Assembly (NCBI GenBank): GCA_018268785.1
Contig: JAFDVY010000009.1
Coordinates: forward strand, 1 to 55,783
Reading direction: 5' to 3'
Length of the DNA stretch: 55,783 nt
Source of the DNA: Acidobacteriota bacterium
Lineage (GTDB): Bacteria; Acidobacteriota; Terriglobia; Acidiferrales; UBA7541
Part shown: piece by piece, positions 1 through 55,783 of the stretch
Numbering within the stretch: the first letter of the stretch is position 1
Layout of the letters: every line of letters begins with the position of its first letter
The notes under the pieces: model-generated
What the model saw: the letters and a program-made list of their open reading frames with translations, nothing else
Databases searched by the model: none
What the model was told of the DNA's origin: nothing
Translations under genes and position numbers: made by a program

Positions 1-2220
1 GTCCTTCTCGGCCTCGATCTCATCGGAGAAGCGAACAAACTGCAAAATGAAAATAGCGGATTTTCTTTCGCGGATTCGGGTTTTCAATCGAAAGGGTTTT
101 CTTCTTCCGAAGAAAGCATTTTGGCGGGAAGCAGTTTGGGCTGGAAAGCCGGTGATAAAGTTTCGCTCATCATCGGCGATCGCGAACACACCTATGTTGT
201 TCGCGGGATCTATGACGACAAGGATCAGCCGGCAATCGTCATGGACATCGCCGCCGCGCAGCGCGCCGTAAATCGTGCCGGAGTTGTCGATCGCATTCTC
301 GTTCACGCCCCGGAAACCGATTCGGTCTCGTCTTGGGTTGCGAAGCTCGGCGCATTGCTCCCAGCGGGAATTGAAGTGCGCGCTGCGGGAACCGGCACCG
401 AAGAAAATCGCAAAATGCTTGCGGCGTTCCGCTGGAATTTAAAACTGCTCAGCTACATCGCTCTCATCGTCGGCGCGTTTTTGATTTACAACACGATCTC
501 CGTCTCCGTCGTGCGTCGCCGCGCCGAAATCGGAATCGCCCGCGCTCTCGGCGCAAGCCGCGCGGAAATTCTCCTCGCATTCGTGGGAGAAGCGGCCATG
601 CTCGGCGCGGCGGGCGCGGCAATCGGAATTCCTCTGGGGCGCATCATGGCGAGCGGCGCGGTAAGCCTGATGGGCGCAACGGTAAACGCGCTTTACGTCA
701 GCAGCCGGCCCGGCGCAATCGAGCTGGGTGTTTCGTCAATCCTTACCGCGCTTGCAGTTGGAATTGGAGTCGCTGTTGTCGCGGCCTATGCGCCCGCAAA
801 AGAAGCCGCGGGAGCGACTCCCGTTGAAGCCATGGCCCGTGGACGGCGCGAATTCCAAGTTAGCGTTCGCACTTCTCGCGATTTTTTCGTTGGGATTCTC
901 TTCGCGATTGCGGCTGTGATTTTTTCCAAAGCGCCAGCAATTGGTGGAAAGCCGCTGTTCGGTTACTTTTCTGCGCTGCTCGTCATCGTCGCCGGCACGC
1001 TTGCGATTCCCGCCGCCGTAAAACTGGTTATGCATATCGCCGGTGAAGCCCTTAAAAAATCCAGCGTTGCGGCTCTCCTCGCTTCGCGCAGTTTGCTGGG
1101 TTCCCTGCGCCGCACTTCCGTTCTCGTCGGTGCGCTGGCAACGGCGATCGCCATGATGACCGCGGTGGGAATCATGGTTGGCAGCTTTCGCACAACCGTC
1201 ATTCAGTGGATGGAAGGAGAAGTTCCCGCCGATTTCTATTTGCGGCCGGCGGGCAGCCATTCCGTGGACCGGCATCCAACCATTTCGCCGCAACTGGCGG
1301 AAAAGCTGGCCGTTTTGCCGGGCGTGGAAGCGGTGGACCGGCTTCGTGCTTACGAAGTCAGCTACGAAGGAATTCCAACGACCGTAGCCGCGGCAACACT
1401 TGGAAGCTCCAGAAGACACGCAAGAAGCGATTTTTTTTCGGGACGCCCAAGCGTCGAAGTTCTTGCAGAATTGCGCAGTGGGAATGTTGTCGTCGTCAGC
1501 GAACCGTTCACTTACAAGCACAATGTAAAACGCGGCGATACGATTTCCCTGAATCTCGGAAGCTCTCGCGCGGATTTTCGCATCGCCGATGTCTATTACG
1601 ATTACGGCAGCGAACGCGGCTTCATCCTGATGGATCAAGCCACGATGAAAAAATACCTGCCGGATGACGCACCGTCCAATCTCGCGGTTTATGTCGCAAG
1701 CGGCGCGGACCCGGCCAAAGTCCGCACTGCAATTGAAAGTGCCGCGGGCGATTACCGTGTCCTGATTTCTTCCAACGCCGATTTGCGCCGCGAAGCCATC
1801 AAGATCTTCGACAGGACGTTTGCCATCACTTACGCACTTGAGGCCGTGGCCGTACTTGTCGCCGTAATAGGGGTGGCCGGAGCGCTGCTCGCTCTTGTGA
1901 TCGACCGCAAACGCGAACTGGGCCTTTTGCGCTTTCTTGGTGCGACGGCCGGGCAAATTCGCCGGATGATCCTTGCGGAAGCTGCCTTGCTCGGCTTGCT
2001 CGCCGCCGCGGCTGGTCTGGTCTTGGGCTTTGCTCTCTCGCTGATTCTGGTCTTTGTCATCAACAAACAATCGTTCGGCTGGACCATTCGGTTTCACTGG
2101 CCCATTGCCATTTTAAGTGGAGCGCTTTTCCTGATCTTTGCTGCCACCGTGCTTGCCGGATTTTATCCAGCGCGAATCGCAATCGGTCTTAATCCGATCG
2201 AGGTGGTGCATGAGGAATAG
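1..2220 (+). CDS. FtsX-like ABC transporter permease (5' end outside window)
   Basis: The reading frame is open from base 1, so the N-terminus lies upstream. What remains (about 739 residues) has the layout of a two-module FtsX/MacB-type permease. Hydrophobic segments with the FtsX core 'RRRAEIGIARALGASRAEIL' lie about 500-800 bp in, followed by more membrane segments and a large extracytoplasmic domain. A second FtsX module carries 'DRKRELGLLRFLGATAGQIR' near the C-terminus (about 1900-1970). Such permeases move lipids, lipoproteins or peptides with an ATPase partner, which is expected upstream but not visible. The stop overlaps the start of the next gene by 11 bp. An FtsX permease followed by an AttH-like secreted protein recalls the Agrobacterium att(E)FGH arrangement; that parallel is inference. 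The substrate is unknown. Confidence 0.9.
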   Translation, partial: VLLGLDLIGEANKLQNENSGFSFADSGFQSKGFSSSEESILAGSSLGWKAGDKVSLIIGDREHTYVVRGIYDDKDQPAIVMDIAAAQRAVNRAGVVDRILVHAPETDSVSSWVAKLGALLPAGIEVRAAGTGTEENRKMLAAFRWNLKLLSYIALIVGAFLIYNTISVSVVRRRAEIGIARALGASRAEILLAFVGEAAMLGAAGAAIGIPLGRIMASGAVSLMGATVNALYVSSRPGAIELGVSSILTALAVGIGVAVVAAYAPAKEAAGATPVEAMARGRREFQVSVRTSRDFFVGILFAIAAVIFSKAPAIGGKPLFGYFSALLVIVAGTLAIPAAVKLVMHIAGEALKKSSVAALLASRSLLGSLRRTSVLVGALATAIAMMTAVGIMVGSFRTTVIQWMEGEVPADFYLRPAGSHSVDRHPTISPQLAEKLAVLPGVEAVDRLRAYEVSYEGIPTTVAAATLGSSRRHARSDFFSGRPSVEVLAELRSGNVVVVSEPFTYKHNVKRGDTISLNLGSSRADFRIADVYYDYGSERGFILMDQATMKKYLPDDAPSNLAVYVASGADPAKVRTAIESAAGDYRVLISSNADLRREAIKIFDRTFAITYALEAVAVLVAVIGVAGALLALVIDRKRELGLLRFLGATAGQIRRMILAEAALLGLLAAAAGLVLGFALSLILVFVINKQSFGWTIRFHWPIAILSGALFLIFAATVLAGFYPARIAIGLNPIEVVHEE

Positions 2221-3301
2221 AGCCCTCTGCCTCGTTTTGCTGCTCACGATTTTTCCAGCGGTGGATACGCCTTATCGTGTTGCGCTCCCGGGCTATCGCT
2301 ACGAATTCCCCCGAGATTTTTTTGGTCATCCCGAATTTCAGACCGAATGGTGGTATGCGACGGGAAATGTGAAGACCACCGAGGGCCGCAAATTCGGATT
2401 TGAACTGACGTTTTTCAGGCAGGCGGTGAGTCGCGAAGAATCGAAGCACAGCGCTTGGGATGTTAAAGACCTTTATCTAGCCCATCTCGCGCTCAGCGAT
2501 CTGGATGGCGGGCACTTCTATCATGCGGAACGCGTGAATCGCGGCGGTCCGGGAATCGCGGGCGCCGACCCGCAATCTGGAAAAGTCTGGAATGGAAACT
2601 GGTTTGCAGCCTGGGAAAAAGGCGGCACGCAGGAAATCCGGGCTCAGAGTGAACAATTTCAAATCTCGTTCGCACTGAAGAGTGAAAAGCCTCCCATCAT
2701 CCACGGCGAGAACGGAGTAAGCCAGAAAGGCGAAGGCCGAGGCAGAGCGAGCCACTATTTTTCACAAACTCGATTGGATACAAGCGGAACCATTTCGCTG
2801 AATGGAAAGCAATACGCGGTCACCGGTCTTTCCTGGATGGATCATGAATTCTTCACGCACCAATTGACCGCTGAGCAAGCGGGGTGGAACTGGTTCAGCA
2901 TTCAACTGGAAGACAAAACGGAATTGATGCTGTTCAACATTCGCCGCAAGGACGGGACGATTGATTCCTATTCCGCGGGCACGTACGTCGACTCAGCCGG
3001 CAGATCGACACACCTGCATCTATCTGACTTTTCGCTAATTCCCGGGAGCACAGTTTGGAAAAGCCCGGCCACAAACGCTTCGTATCCAATTCAATGGAAA
3101 GTTTCCGTGCCAAAGTTCGGCATTTCGCTGGAGGCGAGAACGCAATTGCCGCAACAAGAGTTAACGGGATCCACAAAGTTAGCTCCAAACTATTGGGAAG
3201 GCGCAATGGAATTTTCCGGAACGCGAAACACAGCGTCTATTCGGGGATCAGGTTATCTGGAAATGACCGGCTATGATCGCCCTGTGCCGTTGGAAAAATA
3301 G
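2210..3301 (+). CDS. AttH/CrtC-type lipocalin-like secreted protein (COG5621 type)
   Basis: About 363 residues from the ATG at 2210. I prefer this start to earlier in-frame codons because it has an AGGTGG ribosome site just upstream and begins a clean signal peptide (MRNRALCLVLLLTIFPAV). The mature protein opens with 'TEWWYATGNV', the hallmark of the AttH/hydroxyneurosporene-synthase family. It later has 'YFSQTRLDTSGTI' and 'GLSWMDHEFF', also typical of that two-domain lipocalin fold. Family members are exported and thought to bind or modify hydrophobic ligands; the CrtC branch hydrates carotenoids, but no carotenoid genes are present here. The start lies inside the end of the FtsX permease gene, so the two are probably translationally coupled and act together in the envelope. 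The exact reaction cannot be read from the sequence. Confidence 0.82.
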   Translation: MRNRALCLVLLLTIFPAVDTPYRVALPGYRYEFPRDFFGHPEFQTEWWYATGNVKTTEGRKFGFELTFFRQAVSREESKHSAWDVKDLYLAHLALSDLDGGHFYHAERVNRGGPGIAGADPQSGKVWNGNWFAAWEKGGTQEIRAQSEQFQISFALKSEKPPIIHGENGVSQKGEGRGRASHYFSQTRLDTSGTISLNGKQYAVTGLSWMDHEFFTHQLTAEQAGWNWFSIQLEDKTELMLFNIRRKDGTIDSYSAGTYVDSAGRSTHLHLSDFSLIPGSTVWKSPATNASYPIQWKVSVPKFGISLEARTQLPQQELTGSTKLAPNYWEGAMEFSGTRNTASIRGSGYLEMTGYDRPVPLEK

Positions 3302-3394
3302 AGAAGTTAGTTCTAGTACGCAAGCGTGCTGACTGCACTTTTTACACTCACCTGGTAAAACGGCGAAAGCCTTCCGGGCAAAAGCCGCATCCTA

Positions 3395-3413
3395 TATATC
3401 GTGTCACGATATA
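3395..3413. promoter_or_regulatory. Perfect 19-bp palindrome, probable operator
   Basis: TATATCGTGTCACGATATA consists of two exact 9-bp inverted arms around one central base. It lies in the 280-bp gap between the AttH-like gene and the SYLF gene, about 170 bp before the latter's ATG. AT-rich 'ATATCGTG-CACGATAT' dyads resemble operators of small winged-helix repressors of the PadR type; that assignment is inference and no PadR gene is in the window. The rest of the gap holds a short direct repeat (TAAACGGCGAA-type, near 3357 and 3452) and no gene. Confidence 0.55.
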
Positions 3414-3582
3414 ACTGGCCGCATGCAAAGAAGTTACAGCAGTTTGGCTAAAACGGCGAAGGAATTGCAATTATTCCAGCGTGAAGCAGACCGACGCACC
3501 AGGTAAAAGATCGTGCATAAGTTTTCAAGACGCTTCATGAGCCAAGCTTGTGTGCGGAGTTTTTGAAGAAGGGAGAAGCGAA

Positions 3583-4290
3583 ATGAAGTATTGGAATGCG
3601 GTTTTGATGGGAGCATTGCTCGTTGCACCGGCGGCATTTGCCGGCGGCAAAGCGGATGACGTCAAGGATGAAAACAAACGGCTGGAAAATGCGGGAACCG
3701 TGATCGAAGAAATTCTCAACGTTCCTGACGACATTCCCCAGGACCTTTTGGATAAGGCGCGCTGCGTGGTGGTGATGCCTTCGGTTTTGAAAGCGGCGTT
3801 CATCGTCGGCGGAAGCTACGGCCGCGGCGCGATGGTCTGCCGGACAGGCAAGGATTTTACCGGTCCGTGGGGCGCACCGGCCATGTACGCGCTGGAAGGC
3901 GGCAGTGTCGGTTTCCAAATCGGCGGGGAAGCGACTGACTTCGTAATTCTGGTGATGAACAACCGCGGCATGGAGAGTCTGCTGCATAGCAAAGTGAAAC
4001 TCGGCGCGGACGCGACAGTTGCTGCCGGACCGAAAGGACGTTCCGCATCGGCGGACACGGACGCGTACATGCGGGCGGAAATGCTGAGCTACTCGCGCGC
4101 ACGCGGCGTATTTGCAGGGGTTTCGCTGGAGGGTTCCACGCTGCGTCCCGACGAAGATGCCAATCGTCGCTTGTACGGAAAGAACTCTTCGGCGGCGGCC
4201 ATCGTGATGGAGTCGAAATTCGAGGCGCCGGCATCCGGAGCAAAGCTCGTACACCGGCTTCAGAAGGCTTCCCCTGACCTAAAACCATAG
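3583..4290 (+). CDS. SYLF/YSC84-domain lipid-binding protein, exported
   Basis: 235 residues from the ATG at 3583, chosen because a GGGAGAAG ribosome site precedes it and a signal peptide follows (MKYWNAVLMGALLVAPAAFAG). The body matches the SYLF/Ysc84 family: 'PQDLLDKARCVVVMPSVLKA', then a glycine-rich stretch 'GGSYGRGAMVCR', 'GFQIGGEATDFVILVMN', and near the C-terminus the 'YSRARGVFAGVSLEGSTLRP' signature. SYLF domains bind phosphoinositides or other acidic lipids in eukaryotes; bacterial exported members have no settled role. It stands alone between a palindromic operator and a strong terminator, so it is probably monocistronic. Confidence 0.88.
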   Translation: MKYWNAVLMGALLVAPAAFAGGKADDVKDENKRLENAGTVIEEILNVPDDIPQDLLDKARCVVVMPSVLKAAFIVGGSYGRGAMVCRTGKDFTGPWGAPAMYALEGGSVGFQIGGEATDFVILVMNNRGMESLLHSKVKLGADATVAAGPKGRSASADTDAYMRAEMLSYSRARGVFAGVSLEGSTLRPDEDANRRLYGKNSSAAAIVMESKFEAPASGAKLVHRLQKASPDLKP

Positions 4291-4311
4291 ATAGAGCGCA
4301 CCCCGAGGAAC

Positions 4312-4342
4312 AAAAACGGAGGCGACCAGTGCCTCCGTTTTT
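4312..4342. terminator. Bidirectional rho-independent terminator
   Basis: A perfect 12-bp stem: AAAAACGGAGGC (4312-4323) pairs with GCCTCCGTTTTT (4331-4342) around a 7-base loop. It has a T run after the stem on the plus strand and, through the A run, also on the minus strand. It sits between the convergent SYLF and GH3 genes and can end both transcripts. Confidence 0.9.
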
Positions 4343-4376
4343 GCTTTTCATCCATTTCCGCGGAATTCAACAAGAA

Positions 4377-6776
4377 TCAGTTTGTTTTGTCGCGAATTTC
4401 GATGGCTGCGCCGGTTCCGGAGGCGGAGTCGCCGCTGATCCAGATGGTCACGCGCGCGGGTTCGATGGCGAAACGGTTCTGGTCATTCCAGAACGCGAAA
4501 GCTTCTGCAGGAACGGCGAAAACGACGCGTTTAGTCTCGCCGGGTGCGATGGCGATTTTCTGAAAACCTTTCAGCATGCGCACCGGCATGGCAACGCTGG
4601 TGCCTTCCAGGCGAATGTAGAGTTGCGCAGTTTCGGTAACTGGATACAAGCCGGTGTTGCTGATGTTCGCGCTAACCTGCAGGGGAGCGGGCGCGGACGA
4701 AGAAGTGTCCTGCAATCCTTCGCGAAGCCAATCGAGACGCAATTCCTGTTTGCCTAATTCGGTTGGGCCGTAGCGAAGGCTGGAATAACTCAAGCCGAAG
4801 CCGAACGGAAATTGCGGCAGATTTGATTCGTCGAGATAGCGCGAAACGAATTTTTGATCACCGCCATTTGTGAATAGCGCGTCGGATTGCCGCGCGGGCC
4901 TGCCGGTATTGAGTGCATTGTAGTAAATGGGAATCTGGCCGACGCTGCGCGGCCAAGTGATAGAAAGTTTTCCGCCTGGATTGTTGTCGCCGAACAGAGT
5001 TCGCACGAGCGCGGGCCCGGCTTGATCTCCGGGGAACCAGGCGGCGAGAACCGCAGGGACGTGTTCAAAAGCCCAAGGAAGAGTAAGCGAGCGGCCGCTG
5101 AACAAAATGAGCGCAACGGGCTTTCCGGCGGCGACGACGGATTCGAGCAATTGCTGCTGGCGGCCGGGAAGATCAAGATGAGCGCGCGAGGCGGCCTCAC
5201 CGGTCATTTGCGGACCGCTTTCGCCGAGGGCGAGGATCACAACGTCGGAATTTCTTGCAACGTCGACTGCGGCCTTGATTTGCGCGTCGGTGGCGGCAGA
5301 AATGTCACCGCCTTTTGCATAGCGGACGCGGGATTCACCGAGTTTTTCGACAAGTGCTTTACGGAGAGTGACGACATCTTCCGGGCGGCTTTGCGCACCC
5401 CAGGAGCCGAGCATGTTTTGCGCATCGTCGGCGAGTGGCCCGATTAATGCGACGGATTTCACATCGCCCGGCAGCGGAAGCAACGGAGAGGCGGAAGGAA
5501 GCAGATCGTTTTTCAAAAGCACGAACGAGCGCTCAGCGACTTCGCGGGAAAGTTCCACAGATTCCGGCAACAACATCGCAGATTTTTCTCTATTCTCACC
5601 GGCGTACGGATTTTCGAACAAGCCGAGCGCAAATTTAACGCGAAGAACGCGGCGGACGGCATCGTCCAAATCAGCCTGGGGAACTTCACCGGATTGAACA
5701 AGCTTTGCGAGGTGGTCGTGGTAGAGGCTGCTAACCATGTCCATATCAACGCCAGCCAGAAAAGCCTTTTTAGCGGCGGTGGCGCCGTCGTTGGCGATGC
5801 CGTGATTCATCAATTCGGCCACGGAGGTCCAATCACTGTCCACAATCCCGCGGAACCCCCATTCCTGTTTGAGAATTTTTCTGACAGTGAAGGGATTCGC
5901 GGAAGCGGGAATTCCATTCAAAGAATTAAATGCAGTCATGAGCGAGCCAGCACCGGCGTCTATGGCGGCGCGAAAGGGGGGAAGATAGTATTCGCGAAGA
6001 GAATGTTCCGAGATTTCGGTGGAATTATATTCGCGGCCGGCTTCGGCGGCGCCGTAGCCGACGTAGTGTTTCACGCAAGCAAGGATACTTTCGGCGTTAT
6101 TCAAATGATTGCCCTGATAGCCACGGACATAGGCACGCGCGAACGCGGAATCGAGAAACGTATCCTCGCCATTGCCTTCCGCGATGCGGCCCCAGCGCGG
6201 ATCGCGCGCGATATCCACCATGGGTGAAAAGGTCCAGCGGATTCCGGCGGCGGAGGCTTCGCGAGCGGCGACGCGAGCGGCACGTTCGGCAAGCAGCGGA
6301 TCCCATGTGGCGGAGATTCCCAGAGGAATTGGGAATTCGGTACGAAAACCGTGAATGACGTCCAAGCCGAAAATGACGGGAATGTGCAGACGGGATTTTT
6401 CGACGGCAATGCGCTGAAATTGGTTCGTTTCTTTTGCGGTAACAATGTTGAAGAGGGCACCGACTTCGCCCCTGGCGAGCATGTCGGCGTAGTCAGTGCG
6501 GCCGGTGCCCGGGCCAGTGGGCTGGCCAGCGGAATACTGAACGAGTTGGCCGACTTTTTCATCCAGGGTCATTCGTTTGAGAAGTTCTTCGACGCGAGCT
6601 TCGATGGCAGGATCGTTGAGCTCAGAATTCGTTTGTGGAGACTTCGCGACAGCGGCGGCAGACTGAGCAAGAGCCGACGGAGCGCTGAAGCAGAGGGCAA
6701 GGAGGGAAACGAGGAGAGCAGATTTTCCAAAGAACGTTATTCTGGCGAGCAACCGAGAATGCGAATAGAAAGCCAT
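4377..6776 (-). CDS. bglX: Secreted GH3 beta-glucosidase/beta-xylosidase (BglX-like)
   Basis: 799 residues from the ATG at 6776. An upstream in-frame start at 6893 would add 39 arginine-rich residues before the signal peptide, so the internal ATG is preferred. The signal peptide ends near 'FSAPSALAQS'. The (beta/alpha)8 GH3 domain follows, with 'PVIFGLDVIHGFRTEFPIPL' and 'RWGRIAEGNGEDTFL'. The nucleophile aspartate lies in 'GIVDSDWTS' (about D313). The second GH3 domain has 'GPLADDAQNMLGSWGAQ', and a fibronectin-III-like domain ends the protein ('YPVTETAQLYIRLEGTSVAM'). It removes terminal beta-linked sugars from oligosaccharides in the periplasm or outside the cell; glucose versus xylose preference cannot be told. 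It diverges from a LacI gene with an operator-like dyad (6952-6965) between them. Confidence 0.92.
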   Translation of the reverse strand: MAFYSHSRLLARITFFGKSALLVSLLALCFSAPSALAQSAAAVAKSPQTNSELNDPAIEARVEELLKRMTLDEKVGQLVQYSAGQPTGPGTGRTDYADMLARGEVGALFNIVTAKETNQFQRIAVEKSRLHIPVIFGLDVIHGFRTEFPIPLGISATWDPLLAERAARVAAREASAAGIRWTFSPMVDIARDPRWGRIAEGNGEDTFLDSAFARAYVRGYQGNHLNNAESILACVKHYVGYGAAEAGREYNSTEISEHSLREYYLPPFRAAIDAGAGSLMTAFNSLNGIPASANPFTVRKILKQEWGFRGIVDSDWTSVAELMNHGIANDGATAAKKAFLAGVDMDMVSSLYHDHLAKLVQSGEVPQADLDDAVRRVLRVKFALGLFENPYAGENREKSAMLLPESVELSREVAERSFVLLKNDLLPSASPLLPLPGDVKSVALIGPLADDAQNMLGSWGAQSRPEDVVTLRKALVEKLGESRVRYAKGGDISAATDAQIKAAVDVARNSDVVILALGESGPQMTGEAASRAHLDLPGRQQQLLESVVAAGKPVALILFSGRSLTLPWAFEHVPAVLAAWFPGDQAGPALVRTLFGDNNPGGKLSITWPRSVGQIPIYYNALNTGRPARQSDALFTNGGDQKFVSRYLDESNLPQFPFGFGLSYSSLRYGPTELGKQELRLDWLREGLQDTSSSAPAPLQVSANISNTGLYPVTETAQLYIRLEGTSVAMPVRMLKGFQKIAIAPGETKRVVFAVPAEAFAFWNDQNRFAIEPARVTIWISGDSASGTGAAIEIRDKTN

Positions 6777-6951
6777 GGCCTCAATCCGAAGCAAGGAATG
6801 AAATTTTGTCTGTATCAGACGGCGGCGAGCCAAACCCAGGAGCAGAGGAGCGCGTGGGAACCGGGGCGTGGAGCGCGCATGAACCAACAGCATAGTACCG
6901 CAGAAACAGCCTGTAATAAAACGATTTATATGAAAGGAAACGAGAAAACGA

Positions 6952-6965
6952 TGTAAACGCGTACG
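6952..6965. promoter_or_regulatory. LacI-type operator between GH3 and lacI genes
   Basis: TGTAAACGCGTACG shares its left half TGTAAACG with the dyads before galK (25248) and the TonB receptor (35667). It lies in the 250-bp divergent region, where a repressor could control both the GH3 gene and the neighbouring regulator. The right half is a poorer match than at the other sites. Confidence 0.55.
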
Positions 6966-7028
6966 CCCACTTTTACAGGACTTCTTGCCCTAGAAAGGGG
7001 GCTGTGCCAGACTACGCAGCTTATCGTC

Positions 7029-8096
7029 ATGGCAAAATCGAAATCTGGCCAAGCGGCGCGTGCCGCCGACTCTTCGGCCAAAAAAGTAAACCTGAGAGAG
7101 CTTGCGGAACATCTCGGCCTTTCCGTGGCAACGGTTTCGCTGGTGATGAACCGATCGCCTGCCGCGAAATCGATTCCGCAAAGGACACAACAGCGAGTGC
7201 GCGCGGCGGCGCGCGAATTGAATTACAGTCCGAACGCGATGGCGCGGATGCTGCGGCAGCAGCGGAGTTTCACGATTGGGGTGATCGTGCCGGAGATCAG
7301 CGAAGGGTATGCGGCGCTGGTGCTTTCCGGAATTGAAGACCATCTGCTGCAAGAGGGATATTTTTATTTCGTGGTCAGCCACAGGCACAAGGCGGATTTG
7401 ATCGAAGAATATCCGGGCCTACTGCAGCAGCGAGGAGTAGAGGGGCTGATCTTTGTGGACACGGCGTACGGCCCGAATATTTCCGTGCCAGCGATAGCGA
7501 TTTCCGGGCACAAGCATGTGGAAGGGGTGACGAGCATTACGCTGAATCACTCCCATGCGGCGCACCTTGCGCTGGAGTATCTGGCAAAAGAGGGACACAA
7601 AAAGATTGCGTTCATCAAAGGGCAGACGTTCAGCTCGGACACGGAAGTGAGATGGAAAGCGGTGCGAGCGGGTGCGCAAGCCTTGGGAATTGCGATTAAC
7701 GAAAAATTAGTGGTGCAGCTTGAAAGCGAGCTGCCAACGTCACAGCCGGGCTACGAAGCTGGAAGACGATTGCTGGGTAGCATGCAGCCGTTCACGGCGC
7801 TGCTATCCTTCAACGATATTTCCGCGATTGGAGCGATTCGAGCGCTGCGAGAGGCGGGCCGGCGAGTGCCGGAGGATGTTTCCGTGGTTGGGTTCGACGA
7901 CATTCAAAGCGCGGCGTACCAGAATCCAAGCTTGACGACGATCCGGCAGCCGCTGCGCGAGATGGGAATGCGCGCGGCGGAAATGCTGTTGACGCGGATC
8001 AACGGCGGAGCGAAGGAAGAGTATCCACGAAACATTAGTATGGAGCCGGAGCTGGTGAAACGGGAGAGTTCGGGGAAGGCGCCGAGCCACAACTAG
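7029..8096 (+). CDS. LacI-family transcriptional regulator
   Basis: 355 residues from the ATG at 7029. An N-terminal helix-turn-helix (residues about 20-42, 'LRELAEHLGLSVATVSLVMN') is followed by the hinge-helix region 'YSPNAMARMLRQQRSFTIGV'. The type I periplasmic-binding-protein-like effector domain follows, with 'HKKIAFIKG', 'ALLSFNDISAIGAIRALREA' and 'VSVVGFDDIQSAAYQNPSLT'. It carries about 20 extra basic residues before the HTH. It is divergent from the secreted GH3 gene with an operator-like site between, so it most likely represses that gene in the absence of a sugar inducer. The same motif elsewhere suggests a wider regulon, possibly shared with the second LacI protein at 24161. Confidence 0.92.
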   Translation: MAKSKSGQAARAADSSAKKVNLRELAEHLGLSVATVSLVMNRSPAAKSIPQRTQQRVRAAARELNYSPNAMARMLRQQRSFTIGVIVPEISEGYAALVLSGIEDHLLQEGYFYFVVSHRHKADLIEEYPGLLQQRGVEGLIFVDTAYGPNISVPAIAISGHKHVEGVTSITLNHSHAAHLALEYLAKEGHKKIAFIKGQTFSSDTEVRWKAVRAGAQALGIAINEKLVVQLESELPTSQPGYEAGRRLLGSMQPFTALLSFNDISAIGAIRALREAGRRVPEDVSVVGFDDIQSAAYQNPSLTTIRQPLREMGMRAAEMLLTRINGGAKEEYPRNISMEPELVKRESSGKAPSHN

Positions 8097-8201
8097 TCCG
8101 GCTGGTGAGCGACGATGTGGACGTCCACTACGGGCGGTTCGCGCAAGAGGCACCGTGTGAACGACAAGGGTTTGCCAGCGCCGGTACGATAGACTGGAAC
8201 C

Positions 8202-9665
8202 ATGCAGCGCAACGTCCGGCAGCACGTTCTACGCATGATCGCAGCGCTTTGCATCGTTGCCGCGATTGCAGCGTTCTATCGCAAAGAGTTTCCCACGGTC
8301 AATCAAACGACAGTAGCGCTGTCATTCCTTTTGGCAATTTTGGCAGTTTCCGCGGCGTGGGGCATGGCCGTGTCGGCGTTAATGTCGGTGGCGGCAATGC
8401 TTGCGTTCAATTATTTTTTTCTGCCGCCGGTTGGCCATTTGACGGTGGCCGATCCAGAAAACTGGGCGGCGCTGCTGGCGTTTCTTGTGACGGCGATTGT
8501 GGGGAGCCAGCTTTCGAGCCGAATCCGAAAAGAAGCGGACGTGGCGCACCGGCGCCGGACCGAGATCGAGCAGTTGTATGCGTTCAGCCAGAAATTGCTG
8601 GGAGAAGGAAATGTCATTCAGTTGTTGAACGCGATTCCGAATCACATCGTGGAGTCATTCGAAGCGGGAGCGGCAAGCGTATTTCTGGCGGAAAAACAGA
8701 AATTTTACGGTTCAGAATATGGGACGCCACAACTGGAAGAAAAGCAGCTAAAGGCAGCGTTCGACAAAGAGGAGCCGCTAATCGATGGAGCGGAGCGTTT
8801 CAGTTATGCGCCGGTACGATTGGGGATAAAGTCGATTGGGAGCTTTGGGATTTCCGGCGCTCGATTGACGCGACACACGCTGGAGGCGGTGGGAACTTTG
8901 CTGGGGATCGCGATTGAGCGGGCGCGCGCGGTGGAACAACTGAGCAAGGCAGAAGCAGACCGGCAGAGCGAACGATTGAGATCGGCGCTGCTGGATTCGA
9001 TCACGCACAATTTCAGGACTCCGCTGACTTCGATCAAGGCTTCGGTGACTTCGCTGCTTTCCGAACGGCCGCCAAAAGCCGAGCAAAGGCGCGAGTTGCT
9101 GGAGATTATGGATGAGGAGTGCGACCGATTGAACCGGTTGATTGAAGATGCCGCGGAGATGGCGAGACTGGAAGCGGGCGAAGTGGAGCTGCAATTTTCA
9201 CCGGTGGGAGTACGGGAGCTGATCGACGCGGCGATGGAGAACTGCAAGTTTGCGCTGGGAGAAAGAAAGATCGAGTTTCAGATTCGGGACGGATTGCCAC
9301 AGGTGAGAGCGGATCTGGCGCGGGCGAAAGAGGTTTTGGTACAACTGCTGGATAACGCGAGTCTGTATTCGGAAAGGGGAAAGCCGATTGCGGTGAATGC
9401 GGAATCCAATGGAAACAGCGTGATGATCAGCGTGGCGGATCATGGGCCAGGGATTGATGCAATGGAGCAGGGGCTGATATTCGATAAATTCTATCGCGGG
9501 AAGGGCCAGCGGGCCGTGGTGCAAGGCACAGGAATGGGGCTTTCGATCGCGAAGGCGATTGTGGAGGCGCACGGCGGTTCGATCAATATGACGAGCCAAC
9601 CGGGGCGCGGATCGGTATTTTCTTTTACGCTGCCTGTTGCGCGAGGATCGGGCGAAGCGCGATGA
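8202..9665 (+). CDS. KdpD-like sensor histidine kinase lacking the N-terminal KdpD domains
   Basis: 487 residues. The N-terminus has the four closely spaced helices of the KdpD membrane domain (DUF4118), e.g. 'AMLAFNYFFLPPVGHLTVAD'. A linker and a GAF-like region follow (about 130-245). The kinase core has the H-box 'DSITHNFRTPLTS' (phospho-acceptor about H269), the N-box 'QLLDNASLYS', and the G-boxes 'VADHGPGID' and 'GTGMGLSIAKAIVEAHGG'. Classical KdpD is near 900 residues with a KdpD sensor domain and a Usp domain; both are absent. The gene overlaps the response regulator by ATGA, so the two are translated together. No kdpFABC genes are visible, so potassium control is not established. Confidence 0.9.
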   Translation: MQRNVRQHVLRMIAALCIVAAIAAFYRKEFPTVNQTTVALSFLLAILAVSAAWGMAVSALMSVAAMLAFNYFFLPPVGHLTVADPENWAALLAFLVTAIVGSQLSSRIRKEADVAHRRRTEIEQLYAFSQKLLGEGNVIQLLNAIPNHIVESFEAGAASVFLAEKQKFYGSEYGTPQLEEKQLKAAFDKEEPLIDGAERFSYAPVRLGIKSIGSFGISGARLTRHTLEAVGTLLGIAIERARAVEQLSKAEADRQSERLRSALLDSITHNFRTPLTSIKASVTSLLSERPPKAEQRRELLEIMDEECDRLNRLIEDAAEMARLEAGEVELQFSPVGVRELIDAAMENCKFALGERKIEFQIRDGLPQVRADLARAKEVLVQLLDNASLYSERGKPIAVNAESNGNSVMISVADHGPGIDAMEQGLIFDKFYRGKGQRAVVQGTGMGLSIAKAIVEAHGGSINMTSQPGRGSVFSFTLPVARGSGEAR

Positions 9666-10369
9666 GCAGCCCGAAAGTCCTGATCGTGGATGATGCGCAG
9701 CAAGTGCGGCGCGTGCTGAGAACGGCGCTTTCTGCGGACGGGTACACGATTTTCGAGGCGGGGACGGGCGACGAGGCCCTGGAGATGTTTCGCACTTCAC
9801 CGCCGGATGCGATTTTGCTCGACGTGAATATGCCGGGGATGAGCGGGCTGGAAACGTGCCAGGAGCTCCGGCGGCACTCGGATGTGCCGATCCTGATGCT
9901 GACGGTGCGGAACGCGGAACGGGACAAGGTGCTGGCGCTGGATGCGGGCGCGGACGATTACGTCGTGAAACCGTTCGGGATGCAGGAGTTGCTGGCTCGA
10001 TTGCGAGCGGCGCTGCGGCGGCGCGGAGCGCTATCGAAGCTGACTAATTTTGAATCGAAACAATTGGCCGTGGATTTCGAGACACGGCAAGTAACGGCGC
10101 ACGGGAAAGAGGTTCATTTAACGCCGAAAGAATTTGAGCTGCTGAAGCAATTGATTATGAATGCAGGGAAACCGTTGACGCACCGGAGATTGCTGCAGGC
10201 GGTGTGGGGACCGGATTACGGGGATGAGCCAGAATATTTGCGAGTGATGGTGAATCAACTGCGGAAGAAAATTGAAGTGGATCCATCGAAGCCGAAACTG
10301 CTGTTGACGGAACCGTGGGTGGGGTACCGATTTCAGCCGCCCAAGGAGAAGAAGGAAGAAGCGGAGTGA
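9662..10369 (+). CDS. OmpR/KdpE-family response regulator
   Basis: 235 residues. The receiver domain has the acidic pair near the start ('LIVDDAQQV'), phospho-acceptor aspartate about D54 in 'AILLDVNMPGMSG', a threonine in 'LMLTVRN' and the conserved lysine in 'DDYVVKPFG'. A winged-helix effector domain follows ('HLTPKEFELLKQLI', 'LRVMVNQLRKKIE', 'TEPWVGYRF'). Its start overlaps the kinase stop, and the next gene begins within about 15 bp, so a phosphorylated regulator could control its own operon including the oxidoreductase. Overall it is closest to KdpE-like regulators; its targets are not visible. Confidence 0.92.
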   Translation: MSSPKVLIVDDAQQVRRVLRTALSADGYTIFEAGTGDEALEMFRTSPPDAILLDVNMPGMSGLETCQELRRHSDVPILMLTVRNAERDKVLALDAGADDYVVKPFGMQELLARLRAALRRRGALSKLTNFESKQLAVDFETRQVTAHGKEVHLTPKEFELLKQLIMNAGKPLTHRRLLQAVWGPDYGDEPEYLRVMVNQLRKKIEVDPSKPKLLLTEPWVGYRFQPPKEKKEEAE

Positions 10370-10383
10370 AGAATTCGGCCCGG

Positions 10384-13269
10384 ATGACGACGGAAAATTT
10401 ACAGTTCGAACAGGAATTGAAGAGAGCGGTGAGCGGGACGGTCAGCTTTGCCGCCGGCGAGCGCGCGCTTTATGCGATGGACGGATCGAATTACCGGCAG
10501 GCGCCGATCGGCGTGGTGATTCCGCGGACGATTGAAGACGTTACGGCGGCGATGGATGTTTGCAGGACATTTGGCGCTCCGATTTTTTCACGCGGAGGCG
10601 GGACGAGCCTTTCCGGGCAGTGCTGCAATGCGGCGATAGTGATTGATTGGAGCCGGCACCTGAACCGAATTTTGGAGATTGATGCCGGGGAGCGGTTTGC
10701 TCGCGTGCAGCCCGGCGTAGTGTGCGATCAATTGCGCGATGCGGCTTCGCCGTTCGGTTTGACCTGGGGGCCGGACCCCGCAACGCATACGCATTGCACG
10801 TTTGGCGGAATGATCGGAAACAATTCCTGCGGCGTACATTCGCAGATGGCGGGGAAAACCGTAGATAACGTTCTGGAGCTAGAGATTTTGCTCTACGACG
10901 GCACGCGGATGACGGCGGGACCGACGACGCAGGCAGACCTGGAAGCAAAGATCGCGGCGGGTGGACGAATTGGCGGAATTTATGCGCGGCTTTCTTCGTT
11001 GCGCGCGAAATACGAAAAGTTGATTCGCGAGCGCTACGTGAGGATTCCGCGGAGGGTTTCGGGATACAACTTGGATGAATTGTTGCCCGATGAAAAAGGC
11101 AATTTCAATCTGGCGAAGGTGCTGGTCGGTACGGAATCCACGTGCGTAACGGTGACAGAAGCGAAAGTGCAGTTGGTGGAGGGGCGGCTTTCGCGGGCGC
11201 TTGTTGTGCTTGGCTTTGCAAATATTTTTGAAGCGGCGGACCACACGGCAGAAGTGGTAGCACATGGTCCGGTGGGACTCGAGGGGTTTGATCGCGTTAC
11301 GGCTCGGAATATTTTGAAAAAAGGATTGTTGCAAGGCGAGTATCTTCCACTGTTGCCGGAGGGCAATGGATGGCTGATGGTGGAATTCGGCGCGACACAA
11401 ATGGAAGAAGCGGAAGAGAGAGCGCGAGGTTTTTTGCGCGCGTTTGAAGGCAGAAGGGGAGTGAACTCGCGCTTGTTGCTGGATCCGCGAGAGCAGAGAA
11501 AAGTTTGGATATTGCGTGAGTCGGGGCTTGGCGCGAATTCTCATGTGCCTGGGGAGCCGCCCAGTTGGGAAGGCTGGGAGGACTCGGCGGTATCGCCGGA
11601 AAAACTGGGGCCGTATTTGCGGGAGATGCAGGCGCTCTTTGACAAGTATGAATACAGAGCATCCATGTACGGACATTTTGGACATGGATGCGTTCACAAC
11701 CGAGTGACGTTTGATTTGGGAACGCCTGCGGGAGTGAAGAAGTGGCGCACGTTCATGGACGAAGCGACGGATTTGTGCGTGAAGTACGGCGGATCTCTTT
11801 CCGGCGAGCATGGCGACGGGCAGGCGCGGGCGGAATATTTGCCGAAGATGTTTGGACCGGAGCTGGTGCAGGCGTTTCGAGAGTTCAAAGCAATTTGGGA
11901 TCCGGATGGAAAAATGAATCCGGGAAAAGTGGTGGAACCTTACCGGATCGACGAGAATCTGCGGCTTTCCACGAAAACGAAACTGAAGACAATCGAAACG
12001 CACTTCTCCTTCCCGGAAGACGGCGGAGAATTTGGGAATGCGGTGGAGCGGTGCGTGGGCGTGGGAAAGTGCAGGCGAACCGCTGGCCAGGGCGAGCAGG
12101 ACACGATGTGCCCGAGTTTTATGGCCACGCGCGAAGAGAAGCACTCGACGCGCGGACGCGCGCATTTGCTTTGGGAAATGACACGTGGAGACGTGGTGTG
12201 CGACGGTTGGAAAAGCGAAGAGGTGAAGGAGGCGCTGGATCTTTGTCTGTCTTGCAAGGGATGCAAAGGCGATTGCCCTGTGAATGTGGACGTGGCGACG
12301 TACAAAGCGGAGTTTCTTTCGCACTACTGGGAAGGCCGGATGCGGCCGCTGCGCGCATTTGTTTTTGGATGGATCAATAAGTGGGCGGCGATGGCAGCGA
12401 TTGCGCCGCGACTGGCGAATGGAATTGTGCGGGTGCCGCTGGCAGGCGCAGCGGTGAAGAAATTATTAGGGATTGCAAAGGAAAGAGAGCTGCCGGCGTT
12501 TGCGAAGACGACGTTTCGAGCGGCATTTCGCAAGCGAACTGCGCAGGAAGCGGTCAAGGCTCGAGTAATGCTTTGGGCGGATACATTCAACAACAATTTT
12601 CGGCCATCAACTCTGGAAGCAGCAGTGGAAGTTCTGGAAGCGGCCGGATTTCGAGTGACGATTCCACAAGTGCGGCTCTGTTGCGGAAGGCCATTGTACG
12701 ACCACGGATTTCTGGACATGGCGAAAACGTATCTGGAGCGAATTCTAGAGGCGTTGCAGGAACCGATTGAGAAGGGGATTCCGCTCGTGGTACTCGAGCC
12801 CAGCTGCTGCAGCGTGTTTCGCGACGAAATGCTCAATCTGTTTCCGAAGCGCGAGGATGCGAACAAACTGGCGGGGCTGACACTGACTTTTGCGGAATTT
12901 CTGCAAAAGCATGCGCCAGATTTTTCCGCGCCAAAGCTGGAGCGAACGGCAATTGTGCAAGGACACTGCCATCACAAGGCCATAATGAGGATGCGGCACG
13001 ACAAATCTTTGCTGGAGAAGTTCGGTTTGCGGTACGAAGTGCTTGAATCGGGATGCTGCGGCATGGCGGGGGCGTTTGGGTACGAGGCGGAAAAGTATGA
13101 CATTTCGATGGCTTGCGGCGAACGCGTCTTGCTGCCGCGGGTGCGTCTGGAACCAGAGCAAACTCTGCTTGTCGCCGATGGATTCAGTTGCCGCGAGCAG
13201 ATTGAACAAGCGACGGGGCGCAAAACCCTTCACCTGGCAGAAGTGATTCGAATGGCGCTGCGGGGTTGA
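10384..13269 (+). CDS. GlcD-GlcF-type fusion: FAD-linked oxidase plus 4Fe-4S/CCG domains
   Basis: 961 residues from the ATG at 10384; a GTG at 10366 overlapping the previous stop is an alternative start. The N-terminal half is a vanillyl-alcohol-oxidase-type FAD domain ('GAPIFSRGGGTSLSGQCCN', 'GMIGNNSCGVHSQMAGKT') with the FAD-oxidase C-terminal domain ('YGGSLSGEHGDGQARAEYL'). Then come two 4Fe-4S motifs, near residues 557-575 ('CVGVGKC...MCPS') and 621-632 ('CLSCKGCKGDCP'). Two cysteine-rich CCG domains follow ('CCGRPLYDHG', 'ESGCCGMAGAFG'). Such fusions oxidise 2-hydroxy acids such as D-lactate or glycolate and pass electrons to the quinone pool at the membrane. The specific substrate cannot be told. 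It lies directly behind the two-component pair and is probably co-transcribed. Confidence 0.9.
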   Translation: MTTENLQFEQELKRAVSGTVSFAAGERALYAMDGSNYRQAPIGVVIPRTIEDVTAAMDVCRTFGAPIFSRGGGTSLSGQCCNAAIVIDWSRHLNRILEIDAGERFARVQPGVVCDQLRDAASPFGLTWGPDPATHTHCTFGGMIGNNSCGVHSQMAGKTVDNVLELEILLYDGTRMTAGPTTQADLEAKIAAGGRIGGIYARLSSLRAKYEKLIRERYVRIPRRVSGYNLDELLPDEKGNFNLAKVLVGTESTCVTVTEAKVQLVEGRLSRALVVLGFANIFEAADHTAEVVAHGPVGLEGFDRVTARNILKKGLLQGEYLPLLPEGNGWLMVEFGATQMEEAEERARGFLRAFEGRRGVNSRLLLDPREQRKVWILRESGLGANSHVPGEPPSWEGWEDSAVSPEKLGPYLREMQALFDKYEYRASMYGHFGHGCVHNRVTFDLGTPAGVKKWRTFMDEATDLCVKYGGSLSGEHGDGQARAEYLPKMFGPELVQAFREFKAIWDPDGKMNPGKVVEPYRIDENLRLSTKTKLKTIETHFSFPEDGGEFGNAVERCVGVGKCRRTAGQGEQDTMCPSFMATREEKHSTRGRAHLLWEMTRGDVVCDGWKSEEVKEALDLCLSCKGCKGDCPVNVDVATYKAEFLSHYWEGRMRPLRAFVFGWINKWAAMAAIAPRLANGIVRVPLAGAAVKKLLGIAKERELPAFAKTTFRAAFRKRTAQEAVKARVMLWADTFNNNFRPSTLEAAVEVLEAAGFRVTIPQVRLCCGRPLYDHGFLDMAKTYLERILEALQEPIEKGIPLVVLEPSCCSVFRDEMLNLFPKREDANKLAGLTLTFAEFLQKHAPDFSAPKLERTAIVQGHCHHKAIMRMRHDKSLLEKFGLRYEVLESGCCGMAGAFGYEAEKYDISMACGERVLLPRVRLEPEQTLLVADGFSCREQIEQATGRKTLHLAEVIRMALRG

Positions 13270-13317
13270 TTGACAAGAAGGCGCGCCAGCTTCATCGCAT
13301 TCCCACAAAAAAGCGCA

Positions 13318-13614
13318 CTAGCCGCCGGCAATTGCGCCAATGACGAGGAAGGGTTCTGCGCCGGAGACGACTGCTTCAGGCACCGGTGAGTCCGGCGATT
13401 CAAGAGAAAGATCTTCTCCGCAGGCAAAGAAGCGCAGGAAGGGGCGCCGTTCCAGCGTTACGTGGTCTCGGATCGTGCCTTTCAACATCGGATACTCGGC
13501 CTCAATTGCATCGACAATCGAACGCAACGTGACGCGGCCCGGCACGTCGACCTGAACTTCCATGCCGACGTGCGCGAGCGTGCGGAGATGCTGCGGCAAA
13601 ACGACGCGAATCAT
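13318..13614 (-). CDS. MoaD/ThiS-like ubiquitin-fold protein with C-terminal Gly-Gly
   Basis: 98 residues. The predicted beta-grasp pattern ('[14 protein letters not shown]', '[15 protein letters not shown]', 'RFFACGEDL') and the exact C-terminal 'GAIAGG' match MoaD/ThiS sulfur-carrier proteins. Their terminal glycine is adenylated and thiocarboxylated by an E1-like enzyme. No moaE, thiG, E1-like or other cofactor-synthesis gene is nearby. Instead its ATG overlaps the stop of the upstream BNR-repeat gene (ATGA, 13611-13614), so the two are translationally coupled. A dedicated role with that partner is plausible but unproven; routine molybdopterin synthesis is less likely on context alone. Confidence 0.8.
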
Positions 13615-14795
13615 TGCAGTGATTGCACCTCAACGGAGAGCACGCCGGGAAGATCGTGGACGATGGCGTTCCAGGAATCGCCCGCGTCGTTCGAGCCGTA
13701 AACTTGGCCACCGCTGGTGCCAAAGTAGATGCCGCATTTGTCGAGAGAATCTACGGCCATGGCATCGCGCAAAACGTTGACGTAACAATTCTGCTGCGGC
13801 AGGCCTTTGGTCAGGGCTTCCCACTCGTTGCCGCCGGTTTTGCTGCGATAGACGCGGAGTTTCCCGTCCGGCACAAAGTGTTCGGAGTCGCTCTTGATGG
13901 GAACCACGTAAACGGTTTCGGGCTCGTGGGAATGAACATCAACGACAAAGCCGAAATCGGTCGGCAGATTTCCGCTAACTTCGGTCCATGAATCGCCGGC
14001 GTTGTCGCTGCGCATGACGTCCCAATGCTTTTGCATGAAGAGAACGTTGGGGCGCTTCGGATTCATTGCGACGTGATGCACGCAGTGTCCAACTTCGGCG
14101 GTGGGGTTGGGAATGTAGAGCGAGCGCAGACCTTTGTTGATGGGCTTCCAAGTAGCGCCGCCGTCGTCGGTGCGAAACGCTCCCGCGGCAGAAATCGCGA
14201 TGTAGATTCGTTTCGGATCGCTGGGATCGAGAATGACGGTGTGAAGGCACATGCCTCCCGCGCCCGGCTGCCACGCGGGACCAGTTCCGTGGCCTCGCAA
14301 TCCGGAAAGTTCGTGCCAGGATTTGCCGCCGTCCTTGGAACGGAAGAGCGCTGCGTCTTCAACACCGGCGTAAACGGTGTTTGCTTCGGTCAGGGACGGT
14401 TCGATGTGCCAAACGCGCTTGAATTCCCAGGGATGCTGCGTGCCGTCGTACCACTGGTGGGTGGTGAGGGGCTTTCCCGTTTCCGGGGAGACGTCGTAAA
14501 CAAATTTGTTGCTCTCGCCTTTCGGCATTCCTTGGGGCGTGGTCTGTTCTCCCGGAGGAGTCCCCGGCTGAATCCAGGTCTTGCCGCCATCGTCCGAGCG
14601 CTGCATCACCTGGCCGAACCAGCCGCTGGTTTGAGAGGCATAAATGCGATTGGGGTCCACGGAGGAACCCTTCATGTGATAAATCTCCCAGCCGGCGAAG
14701 TGAGGACCGCTGACGGCCCATTTTTCGCGCTTGCCATCGGAAGTAAGAATGAACGCGCCTTTTCGCGTGCCAACCAAGACTCGAACACCGCTCAT
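13611..14795 (-). CDS. BNR/Asp-box repeat beta-propeller protein (sialidase/sortilin-like fold)
   Basis: 394 residues from an ATG with a good AGGAG site. At least five Asp-box motifs (S-x-D-x-G-x-x-W type) are spaced along it: 'SDDGGKTW', 'SKDGGKSW', 'TDDGGATW', 'SDNAGDSW' and 'SNDAGDSW'. This indicates a six- or seven-bladed propeller related to sialidase/VPS10 folds. There is no signal peptide: the protein begins '[19 protein letters not shown]', so it is probably cytoplasmic. Automated pipelines often call these exo-alpha-sialidase or glycosyl hydrolase, but I see no sialidase arginine triad or FRIP motif, so that name is unsafe. It is coupled by a four-base overlap to the MoaD/ThiS-like gene. 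Confidence 0.82.
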
Positions 14796-14947
14796 CGTGA
14801 GCTCCTGAAGGGGAATTGGTAGAGAATCGGAAACTCCTGAGGTCCGGGACCTTTAGTGTAAAGCCGAGTTGGGCAACGGAAAACTACATATTTTCAGAGC
14901 GCCCCGGGTATACTGTCGCAACTTCATGGCGCGCCAGAGGCGGTAGT

Positions 14948-16378
14948 TTGGCAACTTCTTCCATTGCGGCGGATAGTTCCCGCGAAATTGTTTCCGCAGT
15001 TGAAATTCGTCTGACAAAAGAACGACGCCTCACGCTGGTTGCATTGACCAGCTTGATCTTCTTCACCGCGTGCGGTGGCGCATACGGAATCGAGCCGTTG
15101 GTTGGCTCGATCGGACCGGGGTGGGCCATGGTGTTTATCGTGGTGGCGCCTTTCATCTGGAGCTTGCCAATTTCGCTCATGGTGGCGGAGTTGACCACGA
15201 TGATGCCGGAAGAGGGCGGCTATTACATTTGGGTGCGTGAAGCACTGGGGCCATTTTGGGGAGTGCAAGAAGCGGTGTGGACGATGGCCGGTGGAGTCGC
15301 CGCGCTTGCCATGTTTCCGGTGCTGTTTGTGAGCTATCTCACTTATTTTATTCCCGCGCTCTCCGCATCGTCTGGCGTTTTGGCTCCGGGGATGAGCGCA
15401 CTCTTGCGATGGCTTGTGGCGTTTGGGATGGTAGTTGTCGTGACGATCCTTAATCTGCGCGGTTCGCGGGAAGTAGGAATTTCCACAAAAGTGGGCGCAA
15501 GCATTGTGGTGGGCGCTTTTTCCCTGTTGATCCTCTGCTGGATTACTTGGGGAAGCGGAATAGGAACATCCATCGGAATCGTTCGCGCAGACTTGGCAAC
15601 GCATCGAGGCGGCGCATTGCTGTTGGCAATTTCCTATATCGTCTTTAACTATTCGAACTGGGACAACGCTTCGACTTATGCGGGAGAAGTGGACCAGCCA
15701 CAACGAACCTATCCCATGGCGATAGGAATAGCGCTTTTTGTAACAATCCTAATTTATCTGGTACCTGTGTTGGCGGGAATCAGCGGTACGACCGATCCGA
15801 AAGTCTGGAGTGCAGAGCAAGGCTGGCCGGTCATCGGAAGATTGCTTGGCGGGCGCTGGATGGGAGCGATACTCGCAGGGGCAGGGATGGTCTCCACTTG
15901 GGGACTATTGAACGCGCAAATTCTATATGTTTCGCGCCTCCCTTTCGTGATGGCAGTGGACGGATGGCTGCCAAAGGCGCTTTCCCAATTCAATCGAGAG
16001 ACAGCAGTCCCGAAGCTCTCTGTGATTTGCTTTTGCGTCCTTACGTCAGTGTTTGTGGCCTTTTCCTTCGGAAGTCTCGCCGTCATTCAGTGTTTAATGT
16101 ATGCCGGTGCGCTGATTCTGGAAATTCTGGCGCTGTTCGTCTTGCGCGTTCGAAGGCCGGCCTCGAAACGAACTTTTCGAGTTCCTTGCGGGTGGTGGGG
16201 AATCGGCTACGTTTGTTTGTTGCCGCTCGCATTTTCCGGATTGATTGTTTACGCCACACTTCGCGATTGGCGGTCGTTTCCGATACAGATGAGCATTGTG
16301 GGAGCCGCAGTTGTTGCGGGCTTCCTTCTTTTTTTCCTGCGGCGCAAAGCCGCCGCGCAATTGAAAACGCGCGGATAG
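14948..16378 (+). CDS. APC-superfamily amino acid permease
   Basis: About 476 residues. There is no in-frame ATG near the N-terminus. The TTG at 14948 with an AGAGG site 7 bp upstream is the best start; the frame stays open upstream to a TTG at 14816, but that stretch does not look coding. About 12 hydrophobic segments follow. The first ('LTLVALTSLIFFTACGGAYG') carries the helix-1 glycine break of APC transporters; later 'MMPEEGGYYIWVREALGPFW' and 'YIVFNYSNWDNASTYAGEVD' are typical of the family. It should import an amino acid or polyamine, substrate not predictable. Transcription diverges from the BNR-repeat gene, and the MFS gene follows after about 60 bp. Confidence 0.87.
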   Translation: MATSSIAADSSREIVSAVEIRLTKERRLTLVALTSLIFFTACGGAYGIEPLVGSIGPGWAMVFIVVAPFIWSLPISLMVAELTTMMPEEGGYYIWVREALGPFWGVQEAVWTMAGGVAALAMFPVLFVSYLTYFIPALSASSGVLAPGMSALLRWLVAFGMVVVVTILNLRGSREVGISTKVGASIVVGAFSLLILCWITWGSGIGTSIGIVRADLATHRGGALLLAISYIVFNYSNWDNASTYAGEVDQPQRTYPMAIGIALFVTILIYLVPVLAGISGTTDPKVWSAEQGWPVIGRLLGGRWMGAILAGAGMVSTWGLLNAQILYVSRLPFVMAVDGWLPKALSQFNRETAVPKLSVICFCVLTSVFVAFSFGSLAVIQCLMYAGALILEILALFVLRVRRPASKRTFRVPCGWWGIGYVCLLPLAFSGLIVYATLRDWRSFPIQMSIVGAAVVAGFLLFFLRRKAAAQLKTRG

Positions 16379-16439
16379 TATAAAAAAATCGTCAAATCTC
16401 CTCAGGGCTGCCGCTTGTCTGTGCTAAAAAGCTAGCTCC

Positions 16440-17687
16440 ATGTCCCAGGCCAATTCGATGCAAGGCGGCGCAGCGACTGTCGCAAACGAAAGCGATTTCC
16501 ACTATTACGGCTGGCGCGTCGTGCTGGCCGCATGCTTTGGCGTGATGGGCGGCTTTGGTTCCCTTTTCGTTTACACGTTCACCGTTTTCGTAAAGCCCCT
16601 TAACGCGCAATTTGGCTGGAATCGCGAAGCAATCTCCATCGGCTTCGCCATTGCCGCCATGACAGTAGGCGTCTCTTCTCCTCTCATCGGGCGCCTTCTA
16701 GATCGATTCGGTCCGCGGCGCATCATTCTGCCTTGCATGTCTGTCTTTGGATGCAGTGTTGCTTCGCTGGCGTTACTCCGGCCCGCCATCTGGCAGTTTT
16801 ATGCGACATGCTTTTTAATTGGACTTGTGGGAAATGGCGCAGCCCACCTGGCATACGCGCGGTCCATTTCTACCTGGTTTCAAAAGCGGCTTGGCACTGC
16901 ACTCGCTTTGGTCATGGTGGGAGCGGGTTTGGGCGCCATGATTCTTCCCGCCGCTGCTCAGAGTGTGTTGACCCATTCGAACTGGAGAATCGCTTATATT
17001 GCCCTCGGTGGCCTTGCGCTTCTCCTCGGTCTTCCACTTAGCTGGCAATACATCGTCGAACGCGGCGCAACGCAAACTCGGACAACTGTTGCGGAATATT
17101 CCGGCCTCACCTGGCAGCAGGGCGCTCGCACCTATATTTTTTGGATCATTGTTGCCGTTCTATTCGTAAGTTCCATCAGCATGAACGGCGCAATCACTCA
17201 TCTTTCAGCGCTACTGACCGACCGCGGAGTCACTCCGGGAGAAGCTGCGCTTTGCGCTTCCGTTCTTGGAGGCACAAGCGTGCTCGGCAGGATCGGCACG
17301 GGCTGGTTGCTCGACCGATTTTTTGGAGCTCGCGTGGCATTCTTCGTCAGCCTGATCACTGCTGCCGGCATTTATCTGCTCGCCTATGCACACAACTTTC
17401 TTGGCGGCAGCGTTTCCGCGGCGCTCATTGGCATCGGGGCCGGCGGTGAAGCAGCAATCACACCGTACCTGTTGACGCGCTATTTTGGCCTTCGTGGTTT
17501 TTCCACCTTGTACGGACTCACCTGGACGTTCTATGCAGCCGCGGGAGCGAGCGGCCCGGTGATTCTCGGCCGGGCCTATGATTCGACTGGCTCGTATGTT
17601 TCGTTCCTAGTGATTCTTGGCGCGGCTTTGGCGATGGCCGGTTTCGCAAATCTCTTTCTGCCGAAATACCCGCGGATAGATTCTTAA
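16440..17687 (+). CDS. Major facilitator superfamily transporter
   Basis: 415 residues with about 12 membrane segments. The loop 2-3 signature is 'SPLIGRLLDRFGPRRIILP', and its counterpart in the second half is 'LGRIGTGWLLDRFFGARVAF'. The N-terminus 'YYGWRVVLAACFGVMGGFG' resembles the monocarboxylate/oxalate-formate branch of the MFS. It probably moves an organic acid or sugar acid. It lies just upstream of the GH51 gene on the same strand, about 150 bp from it, but the operator-like dyad between the two suggests GH51 has its own promoter. Confidence 0.88.
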   Translation: MSQANSMQGGAATVANESDFHYYGWRVVLAACFGVMGGFGSLFVYTFTVFVKPLNAQFGWNREAISIGFAIAAMTVGVSSPLIGRLLDRFGPRRIILPCMSVFGCSVASLALLRPAIWQFYATCFLIGLVGNGAAHLAYARSISTWFQKRLGTALALVMVGAGLGAMILPAAAQSVLTHSNWRIAYIALGGLALLLGLPLSWQYIVERGATQTRTTVAEYSGLTWQQGARTYIFWIIVAVLFVSSISMNGAITHLSALLTDRGVTPGEAALCASVLGGTSVLGRIGTGWLLDRFFGARVAFFVSLITAAGIYLLAYAHNFLGGSVSAALIGIGAGGEAAITPYLLTRYFGLRGFSTLYGLTWTFYAAAGASGPVILGRAYDSTGSYVSFLVILGAALAMAGFANLFLPKYPRIDS

Positions 17688-17738
17688 AATGGATCCATGA
17701 ACAAACGGGATGGGCCGAATCGCCTTATTTCACGCATG

Positions 17739-17752
17739 TGCAATCGTTTACA
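17739..17752. promoter_or_regulatory. LacI-type operator upstream of GH51 gene
   Basis: TGCAATCGTTTACA is the exact reverse complement of the 14-mer before galK (25248-25261). It lies about 80 bp before the GH51 start, which fits repression by a LacI-type protein. It also argues against the upstream in-frame start at 17738, which would place the operator inside the coding region. Confidence 0.72.
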
Positions 17753-17833
17753 GGAACGCCCATCAAACGTCCGCCCTGTGTTATCCTCTGCGGCGTCACC
17801 AGCGGTTCCGCAACAACATCAGGCAGGACAAAC

Positions 17834-19459
17834 ATGGCTTCCATGAAGCGAAGAGCTTTTCTTGGGAAATCGTTTTCAGCCGGAGCAGGGGTTGTATCGG
17901 CAGGCCCGGTTTCTAGCTTTCTGAAAGGCTACCTTACGCCTGGTTCAGACGGTATCACGCGCACTTATCTGGACACGAAGCGCACCACCGCACCAATCGA
18001 TCGAAACCTGTTTGGGTCCTTTCTCGAACATCTGGGACGCGCCATTTACGAAGGAATTTACGATCCCGGTTCGAAACTCTCGGACGTTAACGGCTTCCGT
18101 AAGGATGTGATGGACGAAATCCGCGGAATGGGCGTTCCCATCATTCGCTATCCCGGAGGAAATTTTGTTTCCGGATACAACTGGCTGGATGGAGTTGGCC
18201 CGAAACAAGATCGACCCACGGTTCTCGACAAAGCGTGGAACACCGTTAACAGCAATCAGTTTGGCACGAATGAATTTATGACGTGGTGCAAGGCAACGGG
18301 AACGCTGCCGTTGATGGGCTTGAATTTCGGCACGGGCACGGCGGAACAGGCCGCTGCGCTTGTCGAATATTGCAACACGGAAAAGGGAACGAAATGGAGC
18401 GAACTCCGCCGCAAACACGGATTTGCAGAACCGCACAAAGTTAAAAACTGGTGCCTCGGCAACGAAATGGATGGCCCCTGGCAAATTGGCCACATGACCG
18501 CCGCCGAATACGGAGCAAAAGCTGACGACGCGGCGCGCCAGATGCGAGTCATCGATCCTTCGTTGAATCTGATTGCGTGCGGCTCGAGCAGTCCCGGGAT
18601 GCCGACTTATCTCGAATGGGACCGCATTGTCCTGGAAAATTGCTATGACCAGGTGGACGGTCTCTCCCTCCACCGCTATATCGGGAACACGCAAGAAGAG
18701 ACGGGGAAAGACAGCTCCAAATACGTGGCGATGAATTTGACCATGGATCGGCAGATCGCGGAAACGGCGGCGGTCTGCGATTTGGTTCGCGGCCGCAAGC
18801 GTTCGTCCAAGAGACTGTGGCTCTCCTTCGACGAATGGAATGTCTGGTATCGCGCGCGCAGCGGCGACGATGTGAATGGCCACGCAAAGGAAGCACCGCA
18901 CCTGCTGGAAGAAGTCTACAACCTGGAAGATGCGTTGCTCGTAGGGGGCATGGTTAATACGTTGTTGCGGAATGCGGATCGCGTGAAAATCGCCTGCCTG
19001 GCGCAACTCGTGAATGTAATTGCGCCCATCATGACCAATTCCAGCGGTTTGTATCGCCAGACGATCTACTATCCTTACGTTTGGGGGCTGAAATTTGCGC
19101 GAGGCAAAGTACTAAATATTCTTTTGGAATCTCCAACTTATGAAGTTTCCGGAATTGGCGCAGTTCCTTATCTGGACATCGTCGGTACTTATGCGCAGGA
19201 GACGAACGAGGTGGCACTCTTCGTCCTCAACCGGGATCTTGCAAGAGCCCGCGAAGTGGAAGTGGTCTGGCAAGATGCGCCGCCGAGCGCGGTGACTGGC
19301 GCAAGTACGCTGACTGGCAATGACCTGAAGACATTCAACGGCTTTGATGCGCCACAGAGAGTGGCGCCGCAGGACCTTCCGAAACCGATAATGAACAAGA
19401 ATGTCACAAGGTTTGAGGTCCCGGCGCGATCCTATACGGCTGTCCGCTGGCGGTTATAG
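17834..19459 (+). CDS. GH51 alpha-L-arabinofuranosidase, Tat-exported
   Basis: 541 residues from the ATG at 17834, chosen for its AGGCAGGA ribosome site and because a twin-arginine signal follows at once ('MKRRAFLGKSFSAGAGVV'). The GH51 catalytic domain begins near 'IDRNLFGSFLEHLGRAIYEG', has 'IIRYPGGNFVSGYNW', acid/base glutamate about E211 in 'WCLGNEMDGPW' and nucleophile about E334 in 'LSFDEWNVWY'. A C-terminal beta-sandwich domain follows. It releases terminal L-arabinofuranosyl groups from arabinan, arabinogalactan or arabinoxylan. Tat export is unusual among GH51 enzymes, many of which are intracellular, and would place activity in the periplasm. AraD and an isomerase follow, so arabinose catabolism is encoded next to its release. 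Confidence 0.93.
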   Translation: MASMKRRAFLGKSFSAGAGVVSAGPVSSFLKGYLTPGSDGITRTYLDTKRTTAPIDRNLFGSFLEHLGRAIYEGIYDPGSKLSDVNGFRKDVMDEIRGMGVPIIRYPGGNFVSGYNWLDGVGPKQDRPTVLDKAWNTVNSNQFGTNEFMTWCKATGTLPLMGLNFGTGTAEQAAALVEYCNTEKGTKWSELRRKHGFAEPHKVKNWCLGNEMDGPWQIGHMTAAEYGAKADDAARQMRVIDPSLNLIACGSSSPGMPTYLEWDRIVLENCYDQVDGLSLHRYIGNTQEETGKDSSKYVAMNLTMDRQIAETAAVCDLVRGRKRSSKRLWLSFDEWNVWYRARSGDDVNGHAKEAPHLLEEVYNLEDALLVGGMVNTLLRNADRVKIACLAQLVNVIAPIMTNSSGLYRQTIYYPYVWGLKFARGKVLNILLESPTYEVSGIGAVPYLDIVGTYAQETNEVALFVLNRDLARAREVEVVWQDAPPSAVTGASTLTGNDLKTFNGFDAPQRVAPQDLPKPIMNKNVTRFEVPARSYTAVRWRL

Positions 19460-19545
19460 ACGATAGACTGGAATTGGCAGGAAAATGCATTCTAAACTGC
19501 GCAAATTTGTTTAGCGTCACTCCAAACACGGAGAGTACGAAAAGA

Positions 19546-20250
19546 ATGTTGTTGGAAAAACTGCGCGAAGAAGTTCTAGAGGCAAATCTCTGCCTGGTCC
19601 GCAAGGGTCTTGTTCTGTCAACTTTTGGCAACGTAAGCGGTGTTTCGCGAGAACTAGGTATGATCGTTATCAAGCCGAGCGGCGTTCCCTACGAAACCAT
19701 GAAACTCGAGGACCTTGTCGTCACGGACCTCCACGGCAAAGTCGTCGAAGGCGCTCTTCGTCCTTCTTCCGATCTGCCAACACACGTCATCCTCTATCGC
19801 GAGTTTCCATCCATCGGCGGTGTTGCTCACACCCATTCGGAATTTGCGACAGCGTGGGCGCAAGCTCGAAAACCGATCCCATGCTTCGGGACAACTCACG
19901 CCGATTATTTTCACGGAGAAATCCCCCTCACTGGAGTGTTGACCGAATCCACCATTCGCAACGAATACGAACGCAACACCGGAGTCGCGATCGTTCGCGC
20001 GTTTCGGAAAAAAGACCCGATGGCCGTTCCAGCAGTTCTCGTCGCCAATCATGGCCCTTTTGCGTGGGGAGCCACTGCGGCTGAGGCATCCGAAAACGCG
20101 TGGATGCTGGAAACGGCGGCTCGCATGGCTTACATGACGATTTCCATCAACCCGCATGCAAAAGGGATCGGCAAACACCTGCACGACAAACACTTCTTGA
20201 GAAAGCACGGCAAGCAGGCGTACTACGGCCAGTCGAAGCACAAGAAATAG
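19546..20250 (+). CDS. araD: L-ribulose-5-phosphate 4-epimerase (class II aldolase family)
   Basis: 234 residues from the ATG at 19546, preceded by GGAGAG; an upstream in-frame GTG/TTG extension is less likely. The family core 'STFGNVSGVS', 'KPSGVPYETM', zinc-binding 'AHTHSEFATAWAQA' and 'VANHGPFAWG' are present. The C-terminus '(L)RKHGKQAYYGQ' is the signature of AraD rather than L-fuculose-phosphate aldolase. The enzyme converts L-ribulose-5-phosphate to D-xylulose-5-phosphate, the last step of bacterial arabinose catabolism. It lies between the GH51 arabinofuranosidase and an isomerase gene on the same strand. No ribulokinase (araB) is visible in the window. Confidence 0.92.
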   Translation: MLLEKLREEVLEANLCLVRKGLVLSTFGNVSGVSRELGMIVIKPSGVPYETMKLEDLVVTDLHGKVVEGALRPSSDLPTHVILYREFPSIGGVAHTHSEFATAWAQARKPIPCFGTTHADYFHGEIPLTGVLTESTIRNEYERNTGVAIVRAFRKKDPMAVPAVLVANHGPFAWGATAAEASENAWMLETAARMAYMTISINPHAKGIGKHLHDKHFLRKHGKQAYYGQSKHKK

Positions 20251-20312
20251 AGTGATCTTGATCCGCGCTAACGAAAGCGCGACGCAAACCTGGGAAAGTG
20301 ACGGTTCGAATC

Positions 20313-21731
20313 ATGGCTACGAAGCGCAAGATGACGATGGGCATTATCGTGGGCAACCGAGGATTTTTTCCCGACCACCTGGCGAAGACTGGCCGCGAAG
20401 AAATGATCCAGGCTCTGCAGAAAGCGGGAATGGACGCAGTCGTGCTTGATCCGCAGCAGAGCAAGCACGGCGCAGTGGAGACTTACGAAGAGGCAAAGAC
20501 CTGCGCGGCGTTATTCAAGTCCAAGGCAGAAGCAATCGATGGAGTCATCGTCACTCTGCCCAATTTTGGCGACGAGCGCGCAATTGCGGATTCATTGCGC
20601 CTGTCCAGGCTGAATGTCCCCGTGCTTGTTCAGGCCACGCCCGACGAAGCGGAAAAAATGACGATCACGCATCGCCGCGACAGCTTCTGCGGAAAAATGT
20701 CGGCCTGCAACAATCTGCGTCAGTATGGAATCCCATACTCCCTGACCACGCTCCACACCGAAGCGCCAAACTCCCTCGAATTTGCAAAGGATGTCGAATG
20801 GTTTGCCGCCGTTTGCCGCGTCGTAAAGGGTTTCCGCAATTTGCGAATTGGCGCGCTCGGCGCGCGTCCCACTGCTTTCAACACGGTGCGCTATAGCGAG
20901 AAACTTTTGGAAGCCAGTGGCATTTCCGTCGAAACCTTGGATTTAAGCGAAGTCCTCGGCCGTATTTCGCGCCTCAAAGATTCCGACGACGCGGTCCTTC
21001 AAAAACTGCAGGCCATTCGCCGCTACGTTCTCACCTCCGGCATTCCCGAAGCCGCGCTCCTGAAAATGGCAAAACTTGGAACAGTAGTCGATCATTGGAT
21101 GAAATCCGCGCATGTGGACATCAGCGCAGTGCAATGCTGGACTTCGCTCGAAGAAAATCTCGGCGTCGTTCCCTGCACCGTGATGAGCATGATGAGCGAT
21201 TCGCTTCTTTCCAGCGCCTGCGAAGTGGACGTCTGCGGCGTGCTAGGCATGCACGCCCTGCAGCTCGCTTCGGAAGCGCCCAGCGCCCTGCTCGATTGGA
21301 ACAACAACTACGGCGGCGATCCAAACAAAGCCGTCTGCTTTCATTGCAGCAATTTGCCCAAACATTTCTTCAACGAAGTGAAAATGGATTTCCAGGAGAT
21401 CATTGCCGGAAGTGTGGGCAAGGAGAACACCTTCGGTACTTGCGTCGGACGCGTAAAAGCCGGAGCCATGAGCTTTGCCCGCTTTTCCACGGACGATGTG
21501 AACGGAAAAATGCGCGGCTACACGGGCAGCGGGCGCTTTACAGACGACCCATTGCAAACTTTCGGCGGCGCAGGCGTGGTAGAAATTCCCGCCCTACAAA
21601 AATTGCTTCAATACACTTGTGAAAACGGATTCGAACATCACGTCGCCGCAAATTTCTCAACCGTGGGCTCCGCTGTGCATGAAGCCGCCTCAAAATATCT
21701 TGGCTGGGATATGTACGCTCACCAGGCCTGA
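20313..21731 (+). CDS. L-fucose/L-arabinose isomerase-family protein (COG2407 type)
   Basis: 472 residues from the ATG at 20313; a GTG at 20298 is an alternative. The three-domain layout and segments such as 'GIIVGNRGFFPDHLAKTGRE', 'VTLPNFGDERAIADSLR', 'IGALGARPTAFNTVRYSEKL' and 'LDWNNNYGGDPNKAVCFHC' match the fucose isomerase-related family. It is not a classical AraA sequence. Members interconvert aldoses and ketoses (L-fucose, L-arabinose, or sulfoquinovose-related substrates). Because it follows araD and the arabinofuranosidase, the simplest inference is that it replaces AraA and makes L-ribulose from L-arabinose. L-fucose cannot be excluded. Confidence 0.82.
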   Translation: MATKRKMTMGIIVGNRGFFPDHLAKTGREEMIQALQKAGMDAVVLDPQQSKHGAVETYEEAKTCAALFKSKAEAIDGVIVTLPNFGDERAIADSLRLSRLNVPVLVQATPDEAEKMTITHRRDSFCGKMSACNNLRQYGIPYSLTTLHTEAPNSLEFAKDVEWFAAVCRVVKGFRNLRIGALGARPTAFNTVRYSEKLLEASGISVETLDLSEVLGRISRLKDSDDAVLQKLQAIRRYVLTSGIPEAALLKMAKLGTVVDHWMKSAHVDISAVQCWTSLEENLGVVPCTVMSMMSDSLLSSACEVDVCGVLGMHALQLASEAPSALLDWNNNYGGDPNKAVCFHCSNLPKHFFNEVKMDFQEIIAGSVGKENTFGTCVGRVKAGAMSFARFSTDDVNGKMRGYTGSGRFTDDPLQTFGGAGVVEIPALQKLLQYTCENGFEHHVAANFSTVGSAVHEAASKYLGWDMYAHQA

Positions 21732-21792
21732 CCCAATAGATTCAATTCGAGTTTGTTTCCATGCTCGGCAAGAAATGCTGTCAGCCTGGGCG

Positions 21793-21830
21793 TTGCGGGA
21801 AGCGGAATCCGCGCTATGATAGCGTTTACA
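21793..21830 (+). promoter_or_regulatory. Promoter-like elements with overlapping LacI-type operator before GH2 gene
   Basis: TTGCGG (21793-21798) and TATGAT (21815-21820) are spaced 16 bp, an acceptable sigma-70-type promoter. TGATAGCGTTTACA (21817-21830) overlaps the -10 box and matches the right half of the GH51 operator (CGTTTACA exactly). Repressor binding here would block polymerase. The GH2 start codon is 32 bp downstream. Confidence 0.55.
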
Positions 21831-21861
21831 TTTTTGCCGCTCATTCATCTCCGGAGGCGCC

Positions 21862-24039
21862 ATGTTCCCTTCTGATCCCTTCCCCCGCACCTTTCTGCGC
21901 ACTTTCTTGCTTTCGCTTTGCGCGCTCTCTTTTGCAGGCTTCTTCTCCGCTGGCGCTACCGAGCGCACAGACCTGAATGGCGCATGGCGTTTCCGCATCG
22001 ATGCCCAGGGTGAGGGTGAGAAGCTTCAATGGTACAAGTCCGTTCCCGACGGTACGGAAATCGTGCGGGTTCCCCACACCTGGAACATCGGCAAGTACGA
22101 GGACCACGAAGGCCTGGCCTGGTATTTCCGCACTGTTGTTATCTCTCCGCTTCGTCCACAAGAACACGTCGAACTGCATTTCGCCGCAACGTTTTATCTC
22201 TCGCATGTCTGGGTCAATGGCATGGAAGCTGGCGTTCACGAGGGCGGCCACACGCAATATTTTTTTGACATTACAAAGCTGCTCAAACCGGGGTCGAACC
22301 TGATCGCGGTCGAACTTGACAATCGCCCGACCGAAACCAGCATTCCCGGCCTCGCGCTAAAACTCAAACCTGGAAAAAACATTTGGTACGACTGGTGGCA
22401 CTACGGTGGAATCGTTCGGGACGTCTGGCTCGCTTCAAATGAAGGATCTCTCGTCCGCCGCCAGCAGATTCGCTCTCAAATCAGCGCAGATGGCGCAGCA
22501 AGTGTTCACGATGCCGTCTATTTGGAAAATGCCAGCCCCAAAGAACAAAAGCTGACCGTCGCTATGCGCCTTTTTTCACCGGATGGAAAGCGACTCGCCG
22601 GCAAGACGCAAACCGTATCCGTCGCAGCAGAGGCCAAAAAATCCATCGAATTCGAATTTTCCATCGAAAAACCGCAACTGTGGGACCTCGATCACGCGAA
22701 CCTCTACTCGATTCGCGCCACACTGAGCGACGCCCGGGGCCAACTGCTAGACGAAAGGGAGGACACGTTCGGCAACCGCACCCTTGAGATTCGGAACCGC
22801 CATCTGTTCCTCAACGGCCAGCAAATTCGCCTTGCGGGAATGACGCGTCATGAGGAATCCCCGTGGGAAGGGCTCGCGGAAACTGCCGGCACCATCAAGC
22901 ACGACTATGACGACCTCAAAATCCTGCACACAACGCTGACCCGCCCGGTGCACTATCCGCAGCATGAACAGATCCTCGAATACGCCGACCGCCACGGCAT
23001 TTTGTTGATACCGGAAATTCCCATCTGGCAATTCACCGGGGCGCAGCTTTCTAATCCAAGAGTCATTGCTCTTGCCAAACAGATGCTGCAGGAAATGATC
23101 GAGCAGGCGGCAAATCACCCGAGTATTTTTGCCTGGAGCGTTTGCAACGAAAGCGACATGAGCACGGAAGGCGGTCGCGCTTATTTCCACGAACTCAAAG
23201 CATGGGTCAATAAACTAGATCCCACCCGCTTCGTAACTTTCGCGGACAACGATATTTCCTACGGCGCCGATCCCAAAAAGGAAGCCGCCAACGATGCCGA
23301 TTTCATCATGATGAACCAATACTACGGCGCATGGAATGGCCCGGAGGACGGCCTCGTCAAGATGCTCGAACACGCCGGAAGTTCGTTTCCCGACAAGATG
23401 TTCATCATCTCCGAATTTGGAACGCCAGGCGTCTTCGCCTCGAACAGCGTCGAGGCGGACAAGCTGCGTGTCCACATCTTGAAGAGCCAGCTCGATCTTT
23501 TCGAAAAATACGACTGGATCGCCGGCGCGATCTTCTGGTGCTACCAGGATTACAAATCGCATCGTAACCTCTGGCCTGGCTTGAAATCCGGATACGTCGA
23601 CCACGGCGTAGTGGACGAATACCGCCAGCGCCGCCCCTCCTTCTACGCGTGGGAAGAGCGCACCTCACCCGTTATGATGAAGCCAAAGTGGAAATATTCG
23701 AATTGGTATCAAACCGAAGGATTCGAGGTTTCCATCGGAAGAAAGCCGATTACCCAGCTTCCTTCCTATCCGCTCAAGCATTATTCCTTGCGCTGGGAAC
23801 TGCGTGATGGCGAAGGAAAGCTGCTCCACGACGGCCGTTTTGAATTGGCCGACCTCGAACAAATGCAAACGCTAAGCGCAGATTGGACGGCAGACCCATC
23901 CGTCCATCATGCCGCGCTACGACTCAGCCTGATCAATCCTCGCGGCGAAACAGAAACCGAACGAACTCTTCGGTTTCTATTCCCCATCGCCGACGGACAA
24001 GAAATAGACGAAATGACGATTCCCGGCGTCAACCCATAG
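21862..24039 (+). CDS. Secreted GH2 beta-galactosidase/beta-glucuronidase-type enzyme
   Basis: 725 residues, ATG preceded by GGAGG, with a signal peptide ending near 'FFSAGATER'. The order is the GH2 sugar-binding domain ('VPHTWNIGKYEDHEGLAWYF', 'HVWVNGMEAGVHEGGHTQYF'), the immunoglobulin-like domain, then the TIM barrel starting at 'GMTRHEESPWEGLAETAG'. Acid/base is about E430 in 'SVCNESDMS' and the nucleophile about E518 in 'IISEFGTPG'. The C-terminal stretch is beta-rich. It probably removes terminal beta-galactose (or glucuronate) from oligosaccharides outside the cytoplasm. Next to galK and galT, galactosidase activity is the more likely. Confidence 0.9.
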   Translation: MFPSDPFPRTFLRTFLLSLCALSFAGFFSAGATERTDLNGAWRFRIDAQGEGEKLQWYKSVPDGTEIVRVPHTWNIGKYEDHEGLAWYFRTVVISPLRPQEHVELHFAATFYLSHVWVNGMEAGVHEGGHTQYFFDITKLLKPGSNLIAVELDNRPTETSIPGLALKLKPGKNIWYDWWHYGGIVRDVWLASNEGSLVRRQQIRSQISADGAASVHDAVYLENASPKEQKLTVAMRLFSPDGKRLAGKTQTVSVAAEAKKSIEFEFSIEKPQLWDLDHANLYSIRATLSDARGQLLDEREDTFGNRTLEIRNRHLFLNGQQIRLAGMTRHEESPWEGLAETAGTIKHDYDDLKILHTTLTRPVHYPQHEQILEYADRHGILLIPEIPIWQFTGAQLSNPRVIALAKQMLQEMIEQAANHPSIFAWSVCNESDMSTEGGRAYFHELKAWVNKLDPTRFVTFADNDISYGADPKKEAANDADFIMMNQYYGAWNGPEDGLVKMLEHAGSSFPDKMFIISEFGTPGVFASNSVEADKLRVHILKSQLDLFEKYDWIAGAIFWCYQDYKSHRNLWPGLKSGYVDHGVVDEYRQRRPSFYAWEERTSPVMMKPKWKYSNWYQTEGFEVSIGRKPITQLPSYPLKHYSLRWELRDGEGKLLHDGRFELADLEQMQTLSADWTADPSVHHAALRLSLINPRGETETERTLRFLFPIADGQEIDEMTIPGVNP

Positions 24040-24160
24040 CGTATTCAGCGGTCGGTGAAGTCCGCCATGCAGTGCGTATGATATGCTGCCGTTCACATAT
24101 TAGAGGTAAGCGCGACATTCTTTCGTCCCCGAATGTCGGGAAATTCCGGCTCGAATCGGC

Positions 24161-25156
24161 ATGAACATTAAAGAAGTAGCGAAGCTCGCCAAAGTCTCTA
24201 CGGCAACGGTTTCTCGCACCATCAACGGCTCGGACAAAGTTAGCGCGCGAACCGCCGAGCGTGTCCATAAAGCCATCAAAGAACTGAATTTCTATCCGAA
24301 CACCCACGCTCGGACACTGGTCTCGGGGCGCAGCAGAATGTTGGGCCTCATTATTTCCGACATCACCAATCCCTTTTTCCCGGAGCTGGTAAAGCATTTC
24401 GAAGATCAAGCCGTTCAAAAAGGCCTTGAAGTCATCATCGCCAATACAGACTACAAGCCAAAGCGCATGACGGAATGTATTCGCCGCATGGTCGAACGCA
24501 AAGTGGATGGCGCGGCAATCATGACTTCCGAAGCCGATCCTTCGTTGCTTTCCGAATTGACTCGCCGCGACATTCCCATGGTCTTTATGGACACGGGCAC
24601 GAATAGCGCTCGCACTGCGAATATCAACATTGATTACGCACAGGGAATTCAAGAAGCTCTTCAACACCTCTTCTCCCTGAATCACAGGCGAATTGCATTT
24701 ATCGCCGGTCCCTTGAATCTCAAATCCGCTCGGCGCCGCTTGGATGCCTTTATCTCTGGAATGGAATCACGCGGTTGCGCGGTGGAGCCGGAGCTGATCG
24801 AAAAAGGCGACCACCGCATGGAAGGCGGCATTGCCGCCATGCGCAATTTGCTCCGCTTGAAAGAACCGCCAACGGCGGTCATCGCGTCAAACGATCTAAC
24901 GGCAATCGGCGCTCTCGGAGCCATTCATGACGCGGGACTGGAAGTACCAAAGCATCTTTCTCTGGTTGGATTCGACGACATTTCGTTCGCCCACCTAACT
25001 CAACCGCCATTAACTACCATCCAGCTCTCGCGTTCACAGCTTGCGATCACCGCCCTGGCGGCCCTGGAAAAACTCATCCGTAAAGAGACCGGAGGCGTCA
25101 GCGATTACTCGATTTCGACCCATTTAATTATGCGCGGGTCGACCAGAACTCTTTGA
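24161..25156 (+). CDS. LacI-family transcriptional regulator (second copy)
   Basis: 331 residues. The HTH is at the very N-terminus ('MNIKEVAKLAKVSTATVSRT'), then the hinge 'YPNTHARTLVSGRSRMLGL' and the ligand-binding core 'DITNPFFPELVKHFEDQAVQ', 'HRRIAFIAGPL', 'AVIASNDLTAIGALGAIHDA', 'LVGFDDISFAHLTQPPLTTI'. It is a textbook LacI/GalR protein. It lies between the GH2 gene and galK, and a perfect operator-like dyad lies 90 bp downstream, before galK. It is therefore the first candidate for the regulator of the galactose and arabinose genes. The HTH recognition helices of the two LacI proteins are similar but not identical, so cross-binding is possible. Confidence 0.93.
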   Translation: MNIKEVAKLAKVSTATVSRTINGSDKVSARTAERVHKAIKELNFYPNTHARTLVSGRSRMLGLIISDITNPFFPELVKHFEDQAVQKGLEVIIANTDYKPKRMTECIRRMVERKVDGAAIMTSEADPSLLSELTRRDIPMVFMDTGTNSARTANINIDYAQGIQEALQHLFSLNHRRIAFIAGPLNLKSARRRLDAFISGMESRGCAVEPELIEKGDHRMEGGIAAMRNLLRLKEPPTAVIASNDLTAIGALGAIHDAGLEVPKHLSLVGFDDISFAHLTQPPLTTIQLSRSQLAITALAALEKLIRKETGGVSDYSISTHLIMRGSTRTL

Positions 25157-25247
25157 AAATAAAGGGCATGTCAGCCTTGACAAAGCAAGGGTCTTGCAAC
25201 AAGATGAGGCATCGTGGAGGAGGTTTGTAGACTGGTAAAGGCCGCCG

Positions 25248-25261
25248 TGTAAACGATTGCA
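25248..25261. promoter_or_regulatory. LacI-type operator upstream of galK
   Basis: TGTAAACGATTGCA, the exact reverse complement of the site before GH51. It is about 110 bp before the galK ATG and 90 bp after the stop of the LacI gene. A TAGACT hexamer about 15 bp upstream could be a -10 box. The surrounding 210 bp contains no gene. Confidence 0.72.
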
Positions 25262-25368
25262 ATCTTGCCGTTCCCCGGCTCTTGGTTGCCTCTCTGCTCC
25301 TCCTTTGCCAGCTTTCACGGCCGCCCTGGGTTCACCTAATTTCTTAAGAGGATCGCCAGTTTCCGGCA

Positions 25369-26568
25369 ATGGACAAGTCTTCAGATCAACTCCGCGAAGT
25401 GCATGTCCCTCACCATCTCGCCGGCGTCTTCTCTTCTCACTTCGGCGCGAACCAAAACGTTCGCATCTTCCGCGCCCCCGGCAGAGTCAACATCATCGGC
25501 GAACATACGGATTACAATGACGGCTTTGTTCTTCCAGCTGCAATCGATTTGTATACATGGGCTGCAATCGCGCCACGCTCTGATCGCCTCCTTTCCATTT
25601 TTTCTGAAAATTTTGGCGAGAGCGCCGAAATCGATTTGGACGAACGCTTTCCGAAATCGCGCGACCATTGGACGGACTACGTCCGTGGCGTTGCGATTAT
25701 GCTGCAGAAAGCGGGTGTCCCTCTGCCAGGCGCGAGTCTCGCCATCTACAGCAGCGTCCCGCTGGGTTCTGGTCTGAGTTCTTCCGCGGCCCTGGAAGTC
25801 TCCGTCGCGAGCGCCCTGCTCGCCGTTTCCGGCCATACGCTCCCACTGCCGGAAGTCGCGAGGATTTGCCAGCGCGCGGAAAATGAATTTGTCGGTGCGC
25901 GAGTCGGCATCATGGATCAAATCGCCTCTTGCGTGGGCGCATCGGACAAAGCGATTCTTCTCGATTGTCGATCTCTAAATTACGAGCTGTTGCCCATGCC
26001 CGCGGGCGTGACTATGGTCATCTGCAATACTATGGTCAAGCACGAACATTCCGGGGGTGAATACAATGATCGGCGCGCCCAGTGCGAAGAAGGCGTCTGC
26101 AACTTGAAAAAATACTATCCGCAAATAAGAGCGCTTCGAGACGTGACGCTCGCGCAACTGGAAGCGCACCGGACCGATTTGCCCGAATTGATCTATCGTC
26201 GTTGCCACCATGTCGTCAGCGAAAATGAACGCGTTTTGCAAACCGTCGTGGCATGGCATAAGGGCGATTGGGCGCAAATCGGCAAGTTAATGGCTGAATC
26301 CCACGTGAGTCTCAAACGCGATTATGAAGTCAGCAGCCGCGAACTCGACTTGCTGGTGGAGGCAGCAGCGGGACGCTCGGGACTCATCGGCGCCCGCATG
26401 ACCGGCGGCGGCTTCGGCGGCTGCACAATCAATTTGGTAAATAACGCCTCCGTTGCTGGCTTTACCGATGCCGTGCGCGAAGCCTACAAAAATGCTCTTG
26501 GCATAGATGCGGAAATTTATGTCACCACAGCCGGGGCGGGCGTCTCGGAAGTCCACGGCAATGCCTGA
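25369..26568 (+). CDS. galK: Galactokinase
   Basis: 399 residues. The N-terminal galactose-binding motif 'GRVNIIGEHTDYNDGFVLPA', the GHMP kinase ATP loop 'VPLGSGLSSSAALEVSVASA', the conserved 'GARVGIMDQIAS' and the third motif 'GARMTGGGFGGCTINLV' are all intact. It phosphorylates alpha-D-galactose to galactose-1-phosphate with ATP in the cytoplasm, the first committed Leloir step. Its stop overlaps the start of galT (ATGCCTGA), so kinase and transferase are co-translated. An operator-like site precedes it. Length and motifs are those of a normal GalK. Confidence 0.97.
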   Translation: MDKSSDQLREVHVPHHLAGVFSSHFGANQNVRIFRAPGRVNIIGEHTDYNDGFVLPAAIDLYTWAAIAPRSDRLLSIFSENFGESAEIDLDERFPKSRDHWTDYVRGVAIMLQKAGVPLPGASLAIYSSVPLGSGLSSSAALEVSVASALLAVSGHTLPLPEVARICQRAENEFVGARVGIMDQIASCVGASDKAILLDCRSLNYELLPMPAGVTMVICNTMVKHEHSGGEYNDRRAQCEEGVCNLKKYYPQIRALRDVTLAQLEAHRTDLPELIYRRCHHVVSENERVLQTVVAWHKGDWAQIGKLMAESHVSLKRDYEVSSRELDLLVEAAAGRSGLIGARMTGGGFGGCTINLVNNASVAGFTDAVREAYKNALGIDAEIYVTTAGAGVSEVHGNA

Positions 26569-27616
26569 CTCTCCCGCGCCATTTGACACTGGCAAACAGC
26601 CTCATCGCCGCTTCAATCCATTGCTGCGCGAGTGGATTCTCGTCTCGCCTCATCGCACGCAGCGCCCCTGGCAAGGCCAAATGGAAACAAAGGCGGCGGC
26701 GACTCAAGTCGCCTACGATCCCGAATGTTTTATGTGCCCGGGCAACAAGCGGTCTACGGGCGCAATAAATCCAGATTACAAATCGATTTTTTTATTCGAC
26801 AACGATTTTCCCGCGCTTCTGCCCAATGGGCAGCATGGTTCAATCAATGAAGGGAATTTGTTAATCGCGGAAACGGAGACCGGAATTTGCCGCGTCCTGT
26901 GCTTTTCTCCGAAACATCATTTGACGCTGTCGATCATGGAATTCGGCGACATTCGCGCCGTGGTTGATTGTTGGGCTCAGCAATTTCAGGAGCTCGGCGC
27001 CAATCCTGAAATCAATTACGTCCAGATTTTTGAGAATCGCGGCGCCATGATGGGAGCGAGCAATCCTCATCCGCATTGTCAAATCTGGTCTACCGCGACG
27101 ATTCCAAATATTCCGGCAGCCGAGCAGGAATCCCAGATTGCCTATCGCAAGGAGCGCGGCACTTGCCTTCTCTGCGAATACTACTCCAGGGAAAAATCAT
27201 CGGGGATCCGTACGGTCGTTGAGAACGATCATTTTCTCGCGGTGGTTCCTTTTTGGGCTATATGGCCTTTTGAAACCATGATCCTTTCGTGCCGCCACGT
27301 TGGATCAATGGATGAATTGAGCGGCGAAGAGCGCAACGCGCTGAGTGACATCCTGAAACGACTCACCACCCGTTACGATAATCTCTTTCAGACTTCGTTT
27401 CCCTATTCGATGGGATTTCACCAGCGTCCGACGGATGGCAAGCCCCATCCTGAATGGCATTTTCATGCACACTTTTTTCCTCCGCTACTGCGGTCGGCGA
27501 CAGTGCGTAAATTCATGGTCGGTTTCGAATTGTTGGCAATGCCTCAACGCGATATCACTGCGGAGACGAGCGCGGAGCGTTTGCGCGCTGTGCCGGATTC
27601 GCACCACGTCTTGTAA
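26561..27616 (+). CDS. galT: Galactose-1-phosphate uridylyltransferase
   Basis: 351 residues from the ATG at 26561; earlier in-frame codons would lie deep inside galK. The zinc motif 'CFMCPGNKRSTG' and the catalytic 'GASNPHPHCQIWST' (central histidine nucleophile of the HPH triad) are intact, as are 'VPFWAIWPFETMIL' and the C-terminal 'HPEWHFHAHFFPP'. It exchanges galactose-1-phosphate with UDP-glucose to give UDP-galactose and glucose-1-phosphate. The 8-bp overlap with galK shows an operon. galE and a mutarotase are not in the window. The gene converges with the unknown minus-strand gene ending at 27635. Confidence 0.96.
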   Translation: MPDSPAPFDTGKQPHRRFNPLLREWILVSPHRTQRPWQGQMETKAAATQVAYDPECFMCPGNKRSTGAINPDYKSIFLFDNDFPALLPNGQHGSINEGNLLIAETETGICRVLCFSPKHHLTLSIMEFGDIRAVVDCWAQQFQELGANPEINYVQIFENRGAMMGASNPHPHCQIWSTATIPNIPAAEQESQIAYRKERGTCLLCEYYSREKSSGIRTVVENDHFLAVVPFWAIWPFETMILSCRHVGSMDELSGEERNALSDILKRLTTRYDNLFQTSFPYSMGFHQRPTDGKPHPEWHFHAHFFPPLLRSATVRKFMVGFELLAMPQRDITAETSAERLRAVPDSHHVL

Positions 27617-27634
27617 TCTGCAGGCGCGCTACGT

Positions 27635-28840
27635 TTAGACCGTCCAGCTCAGGACTTGCTTCAAATCCACGCTTGAATTTGAAACAGTTCCACGCGGCAC
27701 CGTCGGCCCAATCGCTATGGCGGTTCCGTGCTCCTCAAACCAGGCAATAAACGAAGCCTGTGCAGCGCCGGTTAGCCGTTGCTGATTGAGCCAAGTATAG
27801 TAAGCGCCGAAATCGGCATCCACTAGTGAACCTTGGGGGTCGAGTTCCAACGTTTCTTTTGGTACGGAGAGCATTTCGCTCATCGGCCGCTGCCGTTGCC
27901 GCGGAGCAAATCGGACCATCAAGGTAAGCGGCTGAGCGCGGCGCAGAGTTTCCCGTGCCGCCCACTGAGCAAACGTTGTGCTGAAAATTTGTGTCCCCGA
28001 ACCTTCCGTGAGCAATTTCAACTCAAATCGCGAAAGCACCGGATCTCCTGCATGATCGAGTTTCAGGTCGCTCGGACGCAAAGCTGCCATCACTGTGCGC
28101 AGATTCTCGGGGCCGCTCCCCGGGGCTTCGCTCTGCTTTTGCATTTTCGCGAGCAGTTGATTGCGCGCCGGATCGAGCGCGCGATACGAAATGCAGGTCA
28201 GCGAAGAATCGCAGGCAGCCGGTTGCCCGCCATCGATGTACCAATGCGCATACGGAATGGGATTTGTTTTCGCTCGCACAGACGCAAAATCAAGCAGGGC
28301 GTTCAACCCACCCTTCGCATCGATCTTCGTGTAAAACGCGCCATGCGCACGCAGCTTCCGAAAGAGCGGATACTCACTTGACGGAACTCCTTGTCCCACA
28401 ACGGCAATCGCAACTCTTGGAATCTTTGGATCTTCCGGCGGAACCGCGGCGCGCAAACGATCGCCATACTCTGTTGCCGCTTTGCGAAACGCATCCTGCT
28501 GGTGCGTCGTCCACAAATGAGCGGAGAGCTGCTCAACAAATTGAGCTGGCTGATTCACCCAGTCGAATTTCTCCATTGAACTGGATAGATGGATCGCCGC
28601 AAATTCGCTGAACCATTCTTTCCATTGTGACTCCGAAAGCACCTTCAGATTCGCAAGTTCACGCTCGAGCGAGCGGCGTTCCGCGGGAAACTTGTAGTCG
28701 AACTCGATCATCTCTCGCAAAAGGCTAGGCAAGAAACTGAGCGGCAAGTTCCGCAGAGATTGCAAATTGCCCGTGGCGAGTCTCTGCGCCAACGGCGGAT
28801 AGCCGCTGAACTGCTCGGGTTTCAGGTCTCGTGGAAGCAT
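27635..28840 (-). CDS. Unrecognised protein, 401 residues
   Basis: I do not recognise a family. There is no signal peptide or membrane segment. The N-terminus is charged and helical ('FPAERRSLERELANLK'), a central part has 'VAIAVVGQGVPSSEYPLFRK' and 'PYAHWYIDGGQPA', and the C-terminus has 'IAWFEEHGTAIAIGPTVP'. The coding frame is full-length with normal codon use. It begins 6 bp after the stop of the Tat-exported phosphatase-superfamily gene and is surely in the same transcript. Tight coupling suggests a shared function, but none can be named. Confidence 0.72.
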   Translation of the reverse strand: MLPRDLKPEQFSGYPPLAQRLATGNLQSLRNLPLSFLPSLLREMIEFDYKFPAERRSLERELANLKVLSESQWKEWFSEFAAIHLSSSMEKFDWVNQPAQFVEQLSAHLWTTHQQDAFRKAATEYGDRLRAAVPPEDPKIPRVAIAVVGQGVPSSEYPLFRKLRAHGAFYTKIDAKGGLNALLDFASVRAKTNPIPYAHWYIDGGQPAACDSSLTCISYRALDPARNQLLAKMQKQSEAPGSGPENLRTVMAALRPSDLKLDHAGDPVLSRFELKLLTEGSGTQIFSTTFAQWAARETLRRAQPLTLMVRFAPRQRQRPMSEMLSVPKETLELDPQGSLVDADFGAYYTWLNQQRLTGAAQASFIAWFEEHGTAIAIGPTVPRGTVSNSSVDLKQVLSWTV

Positions 28841-28846
28841 GTTTTT

Positions 28847-29998
28847 CTACAAGAACTCTTGAATTGGTTTTCCCTGAGAGAGTTCGGCTGAAAATCCCAT
28901 CATCGATCCGATCGTTGGAACCAGGTCCGTTGAATCCAGCGGACGGTCGTATACAATTCCTTCCCGCACTCCCGGTCCCAACGCCATCATCCATGTCGTG
29001 CGAGACATCACATCGCCCGTTCGATGGTGCTGAAAGCCGTTTCCGCCCGCGTCTTCGTCGGAGTCGCGCCCAAAATCCGGCAGAATGAACAGTGTGGTTT
29101 TCCCCGCATACTCCGGCTCGCTTTCAATCGCCTTCCACACTTCCAGGCAGAGCCGGTCGGTTCTCCGAATTCCGTCAATGTAAAGGGAATACGCTCCGGC
29201 GTGAGCGATGTCTATGTCGTGCATCGTGATCCACAAGAGACTTGGCGCCGCCTGCCGCATCAACTGGCGGACAATGTAAACGGAAAGCTCGTCGGGACTC
29301 GAAAGCGTAAGGGCGTGAGTCTTGAAATCGTTCACGGATAATTTCAGGAGAGTGCGCAACTGCTCCAGCTCAAATTCATTTCCAGCAACTTCCGGTGCAA
29401 AAAACGGGGTCTCATAGTTGTCGCGCAGGAGGTGTTCGTAGTCCGGAGTCCCTTTTGTCGCGGCCGTCAGCAAATGCTTTGGAAGGATTACTCGCGCGCC
29501 TTGTCCCGGCCCGTACGACCGGTGGCTGCTCTCTCCAATTCGATTGAATCCATTGCTTGGCGCGACGACCCACGCGTCCGATGCGGGCCGATGCAAATCT
29601 CTTCGAAAGTATTCGAAGACGGTGGGCGATTGCGGCGGCAGCGAGGCAAAATTATTGATCGTCTCGTAGACACCCGTCGCCAGGCTCGCTGTGGCAACGT
29701 AATGTCCGAGAATGCCCCGATTCACCACTTGCGTAAAAAAACTCGACTGCGGAATCAGCTCCCGCATCAGGTTTGGAATATTCTCTTGTCCTTCCGGCGC
29801 AAACGTTTCCTGATCTCGCGCACCGCCTCCGAACGTGATGACGACGACCTTGCGATCTTTTTGCGGTACGCCGGAGCGGGAGAATAGTCTGGAAGGGAGC
29901 AAAGTGCTACCGAGGGTCAATCCGGCGGCGGCGCGAAGGAAGTCGCGGCGATTTCGGGAGAGCTGCGTCATTACGGGTAATGAAGAGAATTTAGACAC
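28847..29998 (-). CDS. Tat-exported alkaline-phosphatase-superfamily (sulfatase-like) protein
   Basis: 383 residues from a GTG at 29998 with a good AAGGTGA site; an ATG at 29971 is an alternative. The twin-arginine signal 'SRNRRDFLRAAAGLTLGSTL' leads to an alkaline-phosphatase-superfamily core: 'VVVITFGGGARDQETF' at the metal/nucleophile end, 'ITMHDIDIAHAGAYSLYIDG' in the middle, and 'LFILPDFGRDSDEDAGGNGF' then 'HHRTGD' supplying late metal ligands. Relatives are sulfatases, phosphatases and phosphoglycerate mutases; the substrate here is unknown. The unknown gene follows after 6 bp, and a secreted TPR gene lies about 190 bp upstream on the same strand. Confidence 0.75.
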   Translation of the reverse strand: MSKFSSLPVMTQLSRNRRDFLRAAAGLTLGSTLLPSRLFSRSGVPQKDRKVVVITFGGGARDQETFAPEGQENIPNLMRELIPQSSFFTQVVNRGILGHYVATASLATGVYETINNFASLPPQSPTVFEYFRRDLHRPASDAWVVAPSNGFNRIGESSHRSYGPGQGARVILPKHLLTAATKGTPDYEHLLRDNYETPFFAPEVAGNEFELEQLRTLLKLSVNDFKTHALTLSSPDELSVYIVRQLMRQAAPSLLWITMHDIDIAHAGAYSLYIDGIRRTDRLCLEVWKAIESEPEYAGKTTLFILPDFGRDSDEDAGGNGFQHHRTGDVMSRTTWMMALGPGVREGIVYDRPLDSTDLVPTIGSMMGFSAELSQGKPIQEFL

Positions 29999-30184
29999 GG
30001 GCGGTCACCTTGCCAAAGGCAACTAGGGGTACACCCAGGCGTTTTGGGGAGAGAGCACGCAAACCATTGACAATAAAGAAGATGGCCTGAAGCGAGCGGC
30101 AAACGAGCGGCAGAAGAGCGCGCAAGTGGTTGAAAATGAAGGAACGAGATTTGACGATCTTTGGGCGAAAAGAGAGGGAACAGC

Positions 30185-31588
30185 TCATGGACGTTGCGGC
30201 TCCTTCTCGTTGTACACAAACTGGCGGATGTCTGCGCGCTGCTTTTCCACATCGGCCAGATGCTGCTCACGTAGTTTTTGATAAACGGCCAGTTGTTCCT
30301 GTCCCTTATCTCGTTGCCCTGTTCGAACATACGCTTGGCCCAGGCGATAGTGCGCGTCGACGAGATCTCCATCCAGCTCCAACGCGCGCTGATATTGCGG
30401 AATCGCCTCGGCAAATTTTCCTTGATCCGAATTCAGGTTGCCCATCTGCACATAGGCTACCGCCAACTTTGGATCGGCGGCAATCGCTCTTTGCAGAAGT
30501 TCCGCAATCTGTTTGAGATTGAGTGTCGGATCCTGCGCCCGCTTCCCCTTCCACAAACTCATCGCGTAATAGTAGAGCGCCCTTCCATTGCCTGGCTGCA
30601 ATTCCGCATATCGGCGAAACCGTTCAATCACTTCATTCGCTTGATTCGGCGAACTATCGTACGCCCGCGACAAGAACTTGTAACACCGTGCATCCTCCGG
30701 GTCCAGATCCGCGCCGCGCAAGAACGCCCTCACCGCCTCATCGTAATTTCCACGCGCATAGTAGGCCATACCCAGCCCAACCATCAGCCGCGCCGAATTC
30801 GGATAGCGCTTTGTGGCCTCCTCGAACACCTGAACCGCCGGGTCCAGGGTTCGATGCAGAAGCAGTTCTCCGCCCCAATCGAACAAATTGTTTTCGCTCG
30901 GGTCCAAACGCGCCGCTGCTTGAAATTCGTTTGCCGCGATAACAAAATTGCCGTCTTTTTCTTCTACCTGTGCGAGCAGATTATGCAATTCCGCGGTTTC
31001 TTTGACTTTCAGCAATTGCTGGATGGCCGTTCGCGCGTCGGCAAGCCTTCCCGTCAACATGTAAGCGAGTGAAAGATTGTATCCGTTGTCATAGGAAGCA
31101 GAATTCAGCCGCTGCGCCTTTTCGAGATAGGGCAACGCCTGCGGCATCATACCTCGACGAATGTAAATCTCTCCCAAGTTGTGATTCGTTTCGTAATTGT
31201 TTGGGTCCAGCTCCGCTGCTTTTGCAAATTGTTCCTGCGCCAGATCCAATTTCCCAAGCCGCGCGTAACTCGCCGCCAGACTCGAACGCGCTTCCGCTGA
31301 GCCCGGCCTGAGCCGCACGGCTTTTGCCAGGTGCTCGTTCCCTTTCGCATCCACACCTTGCGCCGCGTAAACCAATCCGAGTAACTCCTGCACTTCAAAC
31401 GTGTCAGGGACTTCTCTCACGAGCTTCTCAAGCGGGGCAACAGCGTCCGCGTATCTTCCCGCTTCGTAGGCGGACACGGCAGCCCGATACAGCTGATCTT
31501 TATCTTCCTTTTCCTGAGCGCTTGCAGACCCAGAGCAACGAAGCAAGAGCACAGCCACCACTAGCGTAATAAGCTTTTTCCAACACAT
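30185..31588 (-). CDS. Secreted TPR-repeat protein
   Basis: 467 residues. A signal peptide (MCWKKLITLVVAVLLLRCSG...) is followed by at least eight tetratricopeptide repeats, e.g. 'YEAGRYADAVAPLEKL', 'PNNYETNHNLGEIYIRRGMM' and 'VDAHYRLGQAYVRTGQRDKG', and a charged C-terminal helix 'EQHLADVEKQRADIRQFV'. TPR arrays are protein-binding scaffolds. It shares the motif 'FDWGGELLLHR' and the same C-terminal helix with the TPR protein at 51982, so the two are paralogues. It follows the TonB receptor gene on the same strand but is separated from it by a terminator. Confidence 0.87.
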   Translation of the reverse strand: MCWKKLITLVVAVLLLRCSGSASAQEKEDKDQLYRAAVSAYEAGRYADAVAPLEKLVREVPDTFEVQELLGLVYAAQGVDAKGNEHLAKAVRLRPGSAEARSSLAASYARLGKLDLAQEQFAKAAELDPNNYETNHNLGEIYIRRGMMPQALPYLEKAQRLNSASYDNGYNLSLAYMLTGRLADARTAIQQLLKVKETAELHNLLAQVEEKDGNFVIAANEFQAAARLDPSENNLFDWGGELLLHRTLDPAVQVFEEATKRYPNSARLMVGLGMAYYARGNYDEAVRAFLRGADLDPEDARCYKFLSRAYDSSPNQANEVIERFRRYAELQPGNGRALYYYAMSLWKGKRAQDPTLNLKQIAELLQRAIAADPKLAVAYVQMGNLNSDQGKFAEAIPQYQRALELDGDLVDAHYRLGQAYVRTGQRDKGQEQLAVYQKLREQHLADVEKQRADIRQFVYNEKEPQRP

Positions 31589-31628
31589 GGCCCGATTCTA
31601 GCACTCGAACTTCTTCGAAGACTTCATG

Positions 31629-31670
31629 CAAAAAAAGACCGGGAGGGCTCCTTTCGAAGCGCCTCCCGGT
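31629..31670 (-). terminator. Rho-independent terminator after the TonB receptor gene
   Basis: On the minus strand ACCGGGAGG (31670-31662) pairs with CCTCCCGGT (31646-31638), followed by C and a run of seven T (31636-31630). It lies 18 bp after the TonB receptor stop and before the TPR gene start. Confidence 0.85.
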
Positions 31671-31687
31671 TGGGGTGGTTGTTGCGT

Positions 31688-34600
31688 TTAGAAAAGGAAT
31701 TTGAGCGCAAACTGGATCTGCCGCGGGTCATAAGGATTGTCACGCGTAGAGCCGATTTCGCCGAAGTGGCTGTTCGTCCAGTTCAACGAACCGCCGATGG
31801 AAACAACGCCGTTCCCGCCGAAGCCCGGCGCGTTGAAGTTCGGGTGGTTTGTCACGTTAAAGATTTCCGTGCGGAATTGGAGCTTGCGCTTTTCGTTGAA
31901 CGGAAAATCTTTGAAGATAGAAAAGTCCAGCCGGTGGAAGCCTGGGCCAGGAACCTGCGTGACTCCGCCCAAATTGGCGAAGGTGCAAGTACCCGCTCCA
32001 CCACAGGCTGGCGCGTCAATAAATGGGCTGTTTGAAAAATTAACTTGGTCAGGATCAAGAGCGGGATCGTACCCGAACCAGCTGAGTTGTCCGTTGTTAT
32101 TTGTATGAAGCCCGGTTTTTACGGTCTTTCCGCTAAACAACGCGCCGCATCCAGTACCCTGAAGACTGTTGTTCACGCAGGATAAAGTAATAGGCTGGCC
32201 ACCCTGGAGAGTCGCGATCCATTGCACGCTCCACCCTCCGACGAGCTTGTCTGTGATTCCACTGGCATCGGCCATGAATTTCTTGCCTTTGCCAAACGGT
32301 AGTTCATACCCGCCGCTCAGATGAAAGACGTTGCGAATGTCGAAATTCGCCAATTTGAAATCCTTCTGAATCCCGAAACCGGGAACTGAGGGCGCCCGAT
32401 ATCCAACGTTATCGCTGCCACCGTTGAGCAAGTCTCCAGCGTCAGACATTGTTTTGGCCCAGGTATACGTTGCGAGGAATGTGAGTCCGCCGCGGAACTG
32501 TTTTTCCACGCGAGTCTGCAGGCTATGGTAGTTGCTGCTGCCTTCCGTTTGAGCCTGACTGCTGCCTTGTCCGAAGTCCGGAAATGGGAGCAGGGTCGAC
32601 ACGGGCACGCTGCTGGGTTCGAGCGACGTCACGTTGTTGTTGCCCGGGAAAACTTCCAAATGCCGGGCCAGCGTCGTCACATACCCGGCCTGAACCGACA
32701 TTGTCGGCGTCAGTTGATATTGAACGGTCAAATTGCCGCCCATGGAATACGGCGTAAGGTAGTCGAATTGGATGCCGCGAAGGGATAAGCCACTCGCGTT
32801 CACGATTGCCGGATCAAGCGGCGAGCAACTGAAACCGGTTTCAAACGTCGGACCGCCGGTCGGTGTCGCAACGCAACCGTTCACGCCGTTCTGGAACTTG
32901 TTGTAGGGATGACCGGCATCGAGGTTCGTATATTGGAAGTTGAACTGGAACGGATAATTCTCGCCCAAATTGGGAGAAAATCCCCGGTTTTCAAATCCGT
33001 TGTAGAAGATGCCGAACCCGCCACGCACCACCAGCTTGGGATTCCACTGATATGCGAAACCGAAACGGGGGGCAAAGTTGGTTTTTTGCCCTTGCGCCAG
33101 ACTGCTTGTCTTTTCATATGTGGAGTTGACCAGCGCAATTCCATCCTGAGCAAGTAGTGCAATGAAACTTGGCGATAGATTGCCTGCATTTGCCCCGCCC
33201 TTGGGGATCAGGTAGGCAGGCCCGCCCGTTGGCGCTCCGTCCGGAATGAAGTTGGCTTGATTGCCGTGATGTTCATACACCGGCTGGAAGTAATCCCAAC
33301 GCACGCCGAGATTCAGCGTCAGTTTGTTGGTGACTTTCCAATCGTCATTGACGTAAACGCCGTAATAGTTCTTTCCGTTGTCCGTCAAAGAGATGTTGGA
33401 AACGAACACATTATTCGGACCGCCGACGTAGTCGATACCACCCGGAACGGAAGTCACTTGTGGGATCAAGAGCAATTGAGCTAGACCGACGTTGCCGCTC
33501 GTCTTACCCGGAACGTCCGTGTACGTACCGTCAAAGTTCATTTGTCCGCGGGACCAGGGTGGTTGCAGAGTCGAGAACTTCACGTGCTGCCACTCAAAGC
33601 CCATCTTGAATGTGTGTTTGCCGTAAATTTTCGTTAAGTCGTCCGTCAACTGAAAGGTGGAAGAAACTTCGTCCGACGGCAAGAAGGCATTGCTGCCCAG
33701 CGTCTGATAGCCGCTAATGCCGATTGCAGGCAACCCGCCATTTTCCGCCTGTTGCGGAATACGCAGGATTCCGAACTGCGAAGGTATATCGCTCAAGTCG
33801 TTGGCTTTAGGCGAAACTCGGGTCGTGTGCAAGTAATTCAAACCGGCCCGAACCACGTTGATCAAAGTAGGACTGAACGTGTGCGTGTAGCTAAATGCGC
33901 TTTGCTGCGCGTTCGCTGTCTGGTCCCCTTGCTGAAAGCCGCCGCCATCCGCGATGCCGGTGAAAATGCCGGGGATAAACTGCGGATCGTCCACCAAACT
34001 AAAGCGGAAGAAGAGTTGGTTCTTCTCATTGGCATTGATGTCCATGCGGGCATCGAATGCGTTACGGTGCTCAAACAGTTTTGGAGACACTGCGTAGTTG
34101 CTGAAGACGGAAGAGTTCGTGGGTTTCGGATAGAGTCCGAGCAGCTTTAGCGCGTTCGCGTCGATTAGACCTGCAGGCAACTGGTTCAAACCGCAGGCTG
34201 CCGTATACGCAAGGGTCGTAAGCGGATTACAAGTCCCAAAGGGGTCCCGGACAAACCCGCTATTCACAACATGCAATCCGGTAATGGGATCGACCGAACC
34301 AGCGGTTACTGCCCGCGTCGTCCTTGGATCGAAAACCGTTCCGGTCGGAAATGTTCTCTGGTTCGCCGCTGGGCATTTGTTGCCGGCGGTGGGAACAATG
34401 GAACACAGACCGTCGGTTTCCGTTCCTCCTTGCGTCAAGAGCTCACTCAGGTCTGTGAATCCGGTATTAATCATGTTTTGTGTAGGCACGGTACCTGTTG
34501 CCACTGTCCCCTGCACGCGGCGGAAACCTTCGTAGTCACCGAAAAAGAAAATCTTGTTCTTTATGATTGGACCGCCAGCCGCCACGCCGAACTGATTTTG

Positions 34601-35485
34601 GCGGAGCGCGCCTTTAGGAATACCGCCGGCGTTTTCGAAGAAGTCAGCGGCGTCCAGCTTGTCATTGCGAAAATACTCCCAGGCGGCGCCGTGCAATTCG
34701 TTCGTGCCCGATTTGATCGTGGCGTTAAGAACCGCAGCGCCAGATCGTCCATATTCCGCGCTGAAGCCGCTCGTTTGCACCTTGAATTCGGCGATCGCGT
34801 CCACCGGAGGCAACACTACGAAGTTTGTGCCGTTCAGGAAATCCACGGTGTCGGAGTTGTTGTCGATACCGTCGAGAAGATAATTGTTCTGAGCGGGCCG
34901 CGAACCATTCGCCGAAAAGGCCCCAGAGGCAGCATTGCCGCGCGTGTCCGCCTGCGGAGTATTTACACCAGCCGCGAGCTGCGCAAGAAAGGTAAAGTTG
35001 CGGCCATTCAACGGAAGGTCGTTCACGCTCTTCGAATCCACAATCTGCCCGACCGACGCATCTTGTGACTGCAGAACCGGTGCGCTGGATGTGACTTCAA
35101 TCGTTTCGCTCACCGCGCCCGGCTTCATCGAGAAATCCGCTACGACGCTTTGCCCGACGTTAACATTCACGCCGCGCAGTGCGGCCGTTTGGAAGCCCTG
35201 CATCGTCACACTGAGCTTGTAAGAGCCGATTCTCACCGGGGTAAATTTGTAACCCCCGTCTTCGCCGGTCGTCGTCGAAAGCGCAGCGTTTGTGCCTTCG
35301 TTGGTCAGAGTTACCGTCGCTCCGTTAATGCGGGCGCCGGACGAATCCGAGACAGTCCCCAAAATGGTGCCAGTATCAACCTGCGCCGAAGCCGACATCG
35401 CCGTCATCCATAGCAAGACCAGACAAGCTGCGCCGACTAACAGCAACCGCCGTCCACCCCAAAATCGAACGGTCTTCAAATCCAT
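31688..35485 (-). CDS. TonB-dependent receptor with N-terminal carboxypeptidase-regulatory-like domain (Oar-like)
   Basis: 1265 residues, ATG with a strong GGAGGGG site. A signal peptide ends near 'MSASAQVDTG'. A carboxypeptidase-regulatory-like Ig fold follows ('GTVSDSSGARINGATVTLTN', 'YKFTPVRIGSYKLSVTMQGF'), then a plug domain ('LPLNGRNFTFLAQLAAGVNT', 'YLLDGIDNNSD') and a large beta-barrel ending in phenylalanine ('IQFALKFLF'), as outer-membrane barrels do. This is the Oar-like TonB receptor type common in Acidobacteriota, thought to import oligosaccharides or other large ligands; the substrate is inferred only from neighbours. Two LacI-type operator dyads lie in its upstream region, and a terminator follows its stop. 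Confidence 0.93.
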   Translation of the reverse strand: MDLKTVRFWGGRRLLLVGAACLVLLWMTAMSASAQVDTGTILGTVSDSSGARINGATVTLTNEGTNAALSTTTGEDGGYKFTPVRIGSYKLSVTMQGFQTAALRGVNVNVGQSVVADFSMKPGAVSETIEVTSSAPVLQSQDASVGQIVDSKSVNDLPLNGRNFTFLAQLAAGVNTPQADTRGNAASGAFSANGSRPAQNNYLLDGIDNNSDTVDFLNGTNFVVLPPVDAIAEFKVQTSGFSAEYGRSGAAVLNATIKSGTNELHGAAWEYFRNDKLDAADFFENAGGIPKGALRQNQFGVAAGGPIIKNKIFFFGDYEGFRRVQGTVATGTVPTQNMINTGFTDLSELLTQGGTETDGLCSIVPTAGNKCPAANQRTFPTGTVFDPRTTRAVTAGSVDPITGLHVVNSGFVRDPFGTCNPLTTLAYTAACGLNQLPAGLIDANALKLLGLYPKPTNSSVFSNYAVSPKLFEHRNAFDARMDINANEKNQLFFRFSLVDDPQFIPGIFTGIADGGGFQQGDQTANAQQSAFSYTHTFSPTLINVVRAGLNYLHTTRVSPKANDLSDIPSQFGILRIPQQAENGGLPAIGISGYQTLGSNAFLPSDEVSSTFQLTDDLTKIYGKHTFKMGFEWQHVKFSTLQPPWSRGQMNFDGTYTDVPGKTSGNVGLAQLLLIPQVTSVPGGIDYVGGPNNVFVSNISLTDNGKNYYGVYVNDDWKVTNKLTLNLGVRWDYFQPVYEHHGNQANFIPDGAPTGGPAYLIPKGGANAGNLSPSFIALLAQDGIALVNSTYEKTSSLAQGQKTNFAPRFGFAYQWNPKLVVRGGFGIFYNGFENRGFSPNLGENYPFQFNFQYTNLDAGHPYNKFQNGVNGCVATPTGGPTFETGFSCSPLDPAIVNASGLSLRGIQFDYLTPYSMGGNLTVQYQLTPTMSVQAGYVTTLARHLEVFPGNNNVTSLEPSSVPVSTLLPFPDFGQGSSQAQTEGSSNYHSLQTRVEKQFRGGLTFLATYTWAKTMSDAGDLLNGGSDNVGYRAPSVPGFGIQKDFKLANFDIRNVFHLSGGYELPFGKGKKFMADASGITDKLVGGWSVQWIATLQGGQPITLSCVNNSLQGTGCGALFSGKTVKTGLHTNNNGQLSWFGYDPALDPDQVNFSNSPFIDAPACGGAGTCTFANLGGVTQVPGPGFHRLDFSIFKDFPFNEKRKLQFRTEIFNVTNHPNFNAPGFGGNGVVSIGGSLNWTNSHFGEIGSTRDNPYDPRQIQFALKFLF

Positions 35486-35551
35486 AACTCACCCCTCCTC
35501 AAATCCACACTCACGATTTCCAACTACTGACCGAGCTCATCCCTACAACTT

Positions 35552-35565
35552 CGTAAACGCTTACA
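35552..35565. promoter_or_regulatory. LacI-type operator, TonB receptor proximal
   Basis: CGTAAACGCTTACA, a near-perfect dyad (half-sites GTAAAC and GTAAGC) around a central CG, about 70 bp before the TonB receptor start. It has the same core as the site at 35667. Confidence 0.65.
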
Positions 35566-35666
35566 TCATCAATCAAAAAAACAGCCGACTCGTCACCACA
35601 AAGGGTTCACTACCCCAGGCCAGAACACCGACTTAGAGTTCCTCTTAGTTTAAGCGTTACAGATAA

Positions 35667-35680
35667 TGTAAACGCTTACT
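35667..35680. promoter_or_regulatory. LacI-type operator, TonB receptor distal
   Basis: TGTAAACGCTTACT lies about 115 bp from the proximal site, i.e. close to eleven helical turns. That spacing would allow looping by a tetrameric LacI-type repressor (inference). The site lies between the two divergent genes and could control both. Confidence 0.62.
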
Positions 35681-35844
35681 TTTTAACAGCACCCCTAATA
35701 CAAATCTACTACGATGGAGTCTCAATACCATTGTCCCTTTTCCCTTGTCAAGTATTTTTCTCGCTTGCAGCGCTCTTTCACACTTTTGTGGCGTATTTCC
35801 CTTGTTTTTGGGCATCTGTATTTTTTCGATGACGTGCCATTCTC

Positions 35845-38800
35845 TTGGCAAGCGTGGCCCTTATTCCTCGCCTTTTTCCACTCGGCACACGAGAGCTTGA
35901 GAACGTTTTCAATGACCGGCACAATATTCCTCAGGAAGTCGACGATGCTACCATTTCGCCTTCCACACAAAGGGGAATCGAGTCTGCGTACTCAAGCGCA
36001 TGCCATGTCCAAAGGAGCCTTCTGATTTCTCGCCGCCAATTTCTGCGCAGGACAAGATGGGCTCCTGCCCTGTTCTTGCCGGCACCATTGTGCGCAGGCC
36101 TTCGCAGCGGCTTCGCTACCCCGTTTTTCCATCCCGGTTTGCCGCTCTTTTCCGAAGGGCAGATCAACCCGCATTACCCTGCAGTTTCACCCGTGGAGGA
36201 GGTCATTCGCCTAGTCCAGCCCGGGGCGGATTCCTACCTTACGGAAAAATACGCGGCTGAGATTCACGTTGTCCTGAAGCAATGGCGCGACCGAATTCTT
36301 GCTGGCGGAGATTGGGTAGATCTTGCCGGGGAGTCAGTCGGAAGCGGTGCCGAATCAAATGTCCTTGAAAAGATTCACGAAGCAAAACGTGTATTGCCGA
36401 ATGGAGTTGAAGTAAGCCGCCGGGCATTTTCTCCGCCGACGCAACTCGACCGGGAGAGATTGCTTGTAGGGCTCAAGAAGGAGCTTTCAAATCCCGGAAA
36501 TGCGCGCACTGCGGAATTTGAAATCGTTGGCGTCAAGCAACTCTCGTCCCAGCCTCTTTCTGTGGAAACGCAAGTCCGTTACGCAATTGTTTACGCGCGA
36601 GAAACTGGCTCTCGGGAAGAACGGATCGGCTTCTGGAATTTGGTTTGGACGCAAAACGGCCGTGGTAATTGGAATATCGACAAATGGCGTTTCTTGATGG
36701 AGAACACATCTTTTTCGAAGTCGGCATTTTTCAAAGACGTCTCTCCGTCCTTGTTAGGCGATTGCGAGTCCTATAAGAATCAACTCTTGCGAGGCACGGA
36801 CTACTGGCGCACGGTGTTGGACGGCGCCTCTGGCATGGGCGTATACGGAAACAATGGCGTCGCTGCCGGAGATTTCGACAACGACGGCTTTGACGATCTG
36901 TATGTCTGCCAGCCTTCCGGCCTTCCTAACCGTCTCTATCGCAACCGCGGCGACGGGACATTCGAAGACGTCACGGAAAAATCCGGTGTCGGCGTGCTGG
37001 ATCCCACCGCCTGTGCTCTCTTTGCCGATTTTCAAAATCGTGGATTGCAGGATTTACTTGTCGTTTGCGATTCCGGCCCGCTCCTCTTTCTCAATCGAGG
37101 CAAGGGGCAATTCTCACTAAAACGCGATGCCTTTTCTTTCGCAACTCCTCCTCAAGGAACATTTACGCATGCTGCCGTCGCCGATTACGACCGCGACGGC
37201 CGCCTCGACGTCTATTTCTGTCTCTACGCTTATTATCTCGGCCTCGACCAATATCACTACCCTTCTCCCTATTTTGATGCGCGCAACGGTCCAGCCAATT
37301 TTCTTTTTCATAATGAAGGAAACTCCAAGTTCGTCGATCATACGAGAGATTCTGGGCTCGACGAGGAAAATGATCGCTTCAGTTTTGCCTGCGCCTGGGG
37401 CGACATGAACGGCAACGGCTGGCCCGATCTATATGTTGCAAATGATTTCGGGCGAAGCAATCTTTACCGCAACGACGGCAACGGCAGGTTCACCGCCGTA
37501 TCCGACTCGTCGGGAGCAAATGATGTCGGCGCGGGGATGAGCGCGTGCTGGCTGGATGTAGAAAACGACGGCAAACAGGACATCTATGTCTCTAATATGT
37601 GGTCAGCTGCTGGTCTGCGCATTTCCACGCAAGAAAATTTCCACCCCACCGACTCGCAGGAAATAAGGTCCTTCTATCGCCGCCATGCAGCGGGAAATTC
37701 TCTCTATAAGAATCTTGGCAACGAGCAATTCAAAAACGTGGCTGCTCTCGCCAAAGCGGAAATGGGTCGTTGGGCCTGGTCTTCCGACAGTTGGGATTTC
37801 GATCATGACGGTTATTCCGATTTGTATGTAGCAAACGGCTACATTTCTGGGATCGAGGCCAAGGAGCTTTCCAGTTTTTTCTGGCGCCAGGTTGCCGGCA
37901 ATTCTCCAGCCACCAACACGCCTTCCGCTTCCTACGAACGCGGATGGAACGCCATCAACGAACTCATCCGCTCCGATCATTCCTGGAGCGGGTATGAACG
38001 AAATACTCTTCTTTCAAACAACCACGACGGCACATTTTCCGACATGTCCGGAATTTCCGGGCTCGATTTTCCGGATGACAGCCGCGCCTTCGCTCTTGCC
38101 GATCTCAATCACGACGGCCGTCTCGAAATTATTTTGAAAAATCGCACGGCTCCTCAACTCCGAATCCTGCAAAACGTAATGCCCGGAATCGGCGATTCCA
38201 TCTGTTTTCGCTTGCTCGGCACAAAGAGCAATCGCGACGCAATTGGCACCTCAGTTACAGTTCGCTCAGCCGATCTCCTCCAAACCAAATACCTTCAGGC
38301 GGGAACGGGATTTCTCTCGCAACATACGAAAGAACTTTTCTTTGGACTCGGAAAATCTTCCGGCCCAATTTCGGCGACCGTCCGCTGGCCAAACGGCCTC
38401 ATGCAGAACTTCGAAAACATACCCGCAAACCAGCGCATTTCCATCGAAGAAGGCCAGCCGAAATTCTCCGCTGTTCCTTTTCCAAGCGGCGCAAATTCCC
38501 CAAAAACTCCACAAAGCAGTCTTCCGGAGCAATTCCCCGCCGCCACTGCAACCTGGTTGCTCGACCCGCTCCCAGCTCCAGAATTTTCTCTCTCCGATTC
38601 TTCCGGTCTGGCTCAGACTCTTGTTTCCTTTCGTGGCAAACCTCTTCTCCTCAATTTCTGGTCCGTAAATATCGCCGCGGCCCTTAATCAACTGAAAGCT
38701 TTTCAACGAGCCCAAAACGAATTCTCTGCAAAGCACCTTCGCATTGCCTGCATCAACCTCGACGAAACGTTCACTGCGTCGCAACTCGTGGCCCTGGCCG

Positions 38801-39822
38801 CCAAGGAAAATCTCTCGCTCCCGCTCCTCCTCGGCTCTTCAGAAGTGGCCGGCGTCTACAACATCATCTATCGCTACCTCTTCGACCGTCGCCGCGATCT
38901 TTCCCTCCCCACTTCTTTTCTACTCGACGAGTCCTCCAATATCGTCAAAATCTACCAAGGCCCAACCGATCCAAGGCAAATCCTCGCCGACTCTGCAAAT
39001 ATCCCGCGCACGTACGAAGCTCGCGTCTACAAAGCCCTTCCTTTTCCGGGCGTACTCCACAATGGCCGCTTCCAGCGAAATGCGTTTACCTACGGTGTCG
39101 CGCTTTTTCAGCACGGCTATCTCGATCAAGCCGCCGCGTCTTTCAAACAGGTAGCTGCAGCGCAACCAGAAAATGCCGAAGCCTTCTACAATCTCGGCAC
39201 ACTCTATCTCCGCAAAAACAATATCGACGAAGCGCGGAACTTCCTCAAACAAACAGTCGAACTAAAGCCCGATTACCCGGAGGCTTGGAACAATCTCGGC
39301 ATGATTGCCGTCCAGCAAAATGACGCTGTAACCGCCATTGACAATTTCCGCCGCTCTCTCGAATTCCGCCCGAACTATGTCACCGCCATGCTGAATCTGG
39401 GCAACGTTTTTCGCCGCCAGGGCAATCTCTATGAAGCAGGAAAACTCTTGAATCAGGCAGTGCAACTCGAACCCGAAAACGCGGAGGCCAATTACAGCCT
39501 CGGCATGTTTTTCGCGCGCCAGGGTGACAACGGCAACGCAGAGCCGCTTCTGCAAAAAGCCGCCGCGCTTCGTTCGAATTACGCCGAAGCCATCAACAAT
39601 CTCGGCGTCCTATTCATCCGCGATGGCAAAAACGCCGAAGCTGAGCAACAATTCAAACATTGCATCTCCGTCGCTCCCAGCTTTGACCAGGCCTATCTGA
39701 ATCTCGCCCAGCTCTACGCCATTGAAAAGCAAAACGACAAAGCCCGCGCAATCCTGGAAGCCCTTCTCAAACTTCAGCCACAACACAAATTGGCTCGCCA
39801 GGCGCTGGAGATGCTACATTGA
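35845..39822 (+). CDS. Large CRTAC1 fusion: FG-GAP repeats, ASPIC/UnbV, Cys-less thioredoxin-like domain, TPR array
   Basis: 1325 residues from the first legal codon (TTG). The first 59 residues do not look coding. A Tat-type signal 'ISRRQFLRRTRWAPALFLPA' directly follows an AGGAG site at 36013-36017, so the real start may be a CTG/ATT at 36022-36025. Calcium-binding FG-GAP/VCBS repeats span about residues 340-750 ('DFDNDGFDDLYV', 'DMNGNGWPDLYVANDFG', 'DFDHDGYSDLYVANGY'). An ASPIC/UnbV domain covers about 800-870 ('GLGKSSGPISATVRWPNG'). A thioredoxin/AhpC-like fold covers about 910-1045 ('KPLLLNFWSVNIAAALNQL'), in which the usual CxxC is replaced by non-cysteine residues. TPRs run from about 1070 to the end. 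Expected to be exported; the function is unknown. Its stop overlaps the next gene's TTG start. Confidence 0.85.
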   Translation: MASVALIPRLFPLGTRELENVFNDRHNIPQEVDDATISPSTQRGIESAYSSACHVQRSLLISRRQFLRRTRWAPALFLPAPLCAGLRSGFATPFFHPGLPLFSEGQINPHYPAVSPVEEVIRLVQPGADSYLTEKYAAEIHVVLKQWRDRILAGGDWVDLAGESVGSGAESNVLEKIHEAKRVLPNGVEVSRRAFSPPTQLDRERLLVGLKKELSNPGNARTAEFEIVGVKQLSSQPLSVETQVRYAIVYARETGSREERIGFWNLVWTQNGRGNWNIDKWRFLMENTSFSKSAFFKDVSPSLLGDCESYKNQLLRGTDYWRTVLDGASGMGVYGNNGVAAGDFDNDGFDDLYVCQPSGLPNRLYRNRGDGTFEDVTEKSGVGVLDPTACALFADFQNRGLQDLLVVCDSGPLLFLNRGKGQFSLKRDAFSFATPPQGTFTHAAVADYDRDGRLDVYFCLYAYYLGLDQYHYPSPYFDARNGPANFLFHNEGNSKFVDHTRDSGLDEENDRFSFACAWGDMNGNGWPDLYVANDFGRSNLYRNDGNGRFTAVSDSSGANDVGAGMSACWLDVENDGKQDIYVSNMWSAAGLRISTQENFHPTDSQEIRSFYRRHAAGNSLYKNLGNEQFKNVAALAKAEMGRWAWSSDSWDFDHDGYSDLYVANGYISGIEAKELSSFFWRQVAGNSPATNTPSASYERGWNAINELIRSDHSWSGYERNTLLSNNHDGTFSDMSGISGLDFPDDSRAFALADLNHDGRLEIILKNRTAPQLRILQNVMPGIGDSICFRLLGTKSNRDAIGTSVTVRSADLLQTKYLQAGTGFLSQHTKELFFGLGKSSGPISATVRWPNGLMQNFENIPANQRISIEEGQPKFSAVPFPSGANSPKTPQSSLPEQFPAATATWLLDPLPAPEFSLSDSSGLAQTLVSFRGKPLLLNFWSVNIAAALNQLKAFQRAQNEFSAKHLRIACINLDETFTASQLVALAAKENLSLPLLLGSSEVAGVYNIIYRYLFDRRRDLSLPTSFLLDESSNIVKIYQGPTDPRQILADSANIPRTYEARVYKALPFPGVLHNGRFQRNAFTYGVALFQHGYLDQAAASFKQVAAAQPENAEAFYNLGTLYLRKNNIDEARNFLKQTVELKPDYPEAWNNLGMIAVQQNDAVTAIDNFRRSLEFRPNYVTAMLNLGNVFRRQGNLYEAGKLLNQAVQLEPENAEANYSLGMFFARQGDNGNAEPLLQKAAALRSNYAEAINNLGVLFIRDGKNAEAEQQFKHCISVAPSFDQAYLNLAQLYAIEKQNDKARAILEALLKLQPQHKLARQALEMLH

Positions 39823-42350
39823 GAAAAATCTCGATGCGCGCGTGTCTCACGATCGTTTTATGTTGCCTGGCCGCGGCCTGCCAGTTCTCCTGCGCGCTTT
39901 GCGCAAACGCGCGGCAATCCGCAACGCGACCAGCGCATAAAACTGCACAGAAAACAGACCCGCGTTTCCAGGAAGCCCAAAGCCTTCTCGAGCAAGGCCG
40001 CCCCGAAGAAGCGAAACAAAAAGTTCAGGAGGAATTGGCCAAGAACCCAAAAAGCGTCGAAGGCTTCAATCTCCTCGGCATCATCGAGGTCTCCCAAAAA
40101 CATTTCGACGCAGCTCTCGACGCCTTCGAGCGCGCGCTCAAGTTGAATCCCGTCTCCTCCCGCACAAAAATAAACATCGGCAATCTCTATGCCGCTCAGC
40201 AGAAACTCGATGCCGCGGAAAGGGAATTTCGCGAAGTCCTCCGCGCCACGCCCGCAAATAGGGAAGCAAACTACAATCTCGGCTTGATGCTGCTGGCAAA
40301 AAATCAGGCTGCCGCCGCAGTTCCTTTCTTCGAAAAAGTCTCCCCGCCCACCACCGAATCGCAAATCAATCTGCTCCGCGCCTGCCTTCTGTCAAATCGC
40401 TCTGCCCGGGCGATCTCCGTCGCAAACAATCTATCCGCCCGAAATCCGAACGACGTCCAGCTTCACCTGACCCTCGGCGTAATCCTCGCCGCCGGCAAGC
40501 AATACAAGTCCGCGCAAGTCGAATTTGAAAAAGCCAACGCCCTGCAACCCGAAAATCCCGACACCCTTTTCAATCTCGGCCAGGTCTATCTTCGCTCCGG
40601 CGAATACTCGAAAGCTGAACTCGTGCTGAAGCGCCTCCAAACTCTCAAACCCGATTCTCCGGACGCGCTCTCTCTCCTCGCACAGGTTTACACCGACCAA
40701 TCCCGCTCCGTGGACGCGCTGGAACTTCTCGCGCGCGCTCACAAGCTCGCTCCTGAAAACACCGACATCATCTTCTCTCTCGCCCGGGCAAGCATGGCGC
40801 AAAACTATTTCGAGGACGCGATTCCCCTTCTTGAAACCGGCATTAAGCTCGCTCCCAGTCGCCCCGATCTCCAGGCCGCACTTGGCGAAAGTTATTTCAT
40901 GTCTGGCCGCACGGAAAAAGCCATAGACGAATTCAAACACCTCGTCGAAATCGATCCCACCGCCCGCTCTTACGCGTTCCTCGGACTTTCCTACCGCCAC
41001 CTCGGCCGTTTTGACGAAGCGCGCACCTACTTCGAACAAGGCCTTAAGCTCGATCCCCGCAACGCTTCGTGTCTATTCAACATGGGTTACATCGAAGGAC
41101 GTCAAGGCAATCAAGCAAAAGCCGAAGACTTCTTCCAGCAAACTCTCAAGGCCAATCCCGATTTCGCCGACGCGCTCTTCGAGCTGGCAAATTTGCGTGT
41201 CAACGAAAAGCGCTTCGCCGAAGCCGCCGGCCTCCTTCGCCGCTACGTCAAAGTCAGCAAAGATCCCGCTTCCGGCTACTACAAACTCGCCATGGTCGAG
41301 CGCAGCCTCAAACAAACGGACGCCGCCCAGCGCGATCTCAGCGTTTTTCAGACTCTTTCAAAAAACACTTCCACCGGCCCGTATCCTTTTCAGCATCTCT
41401 TCGATTACCTCGACAATCGCGCCACACTTTCTTCCCGCGAACGCACCCAGCTCGACCTGACCGAGCTTTCCAACCAGATCAAAACGCATCCTGGCCGCCC
41501 TCAGGATTTTTATTCCCTGGCCGAAGCTTATTTGAAACTGGGAAGAATTGACGAAGCCCGCGAAGCGATCAAACAACTCGATGACCTCAGCTCCAGCGAT
41601 TTCCGCATGCAGGGCGGCATCGGCGCTCTTCTTGCGCGCAACCGGCTTTACGACGAGGCCATCGCCCACTTTCAATCCGCCGCAAAAGCCAATCCCGATT
41701 CCGACGACGTAAAATTCGATCTCGCCGACGCCTATTTCCGTAAAGGTCAATTCGCACAAGCCAACGAAATCGCGCAAACCGTTTCCGCCGAAGGCCAAAG
41801 AGACGACGCGTTCCTCGCACTCCTCGGCGACATCAACTCTCGTCTCGGCGATCCAGCCAAAGCCTCGCAAATCTTTCAGGATGCCATTCGACGCAATCCC
41901 GACAACGATCAGTACTACCTTTCGCTCGCTCTCGTGCAACTTCGCGCAGGCAATCTTCCCGAAGCCGAAAACATTCTCAATCGTGGTCTTACCCGGGTTC
42001 CCTCTTCCGGAAAAATTCTCTGGGGACTCGGCGTCGTTTCGGCGCTCCGCGGAAATTCCTCGCAGGCCGCCACTCAGCTGGAACGCGCCGTCGACCTTCT
42101 CCCAGAATGGCCCGGCAGCTATTCCACTCTCGGCGTCTTCTACTACCAGATCGGTCAGTACGACAAAGCTCGCGAAGTTTTTTCGCGCTTCAAAGGTAGC
42201 CACTCCTCCGGCGGATTCGATATGAACCGCATCGAACAAGCTCTCGCCAACGCTCCACAAATTTCCGCAGCCACCGCGCAACCTCTTCCCATTCCCGCAC
42301 GCCAGCAATTCTTGCAGATCGCGCTATCTCTCGCAGACCGGACCTTATGA
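39819..42350 (+). CDS. Exported TPR protein, probable lipoprotein
   Basis: 843 residues. The TTG at 39819 overlaps the previous stop (TTGA) and has GGAG 8 bp upstream; an ATG at 39834 is the alternative. The signal region 'MRACLTIVLCCLAAACQFSC' has a lipobox-like LAAAC. The rest is almost wholly tetratricopeptide repeats, for example 'PKSVEGFNLLGIIEVSQKHF', 'PDTLFNLGQVYLRSGEYSKA' and 'PDSDDVKFDLADAYFRKGQF'; I estimate around 18-20. It probably anchors in an envelope membrane and scaffolds partners, the obvious ones being the co-translated CRTAC1 proteins on each side. SusD proteins also have a TPR framework, but there is no sequence similarity I can claim. Confidence 0.85.
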   Translation: MRKISMRACLTIVLCCLAAACQFSCALCANARQSATRPAHKTAQKTDPRFQEAQSLLEQGRPEEAKQKVQEELAKNPKSVEGFNLLGIIEVSQKHFDAALDAFERALKLNPVSSRTKINIGNLYAAQQKLDAAEREFREVLRATPANREANYNLGLMLLAKNQAAAAVPFFEKVSPPTTESQINLLRACLLSNRSARAISVANNLSARNPNDVQLHLTLGVILAAGKQYKSAQVEFEKANALQPENPDTLFNLGQVYLRSGEYSKAELVLKRLQTLKPDSPDALSLLAQVYTDQSRSVDALELLARAHKLAPENTDIIFSLARASMAQNYFEDAIPLLETGIKLAPSRPDLQAALGESYFMSGRTEKAIDEFKHLVEIDPTARSYAFLGLSYRHLGRFDEARTYFEQGLKLDPRNASCLFNMGYIEGRQGNQAKAEDFFQQTLKANPDFADALFELANLRVNEKRFAEAAGLLRRYVKVSKDPASGYYKLAMVERSLKQTDAAQRDLSVFQTLSKNTSTGPYPFQHLFDYLDNRATLSSRERTQLDLTELSNQIKTHPGRPQDFYSLAEAYLKLGRIDEAREAIKQLDDLSSSDFRMQGGIGALLARNRLYDEAIAHFQSAAKANPDSDDVKFDLADAYFRKGQFAQANEIAQTVSAEGQRDDAFLALLGDINSRLGDPAKASQIFQDAIRRNPDNDQYYLSLALVQLRAGNLPEAENILNRGLTRVPSSGKILWGLGVVSALRGNSSQAATQLERAVDLLPEWPGSYSTLGVFYYQIGQYDKAREVFSRFKGSHSSGGFDMNRIEQALANAPQISAATAQPLPIPARQQFLQIALSLADRTL

Positions 42351-44098
42351 CCATGCGCCCCTCCGCGCTGTGTATTGCAATTCCGCTTGCTCTTGGCCTT
42401 TTTCTTGCTCCTGCGGCCCGGCAAAAACCTGCTCCGCTACAAGGTGTCAAAAAATCCGACGCACGCATCCCCGTCCGCTTCACCGACATTCGCAAGCAAG
42501 CCGGAATCACGTTTCTCCAGGATTCCACGCAGACTGAAGAAAAGCTCTATCTCGAAACGATGGGCACCGGCGTCGGCTGGCTCGACTACGATCAGGACGG
42601 CCTCATGGACCTTTACTTCGTTCAGTCCGGCCCCACCGAACTCTACAAGCCCGATCATCCGATGCGTTCCGCGCTCTATCGCAACAATGGCGACGGCACA
42701 TTTACCGATGTCACAGAAAAAGCCGGCGTCGCCGCGGAAAACCACTACGGCCAGGGAGTCGCTATCGCGGACTACGACAACGACGGCTACCCGGACATCT
42801 ACGTCACCGGTTACGAGCGCGCGATTCTCTATCACAACAATCGCGACGGCACGTTCACCGACGTCACAGAAAAAGCCGGCGTCGCCGATGAAGGCGGTTG
42901 GTCCACCAGCGCGGGCTGGCTGGATTACGATCACGACGGCTATCTCGACCTCGTCGTGCTCAATTACATTGAGTGGTCGCCGAAAAATAATCTCTGGTGC
43001 GGCGAACATCGCCCGGGCTATCGCTCCTACTGTCATCCGGGAAATTACAAAGGCCAGAAACTCAAGCTCTATCACAACAATCACGATGGCACGTTCACCG
43101 ACGTCAGCGACTCTTCGGGAATCGGCAAGCCCGAAGCCAAAGGCATGGGGGTTGTTACCGCCGACTTCAACAACGACGGCTGGCCCGACATTGCCGTCGC
43201 CAACGATTCCTGGCCGAACTTTCTTTTCATCAACAAACACGACGGTACGTTTCAGGATGTTTCTTTCGTCTCCGGCATCGCTGCCAGCGAAGACGGCCGT
43301 TACGAAGCGGGCATGGGTATTGACGCCGCGGACGTTGACGGCGACGGCTTCCAGGACATCTACATCACTCACCTCGACTTCGAATTAAATCGTCTTTACA
43401 CCAACAATCGCGACGGCACATTCACCGATGCCACGTTCAGTTCTGGCATTGGCAACAAGGCCATTCTCCTCAGCGGCGTCTCCATGAAGTTCATGGACTA
43501 CGACAATGACGGCTGGCCGGACATTGTTCAGCTCAACGGCGCGATGGTGGACAACGTCGAGTTGTACCATAGTGAAGTCAAGTACAAGGAGCCTCTGTTC
43601 ATGCTCCGCAATCTCGGCAAAGGCCAGTTCGAGAAAATTCCCGACGGCGCTCTCGGCCCGGATTTCAGCCGCCCCATCGCGGGCCGCGGCATCGCTACCG
43701 CTGATTTTGACAACGATGGCGATCTCGACATCGCCATCAACAATCGCGGCGACTATCCCATGCTCCTCCGCAATGACGGCGGCAACGCCAATCACTGGCT
43801 TGAAATTTTGCTCATCGGGACAAAATCCAATCGCGACGGCATCGGCGCCTCACTGAAACTTACCGCCGAAGGCGAGACTCACGTTGAGCAATCCAAAGGC
43901 GGCATGAGTTACATGTCCGCCAGCGATCCCCGCATCCATTTCGGTCTTGACAAGCGGACCAGGGTCGAATTGCTCGAAATCACCTGGCCCAGCGGCCAGA
44001 TCGACCGCCTCAAAGACATCCCCGTGGACAAAATCATCGCCATCAAAGAAGGCGTCGGCATCATCCCTCGCAACTTCCCCAGGGTCCCCTCCAAATGA
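42347..44098 (+). CDS. CRTAC1-family protein (FG-GAP repeats with ASPIC/UnbV domain)
   Basis: 583 residues, starting inside the stop of the TPR gene (ATGA). A signal peptide (MTMRPSALCIAIPLALGLFL) leads to seven or more FG-GAP/VCBS calcium-loop repeats: 'DYDQDGLMDLYF', 'DYDNDGYPDIYV', 'DYDHDGYLDLVV', 'DFNNDGWPDIAV', 'DVDGDGFQDIYI' and 'DFDNDGDLDIAI'. Several are followed by a 'NRDGTFTDVTEKAGV' blade motif. The C-terminus is an ASPIC/UnbV domain ('GIGASLKLTAEGETHVEQSK', 'ITWPSGQIDRLKDIP'). It is predicted to be a secreted seven-bladed propeller; the ligand is unknown. The tight coupling to its neighbours points to a complex. Confidence 0.9.
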   Translation: MTMRPSALCIAIPLALGLFLAPAARQKPAPLQGVKKSDARIPVRFTDIRKQAGITFLQDSTQTEEKLYLETMGTGVGWLDYDQDGLMDLYFVQSGPTELYKPDHPMRSALYRNNGDGTFTDVTEKAGVAAENHYGQGVAIADYDNDGYPDIYVTGYERAILYHNNRDGTFTDVTEKAGVADEGGWSTSAGWLDYDHDGYLDLVVLNYIEWSPKNNLWCGEHRPGYRSYCHPGNYKGQKLKLYHNNHDGTFTDVSDSSGIGKPEAKGMGVVTADFNNDGWPDIAVANDSWPNFLFINKHDGTFQDVSFVSGIAASEDGRYEAGMGIDAADVDGDGFQDIYITHLDFELNRLYTNNRDGTFTDATFSSGIGNKAILLSGVSMKFMDYDNDGWPDIVQLNGAMVDNVELYHSEVKYKEPLFMLRNLGKGQFEKIPDGALGPDFSRPIAGRGIATADFDNDGDLDIAINNRGDYPMLLRNDGGNANHWLEILLIGTKSNRDGIGASLKLTAEGETHVEQSKGGMSYMSASDPRIHFGLDKRTRVELLEITWPSGQIDRLKDIPVDKIIAIKEGVGIIPRNFPRVPSK

Positions 44099-44315
44099 AC
44101 TTTGTGCACGGAAAAAAAACCGGTCATTTCGAACGGAGAAGGGCGATATCTTCTCTTCCGCTTCGCTCCTGCAAAGCGTCGCCCTTCGGATGTGAGAAAT
44201 CTATCTTCGATCGCTCCTCCACGCAAAATTCTCTGCGTTCTCTGTGGTCCGACCTCCGTGAACTCTGTGTAACTTTTTCTTTCTTTCCTGGTTTCGACAC
44301 ATTCGAGGCACACCG
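44099..44315. repeat. Intergenic inverted repeat (dispersed-repeat-like)
   Basis: The 217-bp gap between two CRTAC1 genes holds an exact 9-bp inverted repeat, GAAGGGCGA (44138-44146) and TCGCCCTTC (44179-44187), able to form a long stem-loop. A segment resembling 'TCTGCGTTCTCTGTGG' filler follows. No gene is visible. It may be a remnant of a chromosomal dispersed repeat or an mRNA processing site. Confidence 0.4.
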
Positions 44316-46112
44316 ATGATCTTCCCGCGCCGCCGCTTCCTTGGCTCCTCCTTCACCGCTCTCGGCGGCTCTCTCCTTGATGCCCTCGTCACTCCGCTCT
44401 GGCGCTGGAAATCGCCGCTGCTCCTGCAATCGTCGAAACCCAATCCCACAAAATCCCCCGTCCAATACGTTGACGTCGCGCGCGAAGCTGGTCTCACCAC
44501 TCCCAACGTTTGGGGCGATCCCAACACTAAGAAATACATCATCGAAGCCAAAGGCTCTGGCATTGCCTTTTTCGATTACGACCACGACGGCTGGCTCGAC
44601 ATCTATCTCACCAACGGTTCGCAACTCGGCAAGGAATGGCCCGCAGGCAAAGCGCCCACTACGCATCTCTACAAGAACAATCGCGACGGTACTTTCACGG
44701 ATGTTACGGAAAAATCCGGCATTGGCCGCTCCGGCTGGCAAACCGGCGTTTGCGTTGGCGATTACAACAACGACGGTTGGGACGATCTCTTCTGCACCTT
44801 CTGGGGACACAACATTCTGTTTCGCAACAATGGCGACGGCACCTTCACCGACGTCACCAAACAAGCCGGCCTTTACAACGAAGAAATTCGCTGGGGCTCC
44901 GGTTGCACGTTTCTCGATTACAATCGCGACGGCAATCTCGATCTCTTCGTCTGCAATTACATCAAGCTCGATCCCGCAAAAAATCCCGATCCCAATGGTC
45001 CGCCGCTCTGCCAGTGGAAAGGCATTCCCGTTATGTGCGGACCGCGCGGCCTTACCGGCGACACGAATATCCTTTACAAAAACAATGGCGACGGCACGTT
45101 CACCGATGTCTCAGAAAAATCCGGAATCCTCAAACCCGGCGGCCGCTACTCCATCACCGCCGTCTCCTACGATTTCGATAACGACGGCTGGCCGGACATC
45201 TACGTCGCTGTGGACTCGCAGCCCAGCATTCTTTTTCAGAACAACCACGACGGCACCTTCTCCGACGTTGCTGTCGTCGCCGGTTGCGCCTATAGCGACA
45301 ACGGCCACGAACAAGCCGGCATGGGCGTCGCCGTCGCCGACTACGATTGCGACGGCTGGTTCGATATTTTCAAAACAAATTTTGCAGATGACACTTGCAA
45401 CCTCTACCATAACAATGGCGACGGCTCTTTCACTGACGTCACTTTCGCTTCGGGAGTCGGTGTCAACAATCAATATGTCGCTTGGGGCTGCGGCTTCGTG
45501 GATTACGACAACGACGGCTGGGCCGACATCATGCAGATCAACGGCCACGTCTACCCGCAGATAGACGGTCACAATCTCGGCCAGACTTACAAGAACCCGC
45601 GCATCGTCTATCGCAACATGGGTCCGGGAACTGGCGGAACGGTGGCGTTCAAGGATGTCTCCGCGGAAATGGGCCCGGGCATCTCGGAAAAATTCTCCAG
45701 CCGCGGCGCCGCATTTGGCGACTACGACAACGACGGCGGCATAGACACAGTCATCTTGAATCTCGGCGACACACCATCATTGCTACACAACGTGGGCGGC
45801 AATGCGCAAAACTGGATCAAGCTCAAACTCATCGGCACCAAGTGCAATCGCACCGCAATCGGCGCTCGCGTACGCGTCGTTACCGGCACGCACGCTCAAA
45901 TGGACGAGGTTCACTCCGGCTCCAGCGTCATGTCCCAATCCGACTTGCGTCTCCACTTTGGTCTCGGCAAATCCGCCATCGTGGATGTCATCGAAGTAAA
46001 ATGGCCCACCACTCAAAAAGTCGAACGTTTCGTCAAAGTCCCCGCCAACCAAATCCTAACCATCCGCGAAGGCTCCGGCATCGTCCTCTCCTCAAAACCT
46101 GGTTCAAAGTAG
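44316..46112 (+). CDS. CRTAC1-family protein with Tat-type signal (FG-GAP plus ASPIC/UnbV)
   Basis: 598 residues. It begins with a twin-arginine-type signal 'MIFPRRRFLGSSFTALGGSL'. FG-GAP/VCBS loops follow: 'DYDHDGWLDIYLTNGSQLG', 'DYNNDGWDDLFC', 'DYNRDGNLDLFVCNYI', 'DFDNDGWPDIYVAVD', 'DYDCDGWFDIFKTNFA' and 'DYDNDGWADIMQINGHVYPQ'. The ASPIC/UnbV end is 'IGARVRVVTGTHAQMDEVHS' and 'HFGLGKSAIVDVIEVKWPT'. It resembles the gene at 42347 throughout, so the two probably arose by duplication, but here export is by Tat rather than Sec. It is separated by 217 bp from that gene and may have its own promoter. Confidence 0.9.
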   Translation: MIFPRRRFLGSSFTALGGSLLDALVTPLWRWKSPLLLQSSKPNPTKSPVQYVDVAREAGLTTPNVWGDPNTKKYIIEAKGSGIAFFDYDHDGWLDIYLTNGSQLGKEWPAGKAPTTHLYKNNRDGTFTDVTEKSGIGRSGWQTGVCVGDYNNDGWDDLFCTFWGHNILFRNNGDGTFTDVTKQAGLYNEEIRWGSGCTFLDYNRDGNLDLFVCNYIKLDPAKNPDPNGPPLCQWKGIPVMCGPRGLTGDTNILYKNNGDGTFTDVSEKSGILKPGGRYSITAVSYDFDNDGWPDIYVAVDSQPSILFQNNHDGTFSDVAVVAGCAYSDNGHEQAGMGVAVADYDCDGWFDIFKTNFADDTCNLYHNNGDGSFTDVTFASGVGVNNQYVAWGCGFVDYDNDGWADIMQINGHVYPQIDGHNLGQTYKNPRIVYRNMGPGTGGTVAFKDVSAEMGPGISEKFSSRGAAFGDYDNDGGIDTVILNLGDTPSLLHNVGGNAQNWIKLKLIGTKCNRTAIGARVRVVTGTHAQMDEVHSGSSVMSQSDLRLHFGLGKSAIVDVIEVKWPTTQKVERFVKVPANQILTIREGSGIVLSSKPGSK

Positions 46113-46563
46113 CTTCACAATTCTCGCCTCAACCACGGAGTCAGTCCCCTTTGGTAGGGTAGGCACTCTTGCCTGCGACACGTATCTCCATCGGGGTCGC
46201 ATCGGGCAAGCCAGCCAGGGGTTCGGGATGGACGTAACGTTCCTCTTCTGTTTCGAATTACGTTAACTTAACATTTTCGATATGGTAGATGGTAGCCGGA
46301 CGCGGCCGGCTCGCGTCTCTTTGTTCTTTGACAACCTGAGTGTACGAGACCAAAGGGTGCTGAGGTCTAGGGGTACCTCTTGCCTAAGTCCTCCAGAATA
46401 AATACTTACGCAAAACAGGGGGGAGGGGGGTGCCCGTTCCAAAACGGGAATCGTGCGCGGTTCTCCCGCGAATTTCCTCAATTTCCACTTCGGTGCTAGA
46501 TTCTCTGGGCATCGGTCCGAAACTGAAACTGAAAACTGGTGACTGAAAACTGATGACTTGCAT
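46113..46563. other. 450-bp intergenic region with small hairpins and a G-rich tract
   Basis: No convincing gene. It contains 'GGTAGGCACTCTTGCCTG' (near 46155), a hairpin GAGGT/ACCTC (46361-46378), two six-G runs split by one A (46418-46430), and a hairpin CCCGTT/AACGGG (46433-46448). Shortly before the dehydrogenase start there is a short tandem duplication of 'TGAAAACTG(G/A)TGAC' (46529-46556). Confidence 0.4.
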
Positions 46564-47613
46564 ATGAAAGCCCTCCTCCTCTCCAGCTACAGCCATCTCG
46601 AACTAGCTGACCTCCCCGCGCCATCGCCCGGACCAGACGAAGTCCTGATCCGCGTAGCAGCTTGCGGCGTCTGCGGCAGCGATGTTCATGGCTACGACGG
46701 CTCCTCTGGCCGCCGCATCCCACCGATCGTCATGGGCCACGAAGCCGCCGGTGTCATCGCATCGGTCGGCAGCGCCGTAAAGAATTTCGCGCCTGGCGAT
46801 CGTGTTACGTTTGATTCCACCGTCTACTGCGGTGAATGCTCCAACTGCCGCCGCGGCAATGTGAATCTCTGCGACCGTCGCCAGGTTCTCGGCGTCTCCT
46901 GCGGAGACTATCGCCGCGCCGGAGCCTTCGCGGAATTTGTCTCCGTTCCCGCCCGAATCCTTTATCGCCTCCCGGACAATTTTCCATTCACCGAAGCCGC
47001 GATGCTCGAAGCAGTCGCCGTTGCAATTCACGGCGTCAACCTTGCTGAGCTCGCGCCGAACTCGACGGCTCTGGTCATCGGAGCCGGCACGATCGGCATC
47101 CTTACCCTGCAAGCGCTCAAAGCGGCAGGCTGCTCCACAGTTTTCATCGCCGATGTCGACATGCAGCGCCTCGACCTCGCTGGAAAACTCGGCGCAACAG
47201 AAGTCCTTTTGTCCGATGATTCTCTGCTGAAGACAATTCTCGACCGCACCGGCAACGAAGGCGTCGACGTTGCCATCGAATGTGTCGGCCGTGGCGAAAC
47301 CATCGCCGCAGCGATCGATGCAGTTCGCAAAGGAGGAACCGTCGTCCTCGTGGGAAATATTCAGCCCAACGTGGATCTTCCGCTGCAGAAAGTCGTCACG
47401 CGGCAAATTCGCCTGCAAGGCTCCTGCGCTTCCGCCGGTGAATATCCCCAAGCCATCGAATGGATGGCCGCCGGAAAAATTCAGGTCAAGCCGCTCATCA
47501 CAGCCGTTGCTCCGCTGGAAGACGGTCCACGCTGGTTCGAGCGGCTCCATTCCCGCGAACCCAATCTTTTGAAAGTGGTTTTAGTTCCAAACGCGGATAT
47601 AAGAATGAAATGA
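46564..47613 (+). CDS. Zinc-dependent medium-chain dehydrogenase (sorbitol/threonine/galactitol-type)
   Basis: 349 residues from the ATG at 46564; an in-frame TTG two codons earlier is possible. Catalytic zinc ligands are C37 in 'AACGVCGSDVHG' and the histidine/glutamate pair in 'VMGHEAAGVIASVG'. The structural zinc set is 'CGECSNCRRGNVNLC'. The Rossmann fold is 'ALVIGAGTIGILTLQALKAA', with an acidic residue in 'VFIADVDMQRLDLAGKLGA' favouring NAD. Such enzymes oxidise polyols or sugar alcohols to ketoses. The SDR gene follows after about 120 bp, so the two may work on the same sugar or sugar acid. Confidence 0.9.
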   Translation: MKALLLSSYSHLELADLPAPSPGPDEVLIRVAACGVCGSDVHGYDGSSGRRIPPIVMGHEAAGVIASVGSAVKNFAPGDRVTFDSTVYCGECSNCRRGNVNLCDRRQVLGVSCGDYRRAGAFAEFVSVPARILYRLPDNFPFTEAAMLEAVAVAIHGVNLAELAPNSTALVIGAGTIGILTLQALKAAGCSTVFIADVDMQRLDLAGKLGATEVLLSDDSLLKTILDRTGNEGVDVAIECVGRGETIAAAIDAVRKGGTVVLVGNIQPNVDLPLQKVVTRQIRLQGSCASAGEYPQAIEWMAAGKIQVKPLITAVAPLEDGPRWFERLHSREPNLLKVVLVPNADIRMK

Positions 47614-47679
47614 AAAACGCAAACGTATTCAACAAAGTAAATAACGTTGCCATTCCGAGCGAAGCGAGGTGCGGTTTTC

Positions 47680-47702
47680 CATCGAGCGTTCTTTGCTCGA
47701 TG
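47680..47702. repeat. Intergenic stem-loop before the SDR gene
   Basis: CATCGAGC (47680-47687) pairs exactly with GCTCGATG (47695-47702) around a 7-base loop. It follows 'CCATTCCGAGCGAAGCGAGG' (about 47650-47669), a sequence of the type that recurs as a dispersed element in Acidobacteriota (from memory). It may be such an element or an attenuator in the dehydrogenase-SDR transcript. Confidence 0.4.
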
Positions 47703-47736
47703 AATCCGCTTTTTCCGGCCATCGCAGAGGTAAATT

Positions 47737-48528
47737 GTGCCTGAGAACTTCTTCGACCTCACCGGTCGCGTCGCCATCATCACCGGCGCAAGCCGAGGCC
47801 TCGGCCAATATTTTGCACGCGCGCTCGCCAAAGCCGGAGCCGACCTCATCCTCACCGCGCGCAAGCGAGAAGATCTCGCCGCGTTTGAAAAGGAAATTCA
47901 GGAGCTCGGTCGCCGTGCTGCCGCGATCGAGCTGGACGTCCGCGACCAGCAAAGTATCGAGAAATTCGCGGCTGAAGCGGAACGCGTCTACGGCCATGTG
48001 GATATTCTTGTGAACAATGCTGGTTGCAACGTGCGCAAGCCAGCACTCGAAGTTACTTGGGAAGACTGGAATCTGATTCTCGACACCAATCTGCGCGGGA
48101 GCTTCTTCGTTGCGCAAGCCATTGCGCGCCGCATGATTCCTCGCGGCTATGGCCGCATCATTAACATCGGCTCGGTCACCAGCGTCGCGGGCTACGCGGG
48201 CCTTGGCCCCTACGGCGCAAGCCGCGGCGGAATTCGCCAGCTCACCATGAGCCTCGCCGATGATTGGGGCAGACACGGGATCACGGTGAATTGCCTCGCG
48301 CCAGGCTGGTTTCGCACCGCGCAAAACAGCGTCATGTATGAAGACAAGGAGTGGGTGGAATACTTGTCCGACCGGATTCCGCTCAAGCGCCCCGGCCAGC
48401 CGAACGACCTCGACGGCGCGATTGTTTTCCTGGCATCCGAAGCGAGCCGCTACGTCACTGGACAAACGCTTCTGGTGGACGGTGGAATCTCCACCGGCGC
48501 GATCAGAGCTCTGCGAAAAAACCGGTAA
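47737..48528 (+). CDS. SDR-family oxidoreductase (gluconate 5-dehydrogenase-like) with YxxxR in place of YxxxK
   Basis: 263 residues from a GTG with AGAGGT just upstream. The nucleotide-binding 'AIITGASRGLGQYFARALAK', 'LDVRDQ', 'DILVNNAGCNVRKPALEVTW' and the serine in 'RIINIGSVTSVAG' are standard. The active-site segment reads 'GPYGASRGGIRQLT', so the lysine of the YxxxK motif is arginine. 'VNCLAPGWFRT' and 'GQTLLVDGGIST' complete the fold. Close relatives reduce keto-gluconates or oxidise sugars. The neighbouring dehydrogenase and ACS-type transporter suit hexonate or hexuronate metabolism (inference). It converges with the transporter gene 15 bp away. Confidence 0.88.
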   Translation: MPENFFDLTGRVAIITGASRGLGQYFARALAKAGADLILTARKREDLAAFEKEIQELGRRAAAIELDVRDQQSIEKFAAEAERVYGHVDILVNNAGCNVRKPALEVTWEDWNLILDTNLRGSFFVAQAIARRMIPRGYGRIINIGSVTSVAGYAGLGPYGASRGGIRQLTMSLADDWGRHGITVNCLAPGWFRTAQNSVMYEDKEWVEYLSDRIPLKRPGQPNDLDGAIVFLASEASRYVTGQTLLVDGGISTGAIRALRKNR

Positions 48529-48543
48529 AAAACGAATGTGAGA

Positions 48544-49875
48544 CTATTGCCGCGCCTCTTCCGGCTCAGGAATTGGCGTGATCTCCCCTAGAAGAAAAAT
48601 GTAGCTCGCAATTCCAATCGTCAAATAGACCGCGGCCGCAAGAAACGCCCACTGGAAATTCTTTGTCGCCGCGACGATGAAGCCGGTCACGATCGGTGCG
48701 GCAATTCCCGAAAGCTGGTTGCTCAAATTCATGATGCCGCCGACAGTTCCAACGCTCTCGCGCGGCGCAATCAGCGACGGAATCGACCAGCCGACCGGAG
48801 CCGCAATCGAAAGCCCCGTCAACGCAAATGCAATCCACATGACCGCCGCTTGCGCCGTATGTGCATAGGGCACGCCGAAAATGCAGAGCCCAACGGAGGT
48901 TCCGCCGACCAGGACAAATTGCCGCACGCGCGTCGCATTCCATCCGCGCTGAATCAGCGAATCGGTGAGCCATCCACCGACCATCAATTCGCCGGCAGTA
49001 GCGCAGAGCCACGGCACGCTCGTATACAAGAACGAACGCGTCAAATCGAGATGTTGCGCTTCAGCAAGATAGGCGGGCAGCCAGGTGAGAAGCAGATAAA
49101 AAACGTAGTTGTACGAACCGTAACCGATCGCAAGGCCAATCACTTTTTTTCGCGAAATCAGGTAACCGAGTGGAGCGCCGGCAGCGGCGCGCTGCGGGTC
49201 TTCCGGCTGTGCGCCGCCGCGGCGAATGTATTCGCGTTCGGCTACGGAAAGCTTAATGTCCTGGCTCGGATTCCGATAGAACGCGTAAAACAGGGTGAAG
49301 TACACCACGCTGATGATTCCGGTTAGTGCGAAGTTTGCGCGCCAGCCAAAGTGCACCAGGACAAGGCCGAGAGCCGGAATTCCAATCGCCGAAGAGAATT
49401 TCGCCATCGAATCGAACATCGCGGTGGCGAGACTGCGTTCGTCTTTGGGAAACCAGTAACCGGTTGCTTTCGACGTACCAGGAAATGTCGGCGCTTCGCC
49501 TATGCCAAGTAAAAGACGCGCGCCAAAAAGAGACTTTACACCGATGGAAAGAGCAGCCGCGAAGGACGCAATGGTCCAAATGATCGTGCTGACGATGCCG
49601 ACGCGCCGCACTCCGAAACGATCAAGCAACAAACCGCACGGGAGCTGCAACGCGGCGTAAGGCCAGTTGTACGCGCTGGAAAGAAATCCAAACACGACCG
49701 CCGTCATGCCGAAGGCATCATGCAACGCTTCTTTGGATACGGAAAGGTTTACGCGGTCGAAATAGCTGACGAGAATTCCAAAACCCAGCAGCGCGGCGAT
49801 TCGCCAGCGCCGTCGCGGAACGCTTTCGTGAGAAGTATTTTTCCTGGAGGCCAAGAGGCCGCCAGAGTATCGCAA
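48544..49875 (-). CDS. ACS-family MFS transporter (hexuronate/galactonate type)
   Basis: 443 residues from a TTG with AAGGG upstream. The helix-1 motif 'SYFDRVNLSVSKEALHDAFG' is characteristic of the anion:cation symporter family (ExuT/GudP/DgoT). 'LPCGLLLDRFGVRRVG' and 'LLGIGEAPTFPGTSKATGYW' match the conserved loops. It should import hexuronates or aldonates with protons. It is the last of three minus-strand genes (TPR protein, GH97, transporter) with gaps of about 40 and 95 bp, so one operon is likely. This suggests uptake of sugars or sugar acids produced by the GH97 enzyme or its substrate. Confidence 0.9.
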   Translation of the reverse strand: MRYSGGLLASRKNTSHESVPRRRWRIAALLGFGILVSYFDRVNLSVSKEALHDAFGMTAVVFGFLSSAYNWPYAALQLPCGLLLDRFGVRRVGIVSTIIWTIASFAAALSIGVKSLFGARLLLGIGEAPTFPGTSKATGYWFPKDERSLATAMFDSMAKFSSAIGIPALGLVLVHFGWRANFALTGIISVVYFTLFYAFYRNPSQDIKLSVAEREYIRRGGAQPEDPQRAAAGAPLGYLISRKKVIGLAIGYGSYNYVFYLLLTWLPAYLAEAQHLDLTRSFLYTSVPWLCATAGELMVGGWLTDSLIQRGWNATRVRQFVLVGGTSVGLCIFGVPYAHTAQAAVMWIAFALTGLSIAAPVGWSIPSLIAPRESVGTVGGIMNLSNQLSGIAAPIVTGFIVAATKNFQWAFLAAAVYLTIGIASYIFLLGEITPIPEPEEARQ

Positions 49876-49970
49876 GATGCAGCCCTTAAGCGATCACATC
49901 TTGCGGACGCAATATCTGTTATTCCTGACGGTTGTTCATTCTTGAGGAACCGTTTTCTGACTGGTTCAGG

Positions 49971-51941
49971 CTACTGGTGAATCCTCGCAGCCCAGCCACC
50001 GCCGGGAGCAAGATGGACTTTCAGTTTCGTCGCCTTTGTCACGGTCGTGGTGGTTTTCTTGTAGTCGCTCGCCATGCGGTCGGCGTTTATGCCGTCCTGA
50101 TAAGCGTCCATCGTGAAATCGCCGGGGGGCAAAAATGAAAAATCGATTTCGAGGTCGCGGGCGTCCCAATCGGACATTGCGCCAACATACCAATCTTTTC
50201 CGTTGCGCCGGGCAACGGCAACATATTCGGAGATTTTTCCATCGAGCGGAATCGTTTCGTCCCATGTGCTCGGCACAGCGCGCAAAAATTCCAGCGACTC
50301 CGGCTCGCGTTCGTAGTTTGACGGGCTGTCCGAAAGCATCTGCAGCGGGCTTTCGTAAACGACGTACATCGCAAGCTGCTGGCAGCGAGTGCCGAGCGCC
50401 ATCGGCCGTTTGAAAATGGGGGCGAACATATCTTTTTGCGCGTTTAACATCGCGCCGGGCGTGTAGTCCATCGGGCCAAGGAACATGCGCGTAAACGGCA
50501 GCGTTACGTTGTGTTTCGGGTCCGTTTCCGCGCTCCATTTGCTCCATTCCATGCCGCGCACGCCTTCATTGCTGATTAGATTGGGCCAGGTGCGGGTGAG
50601 CGACGCGCCCCGCTGCGCGCCGTGGAAGTCAACGAGCATGTGGCGCTTCGCACATTCGTTTGCAACTTTATAGTAGTAGTTGAGCAGCTTCTGGTCGTTG
50701 CGCTGCATGAAGTCGACTTTGATGCCCTTGATGCCCCACTTCGCGTATTGATCTAGCGCGGGAATCAACTGGTCGTCGAGTGTTTTCCAGATCACCCACA
50801 GGATTACTCCGACGTTTTTCTGTTTCGCGTAGGCCGTAAGCTCTTCCATGTTGATCTCGGGCACAACCGCAAGCGCGTCGCCAAGTTTGTACCAGCCTTC
50901 GTCGAGAATGATGTAGTCGAGATGATTTTTGGCGGCGAAGTCGATGTAGTACTTGTACGTTTGCGTGTTGACGCCCGCTCTAAAATCCACGCCGTAAATG
51001 TTGTTGAAGTTCCACCAGTCCCAGGCCACTTTCCCGGGTTTGATCCACGCAGTGTCCGAAAGCATCGAAGGCTTTTCGAGCAGCCACACCAATGGATTGG
51101 CGATCAGGTCCTTGTCATGCTCAGCGATTCCGAGAACGCGCCACGGAAACGTGCGGGTGCCTTTCGTGACGGCAATGTAGTCCGCGGCTTCCGTGACTTT
51201 GAAGTCGCGGTCACCGGTCAGAGTTTCCTTGAGCGGATAGTGTTCAAACGTCGCGGCGAGCGCGTTGCCATTCGTGCCGCGAAGCCACAAGCCCGGGTAG
51301 TCCTCGACACCGGCTTCCGCAACGGCGATTTTGATGCCATCGCCGGCATCGACAACAGCGGGCAAAGTCGCAAAAGTCTTCTCTGGGATGCTGGAAAGCA
51401 GGTGCGGCAAATATTTGCGCTCGTTGTGGGAGAACATGCTCTCTTCTTCGGGATAAAAGACGGTTTCGTCCGCTGGGAAGCGAAAGAGAGCTTGCTCATT
51501 GAAAACCTTTACATTTTCGCCAGGCAAAGAGGTTTCCAGCCGGTAGGCGACTCCCTCCGGATACGCGCGGAACGTAACGGCATATCCGCCGTCCATTTCA
51601 AGTTTTAGTTCGTTGTAGCGTTCCCGGATTTTGGCAGATTTCTGGCGGACAACGGGCTCCAGCGTCTTGTCCGCACTGTCCTTTTTCGTGGATTTTACCT
51701 GCGGATTCTCGCCGAGCGTTTTGCCGTCGATGTTGATCGCCAGTACTGAATCCTTCATCAAGACCTTGCCGTTCAGCAGTACATCATAGGAAATGTCTTT
51801 CGCCAGGTGGACCCGTATTTCGACGCGATTGTCTGGGGAACGCAGCGAATAATTTTCATCAGCCATCACACTGCTTCCGCAGACCATCATCGCCAGTATT
51901 AACAGAATCAGCGTTCCTATCTTGCTTAGTGCTTTGCTCAT
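49971..51941 (-). CDS. Secreted GH97 alpha-glycosidase, probably retaining alpha-galactosidase type
   Basis: 656 residues, with a signal peptide ending near 'VCGSSVMADEN'. The N-terminal beta-supersandwich of GH97 ('LRSPDNRVEIRVHLAKDISY') leads to the TIM barrel ('KVAWDWWNFNNIYGVDFRAG', 'DYIILDEGWYKLGD', 'KWGIKGIKVDFMQRND'). In the retaining Bacteroides alpha-galactosidase BtGH97b the nucleophile is an aspartate in this strand; here it corresponds to about D410, and an acid/base candidate is about E459 in 'SNEGVRGMEW'. Inverting SusB-type alpha-glucosidases lack that aspartate, so retaining alpha-galactosidase is the better guess. A C-terminal beta domain follows. It lies in an operon with a TPR protein and an MFS transporter. 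Confidence 0.9.
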   Translation of the reverse strand: MSKALSKIGTLILLILAMMVCGSSVMADENYSLRSPDNRVEIRVHLAKDISYDVLLNGKVLMKDSVLAINIDGKTLGENPQVKSTKKDSADKTLEPVVRQKSAKIRERYNELKLEMDGGYAVTFRAYPEGVAYRLETSLPGENVKVFNEQALFRFPADETVFYPEEESMFSHNERKYLPHLLSSIPEKTFATLPAVVDAGDGIKIAVAEAGVEDYPGLWLRGTNGNALAATFEHYPLKETLTGDRDFKVTEAADYIAVTKGTRTFPWRVLGIAEHDKDLIANPLVWLLEKPSMLSDTAWIKPGKVAWDWWNFNNIYGVDFRAGVNTQTYKYYIDFAAKNHLDYIILDEGWYKLGDALAVVPEINMEELTAYAKQKNVGVILWVIWKTLDDQLIPALDQYAKWGIKGIKVDFMQRNDQKLLNYYYKVANECAKRHMLVDFHGAQRGASLTRTWPNLISNEGVRGMEWSKWSAETDPKHNVTLPFTRMFLGPMDYTPGAMLNAQKDMFAPIFKRPMALGTRCQQLAMYVVYESPLQMLSDSPSNYEREPESLEFLRAVPSTWDETIPLDGKISEYVAVARRNGKDWYVGAMSDWDARDLEIDFSFLPPGDFTMDAYQDGINADRMASDYKKTTTTVTKATKLKVHLAPGGGWAARIHQ

Positions 51942-51981
51942 GAAATCACCTTCCCGAGGAATAGAAACTGTCCACGTACCT

Positions 51982-53334
51982 TCAATTGGGAGCGGAACCC
52001 TGCTTAAGCACCGTGACGAACTGGCGCATCTCGCGGCGCTCTTTCTCGAGCGCTGCTTCTTCCGATTTCCGCAAGCGGGTGTACGTCTTCATCTCTTCGT
52101 CCGCTTTCGCCGTTTCTCCCACGCGGCGATGCGCCAGGCTCAATTGATAATGTGCCGCGCCAAGCTCGGGACTCACCACTACAGCTTTCTGAAATTCCGC
52201 AAGCGCCGCCTCTTTTTGGCCTCGCGCGTTATACATCATCCCCAATTCCAGGTAAACCTCTCCGTAATTCTGGTCCGCCGCGATTGCCCGCTGAAAGTAT
52301 TTTTCGGCTTGATCGAAATCGTCTTCGCGCTGCGTTTTCCGCGCTTTTTTCAGCAAAACGAGGCCGTAGTAAAAATTCGCTTGTGAATTTTTAGGCTGCT
52401 CGTTTGCGAAGCGCGCCAGCCTTTCTTCGCTGCACAGTGTAATGCCACTCGCTGCTTGCTCCATCTTTCCCAGAAAAAGATACGGCTCGGCATCCGCCGG
52501 ATTCAAATCAGAAGCGTGGCAGATCTGCTCGGCGGCTTCCGTGTACTGGCCGTTGGCATAATACGCGGCTCCAAGCGCGGCAATCATTCGCTCCGATTTT
52601 GGATGCAACTCCGACCCTTTGCGCAAAACTTCGGCGGCGGCAATTCCCGCGCGATGAAGCAAAAGTTCCGAGCCCCACGCGAAATAGTTTTCCTCGCTTG
52701 CGTCCAGTTTCACTGCGGCTTCGTATTCCTTGACCGCGCCGACGGGATCGCCTGCTTTTTCTTTCTCGTCTCCGAGCAACCGGTGAGCATCTCCGGCACC
52801 TCCTGGGTGCGCGGGAGCCGTCGCGGGTCTTAAAGCGGCGGTTTCCTTCGAGAGCGCTTCGCTGGTTCTTACATTCGCGTCGGAGCCATGCAGGCCGACA
52901 TTGCTCCAGTCAGTCACGCCGGCAACGGTAAAGTTCGGAGAATCCGAAAATTCGATCGCGCCCGCTGCGGGGATTTTTTCCAGAATGATGTCCACAAGCT
53001 TTTTGCCTGGATCCAATTGAATCTTTTCGAGGAGTCGAGTCCGATAGCCTTCTTTTTCAACGCGTACCTTGTAGATACCGGCAGTTTTCACATGCAGGAC
53101 AAACGCACCGTTCGCCGCGGTTCTTGTTTCTTGAACAAGAGAATTGGACCCATTTTCAAGTTTTACGGAGACTCCAGCCACAGGTTCGCCAGCAGCGTTG
53201 CAGACCTTCCCTTCCACAATTACTTCTAGTTTTGGAGCTTGCGCCGAGCCAATCCGCACGCTGGATTGCACAGCCAAATAGAAAGCGACGGCAAGCAAAA
53301 TAGACTTTACCGGAATGGAATGCCGAAGTTTCAT
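51982..53334 (-). CDS. Secreted TPR protein with N-terminal carboxypeptidase-regulatory-like domain
   Basis: 450 residues from the ATG at 53334; a GTG at 53352 is an alternative. A signal peptide ends near 'VRIGSAQAPK'. An Ig-like carboxypeptidase-regulatory domain follows ('VEGKVCNAAGEPVAGVSVKL', 'GIYKVRVEKEGYRTRL'), then at least five TPRs ('SERMIAALGAAYYANGQYTE', 'YGEVYLELGMMYNARGQKEA') and a charged C-terminal helix 'EEAALEKERREMRQFV'. The motif 'NYFAWGSELLLHR' and that helix recur in the TPR protein at 30185. It is the first gene of the GH97/transporter operon. The likely role is an envelope scaffold for polysaccharide processing; that is inference. Confidence 0.87.
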   Translation of the reverse strand: MKLRHSIPVKSILLAVAFYLAVQSSVRIGSAQAPKLEVIVEGKVCNAAGEPVAGVSVKLENGSNSLVQETRTAANGAFVLHVKTAGIYKVRVEKEGYRTRLLEKIQLDPGKKLVDIILEKIPAAGAIEFSDSPNFTVAGVTDWSNVGLHGSDANVRTSEALSKETAALRPATAPAHPGGAGDAHRLLGDEKEKAGDPVGAVKEYEAAVKLDASEENYFAWGSELLLHRAGIAAAEVLRKGSELHPKSERMIAALGAAYYANGQYTEAAEQICHASDLNPADAEPYLFLGKMEQAASGITLCSEERLARFANEQPKNSQANFYYGLVLLKKARKTQREDDFDQAEKYFQRAIAADQNYGEVYLELGMMYNARGQKEAALAEFQKAVVVSPELGAAHYQLSLAHRRVGETAKADEEMKTYTRLRKSEEAALEKERREMRQFVTVLKQGSAPN

Positions 53335-53509
53335 GGATTCTGGCAAGTTCACCGGGAACCTGAACTTTACATTGAGGAATCAGCTTAGCGTGAGGTGTCT
53401 GCTACCGCAAAGGGTGAGAAAGAAAAGAACTTTGGCTCGCCTAAGTGGACGATCTTAGAACTCTTCTTGGCGAACTTGTGGCAAGCCTGCCAAATCGCAG
53501 CTAAGGCGT

Positions 53510-53935
53510 TCAGCGAATATCGAGGCCTGTAGCTTTTGCCAGTTTCCTCTGGCGGTCGTCAAAGCTCCAGAATCGCTTTACATTAAGTTCGAGAGCACAG
53601 GCAACGTGCAGGCTGTCGAGCGTGCGGAGGCCGAATTTTGGTCCGTACCGTCGACCAAGATCGGCACATACCTCTAAGGCAGTTTCTGGAACAGAGATCG
53701 TTTGCCAGATTCGTGCAGTGCAGTCATCGTCGAAGTCACGATGGAGCCGATCTGCTTCGGCCGTGGTCATCTGTCGGCGAAACACATGCTGCGCAATAGC
53801 ATGCGTCCATTCGGCAGTGTGAAGCGAAGTAACCGGCGGTCGTTCGCCGCCGCGCAACATTTGGTCGGCTGCAACCGAGTGAGCGTCTTTCACATAGAGC
53901 GAGACGAAAAAACTGGTATCGGCGTAAATCGTCAA
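53510..53935 (-). CDS. vapC: PIN-domain toxin (VapC-like)
   Basis: 141 residues from a TTG that overlaps the antitoxin stop (TTGA, 53932-53935). PIN-domain acidic residues are visible: D6 in 'MTIYADTSFF', the glutamate in 'HTAEWTHAIAQ', and the aspartates of 'RTLDSLHVACAL' and 'FWSFDDRQRKLAKATG'. VapC toxins are magnesium-dependent ribonucleases that cut tRNA or rRNA to stop growth when the antitoxin is lost. All expected catalytic positions appear intact. It lies beside a tRNA gene and an integrase remnant, a setting where such modules often arrive by transfer. Confidence 0.87.
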   Translation of the reverse strand: MTIYADTSFFVSLYVKDAHSVAADQMLRGGERPPVTSLHTAEWTHAIAQHVFRRQMTTAEADRLHRDFDDDCTARIWQTISVPETALEVCADLGRRYGPKFGLRTLDSLHVACALELNVKRFWSFDDRQRKLAKATGLDIR

Positions 53936-54168
53936 TAGCGGCCACGCTCTTCGATCAAAAGATCGGCGCCAAGTAATACGCGGTCACCAAAAATGTTCTT
54001 TCGCCGCGCGGCGAAATCAGGCAGTTCTCCAGTCGCTTCCTGACTCGGAGCAGGTACGATGCGTGCGATTATCCTGTCCCTTTCTCGAAGTTCAACTGTC
54101 TTACCAGCGCGCAGCCAAGCCTTGAGCTTACGAGTATTACGGAGTTGACGCATGTTTACGTTCGGCAT
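53932..54168 (-). CDS. vapB: Antitoxin of the VapC-like toxin (Phd/VapB type)
   Basis: 78 residues from the ATG at 54168. 'MPNVNMRQLRNTRKLKAWL' and 'GKTVELRERDRIIARIVPAP' match the Phd/YefM-like N-terminal DNA-binding fold in which 'RQLR...G..V.V..R.' is typical. The C-terminus is charged and would wrap the toxin ('DFAARRKNIFGDRVL'). It should bind its own promoter and neutralise the PIN toxin. The upstream 80 bp before the tRNA probably holds the promoter; 'GTGACACAAGTTGTGTCAC' spans 54179-54197 (on the minus strand), a near-perfect dyad fit for autoregulation. Confidence 0.8.
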   Translation of the reverse strand: MPNVNMRQLRNTRKLKAWLRAGKTVELRERDRIIARIVPAPSQEATGELPDFAARRKNIFGDRVLLGADLLIEERGRY

Positions 54169-54178
54169 ACTGGGATTG

Positions 54179-54197
54179 TGACACAACTTGTGTCACA
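54179..54197. promoter_or_regulatory. Palindrome upstream of the antitoxin gene
   Basis: GTGACACAACTTGTGTCAC (plus strand) has arms GTGACACAA and TTGTGTCAC around one central C, an exact 9-bp dyad. It lies about 11 bp upstream of the antitoxin ATG and is the natural binding site for the antitoxin or the toxin-antitoxin complex. Confidence 0.7.
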
Positions 54198-54264
54198 TGT
54201 CTAGATACTAGGCGAGGTTCGCGCTTGGTTTTGGGTTTTCGGCCACTGGGCGTCGAAAAAAAGT

Positions 54265-54339
54265 TGGCTCCCCGAGCTAGATTCGAACTAGCAACCCTTC
54301 GGTTAACAGCCGAATGCTCTACCGTTGAGCTATCGGGGA
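54265..54339 (-). tRNA. tRNA-Asn (anticodon GTT), CCA encoded
   Basis: Read on the minus strand, the acceptor stem TCCCCGA pairs with TCGGGGA, followed by discriminator G and an encoded CCA. The D arm is AGCTCAACGGTAGAGC, the anticodon stem-loop is CGGCTGTTAACCG with anticodon GTT, and the T arm contains GTTCGAATC. It is 75 nt with the CCA. It lies between the toxin-antitoxin genes and an eroded integrase, consistent with use as an integration site. Confidence 0.97.
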
Positions 54340-54420
54340 ACAGGCAAGTTAGATTCTTATTTTACAACACGATGCACTAGCGTGCCACTCTCCCTTCTAC
54401 GAGTTGGGGCCAAATGGGGC

Positions 54421-54678
54421 CTAACTTCGATTTGGCAACACAAAGAGATAACCGGATCGTCTGCCCTGCAGATGCTTCTTGAGTTCCAACGCTAAGGGCG
54501 AATCAATGGGCACCGTACCGGTTCTATCCTCATCGTCCGTGCCGCTCTTCGAAGTATTTTCCTCTCCTTCGAAAACCGAGCGGCGAATGGTAATCGTCTG
54601 TTCATTTAAGTTCACATCAGTCTCAACTCTCAAGGCGAAAAGTTCTCCGGCCCTCGCCCCTGTGCGGCCCCAGTACAA
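54421..54678 (-). pseudogene. Tyrosine recombinase/integrase remnant
   Basis: An 85-codon open piece reads 'GRTGARAGELFALRVETDVN' then 'TITIRRSVFEGEENTSKSGT' and 'TGTVPIDSPLALELKKHLQG', matching the central catalytic region of phage-type tyrosine integrases ('TG.R.GEL.AL.W.DVD...R.VPI'). The first catalytic arginine appears to survive in 'GARAGEL'; the H-x-x-R and tyrosine box are missing. Further pieces lie in other frames: about 54690-54860 ('WFARLKP', then 'MATIVHRALFVLG') and about 54378-54425 ('LGPIWPQLVEGRVAR'-like tail). The gene has been broken by frameshifts and a deletion. It points to past integration at the adjacent tRNA-Asn. Confidence 0.72.
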
Positions 54679-55025
54679 ACAACGCGCGATGCACTATGGT
54701 TGCCATTTGTGTGACGCAGCGACGCCTCATGAGTGCGACAGTTCTCGATCCAAAGATATGTGCGGCAACAAGCGTGTGGCTTCAGGCGGGCAAACCATCC
54801 AGCGAAATCCCACGATCTCGCTTGAGCCTGCTCTGCTGGCAAAGTTGTTGTTTAGAGGGTAGGGGAGGTGTAGCATGCGACGAGAAAGTGAGCCAAATCG
54901 AAAATTCCGGTTAAGGAACAGCGCCTGTAGGAAGTTTGAGGCGCACTGCTCTAGCGTCAGATACGAGTCTGGAGATTCGAACCCCCTGAGCGACCAAAGT
55001 TTCAGTAGTCAGAAGAGGAGTCGTT

Positions 55026-55655
55026 ATGAAACGGAACGAAAACTCTGCAATCGCCGATTTCGAGTTTCGCTCTTCATCCTTGTGTGAAATTCACTTTGAA
55101 AGGGGATATGCAAAGCGTTTTAAGAAGACGATGCCGGCGGTCTTGATGATTCTGGTGCTGCTTGCAGCCCCCGCCTGCAAGGCCCAAGCCAAGCCCCAAA
55201 AATCTGGCAAGGCGGCGACTGGCGCTCCTACGGATGCAAAGACAACAAACACGGACGCGTACATTGCTCTGCTGCGCCGGGATGTCCGGCAGGAGAAAGC
55301 CGAAATCATGGGCGCAATGATGGTGCTCAACGCCCAGGACTCAGCGAAATTCTGGCCCATTTACAGCGAGTATGAGGGAGAACTGATCAAGCTGAACGAC
55401 ATGAGGCTTGCAAATATGAAAGAGTATGCGAGCAAATACACCGAAATGACAGACGAGGAAGCGGACCGCCTGGTACAGAAAGCGATGGAATATCAAAAGC
55501 AACGCGCGGAGCTTCTCGCGAAAACGTATGACAAGGTCAAACAAGCGCTAGGCGGTATTACGGCAGCGCGGTTCGCACAGGTCGAAACTCAATTGTTACT
55601 GCTCATCGACCTTCAAATTACTGCATCGCTACCTATTGTGGGTCAGGGTTCGTAG
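55026..55655 (+). CDS. Exported helical protein, unrecognised
   Basis: 209 residues from the ATG at 55026, which has an excellent AGAGGAG site; an ATG at 55131 would start right at the hydrophobic stretch but has no clear site. The segment 'KRFKKTMPAVLMILVLLAAP' with 'ACKAQAKP' is a signal peptide or lipoprotein signal preceded by a long N-region. The mature part is charged and mostly helical ('YIALLRRDVRQEKAEIMGAM', 'AKFWPIYSEYEGELIKLNDM', 'DEEADRLVQKAMEYQKQRAE'). This recalls small periplasmic helical proteins of the Spy/LTXXQ kind, but I cannot claim membership. The next gene starts 16 bp downstream, so they form an operon. Confidence 0.78.
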   Translation: MKRNENSAIADFEFRSSSLCEIHFERGYAKRFKKTMPAVLMILVLLAAPACKAQAKPQKSGKAATGAPTDAKTTNTDAYIALLRRDVRQEKAEIMGAMMVLNAQDSAKFWPIYSEYEGELIKLNDMRLANMKEYASKYTEMTDEEADRLVQKAMEYQKQRAELLAKTYDKVKQALGGITAARFAQVETQLLLLIDLQITASLPIVGQGS

Positions 55656-55671
55656 TAAGGAGGATACTCAG

Positions 55672-55783
55672 ATGCGAAATCAAATCATCTGCTCAGCGAC
55701 GCTGGTTGCCGCTGCCATTGCGACACATCCTTTGCATGTGTATGGGAATGGCACGGGGAACAGTGCCGAAATTTCACAGGCCA
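55672..55783 (+). CDS. Start of an exported protein (3' end outside window)
   Basis: An ATG with a strong AAGGAGG site begins a frame open to the window edge (37 codons). It starts with a signal peptide-like 'MRNQIICSATLVAAAIATHP' and continues 'LHVYGNGTGNSAEISQA'. The product cannot be identified from this fragment. It is presumably co-transcribed with the helical exported protein. Confidence 0.65.
   Translation, partial: MRNQIICSATLVAAAIATHPLHVYGNGTGNSAEISQA

Follow-up and report, generated by a model that had tools for sequence, protein, structure and literature searches.

A conserved Oar-CRTAC1-TPR cassette of Acidobacteriota as a candidate SusD-less, TonB-dependent uptake system for galactose and arabinose sugars

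In a soil acidobacterium, a conserved block of some nine genes, with an Oar-type TonB receptor and CRTAC1 propellers at its centre, probably encodes a LacI-controlled, TonB-dependent system for the uptake of galactose and arabinose oligosaccharides, in which periplasmic propeller and TPR proteins would act as helpers and SusD has no part; we hold this reading, which is built on sequence comparison, with moderate confidence. The block lies in a 55,783-nucleotide stretch of DNA (hereafter the window), which is contig 316 of a draft genome of 4.24 Mb, and the closest named cassettes are those of Acidobacteriaceae genomes. No publication on the cassette was found in the open-access literature, nor any linking CRTAC1 with Acidobacteriota or ASPIC/FG-GAP proteins with SusC/SusD. 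A partial precedent is the paper on Ca. Solibacter usitatus, which lists TonB-receptor and ASPIC/UnbV proteins as paralogue families (PMC3174227) and so places both protein families in an acidobacterium; the available portion of that paper describes no cassette, fusion or linked function.

Gene content and layout

All five genes claimed in the first-pass annotation lie where it put them, and a Pfam search upheld their domain assignments, with Oar on the minus strand lying opposite a plus-strand run of fusion, TPRL and two CRTAC1 genes that ends at 46112. The unit nevertheless exceeds the one first described, taking in unkA, unkB, TPR2 and CarbTPR as well:

27635..28840, minus strand: unkA, a 401-aa protein of no family and with no evident signal peptide, the final gene of the Oar-side run; conserved beside the cassette
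28847..29998, minus strand: unkB, a 383-aa protein with a Tat-type signal and a predicted alkaline-phosphatase/sulfatase-superfamily fold (Foldseek)
30185..31588, minus strand: TPR2, a 467-aa TPR protein with a Sec-type signal, directly downstream of Oar (Pfam TPR; same position in relatives; N-termini)
31688..35485, minus strand: Oar-type TonB-dependent receptor (PF25183, E 2.8e-211; CarboxypepD_reg; Plug)
36000..39822, plus strand: fusion protein with a Tat-type signal, FG-GAP propeller, UnbV_ASPIC, thioredoxin-like domain without CxxC, and TPR (Pfam; relatives' alignments)
39819..42350, plus strand: TPRL, a long TPR protein, with a Sec-type signal in relatives (Pfam; N-termini; TTGA overlap)
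42347..44098, plus strand: CRTAC1-family propeller with seven DxDxDG calcium motifs and UnbV_ASPIC (Pfam; motifs; match to 9etn)
44316..46112, plus strand: CRTAC1-family propeller with the Tat-type signal PRRRFLG and seven DxDxDG motifs (Pfam; motifs; N-terminus)
51982..53352, minus strand: CarbTPR, a CarboxypepD_reg and TPR protein at the far cassette end (Pfam; position conserved)

The receptor has every feature of an Oar protein, the CarboxypepD_reg domain, the plug and the PF25183 barrel all being detected by Pfam, and it is predicted to carry out TonB-energised transport. Beside it, the open frame of the fusion gene runs on the plus strand from a TTG at 35845 to the stop at 39822. This TTG was rejected as the start because relatives align only from about residue 60, at the Tat signal SRRQFL. 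The ATG at 36000, in a different frame, opens an N-terminus (MPCPKEPSDFS) that matches the relatives, and it is the probable true start, the frame apparently shifting by one base near 36032; because the matching N-terminus sits in another frame, the draft sequence of the signal region likely contains a one-base indel. The body of the protein contains six FG-GAP repeats, UnbV_ASPIC, an AhpC/TSA-like domain and TPRs (Pfam). Where WCxxC would be expected, the thioredoxin-like domain reads WSVNIAAA, and no conserved cysteine occurs at the CxxC position in an alignment of 11 fusions; this is probably a non-redox protein domain.

The propeller encoded at 42347-44098 matches the human CRTAC1 structure (PDB 9etn, E 7e-24), and both defining features of the family, an FG-GAP propeller with calcium motifs and UnbV_ASPIC, are present, as they are in cartilage acidic protein 1 itself. 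Unlike that vertebrate extracellular protein, the cassette proteins are bacterial, and one of them is fused to the CxxC-less thioredoxin-like domain and TPRs. As first reported, a TTGA overlap at 39819 and an ATGA overlap at 42347 join the genes of the plus-strand run, but 4-base overlaps are present at some junctions of relatives and absent at others, so translational coupling is only a minor argument here. A sigma-70 promoter scan returned scores no better than those of shuffled sequences.

Operators and the LacI regulator

The divergent region does contain putative operators, as had been claimed, in the form of LacI-type palindromes between Oar and fusion, and the same motif recurs at several of the sugar genes of the window (an arabinofuranosidase, GH2, GH97, GH3 and galK-galT). 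The features concerned are:

17739..17752, minus strand: the same motif, TGTAAACGATTGCA, upstream of the arabinofuranosidase run (motif scan)
24161..25156, plus strand: LacI-family regulator (homology to cassette LacIs)
25248..25261, plus strand: the same motif, TGTAAACGATTGCA, upstream of galK-galT (motif scan)
35552..35565, plus strand: putative LacI-type operator, CGTAAACGCTTACA (motif scan)
35667..35680, plus strand: putative LacI-type operator, TGTAAACGCTTACT (motif scan)

Both sites in the Oar/fusion gap (~35553 and ~35668) are operator-like palindromes of the form GTAAACGCTTAC. With at most one mismatch, TGTAAACGMTTRCA occurs at four sites genome-wide, all of them in the window: before the arabinofuranosidase-epimerase-isomerase run, before galK-galT, and twice between Oar and fusion. 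When up to two mismatches are allowed, the window holds six sites where 0.88 would be expected; those that are added lie before GH2 and between GH3 and a LacI gene.

Same-genus relatives carry a LacI gene between Oar and fusion, together with conserved TTAAnCGCTTAA boxes; in the window the LacI gene is missing from this gap. The nearest window homologue of the relatives' cassette LacI is the regulator at 24161, which adjoins the galactose genes (~41-44% identity) and is probably the local regulator of the cassette, its control being expected to respond to sugar. A second LacI, at 7029, is a less likely candidate, with ~28% identity to the cassette LacIs against ~43% for that at 24161. Of 17 Oar/fusion gaps, taken from the window and from loci of Acidobacteriaceae, 10 contain LacI-type boxes (TGTAAnCGnTTACA), where a Markov null gives 0.15; the figure is generous because the box pattern was picked after some of the gaps had been viewed.

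Absence of SusD and export signals

Neither SusD_RagB (PF07980) nor SusD-like_3 (PF14322) has a match anywhere in the genome, the Bacteroides control being positive, and no SusC/RagA model appears among the NCBIfam matches of Oar at E <= 0.001. The cassette is thus not a SusCD member: SusD is lacking, the barrel is of the Oar type, and surface lipoproteins are not evident. What it shares with the SusCD PULs of Bacteroidota is a TonB barrel that begins with a carboxypeptidase-regulatory-like domain, helical TPR partners, a presumably sugar-responsive regulator and linked glycosidases. Unlike them, it has a PF25183 barrel in a genome without SusD, TPR partners whose signals look like those of Sec substrates more than those of surface lipoproteins, additional CRTAC1 propellers and Tat-type signals, and a regulator of the LacI type.

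Signals were read by eye, with no predictor, and are Tat-type in the fusion, one CRTAC1 protein and unkB, and Sec-type in TPR2 and TPRL of relatives; the partner proteins are therefore probably periplasmic. The label 'TPR lipoprotein' given to TPRL at first pass is not supported, its relatives carrying ordinary Sec-type signals, and neither is the idea of a TPRL surface lipoprotein replacing SusD, the signals pointing to soluble exported proteins. By eye, the TPRL signal of the window is cysteine-rich. TPR2 and TPRL were also considered as SusD analogues and dropped, because their signals do not suit such a location and a TPR solenoid by itself is too unspecific a feature. The broader proposal of a SusD-less uptake locus is well supported by the absence of SusD and the operator common to arabinose and galactose genes, and further by the galactose-active hydrolases near relatives' loci and the conserved Oar clade and gene order set out below.

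Conservation, cassette types and cargo

Far from being absent in relatives, a possibility raised at first pass, the association is kept in order across the family. In the same genus the genes run TPR2-Oar / LacI-fusion-TPRL-CRTAC1-CRTAC1 ... CarbTPR, and across the genus and named Acidobacteriaceae together TPR2-Oar / fusion-(TPRL)-CRTAC1-(CRTAC1)-CarbTPR, an order that dozens of genomes of the Acidobacteriaceae have in common. When GTDB contigs were scanned, 80 named loci emerged, belonging to Acidobacteriaceae, Bryobacterales and a small number of other groups; among the carriers are Terriglobus roseus DSM 18391, Acidicapsa dinghuensis, Edaphobacter lichenicola and Acidobacterium sp. S8. In T. 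roseus (NC_018014.1) Oar spans roughly 3507727-3511602 and the fusion roughly 3511710-3515645. Among the 46 fusion loci of at least 20 kb, Oar is present at 40, against 5 of 12 random loci of the genus, CarbTPR at 35 and CRTAC1 at 24.

There are two paralogous cassette types, A, to which the window belongs, and B. In a FastTree phylogeny the type A cassette Oars, that of the window included, form one 27-tip clade and 12 type B Oars form a separate clade, each with support 1.0; additional second Oars within cassette loci fall outside the cassette clades, and three Oars of other type B-like loci are likewise placed elsewhere. The neighbours of the two types differ. Galactose-active genes (GH2, GH27, GH36, GH97, galK) lie near 16 of 42 type A loci, only ~38%, against 2 of 29 type B and 0 of 32 random loci, whereas nucleoside genes (nucleoside hydrolase, ureide/sugar permease, deaminase) lie near 21 of 29 type B loci and none of the 42 type A or 32 random ones. 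Type B retains the chassis of Oar, fusion and CarbTPR. That a paralogous cassette is linked to nucleoside hydrolases speaks for an uptake chassis that can be reused for other cargo, and the split in neighbours supports this.

Beyond this lineage the picture changes, and it is here that a different reading has some weight, namely that Oar is an ordinary importer and the propeller/TPR run a separate entity (scaffold, adhesion or calcium homeostasis) that merely shares its operator region, with no uptake machine. In a phylum sample of 40 CRTAC1 loci from 15 other genomes, a TPR gene was present at 22 (3 of 20 random loci) and Oar at only 7 (1 of 20 random loci). The TonB-CRTAC1-TPR association proposed at first pass is accordingly strong for Oar in the genus and the Acidobacteriaceae but weak for Oar phylum-wide; the general association is that of CRTAC1 with TPR, and the tie to Oar belongs mainly to this lineage. 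Proteins of the TPR and FG-GAP kinds are, moreover, generic scaffolds. Against separate functions stand the matched Oar clade and the divergent order conserved over dozens of species, as well as the fact that type B, with its different load, has kept fusion, Oar and CarbTPR, and we consider this reading unlikely.

The main functional rival makes Oar an exporter and the CRTAC1/TPR proteins its cargo or secretion helpers. Because Myxococcus xanthus Oar is required for secretion of the protease PopC (PMC6434023), the direction of transport is not readable from the Oar family alone, and several large proteins with Sec or Tat signals are encoded beside the barrel. The two systems share an Oar-type TonB-dependent barrel and differ in setting, which is protein secretion in development in M. 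xanthus and sugar or nucleoside catabolism here. Operators common to sugar catabolism genes fit nutrient uptake better, and cargo-specific neighbours, galactose for A and nucleosides for B, fit uptake better than the secretion of one protein family; export is in our view unlikely.

The association of Oar with CRTAC1 is beyond chance. Proximity to Oar is by itself weak evidence because Oar is so common, with ~40 genes in this 4.2 Mb genome and a presence in 5 of 12 loci of 20 kb drawn at random from the genus, and the genome has 17 UnbV_ASPIC matches. An Oar nonetheless lies within ~10 kb on 10 of 13 CRTAC1-bearing contigs, against ~23% expected, as we estimate from the number of Oar genes and the size of the genome (binomial P ~6e-5, inflated, as are all P values here, because loci share ancestry). 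That two expanded families simply meet by chance is very hard to credit given this excess, the fixed divergent order, largely confirmed by the named loci, and the monophyletic partner Oars in many species.

The accessory proteins unkA and unkB

Neither protein has a Pfam or NCBIfam family match, unkB giving only a sub-threshold TAT_signal. The AF2 model of unkA (pLDDT 90) only weakly resembles folds of the alkaline-phosphatase superfamily (best E 0.002, TM 0.32), while the model of unkB (pLDDT 76) has 429 PDB matches in Foldseek at E <= 0.001, sulfatases being the best (E 1.4e-9, TM ~0.5), and the fold of unkB is predicted to belong to the sulfatase/alkaline-phosphatase superfamily. For the sulfatase signature CxPSR/SxPSR, the unkB alignment contains no invariant C/SxPSR. 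Read by eye, the same alignment has an invariant His99 near the expected CxPSR position. A survey of 95 genomes from the order located the gene in 21, all of which belong to this genus; there, with close homologues counted, 18 genomes have both unkB and the type A fusion, 14 neither, three the fusion only and one unkB only (Fisher P 3e-6, again inflated by shared ancestry). The unkB protein may process the imported substrate.

Proposed mechanism and significance

For the uptake system that we favour, we infer the direction of transport, the substrate, the periplasmic location and the physical contacts as follows. Oar would bind a galactose- and/or arabinose-containing oligosaccharide at the cell surface and import it with TonB energy. 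The exported TPR proteins and calcium-stabilised CRTAC1 propellers encoded beside it would be receiving, scaffolding or binding partners, a periplasmic role suggested by their signals, gene order and co-inheritance, and the nearby glycosidases and galactose/arabinose enzymes would consume the imported product. On the physical complex suggested at first pass, the sequence data extend to co-occurrence, gene order and partial start-stop overlap. Elsewhere the same chassis of Oar, fusion and CarbTPR, with an Oar of the other clade, would serve nucleosides. A bolder and more tentative proposal, which we regard as possible although doubtful, is that these cassettes form a separate class of uptake machine, in which Oar is served periplasmically by the fusion, TPR solenoids and Tat-exported calcium propellers, Oar clades are swapped according to cargo (galactose sugars or nucleosides), and the whole fills the place that SusCD has in Bacteroidota.

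Few groups of soil bacteria are as abundant as the Acidobacteriota, and a conserved, regulated cassette with a cargo switch would open a direct way to study how plant sugars and nucleosides enter their cells. Bacterial CRTAC1 proteins would gain a testable role, and unkA and unkB, two proteins whose families neither Pfam nor NCBIfam lists, would be placed in a functional context.

Probable regulation of the cassette by LacI-type operators

In relatives (L059-L072 and L079 of the neighbourhood survey), a LacI gene is kept between the gene for the Oar-type TonB receptor and that for the fusion, a CRTAC1 propeller-thioredoxin-like-TPR protein. In the window, the corresponding gap (35486-35844) lacks the LacI gene and retains the operators, which belong to a compact regulon:

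6952, 17739, 21817, 25248, 35552, 35667: LacI-type sites

The four best of these sites (up to one mismatch) are confined to the window, a whole-genome motif scan finding none elsewhere in the genome. With the LacI gene absent from the gap and operators still there, control of the window cassette has probably been rewired to the galactose/arabinose locus. Further Oar genes of this genome, at L010, L018 and L023, adjoin LacI-family genes, which suggests that Oar-LacI pairing is common here.

Other components of the cassette

An adjacent gene pair, whose presence tracks the cassette, matches no Pfam or NCBIfam family:

27635-29998, minus strand: unkA and unkB

For unkB, the predicted structure shows a sulfatase-superfamily fold; the position of the sulfatase nucleophile is occupied by an invariant His (alignment judged by eye). 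The part of the fusion gene that encodes the signal shows an apparent one-base frame change (36000-36032), which reflects either a true lesion or an assembly error.

Related loci

A further CRTAC1 cluster in this genome (L017, G000:C66:9001-29000) encodes a 1178-aa CRTAC1-like protein, a homologue of the fusion propeller and an Oar protein. A fusion homologue with 47% identity (L153) lies on a contig labelled Armatimonadetes (bog_944), possibly through misbinning or transfer. Beside the paralogous type B fusion cassette lie genes for a nucleoside hydrolase, a PfkB-type kinase and a ureide/sugar permease (L073-L078, L121-L149, L158, L162, L165 and L173), and this cassette is a candidate nucleoside-uptake system.
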